Position numbers and translations under genes: made by a program
Part shown: positions 1 to 64,000 of the stretch, piece after piece
Numbering within the stretch: position 1 is the first letter of the stretch
Layout of the letters: each line of letters begins with the position of its first letter
Notes under the pieces: generated by a model
The model's input: only the letters and a program-made list of their open reading frames with translations
Database searches by the model: none
What the model was told of the DNA's origin: nothing
From: Nonomuraea rubra
Lineage (GTDB): Bacteria > Actinomycetota > Actinomycetes > Streptosporangiales > Streptosporangiaceae
Reading direction: 5' to 3'
Assembly: GCF_014207985.1 (NCBI RefSeq)
Contig: NZ_JACHMI010000001.1
Coordinates: forward strand, 5,749,001 to 5,813,000
DNA: 64,000 bases

Positions 1-57
1 GTGCCGGTCTTCGTCGTCCTGCTGCGGCGCCGCGGCTACCTGTTCGGAGGACGCTGA
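1..57 (+). CDS. C-terminal tail of an iron ABC transporter permease (FecCD type), cut by the window edge
   Basis: Only 18 codons and the stop are present. The visible tail is hydrophobic and then basic, with a run of arginines followed by an aromatic/glycine end, which is how FecCD permeases commonly finish. The TGA stop shares one base with the ATG of the next gene (TGATG), so the two are translationally coupled. The permease call rests mainly on context, since an ATPase and an iron-siderophore binding protein follow directly. Confidence 0.55.
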   Translation: MPVFVVLLRRRGYLFGGR

Positions 58-854
58 TGGCCCGCCTGCTGCTGGACGATCTCTCGGTGTCCATCGACGG
101 CGCCGCCATCGTCAGGGACCTGGCGCTCACCGTCGGGGACGGGGAGGTGGTGGGGCTGGTCGGGCCCAACGGGTCGGGCAAGACGACAGCCCTGCGCTGC
201 GTGTACCGGGCGTTGCGGCCGACGGGCGGCGCGGTGCGGATCGACGGCGAGGAGCTGTCGCGGATGCCGCTGCGCGACAGCGCCCGTGTGATCGCCGCGC
301 TCACCCAGGAGGGGCGGGCGGACCTCGACTTCACGGTGGAGGAGGTCGTCGCCCTCGGCCGCGCCCCCCACCTGCGCGGCAATCAGGCCCTCAGCGCCCG
401 CGAGCGGGAGCTGTGCCGCGCGGCGATGGCCCGGATGGAGGTGCTGCACCTGGCCGGGCGCGGCGTGCTGTCGCTGTCCGGCGGGGAACGGCAGCGCGTC
501 CTCGTCGCCCGGGCGCTCGTCCAGGAGCCGCGGGTGCTGGTGCTCGACGAGCCCACCAACCACCTCGACCTGCACCACCAGATCCGGCTGCTGTCGATGC
601 TCAAGGGCTCGGGGCTGAGCGTGCTCGTCACCCTGCACGACCTCAACCTCGCCGCCTCCGCCTGCGACCGGCTGGCGGTGCTGTCGCGCGGCGCCCTCGT
701 CGCGTGCGGCCCGCCCGCCGAGGTCCTCACCGAGGACCTGCTGCGCGAGGCGTTCGGCGTCGAGGCGAGCGTCGTCCCCCACCCGCTGACCGGAGTGCCG
801 CAGGTCCTCTACGACCTGGGCGCGGCCACGACCACGAAAGGAAACCCCGAGTGA
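57..854 (+). CDS. Iron-siderophore ABC transporter, ATP-binding protein
   Basis: This cytoplasmic ATPase powers import of ferric siderophores (FecE/FepC family). The 265-residue protein has Walker A GPNGSGKT at about residues 36-43, the ABC signature LSGGERQR near 140, Walker B VLVLDEPTNHLD near 161-172 and a switch histidine in LVTLHDLN near 192. The length is normal for the family. The ATG overlaps the stop of the upstream permease by one base, and the stop overlaps the GTG of the binding-protein gene (GTGA). The three genes therefore form one translationally coupled import operon. The exact siderophore cannot be told from sequence. Confidence 0.93.
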   Translation: MARLLLDDLSVSIDGAAIVRDLALTVGDGEVVGLVGPNGSGKTTALRCVYRALRPTGGAVRIDGEELSRMPLRDSARVIAALTQEGRADLDFTVEEVVALGRAPHLRGNQALSARERELCRAAMARMEVLHLAGRGVLSLSGGERQRVLVARALVQEPRVLVLDEPTNHLDLHHQIRLLSMLKGSGLSVLVTLHDLNLAASACDRLAVLSRGALVACGPPAEVLTEDLLREAFGVEASVVPHPLTGVPQVLYDLGAATTTKGNPE

Positions 855-1831
855 AGAGACCTACCCTCGCCGTGCTCCTGGCGGGCACGCTCCTGCTCGC
901 CGGATGCGGCGCGCAGGTCGAGGGCGGCGGCACCGCCGCGCGCACGGTGACGGTCAAGAGGTGCGGCGAGGACGTCCAGTACACCACGCCCCGCCGGGCC
1001 GTCGCCTACGAGGGCGGCAGCGCGGACAAGCTGTTCGCCCTCGGGCTCACCGAGCACGTGCACGGCTACGTCATGCCGCCGGCCAACCCGCCGGTCACGG
1101 AGTCGCCCTGGGCCGCCGAGTACGCGAAGGTGAAGCTCCTCAGCGACGACCTGCTGAACCGGGAGCTGGTCGTGGACGCCAAGGCCGACTTCGTCGTCGC
1201 CGGCTGGCGCTCCGGCTTCAGCGACCAGCGCGGCATCACCCCCGAGATCCTCGACGGGCTGAAGATCCAGAGCTTCATGCACACCGAGTCGTGCTTCAAC
1301 TACCCGGGCCACCCCGAGCGGGTGGCGCCGTTCGAAGCCCTCTACACCGACCTCGAACGCCTCGGCAAGATCTTCGGCGTCGAGGACCGGGCCCGGACCT
1401 TGATCGACGGTTACCGCAAGCGCGTCGAGGCCGTCCGCGCCCAGGCGCCCGCGGGCGACCCGGCCCCCGTCTTCCTCTACGACTCCGGCACCGACAAGCC
1501 GTTCACCGCCGGCAGCCAGGTGCCGCCCACCGACATCATCCGCTTCGCCGGCGGCCGGAACGTGTTCGGCGACCTGGACGCGCGCTGGGGCGAGGTCACC
1601 TGGGAGGCCGTGGTCGAGGCCAAGCCGGAGGTGATCATCATCCTGGACTACGGGGACAAGCCCGCGGCCGAGAAGATCAGGTTCTTGAAGGAGTTCCCCA
1701 CCACCAGCAAGCTGCCCGCCGTGGTCAACGACCGCTTCTACGTCCTGGACTACAACGAGGGCATCAGCGGGCCGCGCAACATCGACGGCCTGGAAGGGTT
1801 CGCGAAGTACCTGCGCGAACTCCCGGCGTGA
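851..1831 (+). CDS. Iron-siderophore ABC transporter substrate-binding lipoprotein
   Basis: A 326-residue extracytoplasmic binding protein of the periplasmic-binding-protein type-III class (FepB/FhuD-like). The N terminus is a lipoprotein signal with lipobox LLAG-Cys19. The body has the two-lobed pattern of this class, with a conserved PTDIIRFAGG segment and the late VEAKPEVIII motif. The GTG start at 851 overlaps the ATPase stop. It is chosen because it puts the signal peptide at the N terminus. It should capture a ferric siderophore at the cell surface and hand it to the upstream permease/ATPase. Confidence 0.92.
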   Translation: MKRPTLAVLLAGTLLLAGCGAQVEGGGTAARTVTVKRCGEDVQYTTPRRAVAYEGGSADKLFALGLTEHVHGYVMPPANPPVTESPWAAEYAKVKLLSDDLLNRELVVDAKADFVVAGWRSGFSDQRGITPEILDGLKIQSFMHTESCFNYPGHPERVAPFEALYTDLERLGKIFGVEDRARTLIDGYRKRVEAVRAQAPAGDPAPVFLYDSGTDKPFTAGSQVPPTDIIRFAGGRNVFGDLDARWGEVTWEAVVEAKPEVIIILDYGDKPAAEKIRFLKEFPTTSKLPAVVNDRFYVLDYNEGISGPRNIDGLEGFAKYLRELPA

Positions 1832-1880
1832 ACGGCCGGGCGGCGGCGAACCCGTTCCGGTCCTGCGGAGGAGCCCACCT

Positions 1881-3140
1881 GTGATCGTACCGATGCCCGC
1901 CTCGCCGTCCGCGGCGCGGTCCGTCCTGCGCGAGAGGCCGTTCGTCCGGCTGTGGTGCGGCACCACCGCCTCGGGGCTGGCGACCTGGGCGCTGCCCTTC
2001 GTGCTGGGGCTCGCCGTACTGGACCGCGGGCTCACCGCCGCCGGGCTCGGGATCGTGCTGGCCACCCGCACCGTGGGCTTCCTCCTCGCGGTGCCGATCA
2101 GCGGAGTCCTGGCCGATCGGTACTCGCGCCGCGCCGTCGTGTGGTGGGCCGGGCTGGCCGCCGCGCTCGCCACCCCGTTCATCGCGCTCGGGCTGGGACG
2201 GTCGATCCCGCTCATGGCCGTGGCCGCGGCGATCGTCGGCGCGGGCCAGGGGGCGTGCCGGCCCGCGTTCCAGGCGCTCACGGCCGAAGTCGTGGACGCC
2301 GGTCGCCGCCGGCAGGCCAACGCCGCCATGACCCTGGCCGTGCGCGTCACCACCCTCGTCGCGCCGGCGGGCACGGCGTTGCTGGCCGCCGTTCTGGACA
2401 CCTGGTGGCTGCTGATGGGCACCGGGCTGCTGTGGCTGGCCGCCGCCGTACTGCCGCCCCGGGGCCTGCCCGCCCCGGCCCGCGCGGCGGACGGCGCGCG
2501 GTTCTTCGCGGAGTCCGGCGAGGGCGTGCGGTTCTTCACGGAGTTCGGCGAGGGCGTGCGCGAGGCGCGCCGGCACCCGTGGTTCCTCGCCGGGCTGGGC
2601 GCGCTGGCCGCCGTCATCTTCACCGGCTACTCGGCCACCGGCGTGGCGCTCCCGCTGGTCAGCCGCGACCGCTACGGCAGCGAGGCGGTCCTGGCGGCGG
2701 CGCTCACCGCCTACACCCTCGGCGCCCTCGCCGGCGCGCTGCTCGTGGCCCGCTGGACACCGCGCGCCCAGGGCTGGACCGCGCTCGCCGGCCTGGCCCT
2801 GTACGGCTTCGCGCCGCTCAGCCTGCTGCTCCCGGTGCACCCGGCGGTGGTGTTCGCCGCGTACGCGCTGGCCGGGCTGGGCATCGAGGTGTTCAACGTG
2901 CCCTGGTTCACCGCCACGCAGCGCGAGGTGGAGCCGCGCCTGCTGGCCCGGGTCTCCTCGCTCGACTTCCTCGTCTCCTACGGCCTGGCCCCTGCCGGCC
3001 TCGCCTTCCTCGCCCCGGCCATCGACGCCTTCGGCTGGCAGCCGGTCCTGGCCGGGTGCGCGCTGGTGTGCTTCCTCGCTCCGGCCGCCGCGGCCCTGGC
3101 GCCCGGCAGCCGCGGCTTCACCCGGCCGGGGAGGCCCTGA
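1881..3140 (+). CDS. MFS transporter, probable siderophore exporter (EntS-like)
   Basis: A 419-residue protein with about 12 hydrophobic segments and an MFS loop motif between helices 2 and 3 (GVLADRYSRR). GGAGGAG at 1867-1873 precedes the GTG at 1881 with good spacing, and an ATG lies four codons in. It is the fourth gene of the iron-uptake operon, 49 bases after the binding protein. MFS proteins of the EntS type in this position usually export the apo-siderophore, so I infer that role. Two nearly repeated segments at about residues 207-225 (GVRFF-E-GEGVR) form a duplicated cytoplasmic loop. Confidence 0.8.
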   Translation: MIVPMPASPSAARSVLRERPFVRLWCGTTASGLATWALPFVLGLAVLDRGLTAAGLGIVLATRTVGFLLAVPISGVLADRYSRRAVVWWAGLAAALATPFIALGLGRSIPLMAVAAAIVGAGQGACRPAFQALTAEVVDAGRRRQANAAMTLAVRVTTLVAPAGTALLAAVLDTWWLLMGTGLLWLAAAVLPPRGLPAPARAADGARFFAESGEGVRFFTEFGEGVREARRHPWFLAGLGALAAVIFTGYSATGVALPLVSRDRYGSEAVLAAALTAYTLGALAGALLVARWTPRAQGWTALAGLALYGFAPLSLLLPVHPAVVFAAYALAGLGIEVFNVPWFTATQREVEPRLLARVSSLDFLVSYGLAPAGLAFLAPAIDAFGWQPVLAGCALVCFLAPAAAALAPGSRGFTRPGRP

Positions 3141-3213
3141 ACCGGAGGTCACGTCGGGCGGCTCGGACGCGAACGCCCCCGCCCGGCCACGCGCCGAGCG
3201 GGGACGGGAACGT

Positions 3214-3576
3214 TCAGGTGCGGTATTTGCAGACGATGCGTGAGGTGCCCTTGAAACCGGTCCACTTGCAGGTGCTGTACGCCGGGCTGAGTCGTGGATG
3301 CGTCATCGTGGTATGCCCGGAAGTACCCGTCGAACTGTACGACGCGTTCGTGACGTTCGAGTCGGTATAGAGGTGCACGGCCGTCCATGATGCGCTCTCG
3401 ACGGTGCCTCCCCTGAGCGACAGGTAGGAAGCGCTGGCGCATTCCCGGCCGGAGCCGAGGTCGCGGTAGCAGTACGTGATGAGGGCGGCGTGCGCGGTCC
3501 CGGTCGTGGCGGCGAACACCGGAACCGACAGAAGGAACGCCAGAATGAGGGACAGCGGCCTCTTCCGGAGTGACAT
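3214..3576 (-). CDS. Small secreted protein of unknown function (paralogue of the 4213-4584 product)
   Basis: The 120-residue product begins with a Sec signal peptide: basic start, long hydrophobic run, and a probable cleavage after AHA near residue 30. The mature part is about 90 residues with four cysteines. Near the C terminus it has a HPR...CKW motif and ends CKYRT. The ATG at 3576 is preceded by GAGGAG and places the signal peptide correctly. Longer upstream extensions would destroy the signal. The downstream-most gene of a three-gene minus-strand cluster, it aligns with the 4213-4584 product over the last 40 residues (SG-V/T-HPR-...-S-CKW). Function unknown. Size, secretion and disulfide potential suggest a small extracellular effector or inhibitor, but that is speculation. 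Confidence 0.75.
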   Translation of the reverse strand: MSLRKRPLSLILAFLLSVPVFAATTGTAHAALITYCYRDLGSGRECASASYLSLRGGTVESASWTAVHLYTDSNVTNASYSSTGTSGHTTMTHPRLSPAYSTCKWTGFKGTSRIVCKYRT

Positions 3577-3602
3577 GGCCTGGCTCCTCGTCTCGGAAGA
3601 AG

Positions 3603-4181
3603 TCATCGCGCCGCGGTGGGCGACAGGTCGGAAAGGGTGAAGGTTCCGCTCGTTCCGGTAACGCTTCGCGGGTCGGCCGCCTCCGCGGCCGGGTCGGACA
3701 GCACCAGGTTCGGTGACACCACGGTGTATCCGTCGCCCAGTTGGGCGGCGGGCACGCCGTCCGGCAGGAGATAGGCCTCGCTCGCGCCGGGCGGGCCGGC
3801 CACCTGGAGGCCCACGCCCTTTCCGGTGAAGTCGGACGCCTCCGCGCACGAAGCGCCGGCGACGAAGTCGGCCTCCTGGTCACCGATGACCGTGATCAGG
3901 CAGAGCCGCCCCTTGGCGTCGACCCCGGACCAGTACGTACTGGCGCCGGAGGAACCGAGGCGCCGGGTCGTGTCCGCGGCGACCAGGTCGCCGACCTCGG
4001 TCCCCGCGGAGACGAACGCCGGCAGGTGATCGGCCTCGGTCTGCTGCCGGGACATGAGAGACAGCTGCTCGATCGGGGCTTTCGAGGTCGCGGTGCCGGC
4101 CTGCGCCGTGACGACGAGGAAAAGGCCGATCGCCGCGGCCCCGGCCGCGGCGGCGGCAGTCAGGATCAACGGTTTTCTCAT
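3603..4181 (-). CDS. Secreted or membrane-anchored protein of unknown function
   Basis: A 192-residue protein with an N-terminal hydrophobic segment (about residues 5-28, rich in Ala) after MRKP, consistent with a Sec signal or a single anchor. The rest is soluble, with two cysteines in the middle (CLITVIGD and GASCAEA) that could pair. I recognise no family. It lies between the two small paralogous secreted proteins, 31 bases after one and 26 before the other, all on the minus strand, so the three are probably one transcription unit. It could be the immunity or partner protein of the flanking pair, but nothing in the sequence proves that. Confidence 0.7.
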   Translation of the reverse strand: MRKPLILTAAAAAGAAAIGLFLVVTAQAGTATSKAPIEQLSLMSRQQTEADHLPAFVSAGTEVGDLVAADTTRRLGSSGASTYWSGVDAKGRLCLITVIGDQEADFVAGASCAEASDFTGKGVGLQVAGPPGASEAYLLPDGVPAAQLGDGYTVVSPNLVLSDPAAEAADPRSVTGTSGTFTLSDLSPTAAR

Positions 4182-4212
4182 GACGAAAATCCTCTCTCTC
4201 CTGCTTTCCCGG

Positions 4213-4584
4213 CTACGCGGCGACGCGTGATTCGCATTTCAGGTTGTGGTTTACGCGCGAGCCGCCGAGTATCCATTTGCAGCCGCTACGGCCATAGTTG
4301 TAGCGCGGGTGACTGAGCACGACGGTTCCGCTCACGCTGTTGGCGGTGGCATACAGGCCGCCGTCAGCACCGTTGTAGGTGTTCGCATAGATGCGGAAGA
4401 GGCTGCCGGCGATGCTGGTCCGGCCGCCTTTCCTGGGGCCCATCAGTGAATGGAGGTAGAGGGTGCCTCCCCTGGCCGCACTGTTCTTGTAGGTGGTGTA
4501 GTAGTCGGCGTACGCGGCGGCGGGAGTCACGGCTATCGTCGCGCCGACGACCGCGACCACCATGAGACCGGATCTGAGTTTCAT
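4213..4584 (-). CDS. Small secreted protein of unknown function (first gene of the secreted trio)
   Basis: The 123-residue product has a signal peptide (MKLR, hydrophobic run, AYA cleavage near residue 30) and a mature domain of about 93 residues with two cysteines and many Tyr, Gly and Ser. The ATG at 4584 has AAGGGAA just upstream. Near the C terminus the pattern SGTVVLSHPR...SGCKW matches the paralogue at 3214-3576. A CATAAT-like -10 sequence lies about 50 bases upstream in unusually AT-rich DNA (4590-4690), which probably carries the cluster promoter. Function unknown. Confidence 0.75.
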   Translation of the reverse strand: MKLRSGLMVVAVVGATIAVTPAAAYADYYTTYKNSAARGGTLYLHSLMGPRKGGRTSIAGSLFRIYANTYNGADGGLYATANSVSGTVVLSHPRYNYGRSGCKWILGGSRVNHNLKCESRVAA

Positions 4585-4717
4585 GGGTTCCCTTCCAGCA
4601 GAGGGTCTGAAGAGCTCTGCCGCGCCCTGATTATGAATCTGACCGGAATATTGACGGCACATTTCTGGTACACGGCGATCGCGATTCACGGCGGACACGG
4701 GGGAGCCCCGCCGATGG

Positions 4718-5110
4718 GTGTCTCCCAGGACGGATCTGGTGACGGTGCTGCTCGGCCTCGCGTTCGCGACCACGCTCGTGTCGCAGTTCCTGTCGTACGG
4801 CGGCGCCTTGCAGCTCCGGCCCCAGGCCCATCGTCCAGGCGCTGTCCCTGGGGCAGGGCCCGGCCGTCGCGCCGCCGGGTGGTGCCCCAGGCCTGTCGCG
4901 CAGACGGGCTTCCGGGACGTGCCGGTGTTGTCGGGTCGGCGTTCGGCACCTGGACGCTCTACATCGGGGTCGCCTCGGCCGTTGGGGGAGGTCTGCCCGC
5001 GGTGCCCGAGCTGTGGACCGGTGCGCCGATCGTCGCCGGGCTGATCGGGCTCGCGCTCGGTGTGCTGTTCCGGTCAGGGCGGGCCGGTTGTGCGCCGGCC
5101 GGACAGGACG
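4718..5110 (+). pseudogene. Decayed membrane-protein gene
   Basis: A first frame opens with a GTG at 4718 and a clear transmembrane segment (LVTVLLGLAFATTLVSQF). It then becomes Arg/Pro-rich nonsense. A second frame carries another membrane-like stretch (about 4940-5090, GTWTLYIGVASAV through PIVAGLIGLALGVLF). The two segments look like pieces of one multi-pass protein separated by frameshifts or deletions. No single frame spans both. The family was not recognised. Confidence 0.35.
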
Positions 5111-5209
5111 TCGATCCGCTCGCCGGTCTCGGCGCCGATCAGGACGGTGGCGTACCGGTGGTGGCAGGGGCGGTGCGGCGGGCCGAGACCCCGCTGCACC
5201 GCCCCGCCG

Positions 5210-5585
5210 TCAGGCGTCCGGGGCCAGCTCAGCGGCGTGATCGGCCGCCCACGGCGCGAGCGTCCGGCCCTTCCTTCCGGTTACCTGCTCGAACGTGGGC
5301 GAGAGCGCCGGGGGCTCCTCCGCGTACTCGGCCTGGTAACCCAGGACGCGTACGCCCGGCCCGCACGATCGGATCTTGCTCCTCGCCGGATGACGGGTCA
5401 TGCCGGTCCCGGTACTCGGCGGCGCCAGAGAAGGTCCAGCGGCCCACCGGCTCCACCAGGTTCCCGAAACGTGAAGCGACCTCCGCGACGTCCGGAATCC
5501 GGGTCCAGGAGGCACAGGTGTCGCCGCGTAGCTCGACATGGGTGTCGAGCAGTTCCCGGTAGTGATCGAGCGCTTCGCCGGTCAT
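5210..5585 (-). pseudogene. Frameshifted gene remnant, NmrA-like at its C-terminal end
   Basis: From 5585 a plausible protein frame (starting MTGEALDHYRELL) stays convincing for about 75 residues and then degrades. Near 5330 a different frame takes over with a convincing C terminus containing FEQVTGRKGRTLAPWAADHA. That ending resembles the last residues of NmrA-type NAD(P)-binding proteins. I read this as a gene broken by a frameshift, or as two fused fragments. The N-terminal part was not recognised. Confidence 0.35.
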
Positions 5586-5595
5586 CGTTGATCGT

Positions 5596-6519
5596 TCACC
5601 GCAGTTCTGGAAGATCAGGGGAAAGCGTGGAGCCGGCGATCCGGTCCGGGAGCCGTGCGGCCAGGTGGTCGGCCAGCTCGCTGATCCGCCGGGGCACGTG
5701 GACGTCGTCGGACAGGAGCGCGTAGATGTCGGCGGGCGGGGTCGGCACCCCGGGCAGCACGCGCACCAGGGCGCCGCTCTGCAGGTGGGACCGGATCTGC
5801 CATTCCGATCGCATGATCACCCCGCGGCCCTGCAGTGCCCAGCCGGTCACGATGTCCCCGTCGTTGCTGGACAGCCGGCCGTGCACGCGGATCTGGCGCG
5901 GGTTCCCGGCGTCGCCGAAGCGCCACAGGGCGAAGTCGCCCTCGTTCTCGCGGAGCACGATGCAGTCGTGGTCGGCCAGGTCCTCCACGCGTTCGGGCGT
6001 TCCGCTCCGTTCCAGGTAGGAGGGGGCGGCGCAGGGAACCCGGCGGTTCTCCGCCAGCCGGCGCATCCGCAGGGAGGAGTCCGGGGGCGTTCCGACGTGG
6101 ACGGCCAGGTCGAACTCGCGACGGTGCGGCCGCAGGGGCAGGGCCGTCGTACGGAGCTGCACGTTCAGCCGGGGATGCCGGGCGGTGAACTCGCCGAGCA
6201 GCGGCGCGACGTGCGCGCGTCCGAGGCCCAGGGTCGCCTGGACCACGATGGAGCCCCGCAGGTCGCCGGAGCGGTGGGTGACCAGGTCCTCGAGCTCGCG
6301 GACCTGGTCGAGGATCGTCTCCAGGCGCGCGGCGTAGACCTCCCCCTCGGGGGTCAGCGCGAGCCGGCGCGGGCCGCGGTGCACCAGACGCACGTCGAGC
6401 CGGCGCTCCAGGGCGCCGAGGCGCTTGCTGACCACGGGCAGGGAGCAGCCCAGCTCGCGGGCGGCCGCGGTGAGCGATTCGCTGGAGGCGACCACCTGGA
6501 AGAAGCGGAGGTCGTCCAT
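5596..6519 (-). CDS. LysR-family transcriptional regulator, likely controlling the adjacent tartrate/D-malate dehydrogenase
   Basis: A protein of about 307 residues with an N-terminal winged helix-turn-helix (ESLTAAARELGCSLPVVSKRLGALERRL) and a C-terminal effector-binding domain of normal length. It resembles DmlR, which activates D-malate dehydrogenase. The dehydrogenase gene lies divergently 173 bases away, the classic LysR arrangement, so regulation of that gene by a hydroxydicarboxylate is a reasonable inference. The ATG at 6519 has GGTGA upstream. An in-frame GTG at 6531 would add four residues. Confidence 0.88.
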   Translation of the reverse strand: MDDLRFFQVVASSESLTAAARELGCSLPVVSKRLGALERRLDVRLVHRGPRRLALTPEGEVYAARLETILDQVRELEDLVTHRSGDLRGSIVVQATLGLGRAHVAPLLGEFTARHPRLNVQLRTTALPLRPHRREFDLAVHVGTPPDSSLRMRRLAENRRVPCAAPSYLERSGTPERVEDLADHDCIVLRENEGDFALWRFGDAGNPRQIRVHGRLSSNDGDIVTGWALQGRGVIMRSEWQIRSHLQSGALVRVLPGVPTPPADIYALLSDDVHVPRRISELADHLAARLPDRIAGSTLSPDLPELR

Positions 6520-6692
6520 CGAGGTGGTCACCGCGTCGCGGCACGGCGGCCGTGGCGCCGTCGTCTTTCCATGAGCGAAAGGATAGGTTGCTCCAGACGT
6601 GCTTGCCGCGGCGTTCTCCGCCGTCGAAGGTGGAGGCGCACCCGCCCGCCGGGCCGGGTGCGCGCACTGTCGACGAGGCCGGAGGAGCGCCT

Positions 6693-7814
6693 GTGTCCCA
6701 CCGTTACCGCATCGCGGTCATCCCGGGCGACGGCATCGGAGGTGAGGTCGTCCCGGAAGGGCTGCGGTGCCTGCGCGCCGCCGCGCGGGCTCACGGATTC
6801 GAGCTGGAGACCGTCGAGTTCGGGTTCGCCTGCGCCGACTACTGGGTGCGGCACGGCGAGATGCTGCCGCCGGACTGGCGGGAGGTGCTCGGCGGGTTCG
6901 ACGCGATCTTCTTCGGCGCGGTCGGGTGGCCCGAGGTCGTGCCCGACCACGTGTCGCTGTGGGGCAGCCTGCTGAAGTTCCGCCGCGAGTTCGACCAGTA
7001 CGTCAACCTGCGGCCGGTACGGCTGCTGCGCGGAGTGCGCAGCCCGCTGCGTGACCGGCGGCCGGGCGACATCGACTTCCTGGTCGTCCGCGAGAACACC
7101 GAGGGCGAGTACTCGAACATCGGGGGCCGGATCTTCGAGGGCACCGACCGCGAGACGGTCGTGCAGGAGACCGTGATGACCAGGACCGGCGTGGACCGGG
7201 TGCTGCGGTACGCGTTCGAGCTGGCCCGCTCCCGGCCACGCAGGCACCTGACGTGGGCGACCAAGAGCAACGGCATCTCCATCACGATGCCGTACTGGGA
7301 CGAGCGCGCGGCCCTGATGGCCGAGCGGTACCCGGACGTGGCCGCGGACAAGGACCACGTCGACATCCTCGCGGCGAAGTTCGTCCTGCGCCCCGAGCAG
7401 TACGACGTCGTCGTCGCGAGCAACCTCTTCGGGGACATCCTCTCTGACCTCGGGCCGGCGTGCGCGGGGACGATCGGGATCGCCCCGAGCGCCAACATCA
7501 ACCCGGACCGCACCTGGCCGAGCCTGTTCGAGCCGGTCCACGGCTCGGCTCCCGACATCGCCGGACGCGGGATCGCCAACCCGGTCGGCCAGATCTGGAG
7601 CGGTGCCATGATGCTCGACCACCTGGGAGAGCCCGCCGCGGCGGCGCGGATCGTGGCCGCGATCGAGACCGTGCTCGACGAGCAGCCGGAGGTGCTCACC
7701 CCCGACCTCGGCGGCTCCGGGACGACCGCGGGCCTCGGCACGGCGATCGCCGCCGAGATCGCGACCGGAGCATCCAGGGGACGCGGTCCGCGACCGGAGG
7801 ACGCGCCGGCCTGA
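6693..7814 (+). CDS. Tartrate dehydrogenase / D-malate dehydrogenase (decarboxylating), isopropylmalate dehydrogenase family
   Basis: This cytoplasmic NAD-dependent, metal-dependent beta-decarboxylating dehydrogenase should act on tartrate or D-malate. The 373-residue length and motifs match TtuC/DmlA: IPGDGIGGEVVPEG at the N terminus, DHVSLWG...FDQYVNLRPVRLL in the substrate region, ENTEGEYSNIGG, and the C-terminal NPVGQIWSGAMMLDHLGE. GTG at 6693 is chosen because GGAGGAG lies at 6681-6687 and the family core begins immediately after. It is divergent from its likely LysR regulator and convergent with a GntR gene. Which hydroxydiacid is used cannot be decided from sequence. Confidence 0.9.
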   Translation: MSHRYRIAVIPGDGIGGEVVPEGLRCLRAAARAHGFELETVEFGFACADYWVRHGEMLPPDWREVLGGFDAIFFGAVGWPEVVPDHVSLWGSLLKFRREFDQYVNLRPVRLLRGVRSPLRDRRPGDIDFLVVRENTEGEYSNIGGRIFEGTDRETVVQETVMTRTGVDRVLRYAFELARSRPRRHLTWATKSNGISITMPYWDERAALMAERYPDVAADKDHVDILAAKFVLRPEQYDVVVASNLFGDILSDLGPACAGTIGIAPSANINPDRTWPSLFEPVHGSAPDIAGRGIANPVGQIWSGAMMLDHLGEPAAAARIVAAIETVLDEQPEVLTPDLGGSGTTAGLGTAIAAEIATGASRGRGPRPEDAPA

Positions 7815-7831
7815 CCGGTAGGCGCGGTCCT

Positions 7832-8572
7832 TCAGGGCTGGGCGGGGGCCGTCGCCGGGGTCGTGGGTGCGGCGAGCAGGTCCCCGAGCCCGCCACGTGC
7901 GTCCTCGATCACCAGCGCCTCGGCCGCCGCCGGGTCGCGCGCCCGCAACGCCCGGACGAGCGCGCGATGGCTCGTGTAGCGGTGCAGGCCGAACTCGGCG
8001 TCGTGGCTGATCCGCTCGATCAGCCTGGCCCGTCGCTCCGGCCACGAGAACACCCTGGTCTGGTCGAGCAGGCGCACGAGGACCGGGTTGCCGGCGCACG
8101 ACTCGACGACCTCGTTGAAGCGCTGCATGGCGTCGAGCAGCCGGCCGAGGTGCCGTGACAGCTCCTGCCCGGCCTTCTGGCGCTGCTTGATGAGGATCAG
8201 CAGGTCGTCGGCCTCGTCGAGGACGGCGTCGAGCTGGTCCAGCTGCTCTGGGGACGCGTGCCGGGCGGCGAAGCGGGCCACCATCCCGCGCAGGGCCACC
8301 TCGACCTCGGCGAGGTCCTGGATGGCGACGTCGCCGAACGTGGCCACCTGCACCGTCCGCGGGCCCGTCCGCTCGAGCAGGCCGTCCTGCTCCAGGCGCC
8401 GGATGGCCTCGCGGACCGGCGTGGGGCTGACCGACAACCGCTCGGCGAGCCCCCGTTCGGTGACCTTCTGGCCGGGACGCAGCTCTCCGATCGTGATCGC
8501 GTCGCGGATGGCGCGGTACGCGCGGTCGGCCAGGGTGTCGGCCGTCCGGCCCCTCAACGTCTCATCCGCCAT
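7832..8572 (-). CDS. GntR-family transcriptional regulator (FadR/FCD type)
   Basis: A 246-residue protein with an N-terminal winged helix (GLAERLSVSPTPVREAIRRLEQDGLL, about residues 44-69). An all-helical FCD ligand-binding domain follows, with the usual histidine-bearing helices (SHDAEFGLHRY, SHRALVRALRARD). FCD regulators sense organic acids. It is transcribed away from the MFS/hydroxyacid-dehydrogenase operon, and two near-identical palindromes occupy the shared promoter region. I infer that it represses that operon until its acid substrate is present. Confidence 0.92.
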   Translation of the reverse strand: MADETLRGRTADTLADRAYRAIRDAITIGELRPGQKVTERGLAERLSVSPTPVREAIRRLEQDGLLERTGPRTVQVATFGDVAIQDLAEVEVALRGMVARFAARHASPEQLDQLDAVLDEADDLLILIKQRQKAGQELSRHLGRLLDAMQRFNEVVESCAGNPVLVRLLDQTRVFSWPERRARLIERISHDAEFGLHRYTSHRALVRALRARDPAAAEALVIEDARGGLGDLLAAPTTPATAPAQP

Positions 8573-8586
8573 GTGATCAGTCTATC

Positions 8587-8637
8587 TGCCATGGCAAACC
8601 TCCATTGCAACTATTGACTGTGTTGCTATAGCAAACC
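8587..8637. promoter_or_regulatory. Twin GntR operators in the divergent promoter region
   Basis: Two copies of TGC(C/T)AT(A/G)GCAAACCT lie at 8587-8601 and 8624-8638. Each contains a perfect palindrome: TGCCATGGCA at 8587-8596 and TTGCTATAGCAA at 8623-8634. A TTGACT (8614-8619) and a TACTGT hexamer about 18 bases later make a plausible sigma-70 type promoter for the downstream MFS operon. The second palindrome sits in its spacer. The copies are offset by 37 bases. Confidence 0.7.
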
Positions 8638-8681
8638 TACTGTGGTGCGCGCCACAACGGCGGATTGAAGGGAAGGTGTCC

Positions 8682-9962
8682 ATGTCCACGACGATGAGCG
8701 GGCAGCCCACGCGAGCGGGACGCGTCACCTTCCTCGTCTCCCTGGCGGTCTTCGCGCAGGAGTCGACCTGGAACCTCTACGACTCGCAGGTGCCGCCGCT
8801 GCTCCGCGAGCACCTCGGCAGCGCCGCGCTCATCGGCCTGCTCATGGGGATGGACAACCTGCTCGGCATCTTCATCCAGCCGTGGATGGGCAACCGGTCG
8901 GACAACACCCGCACGTCGTGGGGGAGACGGATCCCGTACCTCGTCGCCGGGATGCCGCTGGCGGCGCTGCTGTTCCTCGCCATCCCGTACGCCGCGGGCG
9001 CGTTACCCCTGCTGGTCGTGGTGATGTTCGCCTACGCGCTGGTCGCCAACTCGTTCAAGCCCATCGCCGAGTCCCTGCTTCCCGACTTCATCCCGCCGCA
9101 GCGCCGGAGCAGGGCCAACGCGGCGGTCAAGATCGCGTCGAGCCTCACGGTGATGGCCGCGGCGCTGATCAGCATCTTCCTGATCGACGACTTCCCGAGA
9201 CTGTCGTTCGCGATTCCCTCCGTCCTGATGGTGGCGTCCGTGGTCCTGCTCGCCGCGAAGCTGCGGGACAGCCGGTCCCCGGCCTACCGGACGGCACTGG
9301 AGGAGGACCGGCGGCGGCAGGGCACGGCGTCGGCGAACGCGCGGGTGCGGGTCAGGGACGTCGTGCTCGACATCGTGCGCGACCCGGACCGCAGCAGGTT
9401 GTTGCTCATCGTGTCCATCCTCCTGTTCGGCGGTGCGTGGGCCGCCTCCCGGGCGCTCGTCACGCCGTACGGCATGGAGGTGCTGGGCCTGTCCCGCGGC
9501 GAGGCGGGCGGGCTGACCCTGCCCAGCGGGGTGGCCTTCATCGTGGCGGCCTACCCGGTGGCGGTGCTCGCGGAGCGCTTCGGCCGGCTGCGCGTGATGA
9601 TGGCCGGGATGGCGGTGTTCGCGGCCGGCCTGGTGCTCGGCACCGTGATCCAGACGCCCACCGGCGTGGTGGCCGGCCTGTGCGTCGCGGCGGCGGGCGC
9701 GTCCTCGTTCCTGGTCAACGCGGTCGTCGTGCTGTGGAACCTCTCCCCGTCCGACGGAGTGGTGGGGACCTACACCGGGCTCTACACCGTCGGATGGGTG
9801 GGAGGCGGCTTCCTCGGCCCGGCGGTGGTCGGCGGCATGGTCGACCTGACGAGCTGGTCCCTGCTGATGATCCACGTCGCGATCATCGCGGTCGTCGCGG
9901 TGCTGACGGTCGCGCGCGTCAGCGTCCTGCAGCGACGCTCCTCCTCCGGACGTGCGCTGTGA
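8682..9962 (+). CDS. MFS transporter, probable organic-acid or sugar-acid importer
   Basis: A protein of about 426 residues with some 12 membrane helices. The N-terminal part has features of glycoside/sugar symporters of the GPH/SLC45 kind: a conserved D in LMGMDNLLGIFIQPWMG and a loop GNRSDNTRTSWGRRIPY. The purine-rich GAAGGGAAGG (8667-8676) fits the ATG at 8682. A GTG at 8676 is a possible alternative start. It is the first gene of the operon behind the twin operators and overlaps the dehydrogenase gene (GTGA). It presumably imports the acid degraded by the downstream enzymes. Confidence 0.88.
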   Translation: MSTTMSGQPTRAGRVTFLVSLAVFAQESTWNLYDSQVPPLLREHLGSAALIGLLMGMDNLLGIFIQPWMGNRSDNTRTSWGRRIPYLVAGMPLAALLFLAIPYAAGALPLLVVVMFAYALVANSFKPIAESLLPDFIPPQRRSRANAAVKIASSLTVMAAALISIFLIDDFPRLSFAIPSVLMVASVVLLAAKLRDSRSPAYRTALEEDRRRQGTASANARVRVRDVVLDIVRDPDRSRLLLIVSILLFGGAWAASRALVTPYGMEVLGLSRGEAGGLTLPSGVAFIVAAYPVAVLAERFGRLRVMMAGMAVFAAGLVLGTVIQTPTGVVAGLCVAAAGASSFLVNAVVVLWNLSPSDGVVGTYTGLYTVGWVGGGFLGPAVVGGMVDLTSWSLLMIHVAIIAVVAVLTVARVSVLQRRSSSGRAL

Positions 9963-10909
9963 CGGCGGCCCGCGTGCTGATCACCACGGACTACCTCCGC
10001 CCCGGCGACGAGGTCGACGAGTTCCTGAGGCTCTCCGGGCTGGAGACCGACCACCTGCCCATGACCGGCCGGCGCGACCCCGAACAGCTCGTGGCGGCGC
10101 TCGCCGGGATCGACGCCGCGCTGGTGGCCAACGAACCGCTGACAGCCGGCGTCCTCGCCCGCGCGCCGGGGCTCAGGGCCATCGTGCGGACAGGCGTCGG
10201 CTACGACTCGATCGACGTCGCCGCCGCGGCCCGGCTGGGGATCAGCGTGAGCAACCTGCCCGGCATCAACGCCAACGCCGTCGCCGAGTACACCATGGGC
10301 CTGCTGCTCGCGGGCGCCCGCCGTCTCGTGCAGTCCGCACACGGCGTGGCCCAGGGCGCCTGGCCGCGTGCGGACGGACGCGAACTGCGTGGATCGACCC
10401 TCGGGCTCATCGGCTACGGCGCGTCGGCGCGGGCGCTCGTGCCGCTGGCCCGCGCCTTCGGCATGAGCGTGATCTGCTCCACCCGGGTACCGGCGCGGCT
10501 GCGCGACGATCCCTCGGTCGCGTTCGTCGGCCTGCACGAACTGCTCGCCACCGCCGACTACGTCTCGGTGCACACCTCGCTCACGGAACGCACCCGAGGA
10601 CTGCTCGGCGAGGCGGCGTTCGAGCGGATGAAGCCGACCGCGCTGCTGGTCAACACGGCGCGTGGCCCCATCGTCGACGAGGACGCGCTCGTCGCCGCCG
10701 TGCGGGCGGGACAGATCGCGGGCGCCGCACTCGACGTCGTGAGCGAGGAGCCGCTCCCGCCCGGCAGCCCGTTGCGCGGCGTCGAAGGCATCGTCGTCTA
10801 CTCCCACCTGGCCGGGCAGACCGCCGAAGCCCGCGCCGCCGCAGGGCGCCGGGGGGCCGAGGAGCTCGTGGCGGCGCTCGAAGGCCGGGCACGGTTCCGG
10901 GTGAACTGA
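9959..10909 (+). CDS. D-2-hydroxyacid dehydrogenase, NAD(P)-dependent
   Basis: A 316-residue cytoplasmic oxidoreductase of the D-isomer 2-hydroxyacid dehydrogenase family. The Rossmann motif GLIGYGASA near residue 148 is a slight variant of GxGxxG. Catalytic Arg lies in VNTARGPIVDEDAL (about 233), Glu in the segment before it, and the acid/base His in YSHLAGQT (about 281). The GTG start overlaps the MFS stop by three bases. In this operon it would oxidise an imported D-2-hydroxyacid or reduce the matching 2-keto acid. Confidence 0.9.
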   Translation: MTAARVLITTDYLRPGDEVDEFLRLSGLETDHLPMTGRRDPEQLVAALAGIDAALVANEPLTAGVLARAPGLRAIVRTGVGYDSIDVAAAARLGISVSNLPGINANAVAEYTMGLLLAGARRLVQSAHGVAQGAWPRADGRELRGSTLGLIGYGASARALVPLARAFGMSVICSTRVPARLRDDPSVAFVGLHELLATADYVSVHTSLTERTRGLLGEAAFERMKPTALLVNTARGPIVDEDALVAAVRAGQIAGAALDVVSEEPLPPGSPLRGVEGIVVYSHLAGQTAEARAAAGRRGAEELVAALEGRARFRVN

Positions 10910-10928
10910 CACCGAGAGAAAGAGGGAC

Positions 10929-12311
10929 ATGGACAGCCAACCCGTCAAGCCGGTCCGGGTCCTGTCGCCGAGCGGCATGCTCGGCGCGGGCTGGGACCAC
11001 GCGACCATCGAGCGCGGCCTCGCGCTGGGCGCCGACGTCATCAGCATCGACGCCGGATCGACCGACTCCGGCCCCTACTACCTCGGCTCCGCGACCCCGA
11101 AGACGACGGCCAAGGCGGTGGCACGCGACCTGCGCAGCCTGCTGACGGCCGCGGCGGGCGCGGGCATCCCCGTGATCGTGGGCTCCTGCGGCACGAGCGG
11201 GACCGACAGCGGCGTCGACTGGGTCGCCGGCATCGCGGCCGAGGTGATGGCGCAGGAGGGCCTGAACCTGAAGGTCGCCCGGATCTACAGCGAGCAGAAC
11301 GCGGCCCGGTTGAAGGAGCACCTCGACGCGGGCCGGATCCACCCGCTGCCCCCGCTGGGGCCGTTGCACGCCGAGACCCTCGAGAGCTGCACCCACATCG
11401 TCGGCGCGATGGGCCACGAACCGATCGTCGCGGCGCTCCGCGCCGGCGCCCAGGTCGTGCTCGCCGGCCGGGCCACCGACACCGCGGTGGCCGCCGCCTA
11501 CCCGCTCATGAAGGGCCTGCCCGCCGGGCCGGCCTGGCACGCCGCCAAGATCGTCGAGTGCGGCGGCCAGTGCACCGGCAACCCGCGCGCGGGCGGCGTC
11601 CTGGCCACCATCGACGCGGACGGCTTCACCATCGAACCGCTCGACCCCAAGGTGTCGTGCACGCCGATCTCGGTGGCCGCCCACATGCTCTACGAGACCG
11701 CGAACCCGTTCGAGATGCGCGAGCCCGACGGCACCCTCGACGTCCGGGACGCGCGGTACACGGCGGTCGACGACCGGATCGTCCGCGTCGAGGGGTCGAG
11801 GTTCCACGTCGCCGACCAGTACACGATCAAGCTGGAGGGCGCCCGGATCACCGGCTACGAGACCATGTCGTTCACCGCGATCCGGGACCCGCTCATCCTC
11901 GCCGACCTCGACGCCTGGGCGGACCTGATGCGCACGATGATCAAGCACCGGGTGGGCCAGACGCTCGAACTGGCGGACCACGAGTACGCCTTCGACCTGC
12001 GCCTCTACGGCCACAACGCGGTGCTGGGCGACCTCGAGCCCGAGACCGGGCCGCCGCGGGAGGTGGGCGTGATGCTGCTGGTCAACGCGCCCGACCAGGC
12101 CACGGCCACGGCGATCGCCAAGGTCGCCAACCCGCTGATGCTGCACCTGCCGACGCCCGCGATGGACTACCTGCCGAGCCTCGCGTTCGCGTCCTCGCCG
12201 GCCGAGGTCGAGCGCGGCGCGGCGTACGAGTTCGTGCTGAACCACGTCGTCGACTGCGACGACCCGACGAGCCTGTTCCGCATCGAGATGGCAGAGGGCG
12301 CCGATGTCTGA
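10929..12311 (+). CDS. AtuA-like protein (DUF1446 family)
   Basis: A 460-residue protein matching the acyclic terpene utilisation AtuA/DUF1446 family. Visible hallmarks are the N-terminal SPSGMLGAGWD, DAGSTDSGPYYLG, VGSCGTSGTDSGVDW, and the mid-protein CGGQCTGNPRAGG cysteine cluster. The biochemical activity is not established to my knowledge. Members with a DUF4387 partner occur in operons for carboxylic acid catabolism. AGAGAAAGAGGGAC precedes the ATG. The stop overlaps the start of the DUF4387 gene by eight bases, so the two subunits are made together. A role as a lyase/hydratase acting on the hydroxyacid pathway is inference. Confidence 0.85.
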   Translation: MDSQPVKPVRVLSPSGMLGAGWDHATIERGLALGADVISIDAGSTDSGPYYLGSATPKTTAKAVARDLRSLLTAAAGAGIPVIVGSCGTSGTDSGVDWVAGIAAEVMAQEGLNLKVARIYSEQNAARLKEHLDAGRIHPLPPLGPLHAETLESCTHIVGAMGHEPIVAALRAGAQVVLAGRATDTAVAAAYPLMKGLPAGPAWHAAKIVECGGQCTGNPRAGGVLATIDADGFTIEPLDPKVSCTPISVAAHMLYETANPFEMREPDGTLDVRDARYTAVDDRIVRVEGSRFHVADQYTIKLEGARITGYETMSFTAIRDPLILADLDAWADLMRTMIKHRVGQTLELADHEYAFDLRLYGHNAVLGDLEPETGPPREVGVMLLVNAPDQATATAIAKVANPLMLHLPTPAMDYLPSLAFASSPAEVERGAAYEFVLNHVVDCDDPTSLFRIEMAEGADV

Positions 12312-12639
12312 GACCACCCTGGCGGATCTCGCCCACGAGGTCCGGTCCAAGAACGCTGGCCCGTTCTGGGTCACCATGGAGCTCTTCATGCGCGACGCCG
12401 ACGGCTACCGGATCGCCGCGGACGAGTCCTTCCTGAACGAGCGGGTGATCGCCGGGCTCTACCGGGTCGAGGAGAGCACGGTCCAGATCTTCCGGATCCC
12501 GTCGCTGAACGTCGTGAAGATCTCCTTTCCGCGTCCCATCAGCCAGGGCTCGCTCCGGGACCGCGACATGCACGCCGGCCAGCACCACGTCCCGCTCGCG
12601 CGCCTGCCGGTCGGGCGCCCGTCAGGCCGTGATCGCTGA
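12304..12639 (+). CDS. DUF4387 protein, partner of the AtuA-like protein
   Basis: A 111-residue protein that fits the DUF4387 pattern: HEVRSKNAGPFWVTMELFM near the N terminus, a central VIAGLYRVEE, and the C-terminal FPRPISQGSLRDRDMHAGQHHVPL. Its start lies inside the end of the AtuA-like gene, which signals a tight stoichiometric pair. The activity of DUF4387 alone is unknown. It often appears as the small subunit or a fused tail of AtuA-like proteins. This is the last gene of the operon. Confidence 0.85.
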   Translation: MSETTLADLAHEVRSKNAGPFWVTMELFMRDADGYRIAADESFLNERVIAGLYRVEESTVQIFRIPSLNVVKISFPRPISQGSLRDRDMHAGQHHVPLARLPVGRPSGRDR

Positions 12640-12734
12640 CGACCCCGGCGGGTGTCCTTGCCGGTGCGGCGTACGCCGCGCACCCGCCCGCCCTGCCGGA
12701 CGCCGCATCGGCGCCAGACTTCGCGGGACGGGAT

Positions 12735-13286
12735 TCAGAGCCAGCCGGCATCGCGGGAGATGCGGATCGCGTCGATGCGGTTGCGGGCCCCCACCTTGCT
12801 GATCGCGTTCGACAGGTAGTTGCGTACGGTGGCGTGCGACAGCGAGAGATCGCTGGCCATCTGGGCGACGCGGTTGCCCGTGGCGGCGGCGCGCGGGACC
12901 TCGGTCTCGCGTGGGGTGAGCGGGCTGCTGCCGGTTTCCAGGGCGGCGGCGACGAACTTCTTGCGGGACTCGGTGCTCAGCGGCATCCCGTGGCTCTCCA
13001 TGAACGCGATCTGCTCCGGCGCCGTGGCGGTCATCGTGTAGACGAGATCGCCGCCGGGCCGCAGGTCGAGCTTGCCGACCTCGACGGTGAAGCCGTCCGG
13101 TGACCACCAGGAGGCGATGCCCCCGGGGGTGGTCCACAACTGCCAGACGTGCTCGGCGGTGGTCGGGTAGGTGCGCGTGATCCGCACGCTCGCGTGGGCC
13201 GGGTCATGGTTGGCTCCCTGTCGAGTGGGTGAGTGAGATCCAACCCTGCACCTCTGGCGGCCAGGACAAACAGATACAGATGTCAC
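12735..13286 (-). pseudogene. Chimera of an SRPBCC (AHSA1-like) N-terminal half and a LuxR-type HTH tail
   Basis: One open frame joins two unrelated pieces. The first (about 13200-12950) is the start of an AHSA1/SRPBCC protein (RITRTYPTTAEHVWQLWTT, PDGFTVEVGKLDLRPGGDL) that stops at about half its normal length. The second (about 12930-12735) is the C-terminal LuxR/DesR-type DNA-binding domain (LTPRE...ATVRNYLSNAISKVGARNR). The usual Leu after TPREtEV is Pro. No good start codon or RBS serves the SRPBCC half, because the ATG near 13211 is out of frame. I read this as a deletion scar rather than a working fusion. Confidence 0.55.
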
Positions 13287-13372
13287 ATGGAGCCCCGTGT
13301 GTTTCGCGGGGACAGGCCGGAACAGCGGTGGCCGAGGCCGGTGGCCGCTCCGGTGATGAGGACGGTGGCCAC
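13283..13372 (-). pseudogene. N-terminal fragment of a short-chain dehydrogenase
   Basis: A GTG at 13372 with GGAGGGA upstream starts MATVLITGAATGLGH, the unmistakable nucleotide-binding start of an SDR. The homology ends after about 16 residues and the frame closes at 13283. The SRPBCC-LuxR chimera begins right after, so one rearrangement probably removed the body of this gene. Confidence 0.5.
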
Positions 13373-13410
13373 GGTGTGCTCCCTCCGTTCGGAGGAAGGG
13401 CGGTGGCGGG

Positions 13411-14598
13411 TCAGGAGGCGGGGCGGACGAGCTCGACGCGCAGGATCCGGTCGTCGCCGGGGCGGGCGGCGGTGCCGCCCCACGTCGCTCCGTCGGTGTT
13501 GGAGGTCGTGATCCACAGTGAGCCGTCGGGTGCCGGCTCCACCGTGCGAATCCGTCCGTAACGTTCGAAGAAGTACGCGACCGGGTCGCCGTCCGCCTGC
13601 GGACCGTTGACGGGCAGGCGCCAGAGCCGCTGCCCGCCGAGCGCCCCCATCCAGACCGCCCCGCCCGCGACGGCGATGCCGGACGGCGAGGCGTCGTCGG
13701 GATGGACGGTGAAGAGCGGGCGCTCGCCGTGCGCGCCGTTGCGGCCTTCGGACTCGGGCCAGCCGTAGTCGCGTCCCGGGCGCAGGACGTTCAGCTCGTC
13801 CCAGGCGCGGTGGCCGAGCTCGGATGCGTAGGCGGTGCCGTCCGGGCCGAACGCGATGCCCTGCACGTTGCGATGGCCGCTGGAGTAGATGGCGGTTCCC
13901 GAGGGGTTGTCCGCCGGGATGGATCCGTCGGGGCGGATCCGCAGGATCTTGCCGTTCAGCGACCTGTCGTCGGCCGCGTTCTCGGGCGAGAAGGCGTCAC
14001 CGGTGCCGATCCAGAGGTTGCCGTCCGGCCCGAAGCGCAGGCGCCCGCCGTGGTGGCGGTCGGCGGTCTCGATCCCTTCCAGGACGACCCGGTCCTGGCG
14101 CAGGGAACGCAGATCGGCGGCCAGGCGCAGCGCCACGACGCGGTTGGTGGGCGAGGCCGACACGTATGCGTAGATGGTGCGGTCCCGGTCGAACGACGGT
14201 GACGCGGCCAGCCCGAGCAGGCCGCCCTCGGCGCTCACCTCGACGCCGGGAACCGTGCCGACCGGCACGGGGTCACCGCCCTGCGGGATGTGCACGATCC
14301 GCGCCGACGACCGCTCGGACACCAGCGCCGAGCCGTCCGGGAGGAACGCCAGGCCCCACGGCATGGCCAAACCGCGGGCGATCTCGGTGACCTCCCCGGG
14401 GACCAGGCCACGCGTCACCTGGGCAGCGCTGCTCTGTGACGCGCTGCTCTGTGACGCGCTGTTCTGTGACGCGCTGTTCTGTGACGCGGGGTCTTGTGAC
14501 GCGCGGGGCTCCGGTGGCGCGCACCCCGGCAGCGAGACCAGGACGCCGAGGGCGGCGGCGACACCGAGGCGGCGGCCGGTACAGGAGCTGAGAAGCAT
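13411..14598 (-). CDS. PQQ-dependent sugar dehydrogenase (glucose/sorbosone dehydrogenase family) lipoprotein
   Basis: A 395-residue exported beta-propeller protein. The N terminus is a lipoprotein signal ending LPGC near residue 26. A low-complexity Ser/Ala/Gln linker of about 30 residues follows. The propeller has the family motifs [52 protein letters not shown] and [13 protein letters not shown]. It probably oxidises an aldose or related sugar at the outer membrane face with PQQ, if PQQ is available. ATG at 14598 has AAGGGA ten bases upstream. The gene ends upstream of the SDR fragment and appears monocistronic. Confidence 0.88.
14426..14500. repeat. Five tandem 15-bp units encoding the lipoprotein linker
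   Basis: Five in-frame units of the form GCGCTG(C/T)TCTGTGAC occupy 14426-14500. The first four differ only at one base and the fifth has diverged (starts GCGGGGTCT). Read on the minus strand they encode the [10 protein letters not shown] repeats between the lipobox and the propeller. Such an array can expand or contract in multiples of five residues. Confidence 0.85.
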
Positions 14599-14741
14599 GG
14601 CTGATCTGTCCCTTCATGGTGTTCGGGCGCGCCGGGCGAGGAACGGCTCGACGTCCCCGGTTCGTGCCGCTACCTGGCGAATCGGTGCTGCAACCGCCGG
14701 CAGGACGAGCCTGTCGTCCAGTACGGGCGTCGTAGGCGAGG

Positions 14742-15476
14742 TCATGCGGCCGCGCCGTTGGCGAAGACGGTCTGGCCGTTGACCCAGCGGCCGGGGCCGG
14801 CCAGGAAGGTGACGAGCTCCGCGATGTCCTGCGGGGTGCCGAGACGGTTCATCGGGCTCAGACCGGCGATCCGGTCGATGAGTTGCTGCGACTTGCCGTC
14901 GAAGAACAGCTCCGTGGCCGTCGGGCCCGGCGCCACCGCGTTGACCGTGATGTCGCGCTCGCCCAGTTCCTTGGCGAGGATCGGGACGAGGGCCTCCACC
15001 GCCCCCTTGCTCGCGGCGTACGCGCCGTAGGCCGGCAGGTGCAGGCGGGTGACGCTGGTGGAGAAGGCGACGATGGCGCCACCCGGCCGGATGCGGCGCG
15101 CGGCCACCTTGGCCACGACGAACGTGCCCCGTACGTTGACGCGCAACTGCCGGTCCAGCTCGGTCAGGTCCAGCTCGCGGATCGGCCGCAGCGCCATCAC
15201 ACCTGCCGCGTTCACCACGACGTCCACGGGCCCGAGGCGCTGCTCGACGGCGTCGAACGCGGCGGCGACCTCGCCCTCGTCGGCCACGTCGGCCCGCAGC
15301 GCGATCCCTCGGGCGCCGGCCGCCTCGATCTCGCCGACGGCGGCGTCCGCCTCCTTGGCGTTGGACGCGTACACGACGGCGACGTCCTGCCCTGCGGCGG
15401 CGAGCCGGGAGGCGACGGCGCGGCCGATTCCCCGCGAGCCTCCGGTAACGATGGCGATGCGCGATGCGGTACTCAT
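14742..15476 (-). CDS. SDR-family oxidoreductase
   Basis: A 244-residue classical short-chain dehydrogenase. The cofactor motif is TGGSRGIGRA (about residues 11-20), followed by NAAG near 89 and catalytic Ser (FSTSV), Tyr (YAASKGA) and Lys. The late APGPTATELF is the usual loop after the active site. The substrate is unknown. Directly upstream are two inverted repeats of the half-site TGTTAGC/GCTAACA. The regulator that reads them appears to be missing or truncated. Confidence 0.9.
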   Translation of the reverse strand: MSTASRIAIVTGGSRGIGRAVASRLAAAGQDVAVVYASNAKEADAAVGEIEAAGARGIALRADVADEGEVAAAFDAVEQRLGPVDVVVNAAGVMALRPIRELDLTELDRQLRVNVRGTFVVAKVAARRIRPGGAIVAFSTSVTRLHLPAYGAYAASKGAVEALVPILAKELGERDITVNAVAPGPTATELFFDGKSQQLIDRIAGLSPMNRLGTPQDIAELVTFLAGPGRWVNGQTVFANGAAA

Positions 15477-15496
15477 GAACTTCCTCCACGACTGCT

Positions 15497-15551
15497 TGCT
15501 AACAGCCTTACGTTAGCATTGGAAATACAACGCTAACAAGGATCTGTTAGC
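15497..15551. promoter_or_regulatory. Two GCTAAC/GTTAGC inverted-repeat operators upstream of the SDR gene
   Basis: TGCTAAC (15497-15503) pairs with GTTAGCA (15512-15518), separated by 8 bases. A second pair, GCTAACA (15532-15538) with TGTTAGC (15545-15551), is separated by 6. The region is AT-richer than its surroundings and must contain the SDR promoter. The same half-sites recur at 27022-27054 in front of the molybdenum hydroxylase operon. Confidence 0.7.
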
Positions 15552-15571
15552 AGCAGTGTGGAGGTGACCCG

Positions 15572-15700
15572 ATGGAGGACATGCCGCGCAGCCGGGAGTC
15601 CGTCCCGGCCGGCCGCGTGTTTGCGCGCCGCCGGGGTGCCGTCAGACCACTCGGGAGACCAGCCCGGTGTCGAGGGAGTAGTAGGCGCCCACGATCTTGA
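15572..15700 (+). pseudogene. Short ORF after the GTTAGC operators, possibly the truncated regulator gene
   Basis: An ATG at 15572 follows a near-perfect Shine-Dalgarno GGAGGTGA at 15560-15567 and opens MEDMPRSRESV, like the start of a TetR-type regulator. After about 15 residues it turns Arg-rich and ends at 15700 inside the 3' end of the antisense carbonic anhydrase gene. It may be the cut-off divergent repressor of the SDR gene, or a genuine 42-residue peptide. The evidence is the RBS and the position only. Confidence 0.3.
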
Positions 15701-16331
15701 GCCGGCCACGGGCGATGCGGGGGCCGAGCAGCTTGCCGTCCTTCAACTCGGCCACGGTACGCCTGGTGTGGATCCTGATCATCCTGTCCACGTCGCCGCG
15801 GGCGCTCTTGTAGGCGGGGCGCAGGTCCTCGACGATGCGCTGGAGATCGCCGGGGAGCCTGGTGCCCTCGCTCAGCGCGTGCGCGGCGGCCGTCACCGCT
15901 CCGCAGCGCTGGTGACCGAGTACCACGATCAAGGGGGTGCCGAGCTCGACCGGTCCGTACTCGATGGCTCCCGACACGAGCGGGTCGATCGTCTGGGCGG
16001 CGCTCCGCACGCTGAACAGGTCCCCGAGCCCGGCGTCGAAGATGAGTTCCGGTCCTACCCGGGAGTCGATGCAGGAGACGACCACCGCGTACGGGTCCTG
16101 CTTCTGCGCGACCTCGGCCCGTCTGGCCTGGTCCTGGTGGGGGTGGGCGGCGGCGCCGGCGGCCCAGCGCCGGTTGCCTTCCCTGAGCTTGGCCCAGGCC
16201 TCGTCGGGGGCGGCGGGGCGGCGGGCGTCCCGCGTCCGGCCGTGTGCCGCCCCGCCGTCTAAGAGCAGCCCTCCGGCCGCCAGGCCGGTGGCGCCCAACA
16301 TGGTACGGCGACTGTAGATCTTGTTCGGCAT
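15642..16331 (-). CDS. Beta-carbonic anhydrase with a Tat signal
   Basis: A 229-residue protein. The N terminus carries a twin-arginine signal (SRRTMLGATGLAAGGLLL, residues 7-24), so the enzyme is exported folded. The beta-class zinc site is complete: Cys87-Ile-Asp89-Ser-Arg91, His140 and Cys143 (GHQRCGAV). It should interconvert CO2 and bicarbonate outside the membrane. ATG at 16331 is the only start that gives the Tat signal. A small inverted repeat overlaps the start region. Most cytoplasmic homologues lack the signal, but exported ones are known in actinobacteria. Confidence 0.9.
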   Translation of the reverse strand: MPNKIYSRRTMLGATGLAAGGLLLDGGAAHGRTRDARRPAAPDEAWAKLREGNRRWAAGAAAHPHQDQARRAEVAQKQDPYAVVVSCIDSRVGPELIFDAGLGDLFSVRSAAQTIDPLVSGAIEYGPVELGTPLIVVLGHQRCGAVTAAAHALSEGTRLPGDLQRIVEDLRPAYKSARGDVDRMIRIHTRRTVAELKDGKLLGPRIARGRLKIVGAYYSLDTGLVSRVV

Positions 16332-16341
16332 GTATGCAGTA

Positions 16342-16355
16342 TGCAGTATTCTGCA
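16342..16355. promoter_or_regulatory. Inverted repeat just upstream of the carbonic anhydrase start
   Basis: TGCAG-TATT-CTGCA (16342-16355) lies about 10 bases upstream of the ATG at 16331. It is preceded by another ATGCAG copy in direct orientation (16334-16339). The position suits an operator that blocks transcription or initiation of the carbonic anhydrase gene. Confidence 0.4.
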
Positions 16356-16411
16356 GATCTGACAAGCGCCTGCTTCACCCGTCAGCCGGGCGGTTAGCTG
16401 CCAACCGCTCG

Positions 16412-16960
16412 CTACCGTCGCCCGCCGAACTCCCAATCGTGGACCTCGATGTCGGCGTACCGGTCCAGGGTCAGGACGGCCCGTGCCGCATCCGGGTCCG
16501 GCGCCCGCACCAGCACCGCCGTACCCAGCCAGGTGCCGCCGTCGTCGGACAGCAGCGGCCCGTACGCGATCAGCTCGTCCCCGTCGGGCGGCGGGACCAG
16601 GTCGGCGGCCTGCCCGGAGCCGAGGCCCAGCACCAGATAACGATGGCCGCCGTCCCTGCCGCCGGGGAAATCCCACATGGTGCGCCCCAGCGTGTTGCGC
16701 CATCGGCGCAACACGACGTCCCGGTACACACCGGCCTGATAGTTGGGCTCGTCGAAGACGAACGCCCGCGCACTGGCCAGATCGGGCAGGTCGACGATGT
16801 GCACGCTGCCGGTGGCCGTGTCGCCACCGCGGACGAAGGTCGGGCCACGGGCGATCAGCTCCGCCGCGTACCGGTCCATGTAGGACCAGTGCTCTTCCAG
16901 CAGCTCGTCACGCAACTTCGCGGAACCAGGACGATCGCGGTGATAACAGAAGAACTCCAT
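16412..16960 (-). CDS. YCII-related domain protein (duplicated domain)
   Basis: A 182-residue cytoplasmic protein containing two YCII-like alpha/beta units: residues 1-85 (FFCYHRDRPGSAKLRDELLEEHWSYMDRYAAELIARGP) and residues about 105-180 (LIAYGPLLSDDGGTWLGTAVLVRAPDPDAARAVL). The repeated layout is helix, ARGP/AYGP, then a short strand and acidic end. The active-site-type His in EEHW is present only in the first unit. YCII proteins are small enzymes or ligand-binding proteins of mostly unknown substrate. It stands alone between the carbonic anhydrase and the membrane protein gene. Confidence 0.8.
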   Translation of the reverse strand: MEFFCYHRDRPGSAKLRDELLEEHWSYMDRYAAELIARGPTFVRGGDTATGSVHIVDLPDLASARAFVFDEPNYQAGVYRDVVLRRWRNTLGRTMWDFPGGRDGGHRYLVLGLGSGQAADLVPPPDGDELIAYGPLLSDDGGTWLGTAVLVRAPDPDAARAVLTLDRYADIEVHDWEFGGRR

Positions 16961-17092
16961 GCCGAGTACCTACCATGCACCGCAGCACGGCTCCATTCCG
17001 AGCCATGGGCGATCCTCCAGATGCGTAAGGAAGAGCTGGTCGAGGCGATGGCGCGGGCGTCGAGCCGCAGCGGGCAGGGACGGCAGACCGGG

Positions 17093-18391
17093 TCAGGCGC
17101 GACGGCGGAGGGGGAGTACGGCGCGGCCCGGCGTGGACGAGCGGAACGCACCGTAGCCGGTCATGGCCACGTCGATCAAGAGTCCCGCCACGACGGCGGC
17201 ACCGGCGACGGCCAGACCCGGCATGGTGGTGGCCGCCAGCGCCGCGGCACAGGCGAGGAGGGCGACGCCATGGGCCAGGCTCGCCACCGTCAGCCAGCCG
17301 GTGGCGACGGCGGCCATGACGGCACCGCGCAGGTAGCCGCGTACCAGCCACAACGCGGGGACGGGAACCAGCAGCCACGACCAGGTCAGGGCGAACGACG
17401 CCAGCTCCGCCGGCACCGCCAGCAGGCCGCGCAGGTAGACATGGGCCGGCCCGGTCGCCAGCACCAGGACGAGCACGCAGGTGAACGCGACAGCGAGCCG
17501 GACGGTCACGCGCCGGGCCGCGCTACCGCGCGGCTGCTTGCGGAGCGCACCGGCGGCCACGGATTCCCAGTCGCTGGTGGGAGAGGCGAAGAGCATCGCC
17601 AGCTCGTACAGCGCGGGCCAGACCACCAGGGAGGCCGCCGAGCGGGCCGAGTGCGCGACGGCGATCGTGGTGACGAGCATCGGGGCCATGACGAGCAGGC
17701 GCGCCGCCGACACGTCGGCATGGCGGCGGATCAGCTCGATGTACGGGCTCGGCCCGGGTGGCGGCTCGCCGGGAAGCGCGCGGGCGATCACAGCCAGGCA
17801 GGCGGCCTCGGTGAAGGCTCCGGCCGACAGCGCCAGCCCGGCGACCAGCGCTCCGTGCTGGGGCCAGAGCGCCGTACCCGCCCAGGCCAGGGCGAGGGTG
17901 CCGAGGATGCGCAGGGCGGTGGCCGAGGCGATCGGCCGGGTCCGTACGGTGACGATCAACCGTCCGTGCAGGTAGCGGCGCAGGGCCACGCCGAGGGCGT
18001 TGGGCGCGAGGCCGAGCAGTCCGGCGCGGATGTGGCCCAGCAGCACGGCGTCGGGGTCGAAGGCCAGCCGCACGAGTGCGACCAGCGGCGGCAGGGTGGC
18101 CAGCGCGACCAGGACGAGGGCGGCCGCCAGACCCGTCAGCAGCGCCTGGCGGCGCAGCCGTTGCCAGGAATGGCGGCTGTACGCGGTGACGGCGAGCGGC
18201 GTGATGGCCAGCCCGGGGGAGTTGACCACGACCAGGATCGCGACGCAGATGCCCATCGCCGCCAGCACCTGCGGGCCGCCGGTCGAGCGCGCCGCGGCGG
18301 CGTAGACGATGGGGATCTCCAGGACCAGCATCGACGCGCCCAGTGCCGTGGGCCACCAGAGGCCCAGCAGCCTCCGCTCGGCCGATGCCAC
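17093..18391 (-). CDS. Multi-pass membrane protein, flippase-like
   Basis: A 432-residue protein with about 12 hydrophobic helices, no extended soluble domain and a basic C terminus. Helix spacing and loops such as GLAPNALGVALRRYLHGRL resemble polysaccharide flippases of the MOP superfamily, but I see no diagnostic motif. The GTG at 18391 begins inside the DNA of a truncated hemerythrin fragment read in another frame, so the original N terminus may have been altered. Substrate unknown. Confidence 0.65.
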   Translation of the reverse strand: MASAERRLLGLWWPTALGASMLVLEIPIVYAAAARSTGGPQVLAAMGICVAILVVVNSPGLAITPLAVTAYSRHSWQRLRRQALLTGLAAALVLVALATLPPLVALVRLAFDPDAVLLGHIRAGLLGLAPNALGVALRRYLHGRLIVTVRTRPIASATALRILGTLALAWAGTALWPQHGALVAGLALSAGAFTEAACLAVIARALPGEPPPGPSPYIELIRRHADVSAARLLVMAPMLVTTIAVAHSARSAASLVVWPALYELAMLFASPTSDWESVAAGALRKQPRGSAARRVTVRLAVAFTCVLVLVLATGPAHVYLRGLLAVPAELASFALTWSWLLVPVPALWLVRGYLRGAVMAAVATGWLTVASLAHGVALLACAAALAATTMPGLAVAGAAVVAGLLIDVAMTGYGAFRSSTPGRAVLPLRRRA

Positions 18392-18534
18392 GGGATCACG
18401 TCCTCTCCGGATGCGTACGGCAGGGCGCGGCCGAGAACCGCGGCGTGCCGCCGGTCAGGAACGGCCAGTTCGGCGAAGAACTCCTCGGCCCTGCGATGAT
18501 CGGCCTTGATGAGGGTGATGACGTCGTCTGCCAC
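18392..18534 (-). pseudogene. N-terminal fragment of a hemerythrin-like protein
   Basis: A GTG at 18534 opens MADDVITLIKADHRRAEEFFAEL, which matches the first helix of HHE cation-binding (hemerythrin) proteins including the metal His in KADHR. Homology fades after about 25-45 residues, and the DNA then runs into the flippase-like gene in another frame. The remaining iron ligands are missing, so it is a remnant. An intact hemerythrin gene lies 115 bases upstream, so this may be a lost second copy. Confidence 0.45.
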
Positions 18535-18648
18535 GGCCCCTTCGCTCCCCTGCTCCCGCAGCGCCAAGCCGATCATGTGCCGGCGCGCCCGCCCCGTTCC
18601 CGGCGGTCGTGTCCAGGACGATGACGGTCGGCTGAGCTGCCCTGGTCC

Positions 18649-19227
18649 TCAGGGGTTCTTGCCCATGGCCTTGCGGATGACGTCGCGGGCCCGGTCCATC
18701 ATCGCGACCGGGGTGCCGACCAGCACGTTCTTGGTGGCCGACTCGGTGCCGGGGTGCGGGTGGGTGGGTGCCATGGCCTCGGCGGCCTTGACCCCGACGG
18801 CCATGCTGCGGCGCTCGGCCTCGGTGGTGTGGCCGCGAAGCTGGGTGAACTCGTACCGCTCCTCGCTGCGGGCGTGCGCCTCCACGGCGGCGCGCAGCAT
18901 CAGGAGGTTGTCCATGAAGTCGGGCGCGTCGGGGCCGGCCTGGTCCATCCGCGACAGCAGCTCCTTGGCCTGGTTCTCCTCTTCGAGCCGGTCGTCGACC
19001 ACGCCGTCGCCGCCGTCGATCTTGCGGCGGGCGTAGGGGTGGACGATCTCCTCCTCGGCGGTCTCGTGGACCGCGAGCAGCCGTACCAGGCGAGTGAACG
19101 CCTCCCCACGCTGGCCGGCTGGCGCCTGCTCGACCTCGTCGAACAGGTCCCTGATCATCGCGTGCTGGGCCAGCAGCAGGTCGATGACGTCCGTTTCGGC
19201 CATGGTTTCCGGCGCGGTTCTGGTCAT
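18649..19227 (-). CDS. Hemerythrin (HHE domain) protein
   Basis: A 192-residue cytoplasmic four-helix protein with the HHE iron-ligand pattern: LLAQHAMIRDLFDEV near residue 13, LLAVHETAEEEIVHPYARRK near 50, and later AAVEAHARSEERYEF near 115. Such proteins bind a di-iron centre and sense or scavenge O2, NO or peroxide. ATG at 19227 follows GAAGGAGG. It is divergent from the ferritin-like gene at 19418, another di-iron-type protein, so the two may share a stress-related promoter region. Confidence 0.88.
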   Translation of the reverse strand: MTRTAPETMAETDVIDLLLAQHAMIRDLFDEVEQAPAGQRGEAFTRLVRLLAVHETAEEEIVHPYARRKIDGGDGVVDDRLEEENQAKELLSRMDQAGPDAPDFMDNLLMLRAAVEAHARSEERYEFTQLRGHTTEAERRSMAVGVKAAEAMAPTHPHPGTESATKNVLVGTPVAMMDRARDVIRKAMGKNP

Positions 19228-19417
19228 GGATCTTCCTCCTTCTCCGGGTACGGGCGTGGCCTACCCGGCAGAACCTGGAACACGCCTGGGGTGCGTGAAG
19301 GCCGCCGGGATCCTTACCGAGTCCGGGCCTTCACACGGGGGCGGCCAGAGGTTGGGCCGGGAAGCTTCGGGTAGGCGGGCACATCGCATGTTTCCGACCG
19401 CGAAGGAGCGGACGCAC

Positions 19418-20620
19418 ATGACCTTCAATCCACTGCGTGAGCGGGGCATCCCGCTGGACAAGCAACTGCGGAACTGGCGGGAGCTGAACGTCACGCCGAT
19501 CGATCCGGACCACGCCGATCCGTACACGCGCTGCCGGATCATCACCATGAACGGGATCGAGGTGGAGGCCATCCTGTTCAGCCACCAGCTCGCCCGCCAC
19601 TGCCCCGACCTGGAGATCAAGCAGCAGCTCGCCCGGGTGCGCTACATCGAGGCGCAGCAGCAGAAGGCGGTCAACTGGCTGCTGCCCGGCCTGGCCTCCG
19701 TCCTGGAGACCACGATCGCGTACGAGCAGGTGGCGGTGGACCTGACCGCCTGGGTCGCGCGGATGGAGCCGGACCGGTACCTGCAGCAGGCCTACCAGTT
19801 CGGCGTCCTGGAGGACTTCGACCACCTCTACCGGTACGCCAACCTGTACGAGATGATCGAGCACCGCAAGGCCGAGAAGATCGTCGACCAGCTCACCGAG
19901 GTCATGCCGGGCCGCCCCACGTACCTGCACCACCGCGACCCGATGGACAACGTGCGCGAGCCCTACGACCGCGAGAACACCGCGCCGATCAGCAAGCTGC
20001 ACGCCCTGACGATCATGTCGGCCGAGCAGCAGACGATGAACTTCTACATGAACGTCGGCCCCACCTACATGGAGCCGATCGCCCGGCAGCTCTACCAGGA
20101 GATCGGCCTCATCGAGGAGGAGCACGTCACCCACTACGAGTCGCTGGTCGATCCGGGCGAGAGCTGGTGGGAGATGCTGCTCAACCACGAGTACAACGAG
20201 TGCTACCTGTACCACTCGTTCATGGAGACCGAGTCCGACCCCAAGGTGAAGAACGTCTGGGAGCTGCACCTGAACATGGAGCTGGAGCACCTGCGGCTGG
20301 CCGCCGAACTGTTCAAGAAGCACGACGGCCGGGACCCCGAGCAGGTGTGCGCGCCCGAGCTGCCCGCCCCGGTGACGTTCGAGCCGAACAAGTCCTACCT
20401 GCGCGAGCTGATCGCCACCCAGATCGACTACACCACGCTGGGCACCGGGTACGTCCAGGAGGCCCACGAGCGGTTCGAGAAGATGCAGGAGGCGCTGATG
20501 GGCGGCGAGAAGGCGCCCTCCGAGCGGGTCATCGACGACAACCGCGCCAAGTCCGGCGAGGAGTACCGGCTGCAGACCGAGGGCGAGCACCCCGTTCACA
20601 GCCTGCAGATGCAACGCTGA
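19418..20620 (+). CDS. Ferritin-like superfamily protein of unknown function
   Basis: A 400-residue cytoplasmic protein, largely helical, with repeated Glu...His spacing typical of ferritin-like di-iron folds: EIGLIEEEHVTHYESL (about residues 226-241), ELHLNMELEHLRLAAELF (about 283-300), and an earlier FDHLYRYANLYEMIEHRK (about 132-150). A second conserved Glu-rich helix lies around residue 62. AAGGAG at 19403-19408 sets the ATG at 19418. It is divergently arranged with hemerythrin, hinting at oxidative or nitrosative stress. The molecular function is not known to me. Confidence 0.7.
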   Translation: MTFNPLRERGIPLDKQLRNWRELNVTPIDPDHADPYTRCRIITMNGIEVEAILFSHQLARHCPDLEIKQQLARVRYIEAQQQKAVNWLLPGLASVLETTIAYEQVAVDLTAWVARMEPDRYLQQAYQFGVLEDFDHLYRYANLYEMIEHRKAEKIVDQLTEVMPGRPTYLHHRDPMDNVREPYDRENTAPISKLHALTIMSAEQQTMNFYMNVGPTYMEPIARQLYQEIGLIEEEHVTHYESLVDPGESWWEMLLNHEYNECYLYHSFMETESDPKVKNVWELHLNMELEHLRLAAELFKKHDGRDPEQVCAPELPAPVTFEPNKSYLRELIATQIDYTTLGTGYVQEAHERFEKMQEALMGGEKAPSERVIDDNRAKSGEEYRLQTEGEHPVHSLQMQR

Positions 20621-20658
20621 CGGTGCGGCTGCCTCGAGCCGGCGTGCCTTCGCCCCAT

Positions 20659-22764
20659 TCAGGTTGACTGGTGCGCCGGCACGTCGGCGCCGTGGAGTTC
20701 CCGGTGCCAGAGGTCGGTGCAGATGCGTTCGATGCCGGTGGTGAGGTGGCGGCGGTAGGTGGTGAAGGGCAGGCCGAGTTGTTCTGCGGCGAGTTCCTGG
20801 GTGGGGGTGCCGTGCAGGAAGGTGATGGACAGGGCTCGGTGGAGTTTGGCTGAGCGTGGGTCTTCGCGTAGGTCGTCGATGGCTTGGCGGAGCAGGTCGC
20901 TGAGTGCCGTGCCCGGATCCTGCGGTGCTTGGTCGGCGATGAGGCGGGTGCGGGCCAGGGGGGAGGTGGCCAGGGCGCCGGGTCGTGGGAGCTGGCGGAG
21001 TGCTTTGCGGACGGCTTCGGTGAATTCCGTCTGGGACAGGACTGCCAGGTCTGAGGTGGTGGGGTCGGGGGTGTCGGTGGTGCGGCCGAGGAGCAGGCGG
21101 TTCATGCGGTCGAGCCAGGTGTGTGCCGGTACTGCGCGCCAGTCGTGGACGAACAGGGTGTAGGGGGTGTTGTCGAGTCGTGGTTGGGCGGGGATGGTGC
21201 GCATGCCGTAGCGCTGGAGGTGTTCGGTCCAGGCTCGGTTGGGGCGGCGGATGGCGATGTAGGACCAGGCCATGCGTTCGGCGCGGAGGCAGTTGCCGAT
21301 GATGCGCGATTGGATGAGGTCGAGGACGGGGGAGGTGTCGCGGTGTTGCGGTAGGACCCACAGGCGGCTGATGGCGAGGTGTTCGCCGGCGCGCAGCGGG
21401 GTGGTGGCGCGTGCGTGCGTCCACGCCGCGGCCACGATGGGGTCGGCGGTGAGGTGGTGGTCGTCGGGTTCGGTGAGGCGGAGCCAGGTGGAGAAGGCGA
21501 CGAGTTCGCCGGTTTCGGTGCGCCGGTAGAGGCGGAAGGCTTCGGGGTGGTGTGCGGCCCAGTGGGCGGCGGTGCGGGCGGAGGCGGGGCCTTCGGCTGT
21601 TGTGGCGAGGCGCAGGAGTGTGCCGAGGTCGTGGGGGTGGAGGGTGTCTTCCTGGAATTGGCCTTCCTGATGGCCTTCCTGATGGTGGTGGTGGGTGGGG
21701 GTGTGGTGGTTGCGGTGGAGGTAGAGCAGGGAGGCGACGGCGGGCAGGACGTCGGTGTCGGTGGTGGTGCGGATGGTGTCGGCGAGGTGGGTGTAGATGC
21801 GGTTGTGCATGGTGGTGTAGCCGTCGGGGTCGCGCCAGCGTAGGTCGGTGTCGAGGAGTTCGCGGACGAGGTCGTGGGGGAGGAGGCCGTGGGGGCTGGA
21901 TTCGATGAAGGGCAGGTGGCGGAGCCAGCGGAACAGGTGGGGGGCGTCGTGGGGGAGGGCGGCGCGGAGGAGGGTTTCGGTGGTGAGGTGGGCGTGGGCG
22001 CAGATTTCGAGGGCGTGTTGGTGGGCGGGGGTGGGGAGTTCGCCGACGAGTTGGTCCAGGAGGGTGGCGACGACGTTGTGGTGGGGGGTCCAGCGGGTGC
22101 TGGCGTGGCCGTCTTTGATGGCGACGGCGGCGCCGAGCAGGAGGGCGAGGGGGTGGCCGCCGGCGAAGGTGAGGAGGGGGTCGCGTAGGTCGGGGGGGAC
22201 GGCGCAGGAGTCCAGGAGGGCTTGGGCGTCGGTGGGGGGCAGGTCGTGCAGGGGGAGGATGGTCAGGGCGGTGGTCCAGCCGGGGTCGGCTTGCCAGCGG
22301 ATGTCGGGGGGGTTGCGTGCGGCGATGGCGACGAGGGCGGTCAGGGGCAGGTGGGGCAGGAAGCGTTCGCGGAGCCAGCTTTCGAGGGCTTGGATGCGTT
22401 CGAAGTTGTCGATGAGCAGGATGGGGTCGGGGTGGCCGGGTGCGGGTTGGGCGTGGGTGGCGAAGGCGGTGGCGAAGGCGGTGGCGAAGGCGGTGGCGAA
22501 GGCGGTGGGGGAGGGTTCGAGGGTGCGGCCGTCGAGGGTGGTGACGGGCCGGCCGGCGAGGGTGGCTTCGTGGGCGAAGCGGCGGAGGAGGGCGGATTTG
22601 CCGATGCCGCCGGGGCCGTGGACGTAGAGGACGTTGCAGCCGCCGCCGTACAGTGCGGCTTTGAACAGTGCGATCTCTTCCTCGCGTCCGACGAAGGCCT
22701 GTTCGCGGGCTGCTTCCAGGCGTGATCCCAGCAATTCGGGCTGGTTACTGCTCCCCGATGACAT
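20659..22764 (-). CDS. AAA ATPase regulator with a GNAT-like middle and a sigma-region-4-like HTH
   Basis: A 701-residue protein. The N-terminal third is an AAA/STAND ATPase: FVGREEEIALF near residue 25, Walker A GPGGIGKSALL near 50, and Walker B ILLIDNFERI near 115. The middle (about 425-560) has a GNAT-like stretch (AISRLWVLPQHRD...SRIIGNCLRAERMAWSYIAI). The C terminus (about 620-690) has an HTH of sigma-region-4 kind (QELAAEQLGLPFTTYRRHL). It probably senses a signal with ATP and binds DNA. ATG at 22764 follows GGAGGGGGATCAGGGGAA. A GTG nine codons upstream is less likely. His-rich and FATA repeats are unusual. Confidence 0.75.
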   Translation of the reverse strand: MSSGSSNQPELLGSRLEAAREQAFVGREEEIALFKAALYGGGCNVLYVHGPGGIGKSALLRRFAHEATLAGRPVTTLDGRTLEPSPTAFATAFATAFATAFATHAQPAPGHPDPILLIDNFERIQALESWLRERFLPHLPLTALVAIAARNPPDIRWQADPGWTTALTILPLHDLPPTDAQALLDSCAVPPDLRDPLLTFAGGHPLALLLGAAVAIKDGHASTRWTPHHNVVATLLDQLVGELPTPAHQHALEICAHAHLTTETLLRAALPHDAPHLFRWLRHLPFIESSPHGLLPHDLVRELLDTDLRWRDPDGYTTMHNRIYTHLADTIRTTTDTDVLPAVASLLYLHRNHHTPTHHHHQEGHQEGQFQEDTLHPHDLGTLLRLATTAEGPASARTAAHWAAHHPEAFRLYRRTETGELVAFSTWLRLTEPDDHHLTADPIVAAAWTHARATTPLRAGEHLAISRLWVLPQHRDTSPVLDLIQSRIIGNCLRAERMAWSYIAIRRPNRAWTEHLQRYGMRTIPAQPRLDNTPYTLFVHDWRAVPAHTWLDRMNRLLLGRTTDTPDPTTSDLAVLSQTEFTEAVRKALRQLPRPGALATSPLARTRLIADQAPQDPGTALSDLLRQAIDDLREDPRSAKLHRALSITFLHGTPTQELAAEQLGLPFTTYRRHLTTGIERICTDLWHRELHGADVPAHQST
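22459..22506. repeat. Four perfect 12-bp tandem repeats inside the ATPase gene
   Basis: GGCGAAGGCGGT occurs four times without a mismatch at 22459-22470, 22471-22482, 22483-22494 and 22495-22506. On the minus strand it encodes repeated FATA units just before the Walker B region. The perfect identity indicates recent or ongoing copy-number change, each step adding or removing four residues. Confidence 0.9.
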
Positions 22765-22828
22765 TTCCCCTGATCCCCCTCCGAACACCACGGCAAGTCC
22801 TACGCGTCCACAACAGGTGCGGCAGGGG

Positions 22829-25027
22829 TCAGAGCAGCTTGTCCTGGGTGAAGGGGACGTCCCGGAGCCGGCGGCCGATGGCGTGGTAGATCGCGTTGCC
22901 GATGGCCGCGGGCACGCCGGTGCCCGGCGTCTCGCCGAAGCCGCGGGCGCCGAGTGCCTGGCTGTCCGAGATCGGCTGGTCCACGAACAACGCCTCCACC
23001 GACGGCGTGTCGGCGCAGACCGGGACCAGGTAGGTGGACAGGTTGGGGTTGACGACCCGCGCCGTGACCGGGTCCACCATCGTGTGCTCCATCAGCGCGA
23101 ACCCGATGCCCCAGGTCACGCCCCCGATGACCTGCCCGCGCGCGGTGCGGTGGTTGAGCACGCGGCCCAGGTCGTGCGCGGTCACCACGCGGGTCACGCG
23201 CAGCCTGCCCACTCTCGGCTGGATCCGCACCTCGAGGAACACCGCGCCGAACGAGTGCCCGCCCGTGTTGGGCTTGCGTCCGGTGACGTCGACCTCCTGG
23301 CCATGGCGGGTCACGACCTCGCGGTAGGTGTCGGCGCGGTCGCGGTCGCCGCGGAGGAACAGGCGGCCGCCCTCGGCCACGACCTCCGCGGCGGGCACGC
23401 CGTGCAGCGGGGAGCGCGGGTCGGCGATGGCGAGCGCGATCACGGCGGCCTTCGCGCTCTTCGCCGCCTCGGACACCGGGCCCACCACGCTGGGCATCGT
23501 GGACGACCCCGCCGACAGCGACGCGTCGGGGTACGCGGTGTCGCCGAGCAGCGTCGTGACGTGGCCGAGCGGCAGGCCGAGCTCGTCGGCCGCGACCTGG
23601 CTGAGCACGGTGTACGTGCCGGTGCCGATCTCCTGGGTGGCCGCCCGCACGGTCGCCCGCCCGTCGAGGCCGATGGTGAGGCGGACCGTGGACGGGATGT
23701 GGCCATAGGTGTGGGTCTCCGTGGCCATGCCCCAGCCGACGTACTCGTCGCCGTCCCTCATCGTGCCCGGCCTGGGGTTGCGCCGGGCCCAGCCGAACGC
23801 CTCGGCCGCGGCCCGGTAGCACTCCAGCAGGTGCTTGCCGCCGTAGGGCCGCTCGGTCTGCCCGTTGGCGTCGGTCGGCTGGACGACCTCGGTGTGGTTG
23901 CGGATCCGGAGTTCCACCGGGTCGAGGCCGAGCTCGTAGCTCAGCTCGTCCATCGCGGTCTCCAGGCCGAAGTGCGCGGTGGTCTCCGGCGAGCGCATGT
24001 AGCTGGACGTCGGCAGGTCCAGCCGCACGCCGAGCTGCCGCACGCGGACGTTCGGGCAGGCGTACAGGTGGAGCGTGGAGTCGCTGCCGTTGTAGATGCG
24101 GCCGTCCAGGCGGGTGACCTGCGCCGTGGAGGTGTCGGAGATGGCGGTCAGGCGGCCCTGGCGGGTGGCGCCGAGCCGGAGGTGGTGGCGGTACTCGGCG
24201 CGGTGACCGTTGGAGGTGTACATCTGCGCGCGTGACAGCACCAGCTTCACCGGCCGGCCGGCCAGGCGTGCCGCCGCCGCGGTGAGCAGCGTGTGCGGGT
24301 AGGTGGGGCCCTTGGCGCCGAAGCCGCCGCCCAGGTAGGGCGAGACGACCCTGACGCTCTTGGGAGGACTGTCGGTGCCGGCGAAAGCCTGCGTCACCAT
24401 GTTGCGGGTGAAGACCACGCCCTGGGTGCTCTCGTACAGGGTCAGCGTGCCGTCCTCCCAGACGGCGGTCGTGGTGTGCGGCTCGATCGGGTTGTGGTGC
24501 TGCATCGGGCTGCTGTACGTCCGGTCGACGCGCACCTCGGCCTGTTCGAACGCGGCGGCGGCGTCGCCGCGGCCGTCCTCGTTGTTCCTGTTGCGGAACT
24601 TCTCCGGCAGGAACGCCTCGTCGAGCACGTCCGCCATGCGGGCTACCGGAGCCTCCGCCCGGTAACTCACCCGCACCAGGTTCGCGGCCTCCTGCGCCTG
24701 CTCCAGGGTCTGGGCCACGACGTACGCGACCGGCTGCCCGCTGTGGTGCACGCGCGCGTCCTGCATGGGGATGAAAGGCCTGTTGTACGGAAAATCCGGC
24801 ACTGTCAACCGCAGCATGTCCCTGTGTGTGTAGACCGCGACGACGCCGGGATGCGCCAGCGCCGCCCTGGTGTCGATCTCCACGACCTCGCCGCGGGCAA
24901 TCGTGCTCATCACCAGGAAGCCGTGCAGCGCGCCGGGCACCTCGTTGTCCGCGGCGTAGCGGGCGGCGCCGGTGACCTTCGCCCGGCCGTCCACCCGTTC
25001 CACGCCCTGCCCCACCAGCATGCTCAT
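22829..25027 (-). CDS. Xanthine dehydrogenase-family molybdopterin-binding (large) subunit
   Basis: The 732-residue catalytic subunit of a molybdenum hydroxylase. The N-terminal small domain begins with the family motif VDGRAKVTGAARYAADNE. Later come PHHxxEPHTTTAVWE-type substrate-domain sequence, YLGGGFGAKG (cofactor binding) and a C-terminal ARGFGETPGTGVPAAIGNA segment with the catalytic-type Glu. It oxidises an aldehyde or heterocycle using water. The ATG at 25027 overlaps the stop of the FAD-subunit gene (ATGA). The subunit order Fe-S, FAD, Mo is standard for this class. Confidence 0.92.
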   Translation of the reverse strand: MSMLVGQGVERVDGRAKVTGAARYAADNEVPGALHGFLVMSTIARGEVVEIDTRAALAHPGVVAVYTHRDMLRLTVPDFPYNRPFIPMQDARVHHSGQPVAYVVAQTLEQAQEAANLVRVSYRAEAPVARMADVLDEAFLPEKFRNRNNEDGRGDAAAAFEQAEVRVDRTYSSPMQHHNPIEPHTTTAVWEDGTLTLYESTQGVVFTRNMVTQAFAGTDSPPKSVRVVSPYLGGGFGAKGPTYPHTLLTAAAARLAGRPVKLVLSRAQMYTSNGHRAEYRHHLRLGATRQGRLTAISDTSTAQVTRLDGRIYNGSDSTLHLYACPNVRVRQLGVRLDLPTSSYMRSPETTAHFGLETAMDELSYELGLDPVELRIRNHTEVVQPTDANGQTERPYGGKHLLECYRAAAEAFGWARRNPRPGTMRDGDEYVGWGMATETHTYGHIPSTVRLTIGLDGRATVRAATQEIGTGTYTVLSQVAADELGLPLGHVTTLLGDTAYPDASLSAGSSTMPSVVGPVSEAAKSAKAAVIALAIADPRSPLHGVPAAEVVAEGGRLFLRGDRDRADTYREVVTRHGQEVDVTGRKPNTGGHSFGAVFLEVRIQPRVGRLRVTRVVTAHDLGRVLNHRTARGQVIGGVTWGIGFALMEHTMVDPVTARVVNPNLSTYLVPVCADTPSVEALFVDQPISDSQALGARGFGETPGTGVPAAIGNAIYHAIGRRLRDVPFTQDKLL

Positions 25028-26007
25028 CGGAGCCCTCCCAGCTCGTTGAGGATGCTCGTCAGCGCCCGCTGGACGAGCTCGACCTTGAACCTGTTCCCCT
25101 CGCGCGGCGCGGCGTCCGCGACCAGGAGCCGGCCCGCCTCGGCGATCGCCTGCGCGGTCAGCGGCCGGCCGCGCAGCGCGGCCTCGACGCGGGTGTCCCG
25201 CCACGGGCGGGTGCCCACCCCGCCGAACGCCAGCCGTACGTCCCGCACCACGCGCCCGCTGGTGCGCAGCGCGGCGGCCACCGACACCACCGCGAACTCG
25301 AACGTGGCCCGGTCGCGCAGCTTCAGGTAGCGCGACCGCCCGGCGAGGGCGGTACGCGGCACGTCCACCCGGGTGATCAGCTCGCCGGGGCGCATCGCGG
25401 TCTCCTGGTCCGGGGTGGCCCCGGGCAGGAGGTAGAAGCCGGCGATGGGGACGGCGCGCTCGCCGCCGGGGCCGAGCAGGTGCACGGTCGCGTCCAGGGC
25501 GGTCAGCGCCACCGCCAGGTCCGAGGGGTGCGTGGCGATGCAGGCGTCGCTGCCGCCGAGGATCGCGTGCCCGCGGTGGTGGCCGTTGATCGCCGGGCAG
25601 CCGCTGCCCGGCTCCCGCTTGTTGCACGGCGAGGCCGGGTCGCGGAAGTACCCGCACCTCGTACGCTGCAACAGGTTCCCGCCGATCGAGGCCATGTTGC
25701 GGACCTGCGGGGACGCCGAGGCCAGCAGCGCCTCCGACAGCATGGGGAACTCCCGCCGCACCCTGGAGTGCTCGGCGACCTGCCGCATCCGGGCCGCCGC
25801 GCCGACGCGCAGCCTCCTGGAGTCGAAGGCGACCTCGTCGAGGCCGAGGTGGTTGACGTCCACGAGCTGATCGTGGGCCTCCGCGCCGTCCCGCATGAGG
25901 TTCAGCAGATCGGTGCCGCCCGCCACGAACGTCGACGCGGGCGTGCTCGCGGCGACCCGCACGGCCTCGGCCGGGCTGCCCGCGACCGTGTAGCCGAAGG
26001 TTCTCAT
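25024..26007 (-). CDS. Xanthine dehydrogenase-family FAD-binding (medium) subunit
   Basis: A 327-residue subunit carrying the FAD that passes electrons from the Fe-S subunit. The FAD motifs are clear: TFVAGGTDLLNLMRDG near residue 27 and ASIGGNLLQRTRCGYFRD near 107. A Cys-rich insertion (CNKREPGSGCPAINGHHRG) follows, typical of the subgroup that may bind a [4Fe-4S] cluster. The C-terminal CODH-flavoprotein-like domain runs from about 225 to the end. It overlaps the genes on both sides by four bases. Confidence 0.92.
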   Translation of the reverse strand: MRTFGYTVAGSPAEAVRVAASTPASTFVAGGTDLLNLMRDGAEAHDQLVDVNHLGLDEVAFDSRRLRVGAAARMRQVAEHSRVRREFPMLSEALLASASPQVRNMASIGGNLLQRTRCGYFRDPASPCNKREPGSGCPAINGHHRGHAILGGSDACIATHPSDLAVALTALDATVHLLGPGGERAVPIAGFYLLPGATPDQETAMRPGELITRVDVPRTALAGRSRYLKLRDRATFEFAVVSVAAALRTSGRVVRDVRLAFGGVGTRPWRDTRVEAALRGRPLTAQAIAEAGRLLVADAAPREGNRFKVELVQRALTSILNELGGLR

Positions 26008-26984
26008 CGCCGCACCTCCTTCGCGGCGTCGGCGACGGCGGCGACGATGTTCTGGTACGCCGCGCACCGGCACAGATTCCCGCTCATCCACTCGCGGATC
26101 TCCGCCTCGGAACCCGTGTGCCCCTCGTCGATGCAGGCCACCGCGGACATGATCTGGCCGGGCGTGCACATCCCGCACTGGAAAGCGTCGTGCCGGATGA
26201 ACGCCTCCTGCACCGGGTGCAGCTCCTCGCCCCGCGCCAGCCCCTCCACTGTGGTGATCTCGGCCCCCTGCCGCATCACCGCCAGCGTCAGGCACGACTT
26301 GACCCGCTCGCCGTCGGCCAGCACCGTGCACGCCCCGCACTCACCCCGGTCGCAGCCCTTCTTGGTGCCGGTCAGGCCGAGCCGCTCGCGCAACGCGTCC
26401 AGCAGCGTCACCCTCGGCTCCAGGACGACCTTGCGCGCCTGCCCGTTGACCGTCAGAGCGACCTCCACCGACGCCCCGGGAGCGACGGCGAACGCCTGGG
26501 CGGTGGCGGCGGTCCGGGCGGCGGCTGGAGCTGCGCCGACGCCCGTCCCGGCCGCGGCCGTGCCCGCGGCGGTCACCGCGATGGCCTTGAGCACCGTGCG
26601 GCGGGTGTGCGCGGGCCTGTCAGGTAAGGGATCGTGTTCCACCGGGACCTCCAGGAGTCGTTGCCGCAGTTCGGTGATCTTCGCGCCCGCCTCCGGGTCC
26701 GGGTCGTCGGTCTCGATGGACGAGACGGCGTCCGCGACCAGCGGCAGCGCGATCTCGTCGGCGCGGCGGCGGGCGGGGTGCGTGAGGAACGCGCGGTAGC
26801 CGTCCAGGTCCTCGATCGCGAAGACGGCGGCCCACTCGTACTCGCCGGCGTGGTCGCGGCCGACGGCGAAGGATCTCACCGAGGGGATGGCCTTGCCCTG
26901 GTCACGCAGGCTCTTGAGAGCCTCCGTCCGCTGTCGCGGGGTCGTGTCCGCTCTGAAGGTGAACCGGCTGCCGTGATAGATCAT
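26004..26984 (-). CDS. Molybdenum hydroxylase [2Fe-2S] subunit fused in frame to an N-terminal Dabb domain
   Basis: One 326-codon frame holds two proteins. Residues 1-95 form a stress-responsive alpha/beta barrel (Dabb) domain, starting MIYHGSRFTFRADT. From about 115 there is a complete small subunit: Tat-type signal (HTRRTVLKAIAVTAAG), plant-type [2Fe-2S] domain (GCDRGECGACTV...SC) and the second [2Fe-2S] domain (QCGMC...LCRC). A Tat signal cannot work 125 residues into a protein. An in-frame GTG at 26642 with GGAGG five bases upstream would start the subunit exactly before that signal. The working Fe-S subunit is therefore probably the 212-residue product 26642-26004, and the Dabb gene has lost its stop. 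Confidence 0.85.
   Translation of the reverse strand: MIYHGSRFTFRADTTPRQRTEALKSLRDQGKAIPSVRSFAVGRDHAGEYEWAAVFAIEDLDGYRAFLTHPARRRADEIALPLVADAVSSIETDDPDPEAGAKITELRQRLLEVPVEHDPLPDRPAHTRRTVLKAIAVTAAGTAAAGTGVGAAPAAARTAATAQAFAVAPGASVEVALTVNGQARKVVLEPRVTLLDALRERLGLTGTKKGCDRGECGACTVLADGERVKSCLTLAVMRQGAEITTVEGLARGEELHPVQEAFIRHDAFQCGMCTPGQIMSAVACIDEGHTGSEAEIREWMSGNLCRCAAYQNIVAAVADAAKEVRR
26640..26652 (-). promoter_or_regulatory. Internal ribosome binding site and GTG start of the [2Fe-2S] subunit
   Basis: On the minus strand GGAGG (26652-26648) is followed after five bases by GTG (26642-26640). Translation from here gives MEHDPLPD and then the twin-arginine signal within 15 residues. This spacing is what an independent gene would have, and it decides the real start of the Fe-S subunit. 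Confidence 0.65.
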
Positions 26985-27005
26985 CGCGTCCCCTCGTCGC
27001 TAGTG

Positions 27006-27054
27006 CTGTTAACAGTATTTAGTTAGCAGCAATCACGAATCAAGGCGTGCTAAC
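27006..27054. promoter_or_regulatory. GTTAGC-type operator region upstream of the molybdenum hydroxylase operon
   Basis: A palindrome CTGTTAACAG (27006-27015) lies just upstream of the operon. Farther out, GTTAGCA (27022-27028) faces TGCTAAC (27048-27054). These half-sites equal those at 15497-15551. The sequence between 26990 and 27065 is AT-rich compared with the flanks and should contain the promoter for the three-subunit operon. Confidence 0.6.
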
Positions 27055-27236
27055 AAAGATGTGATAGCGGTGTTCGCTGGAGATGTGGTCAGACCATCAG
27101 GCTCGCGTCGGGGGCATGACGTCCGCATCGGTGAAAATCACCTATTTCCGCCCCGGAGCCCGCCGTATCTCCTTGCGCGAGGCCAGCGGCGGCCGAGCCG
27201 CACGCCGCGCCCAGCTCGTCCTTGACGTGCTGAACG

Positions 27237-27911
27237 TCAGACGGCCGGCTCCGGGGCCGGGAAGTGGCGAAGGAAGCGGTCGGCGGTGGCCCGCGACCCG
27301 GTCAGCGTGAGGTCGCCCCCGGCGAGAACGTCGTCGAGGGAGCGGGCCCGGCCGAGCACCGCGGCCAGGGTCTGCGGGCTGGTCTCGATGACCAGGTCCA
27401 GCTGTTCCGGGATGGACTCGACGCGCGTCAGCTGGAGACGGTCGGCGTCCATCCGCACCAGGAAATGGTGCTCGCCGAGCCGCAAGCCGACGGTGAGGTC
27501 GAGCGCTTCACCGTCGGTGGACGCGTACAGGGCCTTCAGTGACAGCGCGGCGGAATCCGCGCTGAGCGGCAGGTCGTCCGGCAGTGCGGGGGAGCGGCTG
27601 CTCCAGCGGGCGAGGTCGGTGATGATGGGCTCCAGCTCGGCGCCCCAGCTGGTGAGCTCGTAGATCCAGGAGCCGGCGGGCGGGGACAGCTTGCGGCGCT
27701 GCACGATGCCCGCCTCCCCGAGCTCGCGCAGGCGCTGGGTCAGGACGTCCGCGCTGACCCCCGGCAGCCCGGCGCGCAGGTCCGTGAAACGTTTGGGCCC
27801 GAGGATCAGCTCCCGCACCACCAGGAGCGCCCAGCGCTCTCCCACGAGTTCGAGGGCGTGCGCGATCGCGCACCCGTCGCCGTACCTCCGCTTGCCCACC
27901 ATGCCACCCAC
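27237..27911 (-). CDS. HxlR-family winged-helix regulator with a C-terminal SCP2-like domain
   Basis: A 224-residue cytoplasmic regulator. Residues about 10-100 form the HxlR helix-turn-helix (CAIAHALELVGERWALLVVRELILGPKRFTDLR, then DVLTQRLRELGEAGIV). The C-terminal 100 residues resemble an SCP2/sterol-carrier-type ligand domain (ALDLTVGLRLGEHHFLVRMDADRL), a known combination. The shared upstream region with the divergent DUF6632-type gene contains a clear inverted repeat, so autoregulation and control of that gene are likely. An in-frame ATG at 27902 is an alternative start. Confidence 0.88.
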   Translation of the reverse strand: MGGMVGKRRYGDGCAIAHALELVGERWALLVVRELILGPKRFTDLRAGLPGVSADVLTQRLRELGEAGIVQRRKLSPPAGSWIYELTSWGAELEPIITDLARWSSRSPALPDDLPLSADSAALSLKALYASTDGEALDLTVGLRLGEHHFLVRMDADRLQLTRVESIPEQLDLVIETSPQTLAAVLGRARSLDDVLAGGDLTLTGSRATADRFLRHFPAPEPAV

Positions 27912-27942
27912 TTTACCAGCGGAGATCCGTCAATCCATCCTT

Positions 27943-27963
27943 CTAGTTGTTTTTTCCAACTAG
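27943..27963. promoter_or_regulatory. Inverted-repeat operator between the HxlR gene and the divergent membrane gene
   Basis: CTAGTTG (27943-27949) and CAACTAG (27957-27963) are perfect arms separated by seven pyrimidines. The 21-base site lies between two divergent start codons, about 31 bases upstream of the regulator start and 46 upstream of the membrane gene. It is the best candidate for the HxlR binding site. Confidence 0.65.
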
Positions 27964-28009
27964 CGAGTTGTAGTGTCCGACCATGCAATGGCGACTCGGG
28001 AGATTCAAC

Positions 28010-28468
28010 ATGGACGTCCAAGACCCAAAACAAGATCGCAAGCTGCGCGCCCTCGCCACGTTCCTGCGCGTTTACGGCGTGCTGTCACTAGCGATCTTCG
28101 TGCCGCTCTTCCTCGGCTTCCTGGTGCGCACGCCCCTCCTGGCGGAAGCCGGCGGCCCGCTGAACTGGACGATCTGGAACGACGTCAGCTCCGGCCACGA
28201 GCATGCCCACGTGCCGCCCATGCTGTTCGCGATCTACATCGTGTGGGGCGTGTTCCTCCTGGTGGCGGCCCGGAATCCGCTCGCCAACAGATCGTTCCTG
28301 TCCTTCACGATGTGGGCCAACCTGGCGCACGGGCTGCTCATGGCCGGACAGGCGGCCATGGATCTGGATCGTTACTGGAGCAAGTTCCTGACCGACATCC
28401 CGTTCGTCCTGATCCTGGCCCTCGGCATCTTCCTGCTCCGGCCCTCCCGCCGGGCGGCGGCCGGATGA
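28010..28468 (+). CDS. Small four-helix membrane protein (DUF6632-like)
   Basis: A 152-residue protein with four hydrophobic segments: about residues 20-42, 70-92, 97-115 and 125-145. A conserved polar loop (SSGHEHAHVPPMLFAIYIVWG) has several histidines. It resembles actinobacterial DUF6632 proteins; I am moderately sure of that family and do not know a function. ATG at 28010 has GGGAG about eight bases upstream; an ATG at 27983 would add nine residues. It is divergent from the HxlR regulator and probably controlled by it. Confidence 0.75.
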   Translation: MDVQDPKQDRKLRALATFLRVYGVLSLAIFVPLFLGFLVRTPLLAEAGGPLNWTIWNDVSSGHEHAHVPPMLFAIYIVWGVFLLVAARNPLANRSFLSFTMWANLAHGLLMAGQAAMDLDRYWSKFLTDIPFVLILALGIFLLRPSRRAAAG

Positions 28469-28493
28469 CCGCCTGTCCGGACAGTGCGGGCGC

Positions 28494-29243
28494 TCAGTAC
28501 GCGAGCTCCCCGATGCCGCCGTCGACGCGCAGCACGGTGCCCGCGGTGTAGGCGGACTCGTCCGAGGCGAGATAGACGGCTGCCTTCGCCAGCTCGGTGG
28601 CGGTCCCCAGGCGATGGAGGGGCACGGTCTTCTCGAGTTCGTCGTAGATGGCGGCCTGCCGCTCGGGGCCGAGCGGCTTGAACGTGTCCGTACGGGTCGG
28701 CCCCGGGCTCAGCCCGTTGACCCTGACGCCCCGGTCCCTCAGCTCATAGGTCAGCCCGCGGGACAAGGACAGCAGGCCCGCCTTGGCGGCACCGTAGACG
28801 GCCGCGTTCTCGTGCCCGACGAAGGCCGAGACCGAGCCGACGAGGATGACCGAGGCCTGCCGTGACAGGAGCGGCAGCAACGCCTTGATCAGGAAGAACG
28901 GTCCCTTGAGGTTGGTGGCGACGAGCCTGTCGAACGCCTCCTCGGTCCACTGCTCGATCGGGAGATGGGTGACGTCGGCGGCGTTGCTCATCACGATGTC
29001 GAGTCGCGGCCACTCCTGGCGCAGCCGCGCCAGGAGTGCCGCCTGGCCGGGTACGTCGCCGGCGTCGCTGAGGATGGGCAGCACCGGGCCGTCCAGCTGC
29101 CGGGCGGCCTCGTCCAGCCGTTCCCGCGAGCGGCCGGTGATCGCGACGGCCGCTCCCTCGGCGAGGAACTGCCGGGCCGTCTCCAGCCCGATGCCGCCCG
29201 TCCCGCCTGTGATGAGTGCGTGCTTTCCTGTCAGACGACCCAT
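28494..29243 (-). CDS. SDR-family oxidoreductase (second gene of an SDR pair)
   Basis: A 249-residue classical SDR. TGGTGGIGLETAR near residue 13 binds the cofactor, NAADVTH replaces the common NAG motif, and catalytic Ser (VGSVSAF), Tyr and Lys (YGAAKAGL) are intact. The C terminus YTAGTVLRVDGG is standard. ATG at 29243 is preferred over ATGs at 29252 and 29261 because GAGGAG lies ten bases upstream. It is 17 bases downstream of the next SDR gene, forming an operon divergent from a TetR regulator. Confidence 0.88.
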   Translation of the reverse strand: MGRLTGKHALITGGTGGIGLETARQFLAEGAAVAITGRSRERLDEAARQLDGPVLPILSDAGDVPGQAALLARLRQEWPRLDIVMSNAADVTHLPIEQWTEEAFDRLVATNLKGPFFLIKALLPLLSRQASVILVGSVSAFVGHENAAVYGAAKAGLLSLSRGLTYELRDRGVRVNGLSPGPTRTDTFKPLGPERQAAIYDELEKTVPLHRLGTATELAKAAVYLASDESAYTAGTVLRVDGGIGELAY

Positions 29244-29260
29244 TGACCTCATACTCCTCA

Positions 29261-30001
29261 TCAGATCGCGGTCCGGCCGCCGTCGGCGGCCACGACGGCG
29301 CCGGTGACGTAGCTGGCCTGGTCGCCGGCGAGGAAGGCGATGACCTGGGCGACCTCGGCCGGGCCGGCGGTGCGCTTGAGCGCGGTCGTCAGGCCCATGC
29401 CGCCCAGGTCCGGCCCCATGGCCGCCACCACCTTGGCGGTGGTCATCGGGCCGGGTGACACGGCGTTGACGCGCACGTTCGACCCGGCGAACTCGGCCGC
29501 CCAGGTGCGGGTCAGGGACTCCAGCGCTGCCTTGGTGGCGCCGTAGACCGCCATCGGCGGCATGCCCAGGCCGGCCGCGGTGGAGCTGACGTTGACGATG
29601 CTGCCGCCCCCGCCGGCGGCCATCTTCGGCGCGAGCTGCGCGACCAGGATGAACGGCGCGCGCACGTTGACCGCGAAGGCGGCGTCGTAGGCGGTGAGGT
29701 CCTGGTCGGCGGTCGCGCTGAACGGGACGATGCCCGCGTTGTTGACGAGGACGTCCACCGCCCCGGCGTCCTCGGCCAGCCGCCGCACGGCCTGCGGGTC
29801 GGCCAGGTCGGCGGGGATGAAGCGCACGGTGCCGGTCGCGCTCTCGCGCACGTCGTCCACGACCTGGGCGCCGCGGTCCGGGTCCGTGCCAGTGATGATC
29901 ACGTCAGCCCCGCGGGCGGCGAGGATCCTCGCTGTCGCGTGCCCGAGGCCGCCGATGGCGCCCGATCCGGTGACCAGTGCCGTCTTGCCGTTGAAGTCCA
30001 T
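29261..30001 (-). CDS. SDR-family oxidoreductase (first gene of an SDR pair)
   Basis: A 246-residue SDR. The cofactor loop is slightly extended (TGSGAIGGLGHATARIL), NNAG is at about residue 86, and Ser (VSSTAAG), Tyr and Lys (YGATKAAL) follow. The late SPGPMTTAKVV and YVTGAVVAADGG are as in 3-oxoacyl-ACP reductase-like members. ATG at 30001 starts MDFNGKTALVTG. The divergent TetR gene begins 128 bases away and probably represses both SDR genes. The substrate is unknown; TetR/SDR pairs of this kind often answer small electrophiles. Confidence 0.88.
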   Translation of the reverse strand: MDFNGKTALVTGSGAIGGLGHATARILAARGADVIITGTDPDRGAQVVDDVRESATGTVRFIPADLADPQAVRRLAEDAGAVDVLVNNAGIVPFSATADQDLTAYDAAFAVNVRAPFILVAQLAPKMAAGGGGSIVNVSSTAAGLGMPPMAVYGATKAALESLTRTWAAEFAGSNVRVNAVSPGPMTTAKVVAAMGPDLGGMGLTTALKRTAGPAEVAQVIAFLAGDQASYVTGAVVAADGGRTAI

Positions 30002-30128
30002 GTCGTGCTGCCTTCTCCGTTGGGCGCGCTTCCGCGCCCGCCAACTTTCATGCGGTCGTTCAAGAAGTTCTCGCCCGTCACCGTACGGCACTTTCGTGCG
30101 AGCGGTCAAAAAGTCGTACGATGGGCAC

Positions 30129-30728
30129 ATGGCACGGACAGGACGCCCCCGCGCATTCGACAAGGAGCAGGCCCTGGAGCGCGCGCTCCTGCTGTTCTGG
30201 TCCCGGGGCTACGGAGAGACCTCCATCCAGGACCTGGTCGACGCGCTGGCCCTGGAGCGGGGCAGCCTGTACGCAGCCTTCGGCGACAAGCGGCAGTTCT
30301 ACCTGACGGCGGTCCAGCTGTACTGGGACACCTACGAACGCGAACTGGTCACGGCGCTGGCGGCCGGGCCGGTGCTGCCGGCGCTGCGCGAGGTGCTCGC
30401 CAACCCGGCCCGGGCACACGAATACGCCTCCGACGCCGGTGTCCCGCAAGGGTGCATGATCGGCAACACCACCGCCGAGCTGGTCCCGCACGATGCCGAG
30501 GCCCGCGACATCGTCGCCCGCTCGCACGCCCGCTTCACCCGGATCGTCGCCGACGCCCTGCGGCGCGCGCAGGCCGATGGCGAGGTCACGCGGGCCGCCA
30601 CCCCCGAGGCCCAGGCGCAGCTCCTGCTGTTCACCGTCCAGGGCCTGTCCCTGGTCTCCCGCGCAGGACTCGACACGGCCGCCGCACTCGCCGCCGTCGA
30701 CGCCCTGATCGACGCCCTCCGCGCTTAG
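30129..30728 (+). CDS. TetR/AcrR-family transcriptional regulator
   Basis: A 199-residue regulator. The N-terminal HTH is typical (FDKEQALERALLLFWSRGYGETSIQDLVDALALERGSLYAAFGDKRQFY, about residues 10-57). The C-terminal all-helical domain contains GVPQGCMIGNTTAEL, with a Cys that in related proteins responds to reactive compounds. ATG at 30129 fixes MARTGRPRAF as the N terminus. The intergenic DNA shared with the SDR operon contains GTACG-type short inverted repeats near 30083-30120 that may be its operator. Confidence 0.92.
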   Translation: MARTGRPRAFDKEQALERALLLFWSRGYGETSIQDLVDALALERGSLYAAFGDKRQFYLTAVQLYWDTYERELVTALAAGPVLPALREVLANPARAHEYASDAGVPQGCMIGNTTAELVPHDAEARDIVARSHARFTRIVADALRRAQADGEVTRAATPEAQAQLLLFTVQGLSLVSRAGLDTAAALAAVDALIDALRA

Positions 30729-30730
30729 AG

Positions 30731-30855
30731 GGCCGAACGTGCCGGCCGGAGTTGCCAGGCGCCGCCTTGTGCCGGCCGCCGCCGTGACCCAGCAGAATCA
30801 GGGGACGAGTGCCGCGGGCGTGTTCCGGCGTCCAGAGCACGCCGGCGCCAGGGGT
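30731..30855 (-). pseudogene. Fragment of an alpha/beta hydrolase gene
   Basis: Read on the minus strand from about 30855, the frame gives GAGVLWTPEHARGTRPLILLGHGGGRHK, the first strands and oxyanion-loop region of a dienelactone-hydrolase-like alpha/beta hydrolase. It then becomes Arg-rich and loses homology. No catalytic Ser, Asp or His region follows. It is a leftover of a gene otherwise deleted. Confidence 0.45.
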
Positions 30856-30859
30856 TCTG

Positions 30860-31636
30860 TCAGGCCGCCACCCGCTCGCCCGCCTGCGGGTCAGGTGAGA
30901 TCGGCCTCCGGCCCCTGAGCAGTACGGCTCCCACCAGCGTGAGCGTGATGGTCTGCAGCACGAGCATGACGCCGAAGTCCACCGGTTGGAGGGGCAGCAC
31001 GCGCATGCCCAGGTGGAAGCCCAGGTGCACGCCGACCGCCATCCAGAGCCCGCCGCCGCGCACCCGCGCCGCCGTGCACGCGAAGCCGAGCGCCACGGCC
31101 ATGACCACGTAAAGCAGCCGTTCCGTCACGGTGTCGGCCGCGCTCTGGGAGAAGATGTGCAGAACGCCGAATCCGGCAGAGGAGATGAACACGACCGCCC
31201 GTGGCGACAGCCGTGTCGAGAGGGTCTCGAAGAGGTGGCCGCGCCAGAGCAGTTCCTCCGGGAACGCCTGGCCGAGCAGGACGATGACGGCGGCGAGCGG
31301 CAGCCAGGCATAGACGGATGGGTCGATCGGCACCCACGTGGACGCTCCCATGGCGAGGGCGAGCCCGTTGGCGGCCAGGACGGGCACGGCGCCCGCGAGC
31401 ACGCCGAGCAGGACGCCGGAGGGATTGCGCCAGCCCAGCGCCTGCCACGGCCGCCTGCCGGGGAAGCGGCGGATGAGGTGGACGAGCAGCAGCGCGGTGA
31501 GCGTGATGCCGAGCGCGCCGAGAGACTCTCGCAGCGGGTTCGCCTGATCGAGGAGCAACGCGGCGGGGAGGGAGCCGGCGAGGGCCTGGACCAGCATGAC
31601 GACCATGACGAGGACGACGGACCAGAGGGTTCTCAT
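30860..31636 (-). CDS. CPBP-family intramembrane metalloprotease
   Basis: A 258-residue membrane protein with about seven to eight helices. The Abi/CPBP motif 1 is FPEELLWRGHLFE (about residues 124-136), motif 2 is SSAGFGVLHIFSQ with the metal His, and a later HLGFHLGMR supplies further His. These enzymes cleave substrates within the membrane, act as CAAX-type proteases, or protect against peptides. It is a single gene here with no obvious substrate neighbour. Confidence 0.88.
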   Translation of the reverse strand: MRTLWSVVLVMVVMLVQALAGSLPAALLLDQANPLRESLGALGITLTALLLVHLIRRFPGRRPWQALGWRNPSGVLLGVLAGAVPVLAANGLALAMGASTWVPIDPSVYAWLPLAAVIVLLGQAFPEELLWRGHLFETLSTRLSPRAVVFISSAGFGVLHIFSQSAADTVTERLLYVVMAVALGFACTAARVRGGGLWMAVGVHLGFHLGMRVLPLQPVDFGVMLVLQTITLTLVGAVLLRGRRPISPDPQAGERVAA

Positions 31637-31730
31637 GCCGGGAACGCTATGAAGGCGCGGGCATGGCGCGCATCGGGCTGGAGATAGAGATCACCATGAC
31701 GTTGGTCATGGTGACTGGTGATTCGTCCCG

Positions 31731-32789
31731 TCAAGCCACTCCGCGCGGAGGGGCTACGGTGCCGTCGAGCGTGTGGGTGCACGGCAGCAGGATCTGCCGC
31801 TCGTAGTCGCCGACCGGATCGGTGATCTGCGAGGTCAGGAGGCTGACCGCGCGGCGGCCCATGGCGTTGCGGGGGATGCGCAGCGTGGCGATCGGGTCGA
31901 GGCCCGACTCGCCTCCGGGGTCGTCCACGAGCAGCACCAGCGACAGGTCGCCCGGGATGTCGAGGTCGCGCAGCCTCGCCATGGCGGCCAGCACCCGGAC
32001 CAGGCTGACCGCCTCGACGAGGACGGCGGTGGCGCCGTCGCGCACGGCCCGGTCCAGCCACTGGGCGGTCAGGTCGTCGGGACGGGTGAACAGCGGCTCC
32101 GGCACGGGCAGCCCGAACCGCTCCAGGGCCGCGCGGAAGCCCTCCCACCGGTCGGTCTGCGGCTCGTCGCGCCTGGCCTCGCCGAGGTAGGCGAAGGTGC
32201 GGTGGCCCAGGCCGACCAGGTCGTCCACGATCCGGCCGGTGGCGGCGCGGTAGTCGCCGCCGACGTAGGAGATCTCCGTGCCGGGGACCTCGCGGTGGCC
32301 GATGTAGACGAACGGGTGCCGGTCGGCGGCCAGCCGGGTCAGGTCCTCCCGGTGGGTGTGGTGGCCGAGCAGCAGGCTGCCGTTGGCCTGGCGCAGCCCG
32401 TTCACCGAGCCGCTGTAGAGGCGGCGCACGCCGTCCTCGTCCGGGGCCGCGGTGAACAGGACGAGGTTGCAGCCCTCGATCCCCGCCTGCTCCTCGATGC
32501 CCTGAAGGAACTCGAAGTAGTAGTCCCTGGCGCTGGTCGGGAAGATCGGCTCGAAGGTGTGCACGCCGAGCAGCAGCGGCGCCTGCCGCGGGCCGCCCGC
32601 CGCGCGTTGCTGGCCGGCCGAGACGTACTTGAGCTGCCGGGCTGCTCTGAGCACCTTGCGCTGGGTCTCGGCCGAGATGCGGCCGAGGTCGCCCGAGCCG
32701 GTCAGCACCATCGAGACGGTCGACTGCGACACGCCGGCCTCCCGTGCGATGTCCGCCTGGCTGGGCCCTCTCCCCCTTGATCGCGACAT
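31731..32789 (-). CDS. LacI-family regulator of the adjacent glycan-utilisation locus
   Basis: A 352-residue repressor. The N-terminal HTH (QADIAREAGVSQSTVSMVLTGSGDLGRISAETQRKVL) with hinge helix is followed by a periplasmic-binding-like sugar-sensing domain of normal length. ATG at 32789 has the better upstream context; another ATG at 32804 lacks an RBS. It is divergent from the FAD oxidoreductase/GH38/ABC operon, so it almost certainly represses that operon until its oligosaccharide inducer arrives. Confidence 0.93.
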   Translation of the reverse strand: MSRSRGRGPSQADIAREAGVSQSTVSMVLTGSGDLGRISAETQRKVLRAARQLKYVSAGQQRAAGGPRQAPLLLGVHTFEPIFPTSARDYYFEFLQGIEEQAGIEGCNLVLFTAAPDEDGVRRLYSGSVNGLRQANGSLLLGHHTHREDLTRLAADRHPFVYIGHREVPGTEISYVGGDYRAATGRIVDDLVGLGHRTFAYLGEARRDEPQTDRWEGFRAALERFGLPVPEPLFTRPDDLTAQWLDRAVRDGATAVLVEAVSLVRVLAAMARLRDLDIPGDLSLVLLVDDPGGESGLDPIATLRIPRNAMGRRAVSLLTSQITDPVGDYERQILLPCTHTLDGTVAPPRGVA

Positions 32790-32853
32790 GCCCCGATTCT
32801 GCATCAGTAATAGCCGGACTGTCCAGTGCTGATATTTGCACTTCTATTAGCTA

Positions 32854-32882
32854 TTGACTCCCCGATTTGGACCCGGCTTAAC
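32854..32882 (+). promoter_or_regulatory. Candidate promoter of the glycan-utilisation operon
   Basis: TTGACT (32854-32859) and CTTAAC (32877-32882) are separated by 17 bases, in a stretch (32805-32930) clearly richer in A and T than the coding DNA around it. The start codon of the first enzyme gene is 49 bases after the -10 sequence. TAATAGC and ATTAGC-type repeats around 32807 and 32846 could belong to the LacI operator, but no clean palindrome was found. Confidence 0.4.
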
Positions 32883-32931
32883 ATGTGCGAAACCTAACAG
32901 GCCTGGCGAAGAGAAGGCTGAAAAATTAGCA

Positions 32932-34578
32932 ATGACTGAGCTGAATGTTGATCTGCTGGTGGTAGGTGGCGGGCTCGGGGGAGTGGCGGCCGCGCTGACG
33001 GCGGCCCGCCTGGGCCACCGGGTGCTGCTGACCGAGGAGACGGACTGGCTGGGCGGCCAGCTCACCGCGCAGGCCGTGCCGTCGGACGAGCATCCGTGGA
33101 TCGAGACGCCGCATGTTTCCTCGGGCTACCGGGAGTTGCGCAACCGCATCCGCGACTACTACCGGCGCAACTACCCGCTGCTGCCCGAGGTGGCGGCGCA
33201 GGAGGTGCTCAACCCCGGCCTGGGCAACGTGAGCAAGCTCTGCGTCGAGCCGCGGGTGGCGCTGGCGGCCCTGGAGGAGATGCTCATGCCGTACGTCTCC
33301 GCGGGCCGGATCACCGTGCTGCTCGACACCGTCCCCGTCGGCGCCGAGACCGACGGGGACCGGGTGACCTCCGTGACCCTGCGCGGCACCCGTACCGGCG
33401 AGCTGACCACGGTCACCGCCCCGCTGATCGCCGACGCCACCGAGCTGGGCGACCTGCTGGAGCTCACCGGCACCGAGCACGTCATCGGCGCGGAGTCCCA
33501 GGACGAGACCGGCGAGCCGTACGCCGCCCCGGTGGCCGACCCCACGGACCAGCAGGCGATCACCTGGTGCTTCCCGCTGGAGTACCGGCCGGGGGAGGAG
33601 CACGTCATCGACAAGCCCGCCTCCTACGACCACTGGAAGACCCACGCCGACCCCTTCTGGCCGGGCCCGCAGCTGTCCTGGGAGAAGATCGACATCCACA
33701 CCATGAAGGGCCGGGTCAACCGCATCTTCGAAGGCGACCTGGACGCCGTGAGCCTGGCCGACCTGTGGCACTTCCGCCGTATCCGGGCCCGTACCCAGTT
33801 CGACCGCGGCGTCATCGACACCGACATCACGCTGGTGAACTGGCCCAACATCGACTACTGGGAGGCGCCGCTGCTCGGCCCCGGCGCCGACCGGGAGAAG
33901 GCGCTGCAGCGGTGCAAGGAGCTGTCGCTGTCGTACCTGCACTGGATGCAGACCGAGGCGCCGCGGCCCGACGGCGGGCACGGCTACCCGGGCCTGCGGC
34001 TGCGTCCCGACCTGACCGGCACGGCGGACGGGATGGCGAAGGCCGCCTACATCCGCGAGTCGCGCCGCATCAAGGCCCGCTTCACGGTGCTGGAACAGCA
34101 CATCGCGGTCGTGGACCGCCCGGAGGGCGCGGGGGCCGAGCGGTTCGCCGACTCGGTGGGCGTCGGCCACTACAACATCGACCTGCACCCGAGCACGGCC
34201 GGCATCAACTACGTCAACCTGGAGGTCTACCCCTTCCAGCTCCCGCTGGGCGCGCTCGTCCCGGTCCGGATGCGCAACCTGCTGCCGGCCAACAAGAACA
34301 TCGGCACCACCCACATCACCAACGGCAGCTACCGGCTGCACCCGGTGGAGTGGAGCATCGGCGAGGCCGTCGGCGCGCTGTCGGCGCTCTGCCTGAACCG
34401 CGGCACCGAGCCGCACGCCGTGGCCGGCTCCCCGTCCCTGACAGAAGACCTGCAGCGGCTGCTCACCGGCACCCTCGGCGTCCCCGTGGCCTGGCCGGAG
34501 GAGATCGCCGTCATGCGCCCCTCCCAGGCCCGCAAGCACGCCACCCCCACCTACGTCCTGCCCGAGCGGCGCGCATGA
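32932..34578 (+). CDS. FAD-dependent oxidoreductase (FAD_oxidored family), first of a coupled pair
   Basis: A 548-residue flavoprotein. The ADP-binding motif VVGGGLGGVAAALTAARLGH is at residues 9-28, followed by LTEETDWLGGQLTAQAVPSDEH, characteristic of the PF12831-type FAD_oxidored family. The C-terminal part contains LLPANKNIGTTHITNGSYRLHPVEWSIGEA, the second cofactor-binding region. No signal peptide is seen, so it acts in the cytoplasm. Such proteins are frequent in carbohydrate-utilisation loci, but their reactions are poorly defined. The stop overlaps the next start (ATGA), giving coupled synthesis with the second flavoprotein. Confidence 0.88.
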   Translation: MTELNVDLLVVGGGLGGVAAALTAARLGHRVLLTEETDWLGGQLTAQAVPSDEHPWIETPHVSSGYRELRNRIRDYYRRNYPLLPEVAAQEVLNPGLGNVSKLCVEPRVALAALEEMLMPYVSAGRITVLLDTVPVGAETDGDRVTSVTLRGTRTGELTTVTAPLIADATELGDLLELTGTEHVIGAESQDETGEPYAAPVADPTDQQAITWCFPLEYRPGEEHVIDKPASYDHWKTHADPFWPGPQLSWEKIDIHTMKGRVNRIFEGDLDAVSLADLWHFRRIRARTQFDRGVIDTDITLVNWPNIDYWEAPLLGPGADREKALQRCKELSLSYLHWMQTEAPRPDGGHGYPGLRLRPDLTGTADGMAKAAYIRESRRIKARFTVLEQHIAVVDRPEGAGAERFADSVGVGHYNIDLHPSTAGINYVNLEVYPFQLPLGALVPVRMRNLLPANKNIGTTHITNGSYRLHPVEWSIGEAVGALSALCLNRGTEPHAVAGSPSLTEDLQRLLTGTLGVPVAWPEEIAVMRPSQARKHATPTYVLPERRA

Positions 34579-36092
34579 GCCCGCCCACGGAGCAGCACGA
34601 CGTTCTCATCTACGGCGCGACGCTCGCCGGCATCATGGCCGCGCTGCGGCTGCGCCTGCGCGGCCTGAGCAGCCTGATCCTGGAGCCGACCGGGCACGCC
34701 GGGGGCATCGTCGCCGGCGGGCTGGTCAAGAGCGACCCGCCGAACGTCATCGAGGCCCTGGCCGGGCTCACCCGCGACCGCTTCTTCCGCGGCATCGGCC
34801 ACGAGTACGGCGCCGCGGAGCCTCGCTACCGCTTCGAGCCCAAGGTCGCCGAGCGGGTCGCCCGGCGGCTGCTCGCCGAGGCGGGGGCGCAGGTGGTGAC
34901 CGGCGCCCGCATCCACGGCCCGGCCGACGTCGAGACGCGGGGCCGCCGCATCCAGGCGGTGCTCGGCCGGCGGGCCCGCTTCTTCATCGACGCCTCCTAC
35001 GAGGGCGACCTCATGGCGGCGGCCGGCGTGCCGTACACGTACGGGCGGGAACCGCGCTCCCGCTACGACGAGCCGTTCGCCGGCGTGCTGCCGCACCGGG
35101 CGCTGCGCCGCAGCGAGTTCGCGCCCAACGCCGGCTACCCGGTCGGCCCGCCCCCGGCCGAGCCGCCGGGCGAGGGCGACGCCAAGACGCAGGCGTACAA
35201 CTTCCGCGGCGTGTTGTCCAAGGCCGCCGACCGGCTGCCCTTCCCCAGGCCCGACGGGTACGACCCGGCCCTGTACGGCCTGCTCGGCCAGCTCATCACC
35301 CGGCGCGGCATCACCGGCCTGTCGGACATCGTCACGCATACGGCGTTGCTGCCGCCCGGCGACAAGTACCAGACCAACCAGGCCCTGTTCATCGGCTTCG
35401 ACCTGCCGGGCGCGTCGTGGGACTACCCGGACGGCACCTGGGCCAGGCGCGAGGAGGTCATAGCCGAGCACGTGCGCTGGCACCAGGGCATGCTCTACTG
35501 GCTGGCCAACGACCCGTCGCTGCCGGAGTCGTTCCGCGCCGACACGCGCACCTTCGGGCTGCCGGCCGACGAGTTCGCCGACAGCCCGTACGGCGCCGGC
35601 TTCCCGCACGCCCTGTACGTCCGCGAGGGCCGCCGCCTGATCGGCCAGTACGTCCTCACCCAGCACGACCTGCGCATCCCCGGCAACACGAAGGCCACCC
35701 CGGTGTGCTGCTGGAAGTACGGCATCGACTGCCACATCGTCCAGCTCTACCCGGAGGGGGAGCACACGATCGCGGGGGAGGGGCCGCCCAGCGGCACCGA
35801 GTACAACGAGCCGGCCGACCTCTACCAGATCCCCGCCGAGTGCCTGTTCCCCGCCCGCGGCGGCATCGAGAACGTGGCCGTGCCCGTCTGCTTCTCCGCC
35901 AGCCACGTCGCCTGCCTGTCGGCCCGCATGGAGCCGAACTACGGCATGCTCGGCGAGGCCGCCGGCGAGCTGGCCGCCCAGTCCCTGCGCACCGGGCGGG
36001 CCGTGCAGGACTACCGCTACCCCGACCTGGCCGCCGCCCTGGAAGAGCACGGCAGCGTGCTCTCCCTGCCCGGCCTGGAGCCCGCGCCATGA
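34575..36092 (+). CDS. FAD-dependent oxidoreductase (FAD_oxidored family), second of a coupled pair
   Basis: A 505-residue flavoprotein with the variant dinucleotide motif LIYGATLAGIMAALRLRLRG (GxTxxG rather than GxGxxG), typical of one branch of FAD_oxidored proteins found beside glycosidases. GGIVAGGLVKSD, FIDASYEGDLMAAAGVPYTYGRE, and the C-terminal VCFSASHVACLSARMEPNYGMLGEAAG complete the family signature. No export signal. It overlaps the genes on both sides by four bases. A paired flavoprotein/glycosidase system suggests oxidation at a sugar hydroxyl as part of glycan breakdown; this is inference. Confidence 0.87.
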   Translation: MSPPTEQHDVLIYGATLAGIMAALRLRLRGLSSLILEPTGHAGGIVAGGLVKSDPPNVIEALAGLTRDRFFRGIGHEYGAAEPRYRFEPKVAERVARRLLAEAGAQVVTGARIHGPADVETRGRRIQAVLGRRARFFIDASYEGDLMAAAGVPYTYGREPRSRYDEPFAGVLPHRALRRSEFAPNAGYPVGPPPAEPPGEGDAKTQAYNFRGVLSKAADRLPFPRPDGYDPALYGLLGQLITRRGITGLSDIVTHTALLPPGDKYQTNQALFIGFDLPGASWDYPDGTWARREEVIAEHVRWHQGMLYWLANDPSLPESFRADTRTFGLPADEFADSPYGAGFPHALYVREGRRLIGQYVLTQHDLRIPGNTKATPVCCWKYGIDCHIVQLYPEGEHTIAGEGPPSGTEYNEPADLYQIPAECLFPARGGIENVAVPVCFSASHVACLSARMEPNYGMLGEAAGELAAQSLRTGRAVQDYRYPDLAAALEEHGSVLSLPGLEPAP

Positions 36093-39000
36093 TTCCCGAC
36101 CCGCCGTTCCAGCCAGGACCGCTCGACGCCGCCGCCGGCCGGCGGCCGCACCGGATCGAGCTGCCGCTGCACGCGGGGGAGCCCCGCGAGCGGTGGTCGC
36201 TGCGGCTGGAGTTCACCGCCGGGCACGGCCCCTGCCCCGACCTGGAGCTCGAGATCGACGGCGCGTACCGGGGGCTGGTCCACCCCGAGGTGCGGCGCGA
36301 GGACCGCGCAGAGGTCTACCGGCACGGCCCCATCGCCGGCGAGGTACGGCTGGACGTGCCGATCCCCGGTTCCATGCTCCCGCCAGGAGAGCACGTCCTG
36401 GCCATCACCACGACCCTGGACCGCGAGGCCGCCACCGGCCCCGTCACGATCCCCGGGCCGGGGCCGGCCCGGCACCGCGAGCAGTTCGGGCACCACTTCG
36501 GCAGCGGCCTCACCTGGCGCTCCATCACGCTCGAACCCGCGACCGCGCCGCCGCCCGGGCCCGTGCTGCGCGTCACGCCGCTCTACCTGCACGACGGCCG
36601 CGAGCTGGCCGAGCTCACCGTGCCGCTGCCCGCCCGCCGCGCGCAGGTGCGCCTCGCCGGCCGTACCCACGCCTTCGACCTGCCCGGACGGGACTTCGGC
36701 CAGGCCCGCGTACGCTTCCCCGTTCCCGAGGCGCGCGGCCCGGCCGAGGTGACGGTGGACGGCGGCGACCCCGTGACGTTCACCCTCACCCCCGCCCGCA
36801 AGTGGACGCTGCACCTCATCCCGCACGTGCACCTCGACGTCGGCTACACCGACACCCAGGGCAAGGTGCTGGAGCTGCACAGCCGCAACCTCGACCGCGC
36901 GGTGGCCGCCCTGGACCGCGACCCCGGCTTCGCCTTCTCCGTGGACGGCTCGCTGGTGCTGGCCCAGTACCTTGCCACCCGCTCGGACAAGAGCGCCGGG
37001 CGCGTGCTCCAGGCGCTGCGGGACGGCCGCATCGCGGTCAACGCCTTCCACAGCCTCTTCCTGTCGGGGGTGGCCTCGCTGGAGGAGATCTACCGGGCGG
37101 CCTACCTGGCGGCGCGGCTGCGCGACGAGCACGGCGTGCCCGTCACGTACGCCAACCTCACCGACGTGCCCTCCTACAGCGCGGCCCTGCCCTCGATCCT
37201 GGCCGCGCTCGGCATCGGCGGCTTCGTCGGCATCGAGAACCACCACCGCGGCGGCAACGCCGACAGCGACCTGCAGCACCTGCTCAGCCCCGTCATGTGG
37301 GAGGGCGTGGACGGCTCACGCGTGCTCACGCACTTCTCCGACACCTACTCGCAGTTGCGGTTCATGGTGGGCGACCCGCAGACCGTCGAAGGCGGCGCCC
37401 ACTCCCTGTGCCGCCTGCTGGCCCGCTACGAACGTCCCGACTATCTGCCGCACGACCTGGCGATCATCGGCACCCACGCCGACAACGAGGACCTCGTCGA
37501 CGGCGACGCCGGCTTCGCCGCCCGCTGGAACGCCGTCTACGCCCACCCCCGCATCGTCGTCTCCACGATGGCCGGTTACCTGGACGCGGTCCGCCCCCTG
37601 GCCGACCGGCTGCCGGTGTGGCACGGCGACGGCGGCAGCTACTGGGAGGACGGCGTCGGCACCGGCGCCACCGTGGTCGCCGAGCACCGGCGGGCGCAGA
37701 GCGCGCTGCCCGCCGCCGAGGGGCTGGCCGCCCTGGTCGCGCGGGCCGAACCGGCCTACCGCCCGCACCGGGAGGCGCTGGACGCCGCCTGGGAGGGCGC
37801 GCTGTTCGGCGCCGAGCACACCTGGACCTGGTCGCACGCGCTCGCCCACCCCCACGGCGAGCAGGTCGGCGACCAGCTCGACTGGAAGCGCCACCAGGTG
37901 CACACCGCCCTGCGCACCGCCGTGGACGAGGGCCGCCGGGCGCTGAGCCAGCTCGGCGAGCTGGTCACCACCCGGGGCCCGGCGCTGCTCGTGCACAACC
38001 CGCTGAGCTGGACGCGAGACGTGGAGGTCGAGTACGAGTCCACCGCGCCGCCTCCGCAGCCCGCTGAGGTGCTGTCCGACTGCGCCGGCCTGCGCCGCTA
38101 CCGGATGACGGTGTCCGGCGTGCCCGCCTTCGGCTACCGCACGATCCCGCTGCCCGACCCGGCCGCGCTCGCGCCGGGTGAGGAGGACGGCCGCCGCGCC
38201 ACCCGGCGCTCTCCCGAGGAGGACTGGCAGCCGGTGCCGCCGCGCCTGCTCACCCCCCGATGGGAGGCCGCGCTCGACCCCGGGACCGGCGCGCTGCTCG
38301 CCCTCACCCACCGGCCCACCGGCCGCCCGCTGCTCGACGGCCCCCTCGGCCAGGTCCTCTACGTCCGCAACGGCCCCTCCACCCGCGTCGTCACCGGGCA
38401 CAGCGGCGAGCCGCACCACCACCCGCCCGCCCCTCGAACCTCCCTGGACGGCCGCCGCCCGCACGCCGGCCCGCCCGGCCTCGACGTCTTCCCGGCGGCC
38501 ATGCGCCCCGTCGGGCTGCGCCGCACGTACGACGGCTGGCGCCTGCGGGCGGTGGGCAGCGCGCCCAGCCTGCCGCACGTCGAGGTGGACATCCTGCTCA
38601 GGGACGCCGACGACCGCGTGGACGTGCTGGTGCGCCTGGAGAAGGAGCGGGAACCCGCCAAGGAGTCGGTCTACGTCGCCTTCCCGTTCGCGCACGAGCA
38701 GCCCCGCTTCCGCTACGACCGCCAGCAGGGCTGGATCGACCCCGCCGCCGACCACGCCCCCGGCGCATGCCAGGAGTGGTTCACCACCCAGCACGGCGTC
38801 GTCGTCGCCTCCCCGTCCGGCGCCGTGGCGTGGACCTCGGCCGACGCGCCGCTGTTCACCGCCGGGGACATCGTGCGCGGCGCCTGGCCAGAACGCTTCG
38901 CCCCCGCGAGCGGCGCACTCTACTCGTGGGTCATGAACAACTACTGGCCCACCAACACCCCACCCGAGCAGGACGGCACGCTGACCCTCCGCTACGCCTT

Positions 39001-39367
39001 CCGCCCCCTGCCCGCCTTCGACCCGGTGGCCGCCGGCCGGCTGGGCCGCGAGGTCCGCGCCGCGCCCATGGTGTCGGAGGTGACCAGGCTCGACAAGTTC
39101 GACACCGGGCCCCGCCCGCTCGACGCCCCCGCCGGTAGCCTGCTCGACCTCGGCCTGCCCGGCTGGGCCGCCGCGACCGTCGCCGAGCCGCGCGACCGCA
39201 CCGGACTGCTCGTCCGCCTCCAGGACCTGTCGGGCCAGGGCGGCGAGATACGCCCGCGCCACCCCGGCCGGATCGTCCTGTGCCGTGCCGACGAGACGGA
39301 GGTCGGCGAGCTCGACGGCTCCGTCCGCCTCGGCCCCTGGGCCGTCATCACCCTCAAGCTCCTCTAG
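36089..39367 (+). CDS. Glycoside hydrolase family 38-type enzyme (alpha-mannosidase-like)
   Basis: A 1092-residue protein without a signal peptide. Residues 1-235 form a beta-rich N-terminal region. The GH38 domain begins with HLIPHVHLDVGYTDTQ (about 238-253), which holds the zinc-binding His/Asp. A conserved Asp in NLTDVPSYS (about 357) is in the place of the nucleophile region, and AEHTWTWSHALAHP (about 579-592) provides a further zinc His. The rest is the GH38 C-terminal beta domain. Standard alpha-mannosidases have a PDPFGHS-like motif around the nucleophile; here it differs, so specificity may be unusual. It overlaps the flavoprotein gene and precedes the transporter genes. Confidence 0.82.
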   Translation: MIPDPPFQPGPLDAAAGRRPHRIELPLHAGEPRERWSLRLEFTAGHGPCPDLELEIDGAYRGLVHPEVRREDRAEVYRHGPIAGEVRLDVPIPGSMLPPGEHVLAITTTLDREAATGPVTIPGPGPARHREQFGHHFGSGLTWRSITLEPATAPPPGPVLRVTPLYLHDGRELAELTVPLPARRAQVRLAGRTHAFDLPGRDFGQARVRFPVPEARGPAEVTVDGGDPVTFTLTPARKWTLHLIPHVHLDVGYTDTQGKVLELHSRNLDRAVAALDRDPGFAFSVDGSLVLAQYLATRSDKSAGRVLQALRDGRIAVNAFHSLFLSGVASLEEIYRAAYLAARLRDEHGVPVTYANLTDVPSYSAALPSILAALGIGGFVGIENHHRGGNADSDLQHLLSPVMWEGVDGSRVLTHFSDTYSQLRFMVGDPQTVEGGAHSLCRLLARYERPDYLPHDLAIIGTHADNEDLVDGDAGFAARWNAVYAHPRIVVSTMAGYLDAVRPLADRLPVWHGDGGSYWEDGVGTGATVVAEHRRAQSALPAAEGLAALVARAEPAYRPHREALDAAWEGALFGAEHTWTWSHALAHPHGEQVGDQLDWKRHQVHTALRTAVDEGRRALSQLGELVTTRGPALLVHNPLSWTRDVEVEYESTAPPPQPAEVLSDCAGLRRYRMTVSGVPAFGYRTIPLPDPAALAPGEEDGRRATRRSPEEDWQPVPPRLLTPRWEAALDPGTGALLALTHRPTGRPLLDGPLGQVLYVRNGPSTRVVTGHSGEPHHHPPAPRTSLDGRRPHAGPPGLDVFPAAMRPVGLRRTYDGWRLRAVGSAPSLPHVEVDILLRDADDRVDVLVRLEKEREPAKESVYVAFPFAHEQPRFRYDRQQGWIDPAADHAPGACQEWFTTQHGVVVASPSGAVAWTSADAPLFTAGDIVRGAWPERFAPASGALYSWVMNNYWPTNTPPEQDGTLTLRYAFRPLPAFDPVAAGRLGREVRAAPMVSEVTRLDKFDTGPRPLDAPAGSLLDLGLPGWAAATVAEPRDRTGLLVRLQDLSGQGGEIRPRHPGRIVLCRADETEVGELDGSVRLGPWAVITLKLL

Positions 39368-39391
39368 GACTTCTCCAGGAAAGGAAAGGCC

Positions 39392-40999
39392 ATGTCTGAC
39401 GCGCGTCACAGCAGGCGCCAGTTCCTCCAGCTCACCGGGAGCACCGCTCTGCTGGCCGCCTCGGGCGGCCTGCTGACGGCGTGCGGCCCGTCCTCACCCC
39501 AGGCGAGCCCGCAGGCCGGGACCCGCAAGGCGGTCATGCCCGCGTACGTCCCGTCCGGCCTCGTCAAACCCGACCTGCCGGCCACCGCCGAGGGCGTGCT
39601 GGCCGCCTACTACTCCTACCCCGCCGAGCCCGTCACCGCCTTCACCGGCAAGCCCGGCGAAGGGCTGGGCGAGGTGAAGGTGCTGACCAACATGTTCAAC
39701 CCGGTGCCACCCGGCCCGGACGCCAACCGGTTCTGGCAGGAGCTGAACACCCGGCTCGGCGCCACGCTGAACGTCACCATGGCGCCCGGCGTGCCCGCGT
39801 CCGCCTACGTGAGCAAGCTGTCCACCGTCATCGCCAGCGGCGACCTGCCCGACATCCTCATGTTGTCTGCCACCCTGGCCAACCGCTCGCAGATCCTCAC
39901 CCGCCTGTGCGCCGACCTCAGCGACCTCGTCTCCGGCGACGCCGTCAAGAGCTACCCGTTCCTCGCCAACATCCCGCGCGACTCCTGGCTGGCCACCGCC
40001 TACCAGGGCGGTGTCTACGCCATTCCCATCCCGCGCGCCATCGTCGGCACGATCATGTTCGCCCGCTCCGACCTCATCGCCGAACGCGGCCTGAGCGGCG
40101 AGCTCAAGAGCTACGACGACTTCCTCGCCCTGGCCAGGGGCCTGACCGACCCGGCGAAGAACCGGTGGGCCTTCGGCAGCGCCAAGGGCGTCATCACGTA
40201 CGTCGGCACCATGCTCGGCGTCCCCAACACGTGGGCCGAGCAGGGCGGCAGGTTCACCTCGGAGCACGAGGCGGAGGGCCGCAAGGAGGCCATCGCCAGG
40301 ACCGCCGAGATGGTCAAGGCCGGCCTGTTCCACCCCGACGCCATCGGCGGCAAGCTCAACCTGCGCGACCTGTTCGGCAACGGCACCATCGCGCTCAACT
40401 CCGACGGCTACGCCGCCTGGGACATCCTCGCCGACACCTACAAGGTGGACGTCGGCGCGCTGGTCTCACCGGGCCCCGCCCGCGCGGGACAGGCGCACTT
40501 CGCCATCACCGCGTTCAAGAAGGCCGGCCGCGACCGCCTGGCCAAGCTCCTGCGCGTCTGCGACTGGCTGAGCGCGCCGCTCGGCACGAGCGAGTACATG
40601 TTCCGCAAGTTCGGCGTCGAGGGCACCCACTACACGATGAAGGACGGCGCGCCCGAGCCGACCAGCCTCGGCAAGGCCGAGGTCAAGCTCCCCCTGGAGT
40701 ACGTCGCCGACGCCCCCCACGTGCTCGGCCCCCGCCCCCGCGAGCGGGTGGACGCGCAACGCGCCTACCAGGAGCGCGTCGTGCCCGCGATCGTCCGCAA
40801 CCCGGCCGCCGCCCTCTACTCCGACACCGCCGTCAACAAGGGCGGCACCCTCACCAAGATCATTGACCAGGCCGAGCTGGACATCGTCTCCGGCCGCAAG
40901 CCCGTCAGCCACTGGGACGAGGTCGTCAAGCAGTGGCGCGCCCAGGGCGGCGACCAGATCCGCCGCGACTACGAGACCGCGCTGGCCAAGGGCGACTGA
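39392..40999 (+). CDS. Sugar ABC transporter substrate-binding lipoprotein (LplA-like)
   Basis: A 535-residue extracytoplasmic binding protein. The N terminus has both a twin-arginine motif (SRRQFLQLTG) and a lipobox (LLTAC near residue 31), so it is a Tat lipoprotein. The body is that of large solute-binding proteins of the LplA group that serve oligosaccharide importers: MFNPVPPGPDANRFWQELN, VIASGDLPDILMLS, RSDLIAERGL. A strong GGAAAGGAAAGG precedes the ATG. It captures the oligosaccharide for the two permeases downstream. Confidence 0.92.
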   Translation: MSDARHSRRQFLQLTGSTALLAASGGLLTACGPSSPQASPQAGTRKAVMPAYVPSGLVKPDLPATAEGVLAAYYSYPAEPVTAFTGKPGEGLGEVKVLTNMFNPVPPGPDANRFWQELNTRLGATLNVTMAPGVPASAYVSKLSTVIASGDLPDILMLSATLANRSQILTRLCADLSDLVSGDAVKSYPFLANIPRDSWLATAYQGGVYAIPIPRAIVGTIMFARSDLIAERGLSGELKSYDDFLALARGLTDPAKNRWAFGSAKGVITYVGTMLGVPNTWAEQGGRFTSEHEAEGRKEAIARTAEMVKAGLFHPDAIGGKLNLRDLFGNGTIALNSDGYAAWDILADTYKVDVGALVSPGPARAGQAHFAITAFKKAGRDRLAKLLRVCDWLSAPLGTSEYMFRKFGVEGTHYTMKDGAPEPTSLGKAEVKLPLEYVADAPHVLGPRPRERVDAQRAYQERVVPAIVRNPAAALYSDTAVNKGGTLTKIIDQAELDIVSGRKPVSHWDEVVKQWRAQGGDQIRRDYETALAKGD

Positions 41000-41002
41000 G
41001 CG

Positions 41003-41968
41003 ATGGCACTCGACGTGAAATCCCCGCCCGCGCGCCCGGCCGCCCCGCCGCGGCGCGCCACCCCGAAGGTCTCCCGGCTGCGCAGGGACGGGCTGCTGCT
41101 CCTGCTCGGCGTCCCGGGCCTGCTCGTGATCCTGCTGTTCCACTACGTGCCGATGCTCGGCAACGTGATCGCCTTCAAGGACTACCAGCCCTTCCTGGGC
41201 ATCTGGGAGGCGCCGTGGACCGGCTTCGAGAACTTCCGGGTGATCTTCAACGGTGACCCGGAGTTCCTGAACGCGCTGGTCAACACGGTCGTCATCTCGC
41301 TCGTGCAGATCGTCTTCGTCTTCCCCGTGCCGATCGCGCTGGCGTTGCTGCTCAACTCCCTGGCCGGGGTGCGGCTCAAGCGGCTGGCCCAGTCGATCCT
41401 CTACCTGCCGCACTTCATGTCGTGGGTGGTCGTCGTCGCGATCTTCCAGCACATGCTGGGCAACGCGGGCCTGCTGAACACGTTCCTGCGCGGGCACGAC
41501 CTGGCCACGCTGCCGCTCCTGGGCAACCCCGACCTGTTCCTGGCCCTGATCACCTCGCAGGTGATCTGGAAGGACGCCGGCTGGGGCACGATCATCTTCC
41601 TGGCCGCGCTTTCCCGCGTCGATCCCGAGCTGTACGAGGCCAGCGCCATGGACGGCGCCTCCAAGACCCGCCAGCTCTGGCACGTGACGCTGCCCGGCAT
41701 CCGCGGCGTGATCGTGCTGATGCTCATCCTCAAGCTCGGCGACGTGCTCACCGTCGGGTTCGAGCAGATCATCCTGCAGCAGGGCATGGTCGGCACCGAG
41801 GTGTCGGAGGTGCTGGACACCTACGTCTACACCTACGGCGTCGTCGGCGGCAGCTGGGGCGTGGCCGCCGCGGTCGGCCTGGTCAAGGGCCTGGTCGGGC
41901 TGGTGCTCGTGCTCGGCGCCAACAAGGTCGCGCACCTGCTGGGCGAGAGAGGGCTCTACACCAAATGA
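41003..41968 (+). CDS. Sugar ABC transporter permease (LplB-like)
   Basis: A 321-residue membrane protein with six helices after a Pro-rich cytoplasmic start. MLGNVIAFKDYQPFLG and the EAA loop EASAMDGASKTRQLWHVTLPG (about residues 212-232) identify a CUT1-type permease. It starts three bases after the binding-protein stop and overlaps the second permease (ATGA). No ATPase gene is in the operon, so ATP hydrolysis is presumably supplied by a shared MsiK-type ATPase encoded elsewhere. Confidence 0.93.
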   Translation: MALDVKSPPARPAAPPRRATPKVSRLRRDGLLLLLGVPGLLVILLFHYVPMLGNVIAFKDYQPFLGIWEAPWTGFENFRVIFNGDPEFLNALVNTVVISLVQIVFVFPVPIALALLLNSLAGVRLKRLAQSILYLPHFMSWVVVVAIFQHMLGNAGLLNTFLRGHDLATLPLLGNPDLFLALITSQVIWKDAGWGTIIFLAALSRVDPELYEASAMDGASKTRQLWHVTLPGIRGVIVLMLILKLGDVLTVGFEQIILQQGMVGTEVSEVLDTYVYTYGVVGGSWGVAAAVGLVKGLVGLVLVLGANKVAHLLGERGLYTK

Positions 41969-42819
41969 TCGTTCGTACGCTCAAGGGCGCGGTCGTGGCC
42001 GCCTGCTGCGCCCTGGTGATCCTGCCGTTCCTCGCGGTCCTGTCCACCAGCCTGGCCGACCAGGCGCAGGTCACCGCCACCGGCGGCTACGTGCTGTGGC
42101 CGGAGCGGCCCAGCCTCGACGCCTACCGGGCCATCCTGGCCGGCGGGGTCGTCACCCGGGCGCTGCTGGTGTCCGTCGGCGTCACCGTCGTCGGGACGCT
42201 GCTGTCCCTGACGTGCATCACGCTGCTGGCGTACTCGCTGAGCCGGCCGGGCTCGCTGCTGCACCGCCCGATCCTGCTGACCGTGCTGTTCACGCTGCTG
42301 TTCGCGCCCGGCATGATCCCGATGTACCTGACGGTCAAGCAGCTCGGGCTGCTGGACTCGTACTGGTCGCTCATCCTGCCGGGGCTGGCCGGCGGGTTCC
42401 AGATCATCATCATGCGGGCCTTCTTCCAGGAGATCCCGGGTGAGCTGGTCGACGCTGCCCGCATCGACGGCGCCGGCGAGCTGCGCATCCTGCTCCGGGT
42501 CGTGCTGCCGCTGTCGAAGGCGGTCATCGCCGTCGTCGGGCTCTTCAGCGCGGTCGCGTACTGGAACGCGTTCTTCAACGCCATGCTCTACCTCAACGAC
42601 ACCGAGAAGTGGCCGCTGCAACTGGTCCTGCGCACGTACGTGGTCGACAACAGCGCGCTCAGCGTCGACGCGGCGGATCTGTCGGGCAGCTTCCTGCCCC
42701 CTCCCCAGTCCATGCAGATGGCGATCCTGGTGCTGAGCCTGGTTCCCATCGCGATCGTCTACCCGTTCCTCCAGAAGCACTTTGCCAAGGGCATCCTCAT
42801 CGGCGCGGTGAAAGGCTGA
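41965..42819 (+). CDS. Sugar ABC transporter permease (YtcP/LplC-like)
   Basis: A 284-residue membrane protein with six helices. FAPGMIPMYLTVKQLGLLDSYWSLILPG and the EAA loop DAARIDGAGELRILLRVVLPLSK (about residues 163-185) are diagnostic. It pairs with the upstream permease to form the membrane channel. Its stop lies three bases before the beta-helix protein gene. Confidence 0.93.
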   Translation: MIVRTLKGAVVAACCALVILPFLAVLSTSLADQAQVTATGGYVLWPERPSLDAYRAILAGGVVTRALLVSVGVTVVGTLLSLTCITLLAYSLSRPGSLLHRPILLTVLFTLLFAPGMIPMYLTVKQLGLLDSYWSLILPGLAGGFQIIIMRAFFQEIPGELVDAARIDGAGELRILLRVVLPLSKAVIAVVGLFSAVAYWNAFFNAMLYLNDTEKWPLQLVLRTYVVDNSALSVDAADLSGSFLPPPQSMQMAILVLSLVPIAIVYPFLQKHFAKGILIGAVKG

Positions 42820-42822
42820 CAC

Positions 42823-44898
42823 ATGAAGATCAACGAGGACCGCCGTCGGATCCTGTCGGCGTTAGGCGCGGGCGGCGCGGCCGCCATGGCGCTGAGCACC
42901 GGCCCCGCGCAGGCCGCCAAGCGCGACGTCCGGCAGATCGCCGGCGTCACGGACCTGCGCCAGACCCCCGGCCAGCAGGGGGAGCAGATCTACCTGCTCG
43001 GCTACTACCAGGCCGAGCCCGGCGTGACGGCCACCCCCGGCCGCGGCGGCGGCGACCTGTACTGGGACGAGACGAGCACCGAGCCCGACGACGGCGGCAC
43101 CGTCTTCGCCGTCGCCGGCGTGGCCACCGGCCGGTGGAAGCGGCCCGTCGCCACCACCGTGGACCTCGCCTGGTACGGCTGGCGCGGCACCGGAGCCGAC
43201 GACGACACCCAGCGCCTGCAGAACGCCGTCAACGCCCTGCCCGCCGGCGGCACCATCGAGATCGGCCCCGGCAAGGTGCTCATCAAGAGGACGATCTCGG
43301 TCAAGCGCGTGCCCATCACCTTCGACGGCGCCGGCCACACCGACAGCCTGGACCACGGCACCCAGCTCCTGCTCGAGACCGGGACCGCCGACGGCTTCCT
43401 GCTGACCGGCGTGCACGGCGGCGGCTTCCGCAACCTGCAGATCCGCGGCCTGGGGCTGAAGGGCGGTGCGATGATCCGCACCGAGCGGGCGGGGGCGGCC
43501 AAGGAGGACGGCAACTACATGCTGGCCTTCACCAACGCCCGCTTCCGCGACGGCCACAACGGGCTCGTGCTGCGGGCCTGCAACACGGTCAGGTTCCAGA
43601 ACTGCGTCTGGAACACCTTCACCGGCGACCAGGTGATCCTGCTCAACGGCGTCGCCGACGACCAGCGTGCCGACCCGGTCGAGTTCGTGCAGTGCGGCAT
43701 CGCCGCGGGCAGCGGCAACAAGGTCACCGACAACGTGGTCATCGACGGGCTCGGCGGATCCATCAAGTTCATCGCGACCGCCATCCTGTTCGGGCGGCAC
43801 GGGCTCTGGATGCGCAACACCACCGGCACCAAGGCGCTGCCGAAGTTCGTCTACTTCGAGGGCGGCGGCTTCGAGAACGGCCACGGCGTGCCCGTCCTGC
43901 TGGAGGCGGGGGCGCAGGCCCAGTTCGCCAACACCTACATCTCCGCCGACGGCGAGTTCGACAACGTACGGGTCGGCCCCGAGTTCGTCGGCGGGGTCAC
44001 CTTCACCGGCTGCGTCATCCGCGGCGCGGGCCGCAACGGCATCGACGTCGCCTCCGCCCGGACCACCGTGACCGGCTGCCTGATCGGCAACAACGGCCGG
44101 ATGGCGCACCCCGACTTCGCCCGGCAGATCAGCGCCGTGGACGGCAACGGCGCGGGCGGCGTCCGCGTCACCACCTCCGCCCCGCACGGCTGGGAGAGCG
44201 ACGACCGCGTCACCGTCACCGGGATCACCGGCCTGGACCGCGCCTGGACGATCCAGGTGGTCAGCGAGACGGCCTTCGACCTCGAGGGCGCCGAACCCGG
44301 CACGTACGCGGGCACCGGCCAGGTCTACAGGCACGGTGCCGGCATCAACATCCGCGCGCAGGCCACCCGCGTGGTGGTCACCGGCAACGCCATCGGCGGC
44401 TTCACCGGCGACGGCGTCAACCGGCAGGACTACGGCATCGTCAGCGCCTCGCCCGACGTGCTCATCAGCGGCAACGACCTCAACGGAAACCACGCGGGCG
44501 CGTACGCGCTGACCGGCGCGCAGACCGCGCAGACCCGCGCCACCGGCAACAAGGGCGTCCAGCAGATCGACGGCTGGCTGACCGCGCGCATCGACGGCGC
44601 CGTCGCCGACGGCCTGCACGACCTGTCCAACCTGCTGTACGCCGATGGCCAGCGGCTCCGCATCGTCCGGGTCGCCAGGAAGCTCGGCGCGGGGACCTGC
44701 CAGGTGCGCCTGGACGCCGACGGCGACAGCGCCGGAGGACCGGCGACCGCCGCCACCACGACCTTCCAGAGCACGACGCTCACCTCGCCGTACGTGGTGG
44801 ACGGCACCTCGGCCGCCAAGCGCCTCCAGGTACGCGTCCTGGGCAGCTCCGGAGCCGGCGGGCTGGTCGTGCAGTTCGGATACCAGGTGATCGCCTGA
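42823..44898 (+). CDS. Exported right-handed beta-helix protein (pectate-lyase-like fold)
   Basis: A 691-residue protein with a Tat signal (EDRRRILSALGAGGAAAMALS then AQAA). The core from about 115 to 580 has the short imperfect repeats with Asn ladders of a beta-helix (VTGCLIGNNGR, VVTGNAIGGFTGDG, VLISGNDLNGNHAG). The segment starting WYGWRGTGADDDTQRLQNAVNAL is the usual pectate-lyase-like opening. The C terminus is a small beta domain. It is the last gene of the LacI-controlled operon and probably cuts or binds the polysaccharide outside the cell. The exact enzyme class cannot be assigned. Confidence 0.85.
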   Translation: MKINEDRRRILSALGAGGAAAMALSTGPAQAAKRDVRQIAGVTDLRQTPGQQGEQIYLLGYYQAEPGVTATPGRGGGDLYWDETSTEPDDGGTVFAVAGVATGRWKRPVATTVDLAWYGWRGTGADDDTQRLQNAVNALPAGGTIEIGPGKVLIKRTISVKRVPITFDGAGHTDSLDHGTQLLLETGTADGFLLTGVHGGGFRNLQIRGLGLKGGAMIRTERAGAAKEDGNYMLAFTNARFRDGHNGLVLRACNTVRFQNCVWNTFTGDQVILLNGVADDQRADPVEFVQCGIAAGSGNKVTDNVVIDGLGGSIKFIATAILFGRHGLWMRNTTGTKALPKFVYFEGGGFENGHGVPVLLEAGAQAQFANTYISADGEFDNVRVGPEFVGGVTFTGCVIRGAGRNGIDVASARTTVTGCLIGNNGRMAHPDFARQISAVDGNGAGGVRVTTSAPHGWESDDRVTVTGITGLDRAWTIQVVSETAFDLEGAEPGTYAGTGQVYRHGAGINIRAQATRVVVTGNAIGGFTGDGVNRQDYGIVSASPDVLISGNDLNGNHAGAYALTGAQTAQTRATGNKGVQQIDGWLTARIDGAVADGLHDLSNLLYADGQRLRIVRVARKLGAGTCQVRLDADGDSAGGPATAATTTFQSTTLTSPYVVDGTSAAKRLQVRVLGSSGAGGLVVQFGYQVIA

Positions 44899-44915
44899 CG
44901 TCGTCGGCGAACGGG

Positions 44916-45278
44916 TTACCGCAGCGCGTCGGCCTGTGCGCGGGCGCGTTCGATGTCGGGGACGTGGCTCTCGGCCCATTCCCGGACGGCGCGCAGCGGT
45001 ACCAGCAGTGACCGGCCGAGGCCGGTGAGGGCGTACTCGACATGCGGGGGATTCGCCGGAATCTCCGTGCGGGAGATCAGACCGTCGTACTCCATCGCGC
45101 GGAGCGTCTCGGTGAGCGCCTTCGGTGTGATCCCCCGGATGTGCGCCTTGAGCTCGGTGAATCGCATCGGCCTGGTGTCCAGCGCGTTGACGATGAACAC
45201 CGTCCAGCGCGCCCCGATCCGGTGCAGAACGGTGCGACTGGGGCAGGTCGCGGCCATGACGTTGTAGGCCTTACCCAT
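44916..45278 (-). CDS. HxlR-family winged-helix regulator
   Basis: A 120-residue single-domain HxlR protein: CPSRTVLHRIGARWTVFIVNAL, then RFTELKAHIRGITPKALTETLRAMEYDGLISR, and the wing EYALTGLGRSLLVPL. Cys near residue 12 is the conserved redox-type Cys of the family. It is divergent from an MFS gene and a strong palindrome lies between them, so it probably represses that transporter. Its stop is 17 bases from the convergent beta-helix gene. Confidence 0.92.
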   Translation of the reverse strand: MGKAYNVMAATCPSRTVLHRIGARWTVFIVNALDTRPMRFTELKAHIRGITPKALTETLRAMEYDGLISRTEIPANPPHVEYALTGLGRSLLVPLRAVREWAESHVPDIERARAQADALR

Positions 45279-45306
45279 GCACGACTCCCGGTAGCGTTGT
45301 ATATAC

Positions 45307-45325
45307 CGGTATAGAATCTATACCG
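45307..45325. promoter_or_regulatory. HxlR operator between the regulator and the MFS gene
   Basis: CGGTATAGA-A-TCTATACCG (45307-45325) is a perfect 9-base inverted repeat around one base. It overlaps a second palindrome TATACCGGTATA (45302-45313). The site lies 29 bases upstream of the HxlR start and 10 bases before the MFS GTG, so bound protein would cover both promoters. Confidence 0.75.
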
Positions 45326-45334
45326 TCCCGGGTT

Positions 45335-46561
45335 GTGTCACTTCCCGATAACCCGGCCCGTCCCTCAAGAGCCCGGCACGGCCGTTTCGTCGCAGCGATC
45401 ATCATCGACTCGATCGGCACCGGCGTCTTCGTCCCCGTTTCGATGCTGTATTTCCTGGCCACGACGCCGCTGACGCTGGTGCAGGCGGGCGCGGCACTGA
45501 CGATGGCCGGGCTGCTGGCGCTCCCGGCGGGCCCGCTGGCCGGCGGGCTGGTCGACCGGTACGGTGCCAAGCCGGTACTGCAGGCGGCGAACCTGGCCCA
45601 GGCGCTCGGCTTCGCCGGGTATCTCCTGGTGGACCAGACCTGGCAGATCGCCCTCTGCGCCTGGTTGAACAGTGCCGGGCGGGCGGTGTCCTTCAGCTGC
45701 TACGGCGCGATCGTCACCGCGCTGGCCGCGCCCGGCCGGCGCGAGCGCTGGTTCGGCCTTCTGGGGTCGGTACGCAACCTCGGCTACGCACTCGGCGGCC
45801 TCCTGTCCGCCGTCGCGGTCGGTTTCGGCACTCACGGAATCTACGCCGGGATCGTGACCGTCAACGCCCTGTCCTATGTCGCCGCCTTCGTACTGATCCG
45901 CGCCGTGCCGAATGCCCGTCCCGGGGCGGGCCGGGACGCTGCCGGAGGCTGGGGGCGCGTGCTCCGGGACCGGCGGTACCTGTCACTGGTCGCGCATCAG
46001 CTGTGCTTCGCGATCTCCCTGTTCGCCCTCAACGTCGCGATACCGGTCTACGCCGTGGACGTGCTGGGGCTGCCCGGCTGGACCGCCGGCATGGTCTTCA
46101 CGCTCAACACCCTGATGGTCGGCTTCGGCCAGGGCCTCGTCCTCGGGTGGCTCGGCGGGCGGATCCGCAGCCGCGTCCTCGTCGCCGGGCACGCCTGCTT
46201 CGCGGCCGGATACCTCCTCTTCCTCGCCGCCGGCCACGTGGCCGCGCCCGCCCTCGCGGTCGGCGTCGTGGTGCTCGGTGCGGGCAGCTACACCCTCGGT
46301 GAAATCCTCGGCGGCCCCATCACGTCGACCGTCGCCGCGGAGAGCGCCCCGGAGGCCCTCCGCGGCCGGTACCTGGCGCTCAACCAGCTCGCCGTGACCG
46401 TCGCGGGAGCGGTCGCTCCCGCCGCGCTCTCCGGGTTGCTGTCCGCGGGGGCGGCCACGATCTGGCTGACCCTGGCCGGCGTCAGCGTCCTTGGAGCCGC
46501 GCTCGCCACTGCGATCGGCAGAGTGGTGCCGGCGGCGCAGGGCCGCATCGGAGGCGGCTAG
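45335..46561 (+). CDS. MFS transporter, probable drug or metabolite exporter
   Basis: A 408-residue protein with 12 predicted helices. GGLVDRYGAKPVL is the loop 2-3 motif, and SAGRAVSFSCYGAIVTALAAPGRRERWFGLLGSVRNLGYALGGLL is typical of the MFS exporter branch related to MdtH. The GTG at 45335 is very close to the palindromic operator, so the mRNA may be almost leaderless. No better start was found. It is controlled by the divergent HxlR protein, probably in response to the compound it pumps. Confidence 0.85.
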   Translation: MSLPDNPARPSRARHGRFVAAIIIDSIGTGVFVPVSMLYFLATTPLTLVQAGAALTMAGLLALPAGPLAGGLVDRYGAKPVLQAANLAQALGFAGYLLVDQTWQIALCAWLNSAGRAVSFSCYGAIVTALAAPGRRERWFGLLGSVRNLGYALGGLLSAVAVGFGTHGIYAGIVTVNALSYVAAFVLIRAVPNARPGAGRDAAGGWGRVLRDRRYLSLVAHQLCFAISLFALNVAIPVYAVDVLGLPGWTAGMVFTLNTLMVGFGQGLVLGWLGGRIRSRVLVAGHACFAAGYLLFLAAGHVAAPALAVGVVVLGAGSYTLGEILGGPITSTVAAESAPEALRGRYLALNQLAVTVAGAVAPAALSGLLSAGAATIWLTLAGVSVLGAALATAIGRVVPAAQGRIGGG

Positions 46562-46595
46562 CTATATACGCTTGCGCATATATACATCAGTGTGT

Positions 46596-46940
46596 ATGTT
46601 CGGGGGCGTGGTCAACAGCGTGCAACTGCGAATGACGGCGATCTCGGAGCCGAACCGGTTCCGCATCGTCGAGTTGCTCAGGGACGGCCCGCGATCGGTA
46701 GGCGACATCGTCGACGCGCTGGGCCTGGGCCAGCCGCAGGTGTCCCGGCATCTGCGACTGCTCTCCGAGGCGGGCGTGGTCGAGGTGACCAAGCGGGCAC
46801 AGCAGCGCATCTACCGGCTGGACCCGAACGCGATGCGCGAGCTGAGCGACTGGGCGCAGGGGTTCGCCGCGCTGTGGTCGCAGCGGATGGACCGCCTCGG
46901 CGCCTTTCTCGACGACACAGCCAATCAGCAAGGAGCTTGA
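46596..46940 (+). CDS. ArsR-family winged-helix regulator
   Basis: A 114-residue regulator with the ArsR HTH: AISEPNRFRIVELLRDGPRSVGDIVDALGLGQPQVSRHLRLLSEAGVVEV. No metal-binding Cys cluster is present. It belongs to the subgroup linked to SRPBCC (AHSA1) genes, and the SRPBCC gene starts two bases after its stop. The upstream TATATACGCTTGCGCATATATA is an AT-rich, imperfectly palindromic region likely to be its own operator. A GTG at 46608 is an alternative start. Confidence 0.9.
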   Translation: MFGGVVNSVQLRMTAISEPNRFRIVELLRDGPRSVGDIVDALGLGQPQVSRHLRLLSEAGVVEVTKRAQQRIYRLDPNAMRELSDWAQGFAALWSQRMDRLGAFLDDTANQQGA

Positions 46941-46942
46941 GC

Positions 46943-48268
46943 ATGCCCCCAGACGGGATCGTGGTCGACAGGTCGGCCAACACCCTCCACATCAGCCGCA
47001 CCTACCCGGCCGCCGTCGAGCGCGTTTGGCGGGCCTGGACGGACGCCGAGGCGATCACTCGCTGGTGGGGGCCGGAGGGATGGGCCGCGACCGTGTACGA
47101 GATGGACGTGCGCCCGGGAGGACGCTGGCGCTTCGAGATCGCTCCAGCGGACGCCTCGGCCGCGCCGGTCCGCAGCATCGCCACCTACACCACCGTCGTC
47201 GATCATCGCGAGCTCGCCTACGACGACGTGTTCGCCGACGCGGCATGGCAGCCCGACGGCTCGGGCACCTTCCCGACCTCGGTCACCTTCACCTCCACCG
47301 GCAACGGCTGCACCGTCTCCGTCGCCGCGCGCTTCCCCGACGGCCAGGCACTGCAACGGGCCGTCGAGCTCCAGATGGCCGACGGCTACGCCGAAGCCCT
47401 CGACCGGCTCGGCAACCTGCTGGACGGCCCATCCTCAACCAGCGAAGGAGAAACCCTCATGTCCGAACTTTCCACCGTCACCTCCGCCGACGGCACCACG
47501 ATCGCGTACAGGATGACCGGCTCCGGCCCGGCCATCATCGTGGTCAGCAACGTCGCCGAGGACCACACCGGCGTCGCGGGCGTGGCCGAGGCGCTGTCCA
47601 AGGACTTCACCGTGATCAGTTTCGACCGGCGCGGCCGCGGCGCCAGCGGCGACCCGCAGCCCTACGACCCGGCGCGCGAGATCGACGACATCGCCGCGCT
47701 GATCGAGGTCGCCGGCGGCTCCACGGCCCTGGCCGGCGGTTCCGGCGGGTGCGGGCTGACCTTGGACGCGGCGAGCGCGCTGGGCGACAAGGTCACGGGA
47801 CTCTACCTGTACGAGCCGCCGTTCATCGTCGACGACTCCCGCTCCCCGGCGCCCGCCGGCTACGTCGAACACCAGGAGGCCCTGGTCGCGGCGGGCAGGC
47901 GCAGCGAGGCCGTCGAGTACTTCATGACCGAGATGATCGGTGTCCCCGCCGAGTACCTCCCGGCGATGAAGCAGGACCCTTCCTGGGAGACCATGGTCAA
48001 GTACGCCCACACCTACGCCTACGACGGCCAGATCATGCGAGGGCTCCAGGACGGCAAGCCGCTGCCCGCCGACCGCTGGTCGATCGAGGCGCCGATCGCG
48101 GTGGCGGTCGGCGGCAACGGTGAGGCCTTCATACGCGCGGGGGCCGGGGCGCTGGCCGCGATCTTGCCGAACGTGACCGTGCTGACGCTGGCCGGCCAGG
48201 ATCACTCCGCCTTCTGGATGGCCCCTGAGCCGGTCGCGGAACAGGTGCGCGCTTTCCTCCTCGGCTGA
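46943..48268 (+). CDS. SRPBCC (AHSA1-like) domain protein continuing in frame into an alpha/beta hydrolase
   Basis: One 441-codon frame contains two normally separate proteins. Residues 1-160 are an AHSA1/SRPBCC domain (HISRTYPAAVERVWRAWTDAEAITRWWGPEGW). From residue 173 a full alpha/beta hydrolase begins (MSELSTVTSADGTTIAY) with nucleophile elbow GGSGG, acid region and final His in GQDHSAFW. There is no stop between them. The hydrolase keeps its own GAAGGAG and ATG (47459), so it can be made alone as 269 residues as well as fused. AAGGAG precedes the SRPBCC ATG. Cotranscribed with the ArsR gene. Confidence 0.85.
   Translation: MPPDGIVVDRSANTLHISRTYPAAVERVWRAWTDAEAITRWWGPEGWAATVYEMDVRPGGRWRFEIAPADASAAPVRSIATYTTVVDHRELAYDDVFADAAWQPDGSGTFPTSVTFTSTGNGCTVSVAARFPDGQALQRAVELQMADGYAEALDRLGNLLDGPSSTSEGETLMSELSTVTSADGTTIAYRMTGSGPAIIVVSNVAEDHTGVAGVAEALSKDFTVISFDRRGRGASGDPQPYDPAREIDDIAALIEVAGGSTALAGGSGGCGLTLDAASALGDKVTGLYLYEPPFIVDDSRSPAPAGYVEHQEALVAAGRRSEAVEYFMTEMIGVPAEYLPAMKQDPSWETMVKYAHTYAYDGQIMRGLQDGKPLPADRWSIEAPIAVAVGGNGEAFIRAGAGALAAILPNVTVLTLAGQDHSAFWMAPEPVAEQVRAFLLG
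47444..47461 (+). promoter_or_regulatory. Internal ribosome binding site and ATG of the alpha/beta hydrolase
   Basis: GAAGGAG (47444-47450) is followed after eight bases by ATG (47459-47461), in frame with the upstream SRPBCC coding sequence. The site is as strong as any in the window. It implies that the hydrolase was, or still is, translated as a separate protein. Confidence 0.7.
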
Positions 48269-48350
48269 CGGCCACAGCGCAGGCGGCCGGACCCCGGATG
48301 GTCGCGGCAGAAGGCGAGCGCCCAGTCGTCCGGCACGAGGTTTCTCCGCG

Positions 48351-48698
48351 TCACGGGGTGTCGTCCTGAGCCCGAGCCTGTAGCAGTTCGCTGAGGAGTT
48401 CGTTCTGGCCGGACAAGGTTTCGGTCAGGAGTTCGCGGGCGGCGCGGAGCAGGTCGGTCACTTTCTTGCCGGCCAGGGCGTACACCACGGTGGCTCCCTC
48501 GCGTCGCGCGGTGACCAGGCCGGAGCGGCGCAGGGCCGCCAGATGCTGCGACAGCCCGGGGGGTTCGACGTCCAGAGCGGGCAGCAGGTCTCGCACCGGT
48601 CTGGGCCCGTTCTGCAGCAGCTCCAGCACGCGGATCCGTACCGGATGGCCCAGCAGCCGGAACAGCTCGGCCTGAGCCTGAGACAACGGCACCGACAT
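48351..48698 (-). CDS. ArsR-family winged-helix regulator
   Basis: A 115-residue regulator with ELFRLLGHPVRIRVLELLQNGPRPVRDLLPALDVEPPGLSQHLAALRRSGLV and a C-terminal helix (LLRAARELLTETLSGQNELLSELL) for dimerisation. No Cys metal site. Genes of this type often pair with a sulfate/anion transporter or an STAS protein, and here an STAS gene is divergent. A perfect inverted repeat lies in the shared intergenic region. Confidence 0.9.
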   Translation of the reverse strand: MSVPLSQAQAELFRLLGHPVRIRVLELLQNGPRPVRDLLPALDVEPPGLSQHLAALRRSGLVTARREGATVVYALAGKKVTDLLRAARELLTETLSGQNELLSELLQARAQDDTP

Positions 48699-48767
48699 CA
48701 GCGCATCGCCTGCCTGCCCGGTCGTGTCCCGTTCAAGGTCATCACCAGTCCCATACAGCTATTCACT

Positions 48768-48787
48768 AATTGCGTTCTTTCGCAATT
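48768..48787. promoter_or_regulatory. Inverted repeat between the ArsR and STAS genes
   Basis: AATTGCG (48768-48774) and CGCAATT (48781-48787) are perfect 7-base arms separated by TTCTTT. The stretch from about 48750 to 48800 is unusually AT-rich. The site lies 70 bases upstream of the ArsR start and is the best candidate operator for that repressor. Confidence 0.6.
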
Positions 48788-48890
48788 TCATGTTAACGCA
48801 GAGTGCTCCTGGGTAGCCGATAGCTACCGGCCCCGTGCCCGGTCCGACCGTCGGGGTGACCCCCAAGCCGACAGGGAGGGGAGAGGGGCG

Positions 48891-49259
48891 ATGTCCGCGC
48901 TGCTGCTGACGCACCAGCACCTGCCCGGTGTCACCATGATCTGCATCGAGGGGGACGTGGACGCCACCAACCACCTCCGGTTGCAGGCATACATCGAGCA
49001 GGTCCGCCAGCAGCCGGGCGATCAGATCGTGTTCGATCTGTCGGAGACCATGTTCATCGACAGCCGCGGGCTGCGTGTCCTGCTCGACGCCCACACCGCC
49101 GGCGTGCGACACGGCGGTGCCGTCCATTTGGCCGCACCGGCCCCGGTGCCGGCCCGCATGCTGGAGGTCGTGGGCATGGCCCGGCACCTGCCGGTTCACG
49201 CCGGCGTCGACCAAGCGCTGCGCGCGGCGCTGTCGGCCGCCGCCGAGCGCCCCAGCTGA
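48891..49259 (+). CDS. STAS-domain anti-sigma factor antagonist
   Basis: A 122-residue single STAS domain: TMICIEGDVDATNHLRLQAYI, VFDLSETMFIDSRGLRVLLDAH. The Ser in IDSRGL is the usual phosphorylation site that switches binding to an anti-sigma kinase. GGGAGGGGAGAGGGG precedes the ATG. No adjacent kinase gene exists; the ATP-binding protein at 58250 is a distant candidate partner. It likely belongs to a stress or development sigma-factor network. Confidence 0.88.
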   Translation: MSALLLTHQHLPGVTMICIEGDVDATNHLRLQAYIEQVRQQPGDQIVFDLSETMFIDSRGLRVLLDAHTAGVRHGGAVHLAAPAPVPARMLEVVGMARHLPVHAGVDQALRAALSAAAERPS

Positions 49260-49592
49260 ACCGCCGGCGGCGGCCGGAACCTACTTCGAGAACGTGATGG
49301 CTTCTCAAGCCGCGACCGGGGCGTGGGGTGCGTGGGGCGTTCACCTGGGGCTCCGTTAGGATGGGACGCGTCTTCTCGCCGAGTGGCCTCCACGCCGGTG
49401 CTCATGGGCGTACGCGCCATACGGTCGCCACCTCCTGGTGCCTGCTGCGTGTCCATCACCGGTCCCGGCGGCGCTGCCTGCCGGCCTCCGGCGGACGGAA
49501 CGAGCACGCAGATCACCGCGGCAAACCTCTCCGGGGGCAACGGTGATGCGCGGGACGGCAAAGGTCTGTCCAACCGGCGGCGGGCCGCCGGG
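49260..49592. other. Gene-free stretch
   Basis: No credible coding sequence was found in these 333 bases. A TAGGAT hexamer at 49357-49362 resembles an actinobacterial -10 box for the following membrane-protein gene, but no well-spaced -35 was identified. Confidence 0.5.
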
Positions 49593-49913
49593 ATGAGTGC
49601 AGGTGACGAACCTACACTTATGCCTACGAACCCCTCGATGACCGCTGAACCCATCAATAACGCCGCCTGGCTGGCGGCTGGAGTCATCCCAGTGATCACG
49701 GCAATCGTCTTCGGAATCGCGGCCGTCTCGGCCCTGGAAATCACTCTCCTCCTGGCTCTGTGCGGCCTGGCCGGGGCGGAGCTCGGCGCGTTCATGCGCC
49801 GGCATCCGCAAGGTCCCGTAGGCGGCATGCGCGACCTGGCCGCGGAGGCGCGACAACGCGGAGCCCTCACGTGGGGCGCCGTCCAGCGCCGGTGGAAGTC
49901 GCACAGCCGGTAG
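49593..49913 (+). CDS. Small membrane protein of unknown function
   Basis: A protein of about 106 residues, with two adjacent hydrophobic segments (AAWLAAGVIPVITAIVFGIAAVSALEITLLLALCGLAGAEL) and a basic C-terminal cytoplasmic tail ending in RRWKSHSR. No family recognised. The start is uncertain: ATGs at 49593 and 49620 are both possible and neither has a strong RBS. The first membrane segment resembles that in the short protein at 57939-58217, so the two may be related. Confidence 0.5.
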   Translation: MSAGDEPTLMPTNPSMTAEPINNAAWLAAGVIPVITAIVFGIAAVSALEITLLLALCGLAGAELGAFMRRHPQGPVGGMRDLAAEARQRGALTWGAVQRRWKSHSR

Positions 49914-49999
49914 GGCAGTGGTGGCGGGCTTCGCACGAGACCTGCCTGCATCGATCTCATGGGCATGACCAATGATCAAGAAGGGGACTGGGGCCGGGC

Positions 50000-50809
50000 A
50001 TGGGCGGCGTTCAGCGGAAGTTCGAGTTGACCGCGCCGCAGATCGGTGGCGGCGCGCTGGCCGCGGCGACCGCTGCGGTCACGGCGTCCTACCTCGGGGT
50101 GGCCGGCACCGTGCTCGGCGCGGCGGTGGTGAGCGTCGGCACCACGGTGGGCACCGCCGTGTGCGCGCACTATCTCAAGCGCACCGGTGAGAAGGTCAAG
50201 CAGCACACGGCGAACGCCCGGCGCGGGCATGCCAGTGAAGGGGCGGGGATCGGCGGATCGTCCACCCTGCCGGCCGTGGGGGAGGAGCCACGCAGGAGGC
50301 TGCGGTGGACCAGGGTGGCCGCCGCCGCTGGGCTGGTGTTCGCCATCAGCATGGGCAGCATCCTGACGTACCAGACCGTGGCAGACCGGACCGTGGCCGA
50401 GCAGCTCACCGGCAAGCCCACACGGAAGCAGATGCGCGCCAAGCCGGCGACCGGGAGGGACAAGCACGCGGCACCTGGCGCGACCGCGCGCCCGACGCGG
50501 ACCACGGCGAGCCCCTCGGCAAGCCCGTCCCCGAGCCCCTCCGCCACCGCTCCCGTGACTCCGGCGCTCACTCCGGCGCTGTCCGCAACCACGGCACCCT
50601 CGGCGTCAACGCCGCCTGCTGCGTCCACTCCCACGCCTGCGCCCACCGGCATGGTCGGCGCTACCGGCTCCCCCCAAGCCGACGTCCCACCTCCAGTGCG
50701 GAGCCCGAGCCCCGTCGGTACGGTGCCGGAGCCGCAGCACAGCGCGCCGGTCGACCGGCCTCCGGCGCCGGAGTGCCGTCCCGCCGACGGTCACGCGCCG
50801 GCGTGCTGA
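50000..50809 (+). CDS. Membrane protein with a Pro/Ser/Thr-rich extracellular tail
   Basis: A 269-residue protein. The N terminus has a hydrophobic, Ala/Gly-rich double-pass region (residues about 14-58), then a basic cytoplasmic stretch and a second membrane helix (about 105-122). The remaining 140 residues are Pro/Thr/Ser/Ala-rich low complexity of the kind exposed at actinobacterial cell surfaces. No enzyme domain is seen. The ATG at 50000 is plausible (GGGGCCGGGC upstream). Function unknown. Confidence 0.7.
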   Translation: MGGVQRKFELTAPQIGGGALAAATAAVTASYLGVAGTVLGAAVVSVGTTVGTAVCAHYLKRTGEKVKQHTANARRGHASEGAGIGGSSTLPAVGEEPRRRLRWTRVAAAAGLVFAISMGSILTYQTVADRTVAEQLTGKPTRKQMRAKPATGRDKHAAPGATARPTRTTASPSASPSPSPSATAPVTPALTPALSATTAPSASTPPAASTPTPAPTGMVGATGSPQADVPPPVRSPSPVGTVPEPQHSAPVDRPPAPECRPADGHAPAC

Positions 50810-51191
50810 TCTGCGTCGCCTGGCTGACGACAGGTGCCGGCTGGAATCGCGCGGTGAGCCACGTGGACGTGGCAGGTGGTGTGTGGACGACGTCGTGTCG
50901 GCCCTGCCCCGTTGTGTGCAGGTCTGGGCATGCGGATCCGGGCGCAGGACGCATACTGCTGATCCGGACAGGGCTGGAACAGAAGTTCACCCACGCCGCC
51001 AGCCTAGCCGTCGGCGTCCCGTCGGCGTGTCGGCGCGGGCACGATGCGCGACAAGAGGGCAGACAGCGGCCGGCATCAGTGCCTGCCGCGGTGCCAGGCC
51101 CCACGTCACGCGAGGCTGCCGCGCTGAACAGTTCCCGTTGTGCGGCGGGGTCCTGATGACCCCGGGCGGTGCCGGGGCCGGCAGACAGCGG
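50810..51191. other. Gene-free stretch
   Basis: I found no convincing gene in these 382 bases between the membrane protein and the convergent MerR-type gene. The possible frames are short and Arg-rich. Confidence 0.5.
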
Positions 51192-51587
51192 TCAGTCGCG
51201 CCGGCGCAGTTCTTCGTTGATGCGCAGCGCCTCGGCGAGCTGGTCCTCCAGGACGATGATGCGGCAGGCCGCCTCCAGAGCGGTGCCGGCATCGACGAGT
51301 TCACGGGCCCGGGCAGCCAGGCGCAGCTGGTAGCGGGAGAAGCGCCGGTGGCCGCCCTCCGACCGCAGCGGCTCGATCAGTTTGGCGGCGCCGAGACTGC
51401 GCAGGAACGCCGGGCTGACGCCGAGGATCTCGGCGGCCCGGCCCATGCTGTAGGCGGGGTAGTCCTCGTCATCGAGCCGTTGCCCGGGACTGCCGGCCGA
51501 GGCGGCGGTCGTCTTGCCGGCCGTCGTGTCGCGGGTGTTGCGGGGCCGGTCTCGCCCGGAGTGCGGCACTTGGTGTGTTTGATCCAT
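51192..51587 (-). CDS. MerR-family transcriptional regulator
   Basis: A 131-residue protein. After about 45 residues of polar, probably disordered N terminus, the MerR HTH is clear: AYSMGRAAEILGVSPAFLRSLGAAKLIEPLRSEGGHRRFSRYQLRLAARARELV. A short C-terminal coiled helix follows (IIVLEDQLAEALRINEELRRRD). No effector-binding domain is present, as in the small HspR/SoxR-like branch. ATG at 51587. A perfect 12-base-pair hairpin sits 24 bases upstream in its leader. Confidence 0.85.
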   Translation of the reverse strand: MDQTHQVPHSGRDRPRNTRDTTAGKTTAASAGSPGQRLDDEDYPAYSMGRAAEILGVSPAFLRSLGAAKLIEPLRSEGGHRRFSRYQLRLAARARELVDAGTALEAACRIIVLEDQLAEALRINEELRRRD

Positions 51588-51610
51588 TCAACCTTCCTGA
51601 ACGCGAACAG

Positions 51611-51640
51611 GGGCCCCGGCGCATGGACGCGCCGGGGCCC
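51611..51640. terminator. Perfect 12-bp hairpin upstream of the MerR gene
   Basis: GGGCCCCGGCGC (51611-51622) and GCGCCGGGGCCC (51629-51640) pair perfectly around the loop ATGGAC. There is no T tract on either side. On the minus strand it lies in the 5' leader of the MerR gene and may act as a transcription terminator for upstream reading or as a leader structure. Either role is inference. Confidence 0.55.
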
Positions 51641-52427
51641 GAATGAGGTTTAACACCATCGACCGGCCATCCGGCCGGTTCACCTGCTCCGCACCAGCCG
51701 CCTGATCCGGCGGGGGTGCGGGGATCGCGTAAGCGTGACCGTAGACCACCGTCCTCTTCGTGGAGCTGCGGTACCCGTGCGGCGATGACATCCAGCCGGC
51801 AACGGGCGATCCTGATGGCGTTCAACACTCCTTTCCGGTTTCCTGCGTCGACAGTGAGCGTCGACTTCGTGCAACGGCAGCGCGTCCACCGCCCCGGCCC
51901 TCTTCCACTGCACTGGCCGCGGCAGTCCGACCTTCTGCCTCCTTGCCTTTCATCGTTTCCGGCACTGCTCTCCACGTCCGTCCGGGCAGTTCGTCATGGT
52001 GCTCGTACTGCACTGCCCTCGTGGATCCATCCTTGCGATGTCAGAGACTCTACCCCCATCCGGCGCGAATATCTACCATGACGGCAACAGATTTTCTGCC
52101 TGCGGGGGGCAAGAACCAGTCCTCGCCCTGACGTGATGGGAAACCGCGAGGCGGGGGTGGGTGCCGATGAGGTGGGCCTATCCCCGCCGGGAGGTAGCGT
52201 GGGGGACAACCGTGCTCGACCACGTGTTTGTTGATCCGGCCGGAGCCGGGCGGCACAACAGGTGCCGCCGCTTCCGGCGAGCGGGTCGCGTAACGAGGTG
52301 CGCCTTCCCGCTGGCCGTTCGAGAACACCCGTCTCAGGGGTGAGCGGTCCGGTTACCGGACATGCGCAACAGCGCCGACCGCCACCGAGGAAAGGGGCGA
52401 TTTCCGGCCCCCTGGGAGTGTGTACTC
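51641..52427. other. Long stretch without a recognisable gene
   Basis: In these 787 bases no frame gives a protein-like sequence I can trust. A perfect small palindrome GTCCGG-TTA-CCGGAC lies at 52347-52361. A GGGGC...GCCCC stem occurs at about 52394-52411, just before the small gene at 52428. Base composition is less GC-rich around 51960-52120, which may mark an old insertion or decayed DNA. Confidence 0.4.
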
Positions 52428-52577
52428 ATGTCAGATCATCGTCGGCCGGCTCGCGTCAGGCCTGCCGTGCTGGGTTCGCCCGGACAGGTGCCGTATCAGT
52501 GGGTGCCGATCACGCTGAAACTGGCCTACACCGTCAAGGAGCCCCTGACCCGCACCGGCGTGTGGAGCTCACGATGA
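52428..52577 (+). CDS. Small protein coupled to an STAS gene
   Basis: A 49-residue frame starting ATG at 52428 after GGGAG. The stop TGA overlaps the ATG of the STAS gene (ATGATG), the usual sign of translational coupling, which supports its reality. The sequence is basic in its first half and hydrophobic/polar in the second (VPITLKLAYTVKE). No family recognised. Confidence 0.45.
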   Translation: MSDHRRPARVRPAVLGSPGQVPYQWVPITLKLAYTVKEPLTRTGVWSSR

Positions 52578-52960
52578 TGCACCTCGCGGTACGCCTGGTC
52601 CCCGTCGGCGATGCCACGCTCGTGATCACCTTGACCGGCGAGCTGGACGCGACGACCACTCGCATGCTGGCCGCCCTTCTCGACCCCCTGCCCCGGACGC
52701 CGGTCAGGCACGTCATCGTCGCAGCGCAGGACCTGTGGTTCTGCGACCTGCGCGGACTCCACCAGCTCGCCCTCGCCCACCGAGCCCTGCAGGCCGTGAA
52801 CGGCCACCTGGCCATCGCCGCGGCACCGCCCGCCCTGCGCCGGCTGATCGCGCTGATGATCGGACACGGCGGGCCCGCCCTGCCCCTGTACGCCAGCGTG
52901 GCCGCGGCGCTGTCGGCCGCCGGTACCGCGCCGGCGCCCCTGCCGGAGCACCGGCCGTAG
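52574..52960 (+). CDS. STAS-domain protein lacking the phosphorylatable serine
   Basis: A 128-residue single STAS domain (ATLVITLTGELDATTTRMLAALLD, then VIVAAQDLWFCDLRGLHQLALAHRAL). The position that is Ser in anti-sigma antagonists (DSRGL in the protein at 48891) is Leu here (DLRGL), so it cannot be switched by the usual Ser phosphorylation. It may act constitutively or have another role. ATG at 52574 or 52577. Confidence 0.75.
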   Translation: MMHLAVRLVPVGDATLVITLTGELDATTTRMLAALLDPLPRTPVRHVIVAAQDLWFCDLRGLHQLALAHRALQAVNGHLAIAAAPPALRRLIALMIGHGGPALPLYASVAAALSAAGTAPAPLPEHRP

Positions 52961-52979
52961 GTCGGCGCCACGAGACCGC

Positions 52980-53675
52980 CACCGCGCACGACATCCGCGC
53001 CCCGCGACCGTCGCCGGCCGCACGTCCACCGGCAGCCCGACCAGCGCCGCCAGCACGCCAGCCTCCACCGAGCGGCGCAGCGTCCCGAACGGCTTGCGCC
53101 CGCCGCCGTAGGCCGGCACCTGCTCGATGACCTCCCGGGTCATCCACACGGCCGTCTCCACCGCCCACCCGAGGGGGTCCTGCCCGAGGCTGTCGCGGGC
53201 GAAGGCCACGGTGCCAGGCAGGGACGCGGGCGGGTGCCGTCCGCGCGCAGCCGCAGCAACCATCCGGGAAGCGTCTCGGTCATGCGGCCCCGTCCGCCAC
53301 TGCTGTCCTTGTTCAGGCCCTGTACCTTGCCCTCCATGACCGTCCGGGTCAGCTTGGCGTTGAGCAGCCGGTGCCCCTGCAGAGCCTGGGCGAACCTGAG
53401 CATGTCGCCCACGGTGGAGACGGCGCCACCGGCGGGCGAGCCCCCGTCGGGCGTCCAGGGGCCGAGGAAGGTGTCGCGCATCCGCGCGGGCGTCAGGATG
53501 TGCCTGCGGACGTAGCCGGCGTAGTCCTGCTTGCCCACCTGCTCGATGGTCGCGCCCAGGACGATGTAGCCGGCGTTGCTGTACCGCATCCTCGTGCCCG
53601 GCTCGGACGTCAGCGGCTGCTTGACGATCTCCTGCGTCAAGGACGTCCACGTCGGGCCCTACGGCTGACAACCAT
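52980..53675 (-). pseudogene. Truncated and frameshifted serine hydrolase (beta-lactamase fold), relative of the intact 55862 gene
   Basis: An ATG at 53675 follows the same promoter sequence as the intact hydrolase at 55862 and opens MVVSRRARRGRP, like MSRARASG of that gene. After about a dozen codons the frame breaks. At 53640 coding resumes mid-protein (MTQEIVKQPLTSEPGTRMRYSNAGYIVLGATIEQVGKQDY), so the catalytic SxxK region is deleted. A further frameshift near 53240 splits the C-terminal part. This is a dead copy. Confidence 0.75.
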
Positions 53676-53711
53676 GGAGATATTCCCTTCAAGAGGGGGC
53701 GGGGTCGGGCT

Positions 53712-53774
53712 GTCAAGGGTGATCACATCTACCGGCCGGCGCCTGTCGGCAGGCGATCGGCGGACCATATGTGG
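53712..53774. repeat. Left arm of a 63-bp inverted repeat flanking the two-component system
   Basis: This segment is the reverse complement of 55774-55836 with about five mismatches by eye. It forms the promoter region of the dead hydrolase gene (minus strand) and sits directly upstream of the response regulator gene (plus strand). It contains TGATCAC, GGCCGGCGCC and CCATATG motifs. Copies of CCATAT in direct orientation (53765 and 53776) are candidate response-regulator boxes. Confidence 0.85.
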
Positions 53775-53804
53775 TCCATATACGGACGTTGCGATACTGC
53801 GCGG

Positions 53805-54461
53805 ATGCGTGTGCTCTTGGTCGAAGACGAGCAGCCCCTCGCCAGGTACATCGAGGCGGGGCTGCGCAAGCACGGTTTCACCGTCGACGTCGCCCTCGAC
53901 GGCCGGAGCGCGCTGGACAAATGTGCGCTCACCCCGTACGAGGTGGTGGTCCTGGACCGGGACCTGCCGGAGGTGCACGGCGACGCCGTGTGCCGCCGGC
54001 TCGTCCAGCGGGGCGAGTCGAGGGTGCTGATGCTGACCGCGTCCGACGCCGTGGAGGACCGGGTGGGCGGGCTGATGCTGGGCGCCGACGACTACCTCGG
54101 CAAGCCGTTCGCGTTCTCCGAGCTGGTCGCCCGCGTGCACGCCCTGGTACGGCGCAGCGCCCCGGCCCGCCCCCCGGTGCTGCGCGGCGGCGGCGTGGTG
54201 CTGGATCCGGGCCGGCGCAGCGCCGAGCGGGACGGCCGGCTGCTGCGCCTGACGCCGAAGGAGTTCGGGGTGCTGGAGCAGCTGCTGGCCGCCGGCGGTG
54301 ACGTGGTCAGCGCGGAGACGCTGCTGGAGAAGGTGTGGGACGAGTACGCCGACCCGTTCACCAACGCGGTCCGGATCACCGTCGGCACGCTGCGCCGCAA
54401 GCTCGGTGACCCGCCGGTGATCGAGACCGTCATCGGCGCGGGCTACCGGATCGGGCCGTGA
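53805..54461 (+). CDS. OmpR-family response regulator
   Basis: A 218-residue regulator. The receiver domain (MRVLLVEDEQPLARYIEAGLRKHGF) has the phosphoacceptor Asp in VVVLDRDLP near residue 51, Thr in MLTASD and Lys in GKPF. The C-terminal winged helix (LRLTPKEFGVLEQLLAAGGDVVSAETLLEKVWDE...GTLRRKLGDPP) binds DNA. Its stop overlaps the GTG of the sensor kinase. Repeated CCATAT sequences upstream and in the hydrolase promoter suggest autoregulation and control of the hydrolase. Confidence 0.94.
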   Translation: MRVLLVEDEQPLARYIEAGLRKHGFTVDVALDGRSALDKCALTPYEVVVLDRDLPEVHGDAVCRRLVQRGESRVLMLTASDAVEDRVGGLMLGADDYLGKPFAFSELVARVHALVRRSAPARPPVLRGGGVVLDPGRRSAERDGRLLRLTPKEFGVLEQLLAAGGDVVSAETLLEKVWDEYADPFTNAVRITVGTLRRKLGDPPVIETVIGAGYRIGP

Positions 54462-55684
54462 GGCTGACCGCCCGCGCCCGGCTCGCCATCCTGCAGACCG
54501 CCCTCGTGCTGGCCGCCGGGGCCGCGCTGACCGGGCTGACCTACCTGCTGATGCAGCGGCGCCCCGCGCTCGTCACCCACCTGGACCCGGACGGCCCCGG
54601 CCCGGAGGGCACGCTCCAGCCGATCCCGCAGCCGCAGGACCTGCGCGATCTCGCCGACCAGGTACAGGCCGACACCCTGTCCGCGCTGTTGCCCCAGGCC
54701 GGTCTGGCGCTCGTCGTGGTGACCGTTCTGGCCGCCGTACTGGCCTGGCTGGTGGCCGGCCGGGTGCTGCGGCCGATCCGCGTGATCTCCTCGGCCGCCC
54801 GGCGGATGTCGGCCGAGAACCTCACCGAGCGGGTCCCGGTCACCACCCCGGCCGACGAGCTGTCGGCGCTGGCCTGCACGGTCAACGACATGCTGGACCG
54901 CATCCAGCGCGGCGTCGCCGAGCGCGACCGCATCCTGGACAGCCAGCGGCTGTTCACCGCCAACGCCGCCCACGAGCTGCGCACGCCGCTGACCACCGCG
55001 CGTACCGCGATCGACGTCACCCTGGACGGCCACCCCAGCCGGGACGAGCTGCTCGCGATGGCCGGCGACGTGCGCGACGCCGTCGCCCACATGCAGCGCG
55101 TCCTGAACGGGCTCCTGCTGCTGGCCCGCAGCCAGGCCGGAACCGGCACGCGGGAGCCGGCCGACCTGGCGTCCATCGCGGCAGCCGCCCTGGACACGGC
55201 CGAGGAGCAAGCGGCAGCCGCCGGCATCGCCATCCGCGCAAGGCTGCGGCCCGCGCTGGTCACCGGCGAGCCCGTCCTGCTGGAACGCCTGGCCGGTAAC
55301 CTGGTCGACAACGCGCTCCGCTACAACCACGCCGACGGGCGGCTCACCGTCGAGACGTACACGGCGGGTGCACGCGCCGTCCTGCGGATCCGCAACACCG
55401 GCCGCGAGATCGTGCCCGAGGAAGCGCAGGCGCTGCTGGAACCGTTCGTGCACGGGCAGGGCACCCGGGTCCGTACCGACAGCCCTGGGCTGGGCCTGGG
55501 GCTGTCCATCGTGCGCGCGATCACCCATGCCCATCAGGGGCGCCTCGCGATCACGGCCCGCCCGGGCGGCGGCCTCGACATCACCATCGATCTCCCGCAC
55601 CACTCCCGGCCGGCACCGCGACCTGCTGAGATCACCGCACAGCCGGCGTCCGTAGGGGTGGCGGGGGAGGGGCGAGCCCGGTGA
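54458..55684 (+). CDS. Sensor histidine kinase
   Basis: A 408-residue membrane kinase. The first membrane helix is near residues 8-32, a short extracytoplasmic loop follows (about 33-75), and the second helix lies near 80-105. The HAMP domain (RPIRVISSAARRMSAENLTERVPV) is followed by the H-box TANAAHELRTPLTTART and an ATPase domain with the N-box DNALRYNHADG and G-box DSPGLGLGLSIV. GTG start overlaps the regulator stop. It should sense an envelope signal through its small external loop and phosphorylate the adjacent regulator. Confidence 0.93.
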   Translation: MRLTARARLAILQTALVLAAGAALTGLTYLLMQRRPALVTHLDPDGPGPEGTLQPIPQPQDLRDLADQVQADTLSALLPQAGLALVVVTVLAAVLAWLVAGRVLRPIRVISSAARRMSAENLTERVPVTTPADELSALACTVNDMLDRIQRGVAERDRILDSQRLFTANAAHELRTPLTTARTAIDVTLDGHPSRDELLAMAGDVRDAVAHMQRVLNGLLLLARSQAGTGTREPADLASIAAAALDTAEEQAAAAGIAIRARLRPALVTGEPVLLERLAGNLVDNALRYNHADGRLTVETYTAGARAVLRIRNTGREIVPEEAQALLEPFVHGQGTRVRTDSPGLGLGLSIVRAITHAHQGRLAITARPGGGLDITIDLPHHSRPAPRPAEITAQPASVGVAGEGRAR

Positions 55685-55773
55685 TCGTCATGCCGGCGAT
55701 CTCGTAGAGCGGTCCAGCGGTTCTCCGCCCGTGCACACGCATCCGGGCAGTACCGCAGGCACCCACCTATGGC

Positions 55774-55836
55774 CCGCATATGGTGCGCCGATCGCCTGCC
55801 GATAGGCGCCGGCCGGTAAATGTGATCACCCTCGAC
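55774..55836. repeat. Right arm of the 63-bp inverted repeat, promoter region of the intact hydrolase
   Basis: Reverse complement of 53712-53774 with about five mismatches. It lies 25 bases upstream of the intact serine hydrolase start. Because each arm feeds a hydrolase gene pointing away from the two-component genes, the pair is the trace of an inverted duplication of promoter plus hydrolase. Confidence 0.85.
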
Positions 55837-55861
55837 GTTCCCAAAGGGAGGATCACAGGAG

Positions 55862-56947
55862 ATGAGCCGTGCACGAGCGTCCGGCATGACCGGGCTGGCA
55901 TCGGCCTTGCTGGCGCTGGGTCTCCACGCACCCGCGACCGCGGCCGCCGAGGTCGGGCCGGGAGACGTCCAGCAGGCGATCAACAGCCTGGCCAGGACCG
56001 ACGGCGTGGTGGGCGCCATCGGCGAGTTGTACGTGGACGGCCGGCGCAAGGGGCAGGGAAGCGCGGGGACGCGCCTGCTCGGCGGCAAGGGCGGGCGCAT
56101 TCCCCCCGCTTCCCGTTACCGCATCGCGTCCCAGACCAAGCTGATGGAGGCCACGGTCGTCCTGCAACTGGTGGGGGAGGGCAAGCTCGGCCTGGACGAC
56201 AAGCTCAGCAGCCTCCTGCCCGGGGTGGCCGGACACGACCATGTGGAGGGCGCCGGGAAGATCACCGTACGGGATCTGATCCGGCACACCTCCGGCATCC
56301 CCGACTTCGCCGAAGGCGGGAGGTTCGACGTCTTCGACTTCACCACCGCCTACGAGCCGATCGACCTGGTCAGAGCCGCACGCGCACTGCCTCAGGGCGA
56401 GCTGGGGCAGTACCGCTACTCCACCACCAACTACGTGCTGCTCGGCATGATCATCGAGAGGGTGACCGGCCACGACCGGGCCGCCGAGTTCCAGCGGCGG
56501 CTGTTCGCCCCCCTCGGCATGAAGAGCACCTATCTGGCCACCAAGGTGTCCGACCAGATCAAGGGCCCGCACGGACACGGCTACCACCCCGACGCCCAGG
56601 GCCGGCCGCGCGACGTCGACCGGCTCAACGCCACCAGCTACGGCGCCGAAGGGGCGATCTCCACCGCGCACGACGTCAGCGCCTTCTTCCGCGCGTTCAA
56701 CCAGGGCAAGCTGGTGCCACCGGAGCTGCAGAAGCAGCTGCCGCGGCCCTTCCCCGAGCTGTGCGGCGGAACGGTCTCCTCGGCATCGGGCGGCCTGCCC
56801 GGAATCAGTTCCGTCACCTTCTCCTCGGCCGACGGCCGGACCCAGCTCGCGCTGGCCGCCACGCTGAAGGTCGACAACGAGAAGGCCATGGCCGTCGGAG
56901 ACGCCATGAAGAAGGCCGCCGCGGCCGTACTCTGCCCCGGCCAGTGA
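55862..56947 (+). CDS. Secreted serine hydrolase (beta-lactamase/D-alanyl carboxypeptidase family)
   Basis: A 361-residue exported protein. A signal peptide (residues 1-28, cleaved after ATAAA) precedes a class-C-beta-lactamase fold. Catalytic Ser and Lys are in SQTKLM near residue 89, Tyr in YSTTNY near 182, and the third motif in SSASGGLPG near 311. It probably trims peptidoglycan peptides or hydrolyses a beta-lactam or related amide. AGGAGATG gives the RBS. It sits directly downstream of the two-component genes and shares repeat and box sequences with their promoter. Confidence 0.9.
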   Translation: MSRARASGMTGLASALLALGLHAPATAAAEVGPGDVQQAINSLARTDGVVGAIGELYVDGRRKGQGSAGTRLLGGKGGRIPPASRYRIASQTKLMEATVVLQLVGEGKLGLDDKLSSLLPGVAGHDHVEGAGKITVRDLIRHTSGIPDFAEGGRFDVFDFTTAYEPIDLVRAARALPQGELGQYRYSTTNYVLLGMIIERVTGHDRAAEFQRRLFAPLGMKSTYLATKVSDQIKGPHGHGYHPDAQGRPRDVDRLNATSYGAEGAISTAHDVSAFFRAFNQGKLVPPELQKQLPRPFPELCGGTVSSASGGLPGISSVTFSSADGRTQLALAATLKVDNEKAMAVGDAMKKAAAAVLCPGQ

Positions 56948-56988
56948 CCGCGGGCCATCCGCCCTTCCAACAGACAAGGAAAGCTTCC

Positions 56989-57495
56989 GTGAGACGACGA
57001 ATCCTCGGCGCGATCGCGTTCACCCTGGTCCTGACCGGCTGCGGCTCCGGCGACGAAGGCGGGGCGGACGTGGCCTCGGTCAGCGGCGCCGGCAAGCAGA
57101 CCACGGCAGGCGCGCCGCCGAGCGCGGACCCGCAGGAGAAGGCGCTGAAGTTCGCCCAGTGCATGCGCGAGAACGGCGTCGACATGCCGGACCCCGATGC
57201 CGGCGGCAAGATGACCATGACGTTCGGCGGGCCGCAGGAGAAGGTCCAGGCGGCGCAGGAAGCGTGCCGGCAGTACGCCCCCAGCGGCGGGCAGCAGATC
57301 CGCAACGACCCCGAGATGGCCGAGAACCTGCGCAAGCTCGCCCAATGCATGCGCGACAACGGCGTGGAGTCCTATCCCGACCCAGAGGGCAGCATGATGC
57401 GCATCACCCAGGAGGCCGCCGAGGACCCCGATCTCAAGGCAGCCGAGCAGAAGTGCCAGAAGGAGTCGGCTGCCGCCGGCCCGGGAGGCTCTTGA
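56989..57495 (+). CDS. Lipoprotein with two CMRENGV-type repeats
   Basis: A 168-residue lipoprotein: signal and lipobox LTGC near residue 19, a short polar linker, and two copies of a Cys-containing repeat (ALKFAQCMRENGVDMPDPD and LRKLAQCMRDNGVESYPDPE). Similar lipoproteins often accompany actinobacterial two-component/ABC efflux clusters; their function is unknown. GTG at 56989 follows AAGGAAAG. It lies 41 bases after the hydrolase gene and probably belongs to the same transcript. The ABC transporter genes usually found beside it are absent here. Confidence 0.82.
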   Translation: MRRRILGAIAFTLVLTGCGSGDEGGADVASVSGAGKQTTAGAPPSADPQEKALKFAQCMRENGVDMPDPDAGGKMTMTFGGPQEKVQAAQEACRQYAPSGGQQIRNDPEMAENLRKLAQCMRDNGVESYPDPEGSMMRITQEAAEDPDLKAAEQKCQKESAAAGPGGS

Positions 57496-57688
57496 TGCCG
57501 ATGGCCGCCATCGACGGCAAGACAGACGGGGCTGGCTGCTGACCCACGCCTGCGGGCGACCGCCGTCTCGGACGCCGCCGCGTTCCTCGACCTCGTCGCC
57601 CGCACCCCAGCGCTGAGCGACCACGACCGCCGCATGCTCGGCGGCGGCCCGTCGCCTCCATCCGGCAAGCGGTGGAGGGACAGGGTCA
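57496..57688. other. Decayed sequence between the lipoprotein and an NmrA relic
   Basis: One frame from about 57543 reads DPRLRATAVSDAAAFLDLVARTPALSDHDRRMLGG, which looks like a helical protein end, but it has no start, no RBS and no recognisable family. It is probably a fragment of a lost gene. Confidence 0.35.
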
Positions 57689-57835
57689 ATCCTGGTGACG
57701 GGCGTGACGGGCGACATCGGCCGGCGCGTGGGGGACTGACCGGTGGGCGCGGGCCGGCGGGTACGCGCCTTGACCCGCGATCCCGAGGCCGCCCGCCCAC
57801 CCGACGGCATCGCGACTATGCGCGGCGACTGTTGA
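57689..57835 (+). pseudogene. NmrA-family NAD(P)-binding fragment with an in-frame stop
   Basis: The frame gives ILVTGVTGDIGRRVGD, then a TGA stop, then PVGAGRRVRALTRDPEAARPPDGIATMRGDC and a second stop. This is the first third of an NmrA/SDR protein (nucleotide loop and second strand) with one nonsense mutation and the rest deleted. Confidence 0.6.
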
Positions 57836-57938
57836 TCATGCCAGCGATGTGACGGCTTGTGACTGCGCAGATATCACGTAAGGCAGCAGGCTGCCCCCAG
57901 CCGTCATCCCCGAGTAGACCCGCGCTGGGCAAAGGATC

Positions 57939-58217
57939 TTGACGGGCAAGGCAAACATCCGCGCTCTGCTCGGAGGTGAGCGGCCGGATCGGCGCGAGAG
58001 GCGAATCCAGGTTTGGGCCGGTGAATTCATCGGCAACGCCTGGATGGCGACGCACGGAGCCGTCGCCGTGATCACCTTCATCGTCTTCGCGCTCGCGGCC
58101 GTGTGCGCCGTGGAAGCCGTGCTCGGCTTCGCGCCTGAGGCTCCGGCCGCCGGTATCGCCGTAGGTCACTGGCCCCCTCCGTGTATCACGTTGCCGACGG
58201 GGCAGGGGTTTGCGTAG
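57939..58217 (+). CDS. Short membrane protein of unknown function
   Basis: A TTG at 57939 with AAAGGA five bases upstream opens a 92-residue frame. It has one clear membrane segment (HGAVAVITFIVFALAAVCAVEAVLG, about residues 40-64) and a basic N-terminal half. The C-terminal 25 residues look random. It may be a truncated relative of the protein at 49593. No family recognised. Confidence 0.35.
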   Translation: MTGKANIRALLGGERPDRRERRIQVWAGEFIGNAWMATHGAVAVITFIVFALAAVCAVEAVLGFAPEAPAAGIAVGHWPPPCITLPTGQGFA

Positions 58218-58249
58218 GCAGACCCCACTGGCGAAGGGTGGCGATCGAC

Positions 58250-58669
58250 GTGTTGTCGGGTTTCCGATTGGAATGGCCGATCACGGACGATGTCGCCGCC
58301 CTGCGTGCGGGAGTGCGGGCCTTCGGCACCGGTGCCGGACTGACCGGCAAGCGGCTGATGGACCTGATGATCGCGGCGAGCGAGGCCGCCACCAAGGTGC
58401 TGGAGCACGGCGGAGGCGGCACCTTGATCGCCTGGAGCGACGCGGGTGGCGTGAGCCTGGAGATCGTGGACGTGACCGGCGCGTTGACCATGGCGTACTG
58501 GACCGTCGACGCCGGCCCCGACCTGCTCGGCGGCCAGGACATCGGCTTCTGGCTGCTGCGGCGACTGTGTGACGAGATCCGCCTCGACGACAGCGACGGC
58601 AGCACGCGATTGCATCTGCGCTTCCACCTTCGCGCCCGGCAGAACGGCGGTCGTCGCGTGTCAGCGTGA
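58250..58669 (+). CDS. Anti-sigma-type ATP-binding protein (HATPase_c fold) with degenerate motifs
   Basis: A 139-residue protein of the RsbW/SpoIIAB-like single-domain ATPase type: LEWPITDDVAALRAGVRAFG, then LMIAASEAATKVLEHGGGG. The N-box Asn (normally EAATN) is Lys, and the G1 box (normally DxGxG) reads DVTGAL. Metal and ATP binding are therefore doubtful. GTG at 58250 has GAAGGG upstream; GTG 58238 is an alternative. It might still bind a sigma factor or STAS protein without kinase activity. Confidence 0.65.
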   Translation: MLSGFRLEWPITDDVAALRAGVRAFGTGAGLTGKRLMDLMIAASEAATKVLEHGGGGTLIAWSDAGGVSLEIVDVTGALTMAYWTVDAGPDLLGGQDIGFWLLRRLCDEIRLDDSDGSTRLHLRFHLRARQNGGRRVSA

Positions 58670-58924
58670 AGCAAGAGCCGGTCGCGCCACCTCGTCCCGA
58701 CTGCCTGGAGCGTCCTGCAGAGTTACGCCGGCATCGGCGTCCTCGCCTTCCAGCAACGACACCATCGCCACCACCGCCTCGCACGCCTGCACCCGCACCA
58801 GATCCGTTCCTCCGAGCCGAGCGGCGCCACTCTGGCCCGGGCCCCAGCCCAAGAGCTCCGGAGCGGCTCGCCCTTCGAAGATGGCAAGCATTCCTTCACA
58901 CGAATGTTCTGCAATGCTGTGGAC

Positions 58925-59743
58925 ATGGTCGAGATGATCGGGCCGTATCGCGTTGTCCGTCGGCTGGCCGCGGCGGGATGGGCACGGTGTGGCTTGCCGA
59001 AGACCGCGGCGGACGGCGGGTCGCGGTGAAGGTCATCAACGCCGAACTGGCGCGTGAGCCCGAGTTCCGGGAGCGGTTCCGGCAGGAAGCGACAGCGGCG
59101 CGGCGCGTGCGGCGGTTCTGCACCGGGCCAGTTCTGGACGCCGGACTGGACCAGGACCCGCTGTGGGTCGCCACCGACTTCATCGACGGCCCGAGCCTGC
59201 AGGAGGCGGTGTCCGCCAACGGCCCGCTGCGTGGAGCCGATCTCGACGCGCTCGCGGTCGGCATCGCGACGGCCCTGACCGCCATCCACCAGGCCAAGGT
59301 GGTAGATCGCGACCCTCAAACCCTCCAACGTGCTGCTGTCACCGGTCGGCCCGCGGGTCATCGACTTCGGGATCGTCCGCGCTCTGGACGCCACCGGGCA
59401 GTTGACGCGTTCAGGGACGGTCATCGGCACCCCCGGCTACATCGCGCCGGCATCTGACCCGCAACCCAGCACACGACCGCCTTCCCTGGGACCAGGCCCG
59501 ATCACCAACACCGCCAGCGGACTGTGCATCGACACCGACGGCCCCCAGGGGCCTGGTGTGCAGGTGCAAGTTCGTGACTGCGGCCACTTCAGCGGCCAGC
59601 AATGGCGGTACAACCCGAGCACGGGCAGGCTCACCAACCTCACAAGCGGCCTATGTCTGGACACGGCCGGGACCCCGGCCAACTACGTCGCCCTGGTGCT
59701 CAAGCCCTGCGGGAATTACACCGGCCAGCGCTGGAGCGGATGA
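58925..59743 (+). pseudogene. Ser/Thr protein kinase-ricin lectin gene, frameshifted and internally deleted
   Basis: ATG 58925 starts MVEMIGPYRVVRRLAAAG. A frameshift near 58975 moves the rest of the N-lobe (GGMGTVWLAEDRGGRRVAVKVINAEL, with the catalytic Lys) to another frame. A second shift near 59305 disrupts the HRD loop, and a third frame continues with NVLLSPVGPRVIDFGIVRALD (DFG) and GTPGYIAP. Then, with no C-lobe, it joins a ricin-type lectin repeat (TNTASGLCIDTDG, SGQQWRYNPSTGRLTNLTSGLCLDTAG). At least two frameshifts plus one large deletion make it a pseudogene. Confidence 0.8.
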
Positions 59744-60028
59744 CCTGGTGCTGGGCGAGTTCTTGATTTTGCCGCGTTTGCGCTCGACGTCGGCGCCGAC
59801 GGCGACTGCCCCGGCTTCCCTCGCGACGGCGGCTGGACGGTCCGGCACGAGGGCTTCGCCCCGTGGGCATGACCACCGGTACGAAGGTCGGCCATCCGCC
59901 AAGGCAGGGCCATCGGCTGGGCACAGCGGCGCGGGTTCGACCAGCGCGACCCCCGCGTCGGGTACCACCACGGGAACGCGGCCGAGATCGGACATCGAGA
60001 CCGTACGCCCAGATGGAAGGCTGGACGC

Positions 60029-60628
60029 ATGTTTCCGGAGACTCCCGCCGCCGCGGCGGCGCTGTCGGTGGCCACCCGCTTCTACTCGCCGGCGCTGCTC
60101 AACCACTGCGTCCGCTCCTACCTGTGGGGAACGGTGTACGCCGCGGCGCACGGGATCGCCTTCGACGACGAGCTCTACTACGTTTCTGCGCTGCTCCACG
60201 ACCTCGGGCTGACGGAGGCCTTCGACAGCCATCGGCTGCCGTTCGAGGAGGCGGGAGGGCAACTGGCCTGGGTCTTCGGCGTGGCGGCCGGCTGGCCGGT
60301 GGAGCGGGCCGCCAGGGTCACCGAGATCATCACGCTGCACATGCGCGACGACGTGTCTGCGGCCACCGACCCCGAGTCCCACCTGCTGCAGGTCGCCTCA
60401 AGCTGGGAGGTGGTCGGCCGGCATCCGGAGGAGTTCCCGCCGGACGCCAGGACCGAGCTGCTCGCCCGCTACCCTCGGCTGGGATTCGGCGCGGAGTTCC
60501 TGGCGTGCTTCGAGGACCAGACGAGGCGCAAGCCGGACAGCGCCGCCGCCGCATCGGTCAGGAACGACGTCGCGGGGCGGATCGCCGCCAATCCGCTCGA
60601 AAGCCGCCCACCACCCATCAGCCGCTGA
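60029..60628 (+). CDS. HD-domain hydrolase
   Basis: A 199-residue cytoplasmic protein. The metal-binding HD pair is in YVSALLHDLGLTEAFDS (about residues 50-66). Upstream helices (RSYLWGTVYAAAHGI) and the later VTEIITLHMRD provide further His/Asp ligands. The arrangement resembles cyanamide hydratase-like HD proteins. The substrate is unknown. ATG at 60029 is the best start, though no clean RBS is seen. The 285 bases before it contain only relic-like sequence. Confidence 0.75.
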   Translation: MFPETPAAAAALSVATRFYSPALLNHCVRSYLWGTVYAAAHGIAFDDELYYVSALLHDLGLTEAFDSHRLPFEEAGGQLAWVFGVAAGWPVERAARVTEIITLHMRDDVSAATDPESHLLQVASSWEVVGRHPEEFPPDARTELLARYPRLGFGAEFLACFEDQTRRKPDSAAAASVRNDVAGRIAANPLESRPPPISR

Positions 60629-60660
60629 CGCCACCCCGGAATCCGTGGACGAGCCTCCGG

Positions 60661-60780
60661 TCAGTCAGCACCGACGGCGCGACCGCCACGCCGGGTGCCG
60701 GTCATCGCCGGGTACGGCCGCCCGGCGTCGTCCTTCAGCCCGTGCCCGGTGAAGTACAGCAAGGTCAGGCGGTGAGATCT
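60661..60780 (-). pseudogene. Fragment of a caspase-like peptidase gene
   Basis: Minus-strand reading gives SHRLTLLYFTGHGLKDDAGRPYPAM before a divergent tail and stop. LLYFTGHGLKDD is the conserved strand and catalytic-His motif of caspase-family (peptidase C14) proteins of actinobacteria. The rest of the peptidase, including the Cys, is absent. Only a relic remains. Confidence 0.45.
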
Positions 60781-60847
60781 ACGCGCCCGCCTGCGCCTGC
60801 GCCGATGACGGGCCGACCTGAGCGGGCACGTTGCTAGCCTTCGGCGT

Positions 60848-61840
60848 ATGCCGCGCCTGGTGTTCTCGGAATTGGACCTCGGTCGTGTCCGATTCGCCAT
60901 CCTGCCCTTCCAGGAAACGCTGAAAGCGGCGCGTGGCCTCGGACTGCCGAAGCCGCCGCCCGGTCTGGCCGCGTGGCGTCGTGCCAGCCGTGCGGTGTTG
61001 CCCGCGATGGCTCGGCCGGTGGTGACGCTGTGCTCGGCGCACACCCGGCATCTGCCGGACTTTCTGACGCCGCAGCCCGCCGCCGACTCGATGTCGTTCG
61101 AGGACGAACTTCACGCGGCGCTCGACGACTCATCCGCGCCGGTGCAACAGGACACGGCTGCGTTCGCCGGCGTACTGGAGACCGTTCCGGTGGTCATCGA
61201 CACGCTGCTGCACCATCCCGACCGTGCTCGGCGAACGTTGAGGCACGCTTTCACGGCGTTCCACCACGCGGTACTGGCCCCCGATTGGCCACGGCTGCAC
61301 GCCCAGTTGGCGGCGGATGTGGCCTATCGTGCCCGGCTCGCGGCACAGCATGGCCTGGACGCCATGCTCGCCACCTTGTGCCCTCCACATGTGCGTTGGG
61401 AGTATCCGCATCTGGGATTCGACGGGCCGGGCGCGCCCGATTTCGCCCTCGGCGGCCGCGGGCTGATTCTGGTGCCGAGCATGTTCCTGACCGATGGTGT
61501 GCACCGGCAGCTCAACGACCGGCAGCAGCCGATGCTCTTCTACCCGGCGCGCACGGCCGGGGCGTTCTGGCGTGACAACGGTGGACGCAGCTGGCCGGAT
61601 GGGCGTCTGGCCGGGGTGATCGGTGAGCGCCGCGCGGCGGCCTTGCGGGCTCTTGCCGATCGCCCCGGCTGCGGCACCACGGACCTCGCCACGGCGTTGG
61701 GCGTCACGCCGGCGACCGCCTCGACACATGTGGCGAACCTGCGACGTGCCGGGCTGGTCGTCACTACCCGGGCGGCACGGACGGCCCGGCACGAGCTGAC
61801 TCCGCTGGGCCGGCACCTGCTGGACGCGCACATCGGGTGA
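60848..61840 (+). CDS. Winged-helix (ArsR-like) transcriptional regulator with a long N-terminal domain
   Basis: A 330-residue protein. The first 240 residues are helical and lack a recognised enzyme motif; this layout is known from DUF5937-type regulators. The C-terminal 75 residues form a winged HTH (RAAALRALADRPGCGTTDLATALGVTPATASTHVANLRRAGLVVTTRAARTARHELTPLG). The target is unknown. ATG at 60848. Its stop is four bases from the convergent RidA-like gene. Confidence 0.8.
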   Translation: MPRLVFSELDLGRVRFAILPFQETLKAARGLGLPKPPPGLAAWRRASRAVLPAMARPVVTLCSAHTRHLPDFLTPQPAADSMSFEDELHAALDDSSAPVQQDTAAFAGVLETVPVVIDTLLHHPDRARRTLRHAFTAFHHAVLAPDWPRLHAQLAADVAYRARLAAQHGLDAMLATLCPPHVRWEYPHLGFDGPGAPDFALGGRGLILVPSMFLTDGVHRQLNDRQQPMLFYPARTAGAFWRDNGGRSWPDGRLAGVIGERRAAALRALADRPGCGTTDLATALGVTPATASTHVANLRRAGLVVTTRAARTARHELTPLGRHLLDAHIG

Positions 61841-61844
61841 CCGG

Positions 61845-62228
61845 TCATTCGACGGCGATCGCCTCGATCTCCAGCAGCCACTCCTCGGCATAGATGTCGG
61901 TGATGATGATGGTGAGAGCAGGACGGTGATCCCCGAGAATCTCCTGGCGGATGCGGCTGTTGGCTTCCCGGTACCTGCGGTCGGAGAGGTACGTCGTGAC
62001 CTTGGCGAGGTTGTGGACGCCCATGCCGGCCTCGGCCAGCACGGCGAAGACGTTCCGCCACGTCAAGCGGCACTGGGAGTCAAAGTCTCCGGGAACCACG
62101 CCCTGCCTGGCCCAGGGCACCTGGCCACTGACGAACACAGTGCGCCGGACATCGGCCACCAAGGTGCCATGCGTGTAGTTACCCATCGCGTCCGGGAGCG
62201 TCGCGGGATCGAGAGGCAAGATCTCCAT
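61845..62228 (-). CDS. RidA-family protein (atypical)
   Basis: A 127-residue YjgF/RidA fold protein. TLVADVRRTVFVSGQVPW and the AEAGMGVHNLAKVTTYLSD helix match the family. In enamine deaminases a conserved Arg lies in the strand after the P-A motif (RSxVxV); here the strand reads PALTIIITDIY without Arg, so the deaminase reaction is doubtful. ATG at 62228 is internal to a longer frame and gives the normal family length. It is 31 bases downstream of the DoxX-like gene and may be cotranscribed. Confidence 0.85.
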   Translation of the reverse strand: MEILPLDPATLPDAMGNYTHGTLVADVRRTVFVSGQVPWARQGVVPGDFDSQCRLTWRNVFAVLAEAGMGVHNLAKVTTYLSDRRYREANSRIRQEILGDHRPALTIIITDIYAEEWLLEIEAIAVE

Positions 62229-62259
62229 GGCGGCGACGATAGGGACGCGGCCACACGGG

Positions 62260-63258
62260 TCACAAATACTTCGAGGATTCATCAAATCGTTCGGAGTGGC
62301 CCAGCTGAACCGGGCGGAGCCGAGCGACGGGGACGCTGCGCAGCTCCAGCACCAGCGGCCGCCCCGTCACGAGGTCGTTCCCGGTGATCGTCAGCCGGCC
62401 CGTGCCGAGCGAGTACGTCCCGGACAGGAGCTGCTCGCCCTTGCTCAACCAGGTCCGCCAGAGCCTGATCGTGGTGGTGGCTGCATCGACCTCGAAGTGG
62501 TACGTCTGCCAGGTCTGGCCGCTGCGCAACACCGCCTGGAAGGCGCGATTGCGCTCGAAGTAGACGCGCTCGGCGGGGCCCGGCAGTCCCGGTGGCCGGA
62601 AACTGCCCGCGGTCACGTCCCAGGTCCCGTCGAGCGGCGTGGGCACGCGGTTGTTGTAGTTGGCGACGTAGAACGAGCACGAGGACGTCAGCGCGAGCAG
62701 AAGCACCAGGACACCGGCAGGCACCCAGCGGCGCCGCGTGCGAGGCGGCGGGGGAGCGCCGCCGTCCTGGCCGTTCTTCCAGGAAGCGTCCTGGCCGTTC
62801 TTCCAGAAGACCGCGGCCAGTTCTGCCCGGTGCCGCCACAGCACGTACGCGGCACAGCCGGCGCCGATCAGGGCGATCAGCATGGCGTCGAGGGCGATCG
62901 CGTACGAGAGGTCGAGCACGGCGATCCCACCGAGCAGCGGCACCGTGCCCGCGGCGCCGAGCAGAGCGGTACGGCGGAAGGCCAGCGCGACACCGAGGCC
63001 TATCTGAGCCAGCGCGATCATGTTGCCGAAGACCGGTGAATACCCGAAGTAATACCAGGTCAGCCAGAACCCGCTGACCGTGCCCAGGGGCTTGTCCAGC
63101 TCCGAGTCCAGGATGGTGAACTGGGCGCCGAAGATCTTGGCGAAGCCGTACTGCAGCAGGATCGCCACCGGGATCCACCGGCACACCAGAAAGAGGATCT
63201 GCCCCTTGTCCCGCTCGCCCGCCGGATCTTCCGTTACACCCGTCCGTTCCCCCGTCAC
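62260..63258 (-). CDS. DoxX-like membrane protein with an extracellular C-terminal domain
   Basis: A 332-residue protein. The N-terminal 150 residues have four membrane helices with a DoxX-like pattern (ILLQYGFAKIFGAQF, WLTWYYFGYSPVFGNMIALAQIGLGVALAFRRT). A basic loop with a duplicated segment (WKNGQD twice) precedes a fifth helix (WVPAGVLVLLLALTSSC). The C-terminal 130 residues are an exposed beta-rich domain (YFERNRAFQAVLRSGQTWQTYHFEVDAAT). Function unknown; DoxX-like proteins are linked to redox or respiratory membranes. Confidence 0.72.
   Translation of the reverse strand: MTGERTGVTEDPAGERDKGQILFLVCRWIPVAILLQYGFAKIFGAQFTILDSELDKPLGTVSGFWLTWYYFGYSPVFGNMIALAQIGLGVALAFRRTALLGAAGTVPLLGGIAVLDLSYAIALDAMLIALIGAGCAAYVLWRHRAELAAVFWKNGQDASWKNGQDGGAPPPPRTRRRWVPAGVLVLLLALTSSCSFYVANYNNRVPTPLDGTWDVTAGSFRPPGLPGPAERVYFERNRAFQAVLRSGQTWQTYHFEVDAATTTIRLWRTWLSKGEQLLSGTYSLGTGRLTITGNDLVTGRPLVLELRSVPVARLRPVQLGHSERFDESSKYL
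62764..62806. repeat. 24-bp direct duplication inside the DoxX-like gene
   Basis: GTCCTGGCCGTTCTTCCAG occurs at 62764-62782 and again at 62788-62806, an offset of 24 bases (eight codons). It duplicates the WKNGQD segment in the cytoplasmic loop. Identity of the 19-base core suggests a recent duplication. Confidence 0.85.
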
Positions 63259-63443
63259 GAATGGCCCTCCGTTCGGAGCCCGGTGTGGAAATCCCCCTAT
63301 GGCAAGTCTCGCCGGGCGGGTGGCCCTGATGCCGTTATGTCACCATCTCGTGATGAATTCGCCACCGGCCTCGTCGCCCGGATCGTGGGTGGACGTGCCG
63401 TCCGGGAGCCGCACGCGGTCGCGCGGGTACGCGATACCGCGCG

Positions 63444-64000
63444 TCAGCGGACCCGCACGGGCAGGGTCTGCAGCCCTCGGATGAGGGTGCTGGCGCGCCA
63501 CTGCAGGACGGGCGAGCCCAGCTCGATGGTGGAGAAGCGGCCGAGCAGCCTCCCGATGGCGATCTGCGCTTCCAGCCTGGCCAGCGGCGCGCCCACGCAG
63601 TAGTGGATGCCGTGGCCGAAGGCCAGGTGGCCGCCGCCCGGCCTGGTGATGTCGAGCCGGTCGGGGTCCGGATAGCGGTCCGGGTCGCGGTTGGCGGCCA
63701 GCAGGGAGATGAAGACGAACTCGTCCGCGGGGATCTCGATGTCGCCGACCCGGATCGCCTCGGTGGTGAAACGCAGGGTCGCGATGTTGATCGGGCCGTC
63801 GAAGCGCAGGAACTCCTCCACCGCGCCCGGCAGCAGGGACGGGTCGGCCCGCAGCATGGCCATCTGGGCGGGGTCGCCGAGCAGGGCGAGCACGCTGTTG
63901 GCGATCAGGTTGACCGTGGTCTCGTGTCCCGCCACGAGGAGCAGGAACGCCATGGACACCACTTCGTCCTGCGAGAGCCGGTCACCCTCGTCGGAGATGT
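63444..64000 (-). CDS. Cytochrome P450, 5' part beyond the window edge
   Basis: The last 185 or so residues of a P450 monooxygenase are present. The I-helix oxygen-binding motif is AGHETT, the K-helix E-x-x-R is EEFLRF, and the heme loop is FGHGIHYCVGAPLARLE with the axial Cys. The C terminus and stop at 63444 are intact. These features fit soluble bacterial P450s such as the CYP105/CYP107-like groups. The open frame runs off the window at 64000. Substrate unknown. Confidence 0.93.
   Translation of the reverse strand, partial: ISDEGDRLSQDEVVSMAFLLLVAGHETTVNLIANSVLALLGDPAQMAMLRADPSLLPGAVEEFLRFDGPINIATLRFTTEAIRVGDIEIPADEFVFISLLAANRDPDRYPDPDRLDITRPGGGHLAFGHGIHYCVGAPLARLEAQIAIGRLLGRFSTIELGSPVLQWRASTLIRGLQTLPVRVR

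What the first reader, a model, noticed from the sequence alone, without database searches (positions are those of the whole stretch)
31731..44898. LacI-controlled glycan-utilisation locus with two coupled FAD oxidoreductases, a GH38 enzyme and a beta-helix protein
Two different FAD_oxidored proteins and a large GH38-type glycosidase are translationally coupled by four-base overlaps, followed by an LplA/LplB/YtcP importer and a Tat-exported beta-helix protein. Hydrolysis alone would not need two flavoenzymes. A plausible idea is oxidation of a sugar hydroxyl to ease cleavage of an unusual linkage, as in keto-sugar-based deglycosylation. No such role is proven for these families.
Basis: partly seen in the sequence, partly recalled or inferred. 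Interest (0 to 1): 0.75.

Follow-up and report, generated by a model that had tools for sequence, protein, structure and literature searches.

The report
Glycan operon with unassigned flavoenzymes
A soil bacterium carries a tightly regulated gene set, shared with distant relatives, that seems to import and dismantle an unidentified sugar chain with the help of two or three oxidation enzymes whose job nobody has yet shown.

Summary
LacI, two PF12831 flavoproteins (FAD1, FAD2), a GH38-like enzyme, an LplA/LplB/YtcP importer and a Tat-type beta-helix protein lie as described, with ATGA overlaps. It is a conserved unit: FAD1-FAD2-GH38 occur together in 13 of 17 genomes found to carry this GH38 type. 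In 10 of those 13 there is a third flavoprotein, FAD3, absent in the window's genus. A LacI-type operator, GCWRATATYWGC, occurs once in the 12.9-Mb genome, in front of FAD1. The helper idea (flavoproteins prime the substrate for GH38) is weakened: in 8 of 11 readable plasmid contexts FAD1 homologues are the only recognised catabolic enzyme beside a sugar importer, and GH38 orthologues occur without them. My reading: each flavoprotein is a stand-alone, importer-linked enzyme that oxidises a sugar hydroxyl of the imported oligosaccharide and so opens a bond that GH38 does not. I found no tested activity in print for this branch of PF12831; substrate and reaction are inferred. The boldest reading still open is that they are flavin-dependent glycosidases.

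The parts
31731..32804 (-). LacI-family repressor, divergent from the operon
   Evidence: Pfam LacI and Peripla_BP_3; orthologue beside FAD1 or FAD3 in 11 of 11 related loci with FAD1
32828..32839 (.). GCTGATATTTGC, predicted LacI operator between LacI and FAD1
   Evidence: GCWRATATYWGC occurs once in the 12.9-Mb genome; exact match in 8 of 13 orthologous divergent spacers, reversed control 0 of 13. The motif was read off these same spacers, so the 8 of 13 is partly circular; the single genomic site is not
32932..34578 (+). FAD1, PF12831 flavoprotein, 548 aa, no signal peptide by eye
   Evidence: 100 invariant positions in 16 family members from 5 phyla
34575..36092 (+). FAD2, second PF12831 flavoprotein, 505 aa, overlaps FAD1 by ATGA
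   Evidence: own clade 100/100
36089..39367 (+). GH38-like enzyme, 1092 aa, no signal peptide by eye; His248, Asp250, Asp359 and His577 align with GH38 metal/nucleophile residues
   Evidence: these residues are identical in 15 of 15 aligned rows
39392..40999 (+). LplA-like solute-binding lipoprotein with twin-arginine signal
   Evidence: SBP_bac_1; RRQFL and LLTAC lipobox
41003..41968 (+). LplB-like permease
   Evidence: BPD_transp_1
41965..42819 (+). YtcP-like permease, overlaps LplB by 4 bases
   Evidence: BPD_transp_1
42823..44898 (+). exported right-handed beta-helix protein, 691 aa, probably extracellular
   Evidence: Beta_helix; its profile matches the first part of a tail fiber protein (5w5p) and of a particle-associated glycoside hydrolase (6c72) in the PDB

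Best explanation
This is a LacI-repressed operon for one imported, probably O-acylated, oligosaccharide. Outside the cell the beta-helix protein (and in some relatives an SGNH esterase) trims a glycan; the LplA lipoprotein and LplB/YtcP take up the fragment; inside, FAD1, FAD2 (and FAD3 in relatives) and the GH38-like enzyme take it apart as parallel, separable steps. Each flavoprotein oxidises a hydroxyl of a particular sugar residue with FAD and thereby opens or converts a bond that GH38 does not handle; they are not helpers of GH38. Shown here: gene content, conservation, co-inheritance, a single operator-like site, the importer link, and an intact GH38 site by alignment. Inferred: sugar as substrate of the flavoproteins, cytoplasmic order of steps, oxidation chemistry. 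The glycan is unknown.
For: Trio in 13 of 17 genomes with this GH38 type, FAD3 in 10 of the 13. Distances of the genes correlate. One operator-like site in the genome. PF12831 homologues sit by CUT1 sugar importers: 8 of 11 readable plasmid contexts of FAD1, 7 of 12 actinobacterial contexts, 5 of 5 places in the own genome within 8 kb of a permease against 10.5% of the genome. FAD1 and FAD2/3 share a non-cofactor core Y-x-R-E-x-R-R ... D-x-H ... H-x6-R, so probably one chemistry on different substrates. SGNH esterase gene between GH38 and LplA in Jiangella and Glycomyces. Elsewhere the flavoproteins lie among glycosidases: GH2-FAD1-GH1-GH5; a GH5-like protein, below Pfam's cut-off, overlapping FAD1; a FAD3-like protein with GH84 and GH38. 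Published neighbour: a xanthan region with ABC genes, FAD-dependent oxidoreductase, LacI and GH38 (PMC12772297).
Against: No enzyme activity was found in print for this branch of PF12831. No structure of a full-length relative: PDB profile hits shown cover only short stretches, mostly the FAD-binding start (best 60 of 124 shown in 52), and both AlphaFold models are mediocre (mean pLDDT 68.7 and 72.5) with TM-scores under 0.4 in the 50 rows shown, so the active site could not be read. No dedicated enzyme for a keto-sugar product is in the operon. Not all contexts have a sugar importer: 1 of 11 plasmid contexts shows none and one an MFS transporter; 5 of 12 actinobacterial stretches show none (two of these stretches end at a contig end).
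Confidence: 0.45

Rival explanations
1. Ordinary sugar or polyol dehydrogenases/oxidases: the flavoproteins act only on released monosaccharides, sugar acids or polyols and turn them into common metabolites; all bond cleavage is by GH38 and the extracellular protein.
For: Minimal modules LacI + CUT1 importer + FAD1 in Deinococcota, Streptomyces and Alphaproteobacteria look like polyol or monosaccharide operons; nearby Gfo/Idh, ThuA or sugar-phosphate isomerase genes in a few contexts.
Against: In the window the importer is of the LplA/LplB/YtcP type (recalled as an oligosaccharide importer) and the flavoproteins are coupled to a glycosidase gene; no kinase, isomerase or reductase for a product is among the eight proteins.
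Confidence: 0.27
2. One reading: a flavoprotein oxidises a residue and the GH38-like enzyme then cleaves the oxidised substrate, so the steps are obligately coupled.
For: ATGA overlaps and correlated distances of FAD1, FAD2 and GH38 (r 0.88-0.92).
Against: FAD1 homologues without GH38 in most contexts read; GH38 orthologues without flavoproteins in the flanks of 4 of 17 genomes, three of them with an importer of their own nearby.
Confidence: 0.1
3. The flavoproteins act on something other than sugar hydroxyls, for example an aromatic, sulfated or acyl group attached to the glycan.
For: Sulfate transporter genes beside two FAD1 homologues (own genome L023; Thalassospira); Foldseek neighbours include monooxygenases and succinate-dehydrogenase-like folds (weak).
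Against: The link is to CUT1 sugar importers and LacI regulators in 8 of 11 plasmid contexts; I noticed sulfate genes in only 2 contexts.
Confidence: 0.15

Closest known systems
FAD-GO / GlycDH glycoside 3-oxidoreductase systems (Rhizobium sp. GIN611, Agrobacterium; PMC4650693 and PMC10628242, passages read)
   Same: bacterial flavoenzymes that attack a sugar hydroxyl of a glycoside so that the bond opens (proposed by analogy here)
   Different: those are GMC-family enzymes with a catalytic His493 and, in Agrobacterium, partner eliminase, putative hydratase and Gfo reductase; here PF12831, no GMC domain, no such partners
Xanthan utilisation region of Paenarthrobacter ilicis 6C (PMC12772297, passages and section 15 read)
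   Same: ABC permeases, binding protein, FAD-dependent oxidoreductase, LacI and GH38 side by side; the pathway section gives the flavoprotein no role and leaves the glucuronate-removing enzyme unknown
   Different: has PL8, GH9 and GH3, absent here; whether its flavoprotein belongs with FAD1, FAD2 or FAD3 was not tested; the related Microbacterium XT11 region as listed there has no flavoprotein
Levoglucosan and C-glycoside oxidation-elimination pathways (PMC7676230, PMC10646112, starts of abstracts in search listings only)
   Same: redox route to break a glycosidic bond
   Different: different enzyme families and a set of partner enzymes
GH38 alpha-mannosidases (PDB 7ufs, 2wyh)
   Same: GH38N domain and aligned metal and nucleophile residues
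   Different: 1092 aa with about 240 residues before the GH38N domain; no GH38 middle or C-terminal Pfam domain detected; very distant (34.8 bits to the nearest solved structure)

Membership tests
PF12831 FAD_oxidored | full-length match above the curated cut-off | tested here: met
   341 and 248 bits against 27, over profile positions 1-415 and 1-416 of 416
GMC / AA3 glycoside 3-oxidase (FAD-GO, GlycDH) | GMC oxidoreductase domain | tested here: not met
   no GMC Pfam family at E<=0.001 in FAD1 or FAD2
Keto-sugar deglycosylation operon | eliminase and hydratase of sugar-phosphate-isomerase type plus Gfo/Idh reductase in the operon | tested here: not met
   none among the 8 proteins scanned; the two kinds of extra gene scanned in relatives are an esterase and a GxGYxYP protein
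Keto-sugar deglycosylation operon | 3-keto-glycoside formed by the oxidoreductase | not testable with these tools
   needs purified enzyme
NAD-dependent redox glycosidases (GH4, GH109 type) | their catalytic domains in the operon | tested here: not met
   no such Pfam domain in the 8 proteins at E<=0.001
Glycoside hydrolase family 38 | GH38N domain with the metal-binding His, Asp, Asp, His | tested here: met
   78 bits; His248, Asp250, Asp359, His577 aligned and identical in 15 of 15 rows; which GH38 residues these are is recalled
Glycoside hydrolase family 38 | GH38 middle and C-terminal domains | tested here: not met
   no PF09261 or PF07748 hit at E<=0.001, whereas another GH38 at L067 shows all three domains
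Xanthan utilisation region | PL8, GH9 and GH3 enzymes | tested here: not met
   absent from the operon
LacI-controlled CUT1 sugar-import operon | LacI regulator, SBP_bac_1 protein and two BPD permeases with a LacI-type operator | tested here: met
   binding of LacI to the site is not tested

The most novel reading that the evidence does not exclude
FAD1, FAD2 and FAD3 are flavin-dependent glycosidases in their own right: the FAD transiently oxidises a sugar hydroxyl, the aglycone leaves by elimination, water adds, and the same flavin gives the electrons back, so no outside acceptor or partner enzyme is needed. They would be the flavin counterpart of the NAD-dependent GH4 mechanism and the unrecognised depolymerising enzymes of importer operons that appear to lack a hydrolase. 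Pointers: FAD1 as the only recognised catabolic enzyme beside LacI and an importer in 8 of 11 contexts; a SusC-SusD-FAD1 cluster in a Parabacteroides record whose FAD1 carries a twin-arginine-like lipoprotein signal, in what is by common knowledge an anaerobe; and a xanthan region where a glycosidase is missing and a flavoprotein has no role.
Probability: 0.17. Interest if true: 0.85.

Novelty: new variant of a known kind. Interest (0 to 1): 0.52.

Why it matters
FAD1-type PF12831 flavoproteins turn up next to sugar importers and glycosidases from Actinomycetota to Deinococcota, Alphaproteobacteria and Bacteroidota, yet I found no tested activity for this branch. A compact operon with its own repressor, two or three of them and one hydrolase is a clean place to find out what they do. 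If they cut glycans, importer operons that seem to lack a hydrolase would gain one, and a flavin version of redox glycoside cleavage outside the GMC family would be established.

Tried and rejected
Structure: AlphaFold models of FAD1 (14-row alignment, mean pLDDT 68.7) and FAD2 (19 rows, 72.5) were too weak to read an active site; Foldseek matched FAD-domain folds with TM-scores below 0.4 in the 50 rows shown. VIA-align was not available.

Sequence search of the PDB showed no full-length relative of FAD1 or FAD2/3. NCBIfam gave no family above its cut-off for the flavoproteins among those shown.

Sulfate link (sulfate transporters beside two FAD1 homologues) was considered and set aside: 2 contexts only. 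Xanthan as substrate was considered: rejected as an assignment because PL8, GH9 and GH3 are missing, kept as the nearest published neighbour. That FAD3 of the window genome had moved elsewhere was considered: the best own-genome candidate is only 43-45% identical to two FAD3 proteins and sits in another locus also seen in other species of the genus, so FAD3 is taken as lost.

The unknown ~800-aa genes divergent from LacI in two Streptomyces minimal modules, and small genes in three other modules, have no Pfam match; one of them could be an unrecognised glycosidase, which would weaken the 'only enzyme' argument. The plasmid gene tables are also incomplete by the tool's own statement.

Phylum samples score only two or three candidates per genome, so absence there is not proof.
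Full report
Observation. Pfam confirms PF12831 for both flavoproteins, GH38N for the large enzyme, SBP_bac_1 and two BPD permeases, a weak beta-helix match and LacI. The GH38-like protein keeps the residues that align with the GH38 metal site and nucleophile, identical in 15 of 15 aligned rows, but shows no GH38 middle or C-terminal domain.

Conservation. In the window's genus 3 of 54 genomes, the window's included, carry this GH38 type, and 3 of 53 carry FAD2 at 94% identity or more. A scan of the genome-contig collection with the GH38 protein returned 29 loci; 16 of them (L038-L053), from 15 genomes (L050 and L053 are one genome), match at 49-95% identity, the other 13 at 22-31%. FAD1 and FAD2 lie upstream of GH38 in 11 of these 15 genomes; Streptomyces L047-L049 and Acidimicrobiaceae L052 (a 9.6-kb contig) lack them in the fetched flanks. 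With the window and genome G002 this is 13 of 17. L038 and G010 are taken as one genome because contig length and positions agree. Hosts of the trio: Thermocatellispora, Jiangella, Hamadaea, Glycomyces, Micromonospora, Streptomyces, [Actinomadura] parvosata. In an even sample of the phylum 0 of 395 other genomes had the GH38 type at E<=1e-35, 2 of 395 had a FAD2 relative at E<=1e-60 and these only at 38-40% identity, and 12 of 395 had a FAD1 homologue at E<=1e-90. So the unit is rare and patchy but travels together: across 11 loci, pairwise distances of LacI, FAD1, FAD2, FAD3, GH38, LplA and LplB correlate with r 0.73-0.95 (55 pairs, 36 where FAD3 is involved). Shared descent of the hosts alone could give part of this.

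A third flavoprotein. In 10 of the 13 loci a FAD3 gene (37-40% identical to FAD2 in the 8 aligned) lies between LacI and FAD1 and runs with LacI, in 4 loci overlapping it by 4 bases. It is missing in the three loci of the window's genus. FAD1, FAD2 and FAD3 each form one clade with 100/100 support among the rows tested (8 of the 10 FAD3, 11 FAD2, 17 FAD1-family rows). Jiangella and Glycomyces add about 1.2 kb between GH38 and LplA (4 loci); the protein there, read in two loci, is an exported SGNH/GDSL hydrolase (Pfam on the Jiangella one). Streptomyces radicis has a GxGYxYP putative glycoside hydrolase after GH38. The beta-helix gene is found in 10 of the 13 loci; in 2 of the other 3 the contig ends first.

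Regulation. GCWRATATYWGC, a motif read off the divergent spacers, is found once in the 12.9-Mb genome, at window 32828-32839 between LacI and FAD1; the reversed control pattern is absent. In the window itself the search with up to one mismatch found only this site against 0.29 expected, and 27 of 100 shuffles had at least one match, so the window alone proves little. Exact matches lie in the divergent spacer in 8 of 13 orthologous loci and nowhere else in those stretches; the reversed control has 0 of 13. The other five show looser forms by eye.

What the flavoproteins are linked to. FAD1-family matches were found in 51 plasmid records, 37 of them over at least 80% of the length. I opened 12 contexts, picked for variety, not at random; one has no annotation. 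Of the other 11, eight are LacI + binding protein + two CUT1 permeases + FAD1 (Deinococcus x2, Allomeiothermus, Streptomyces x2, Thalassospira, Rhizobium, Sinorhizobium), one is sigma factor-FecR-SusC-SusD-FAD1 (Parabacteroides), one has an MFS transporter (Rhodococcus), one no importer (Mesobacillus). None of the eight shows an annotated glycosidase in the operon, though two have an unknown ~800-aa divergent gene without Pfam match, one a GH13 gene about 4 kb away, and two an SGNH hydrolase beside LacI. Of 12 actinobacterial contexts, 7 show both permeases nearby; one of these is GH2-FAD1-aldo/keto reductase-GH1-GH5-importer (the reductase name is by eye). In the own genome the 5 PF12831-type places found by similarity to FAD1 or FAD2 all lie within 8 kb of one of 86 permease places, which cover 10.5% of the genome at that distance; three of the 5 were scanned with Pfam, the other two are 57-60% identical to FAD1. 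Two further short, weak matches (L005, L007) were not counted. As the five are homologues, the product of chances is only a guide. FAD2/FAD3 relatives: a TonB receptor next to one in Sphingobium; Gfo/Idh, ThuA, sugar-phosphate isomerase and GH97 genes near one in Haladaptatus; one Pararhizobium context without sugar genes; one in the own genome with GH84, ROK kinase and a GH38 with all three domains.

Chemistry. FAD1 (16 proteins) has 100 invariant positions and FAD2/3 (22 proteins) 56; aligned together they share, besides the FAD site, Tyr373/348, Arg375/350, Glu376/351, Arg378/353, Arg379/354, Asp417/385, His419/387, His461/444 and Arg468/451 (FAD1/FAD2 numbering, all but at most two of 38 rows). 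This suggests one chemistry on different substrates. The PDB shows no full-length relative by sequence and the models are too weak to place these residues. The Parabacteroides FAD1 begins with MKRRDFL and has a lipobox-like LVTAC, which I read as Tat export of a folded flavoprotein.

Comparison with what is known. Flavin-initiated glycoside cleavage has been shown for a GMC enzyme (PMC4650693, passages), with eliminase, putative hydratase and Gfo partners in Agrobacterium (PMC10628242, passages). None is present here. The nearest published locus that I found is the xanthan region of Paenarthrobacter ilicis, with ABC genes, a FAD-dependent oxidoreductase, LacI and GH38 (PMC12772297, passages); its authors leave the glucuronate-removing enzyme unknown and the model section names no role for the flavoprotein (section 15). 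The related Microbacterium XT11 region, as listed there, has no flavoprotein and is also said to lack a GH88 enzyme, which counts against the flavoprotein being that missing enzyme. My searches for a tested PF12831 function beside glycan genes found none; most subscription papers are not in that library.

Verdict. The locus and its spread are solid. The helper reading for GH38 is unlikely; a stand-alone, importer-linked sugar-oxidising role is the best supported (0.45). Flavin-dependent glycosidase activity is not excluded (0.17) and would be important.

Noticed in passing
window 26004-26984 (-): One open frame runs from a Dabb-like stretch through an apparent twin-arginine signal into a 2Fe-2S xanthine-dehydrogenase-type subunit; either an odd fusion or a start codon further in. 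Names by eye, no Pfam run.
   Followed up: no
window 20662-22791 (-): 710-aa ATPase-like regulator (by eye) with a run ATAFATAFATAFATAF and His/Thr-rich stretches; GC skew of 20001-22000 is 0.29, the highest in the window.
   Followed up: partly
L079 (NZ_OY725752.1): A record called plasmid 7 of Parabacteroides distasonis carries dnaA and ribosomal protein genes, so it is probably a chromosome fragment.
   Followed up: no
L023 7183-8712 and L075 12471-18013: Sulfate transporter genes lie beside two FAD1 homologues in unrelated bacteria.
   Followed up: no
L067 7719-9425; L024 14764-16617; L074 5313-7691; L082 3294-5702: Large proteins without any Pfam match next to PF12831 flavoproteins and importers; candidates for new glycan-active families.
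   Followed up: partly
L045 and L051: Streptomyces versions are rearranged: LplA lies between FAD3 and FAD1, and importer permease genes lie beyond LacI on the other strand.
   Followed up: no
L047, L048, L049: Three Streptomyces have the GH38 orthologue (55-56% identity) without flavoproteins, with an importer nearby; in L047 a GH2 gene lies between them.
   Followed up: partly
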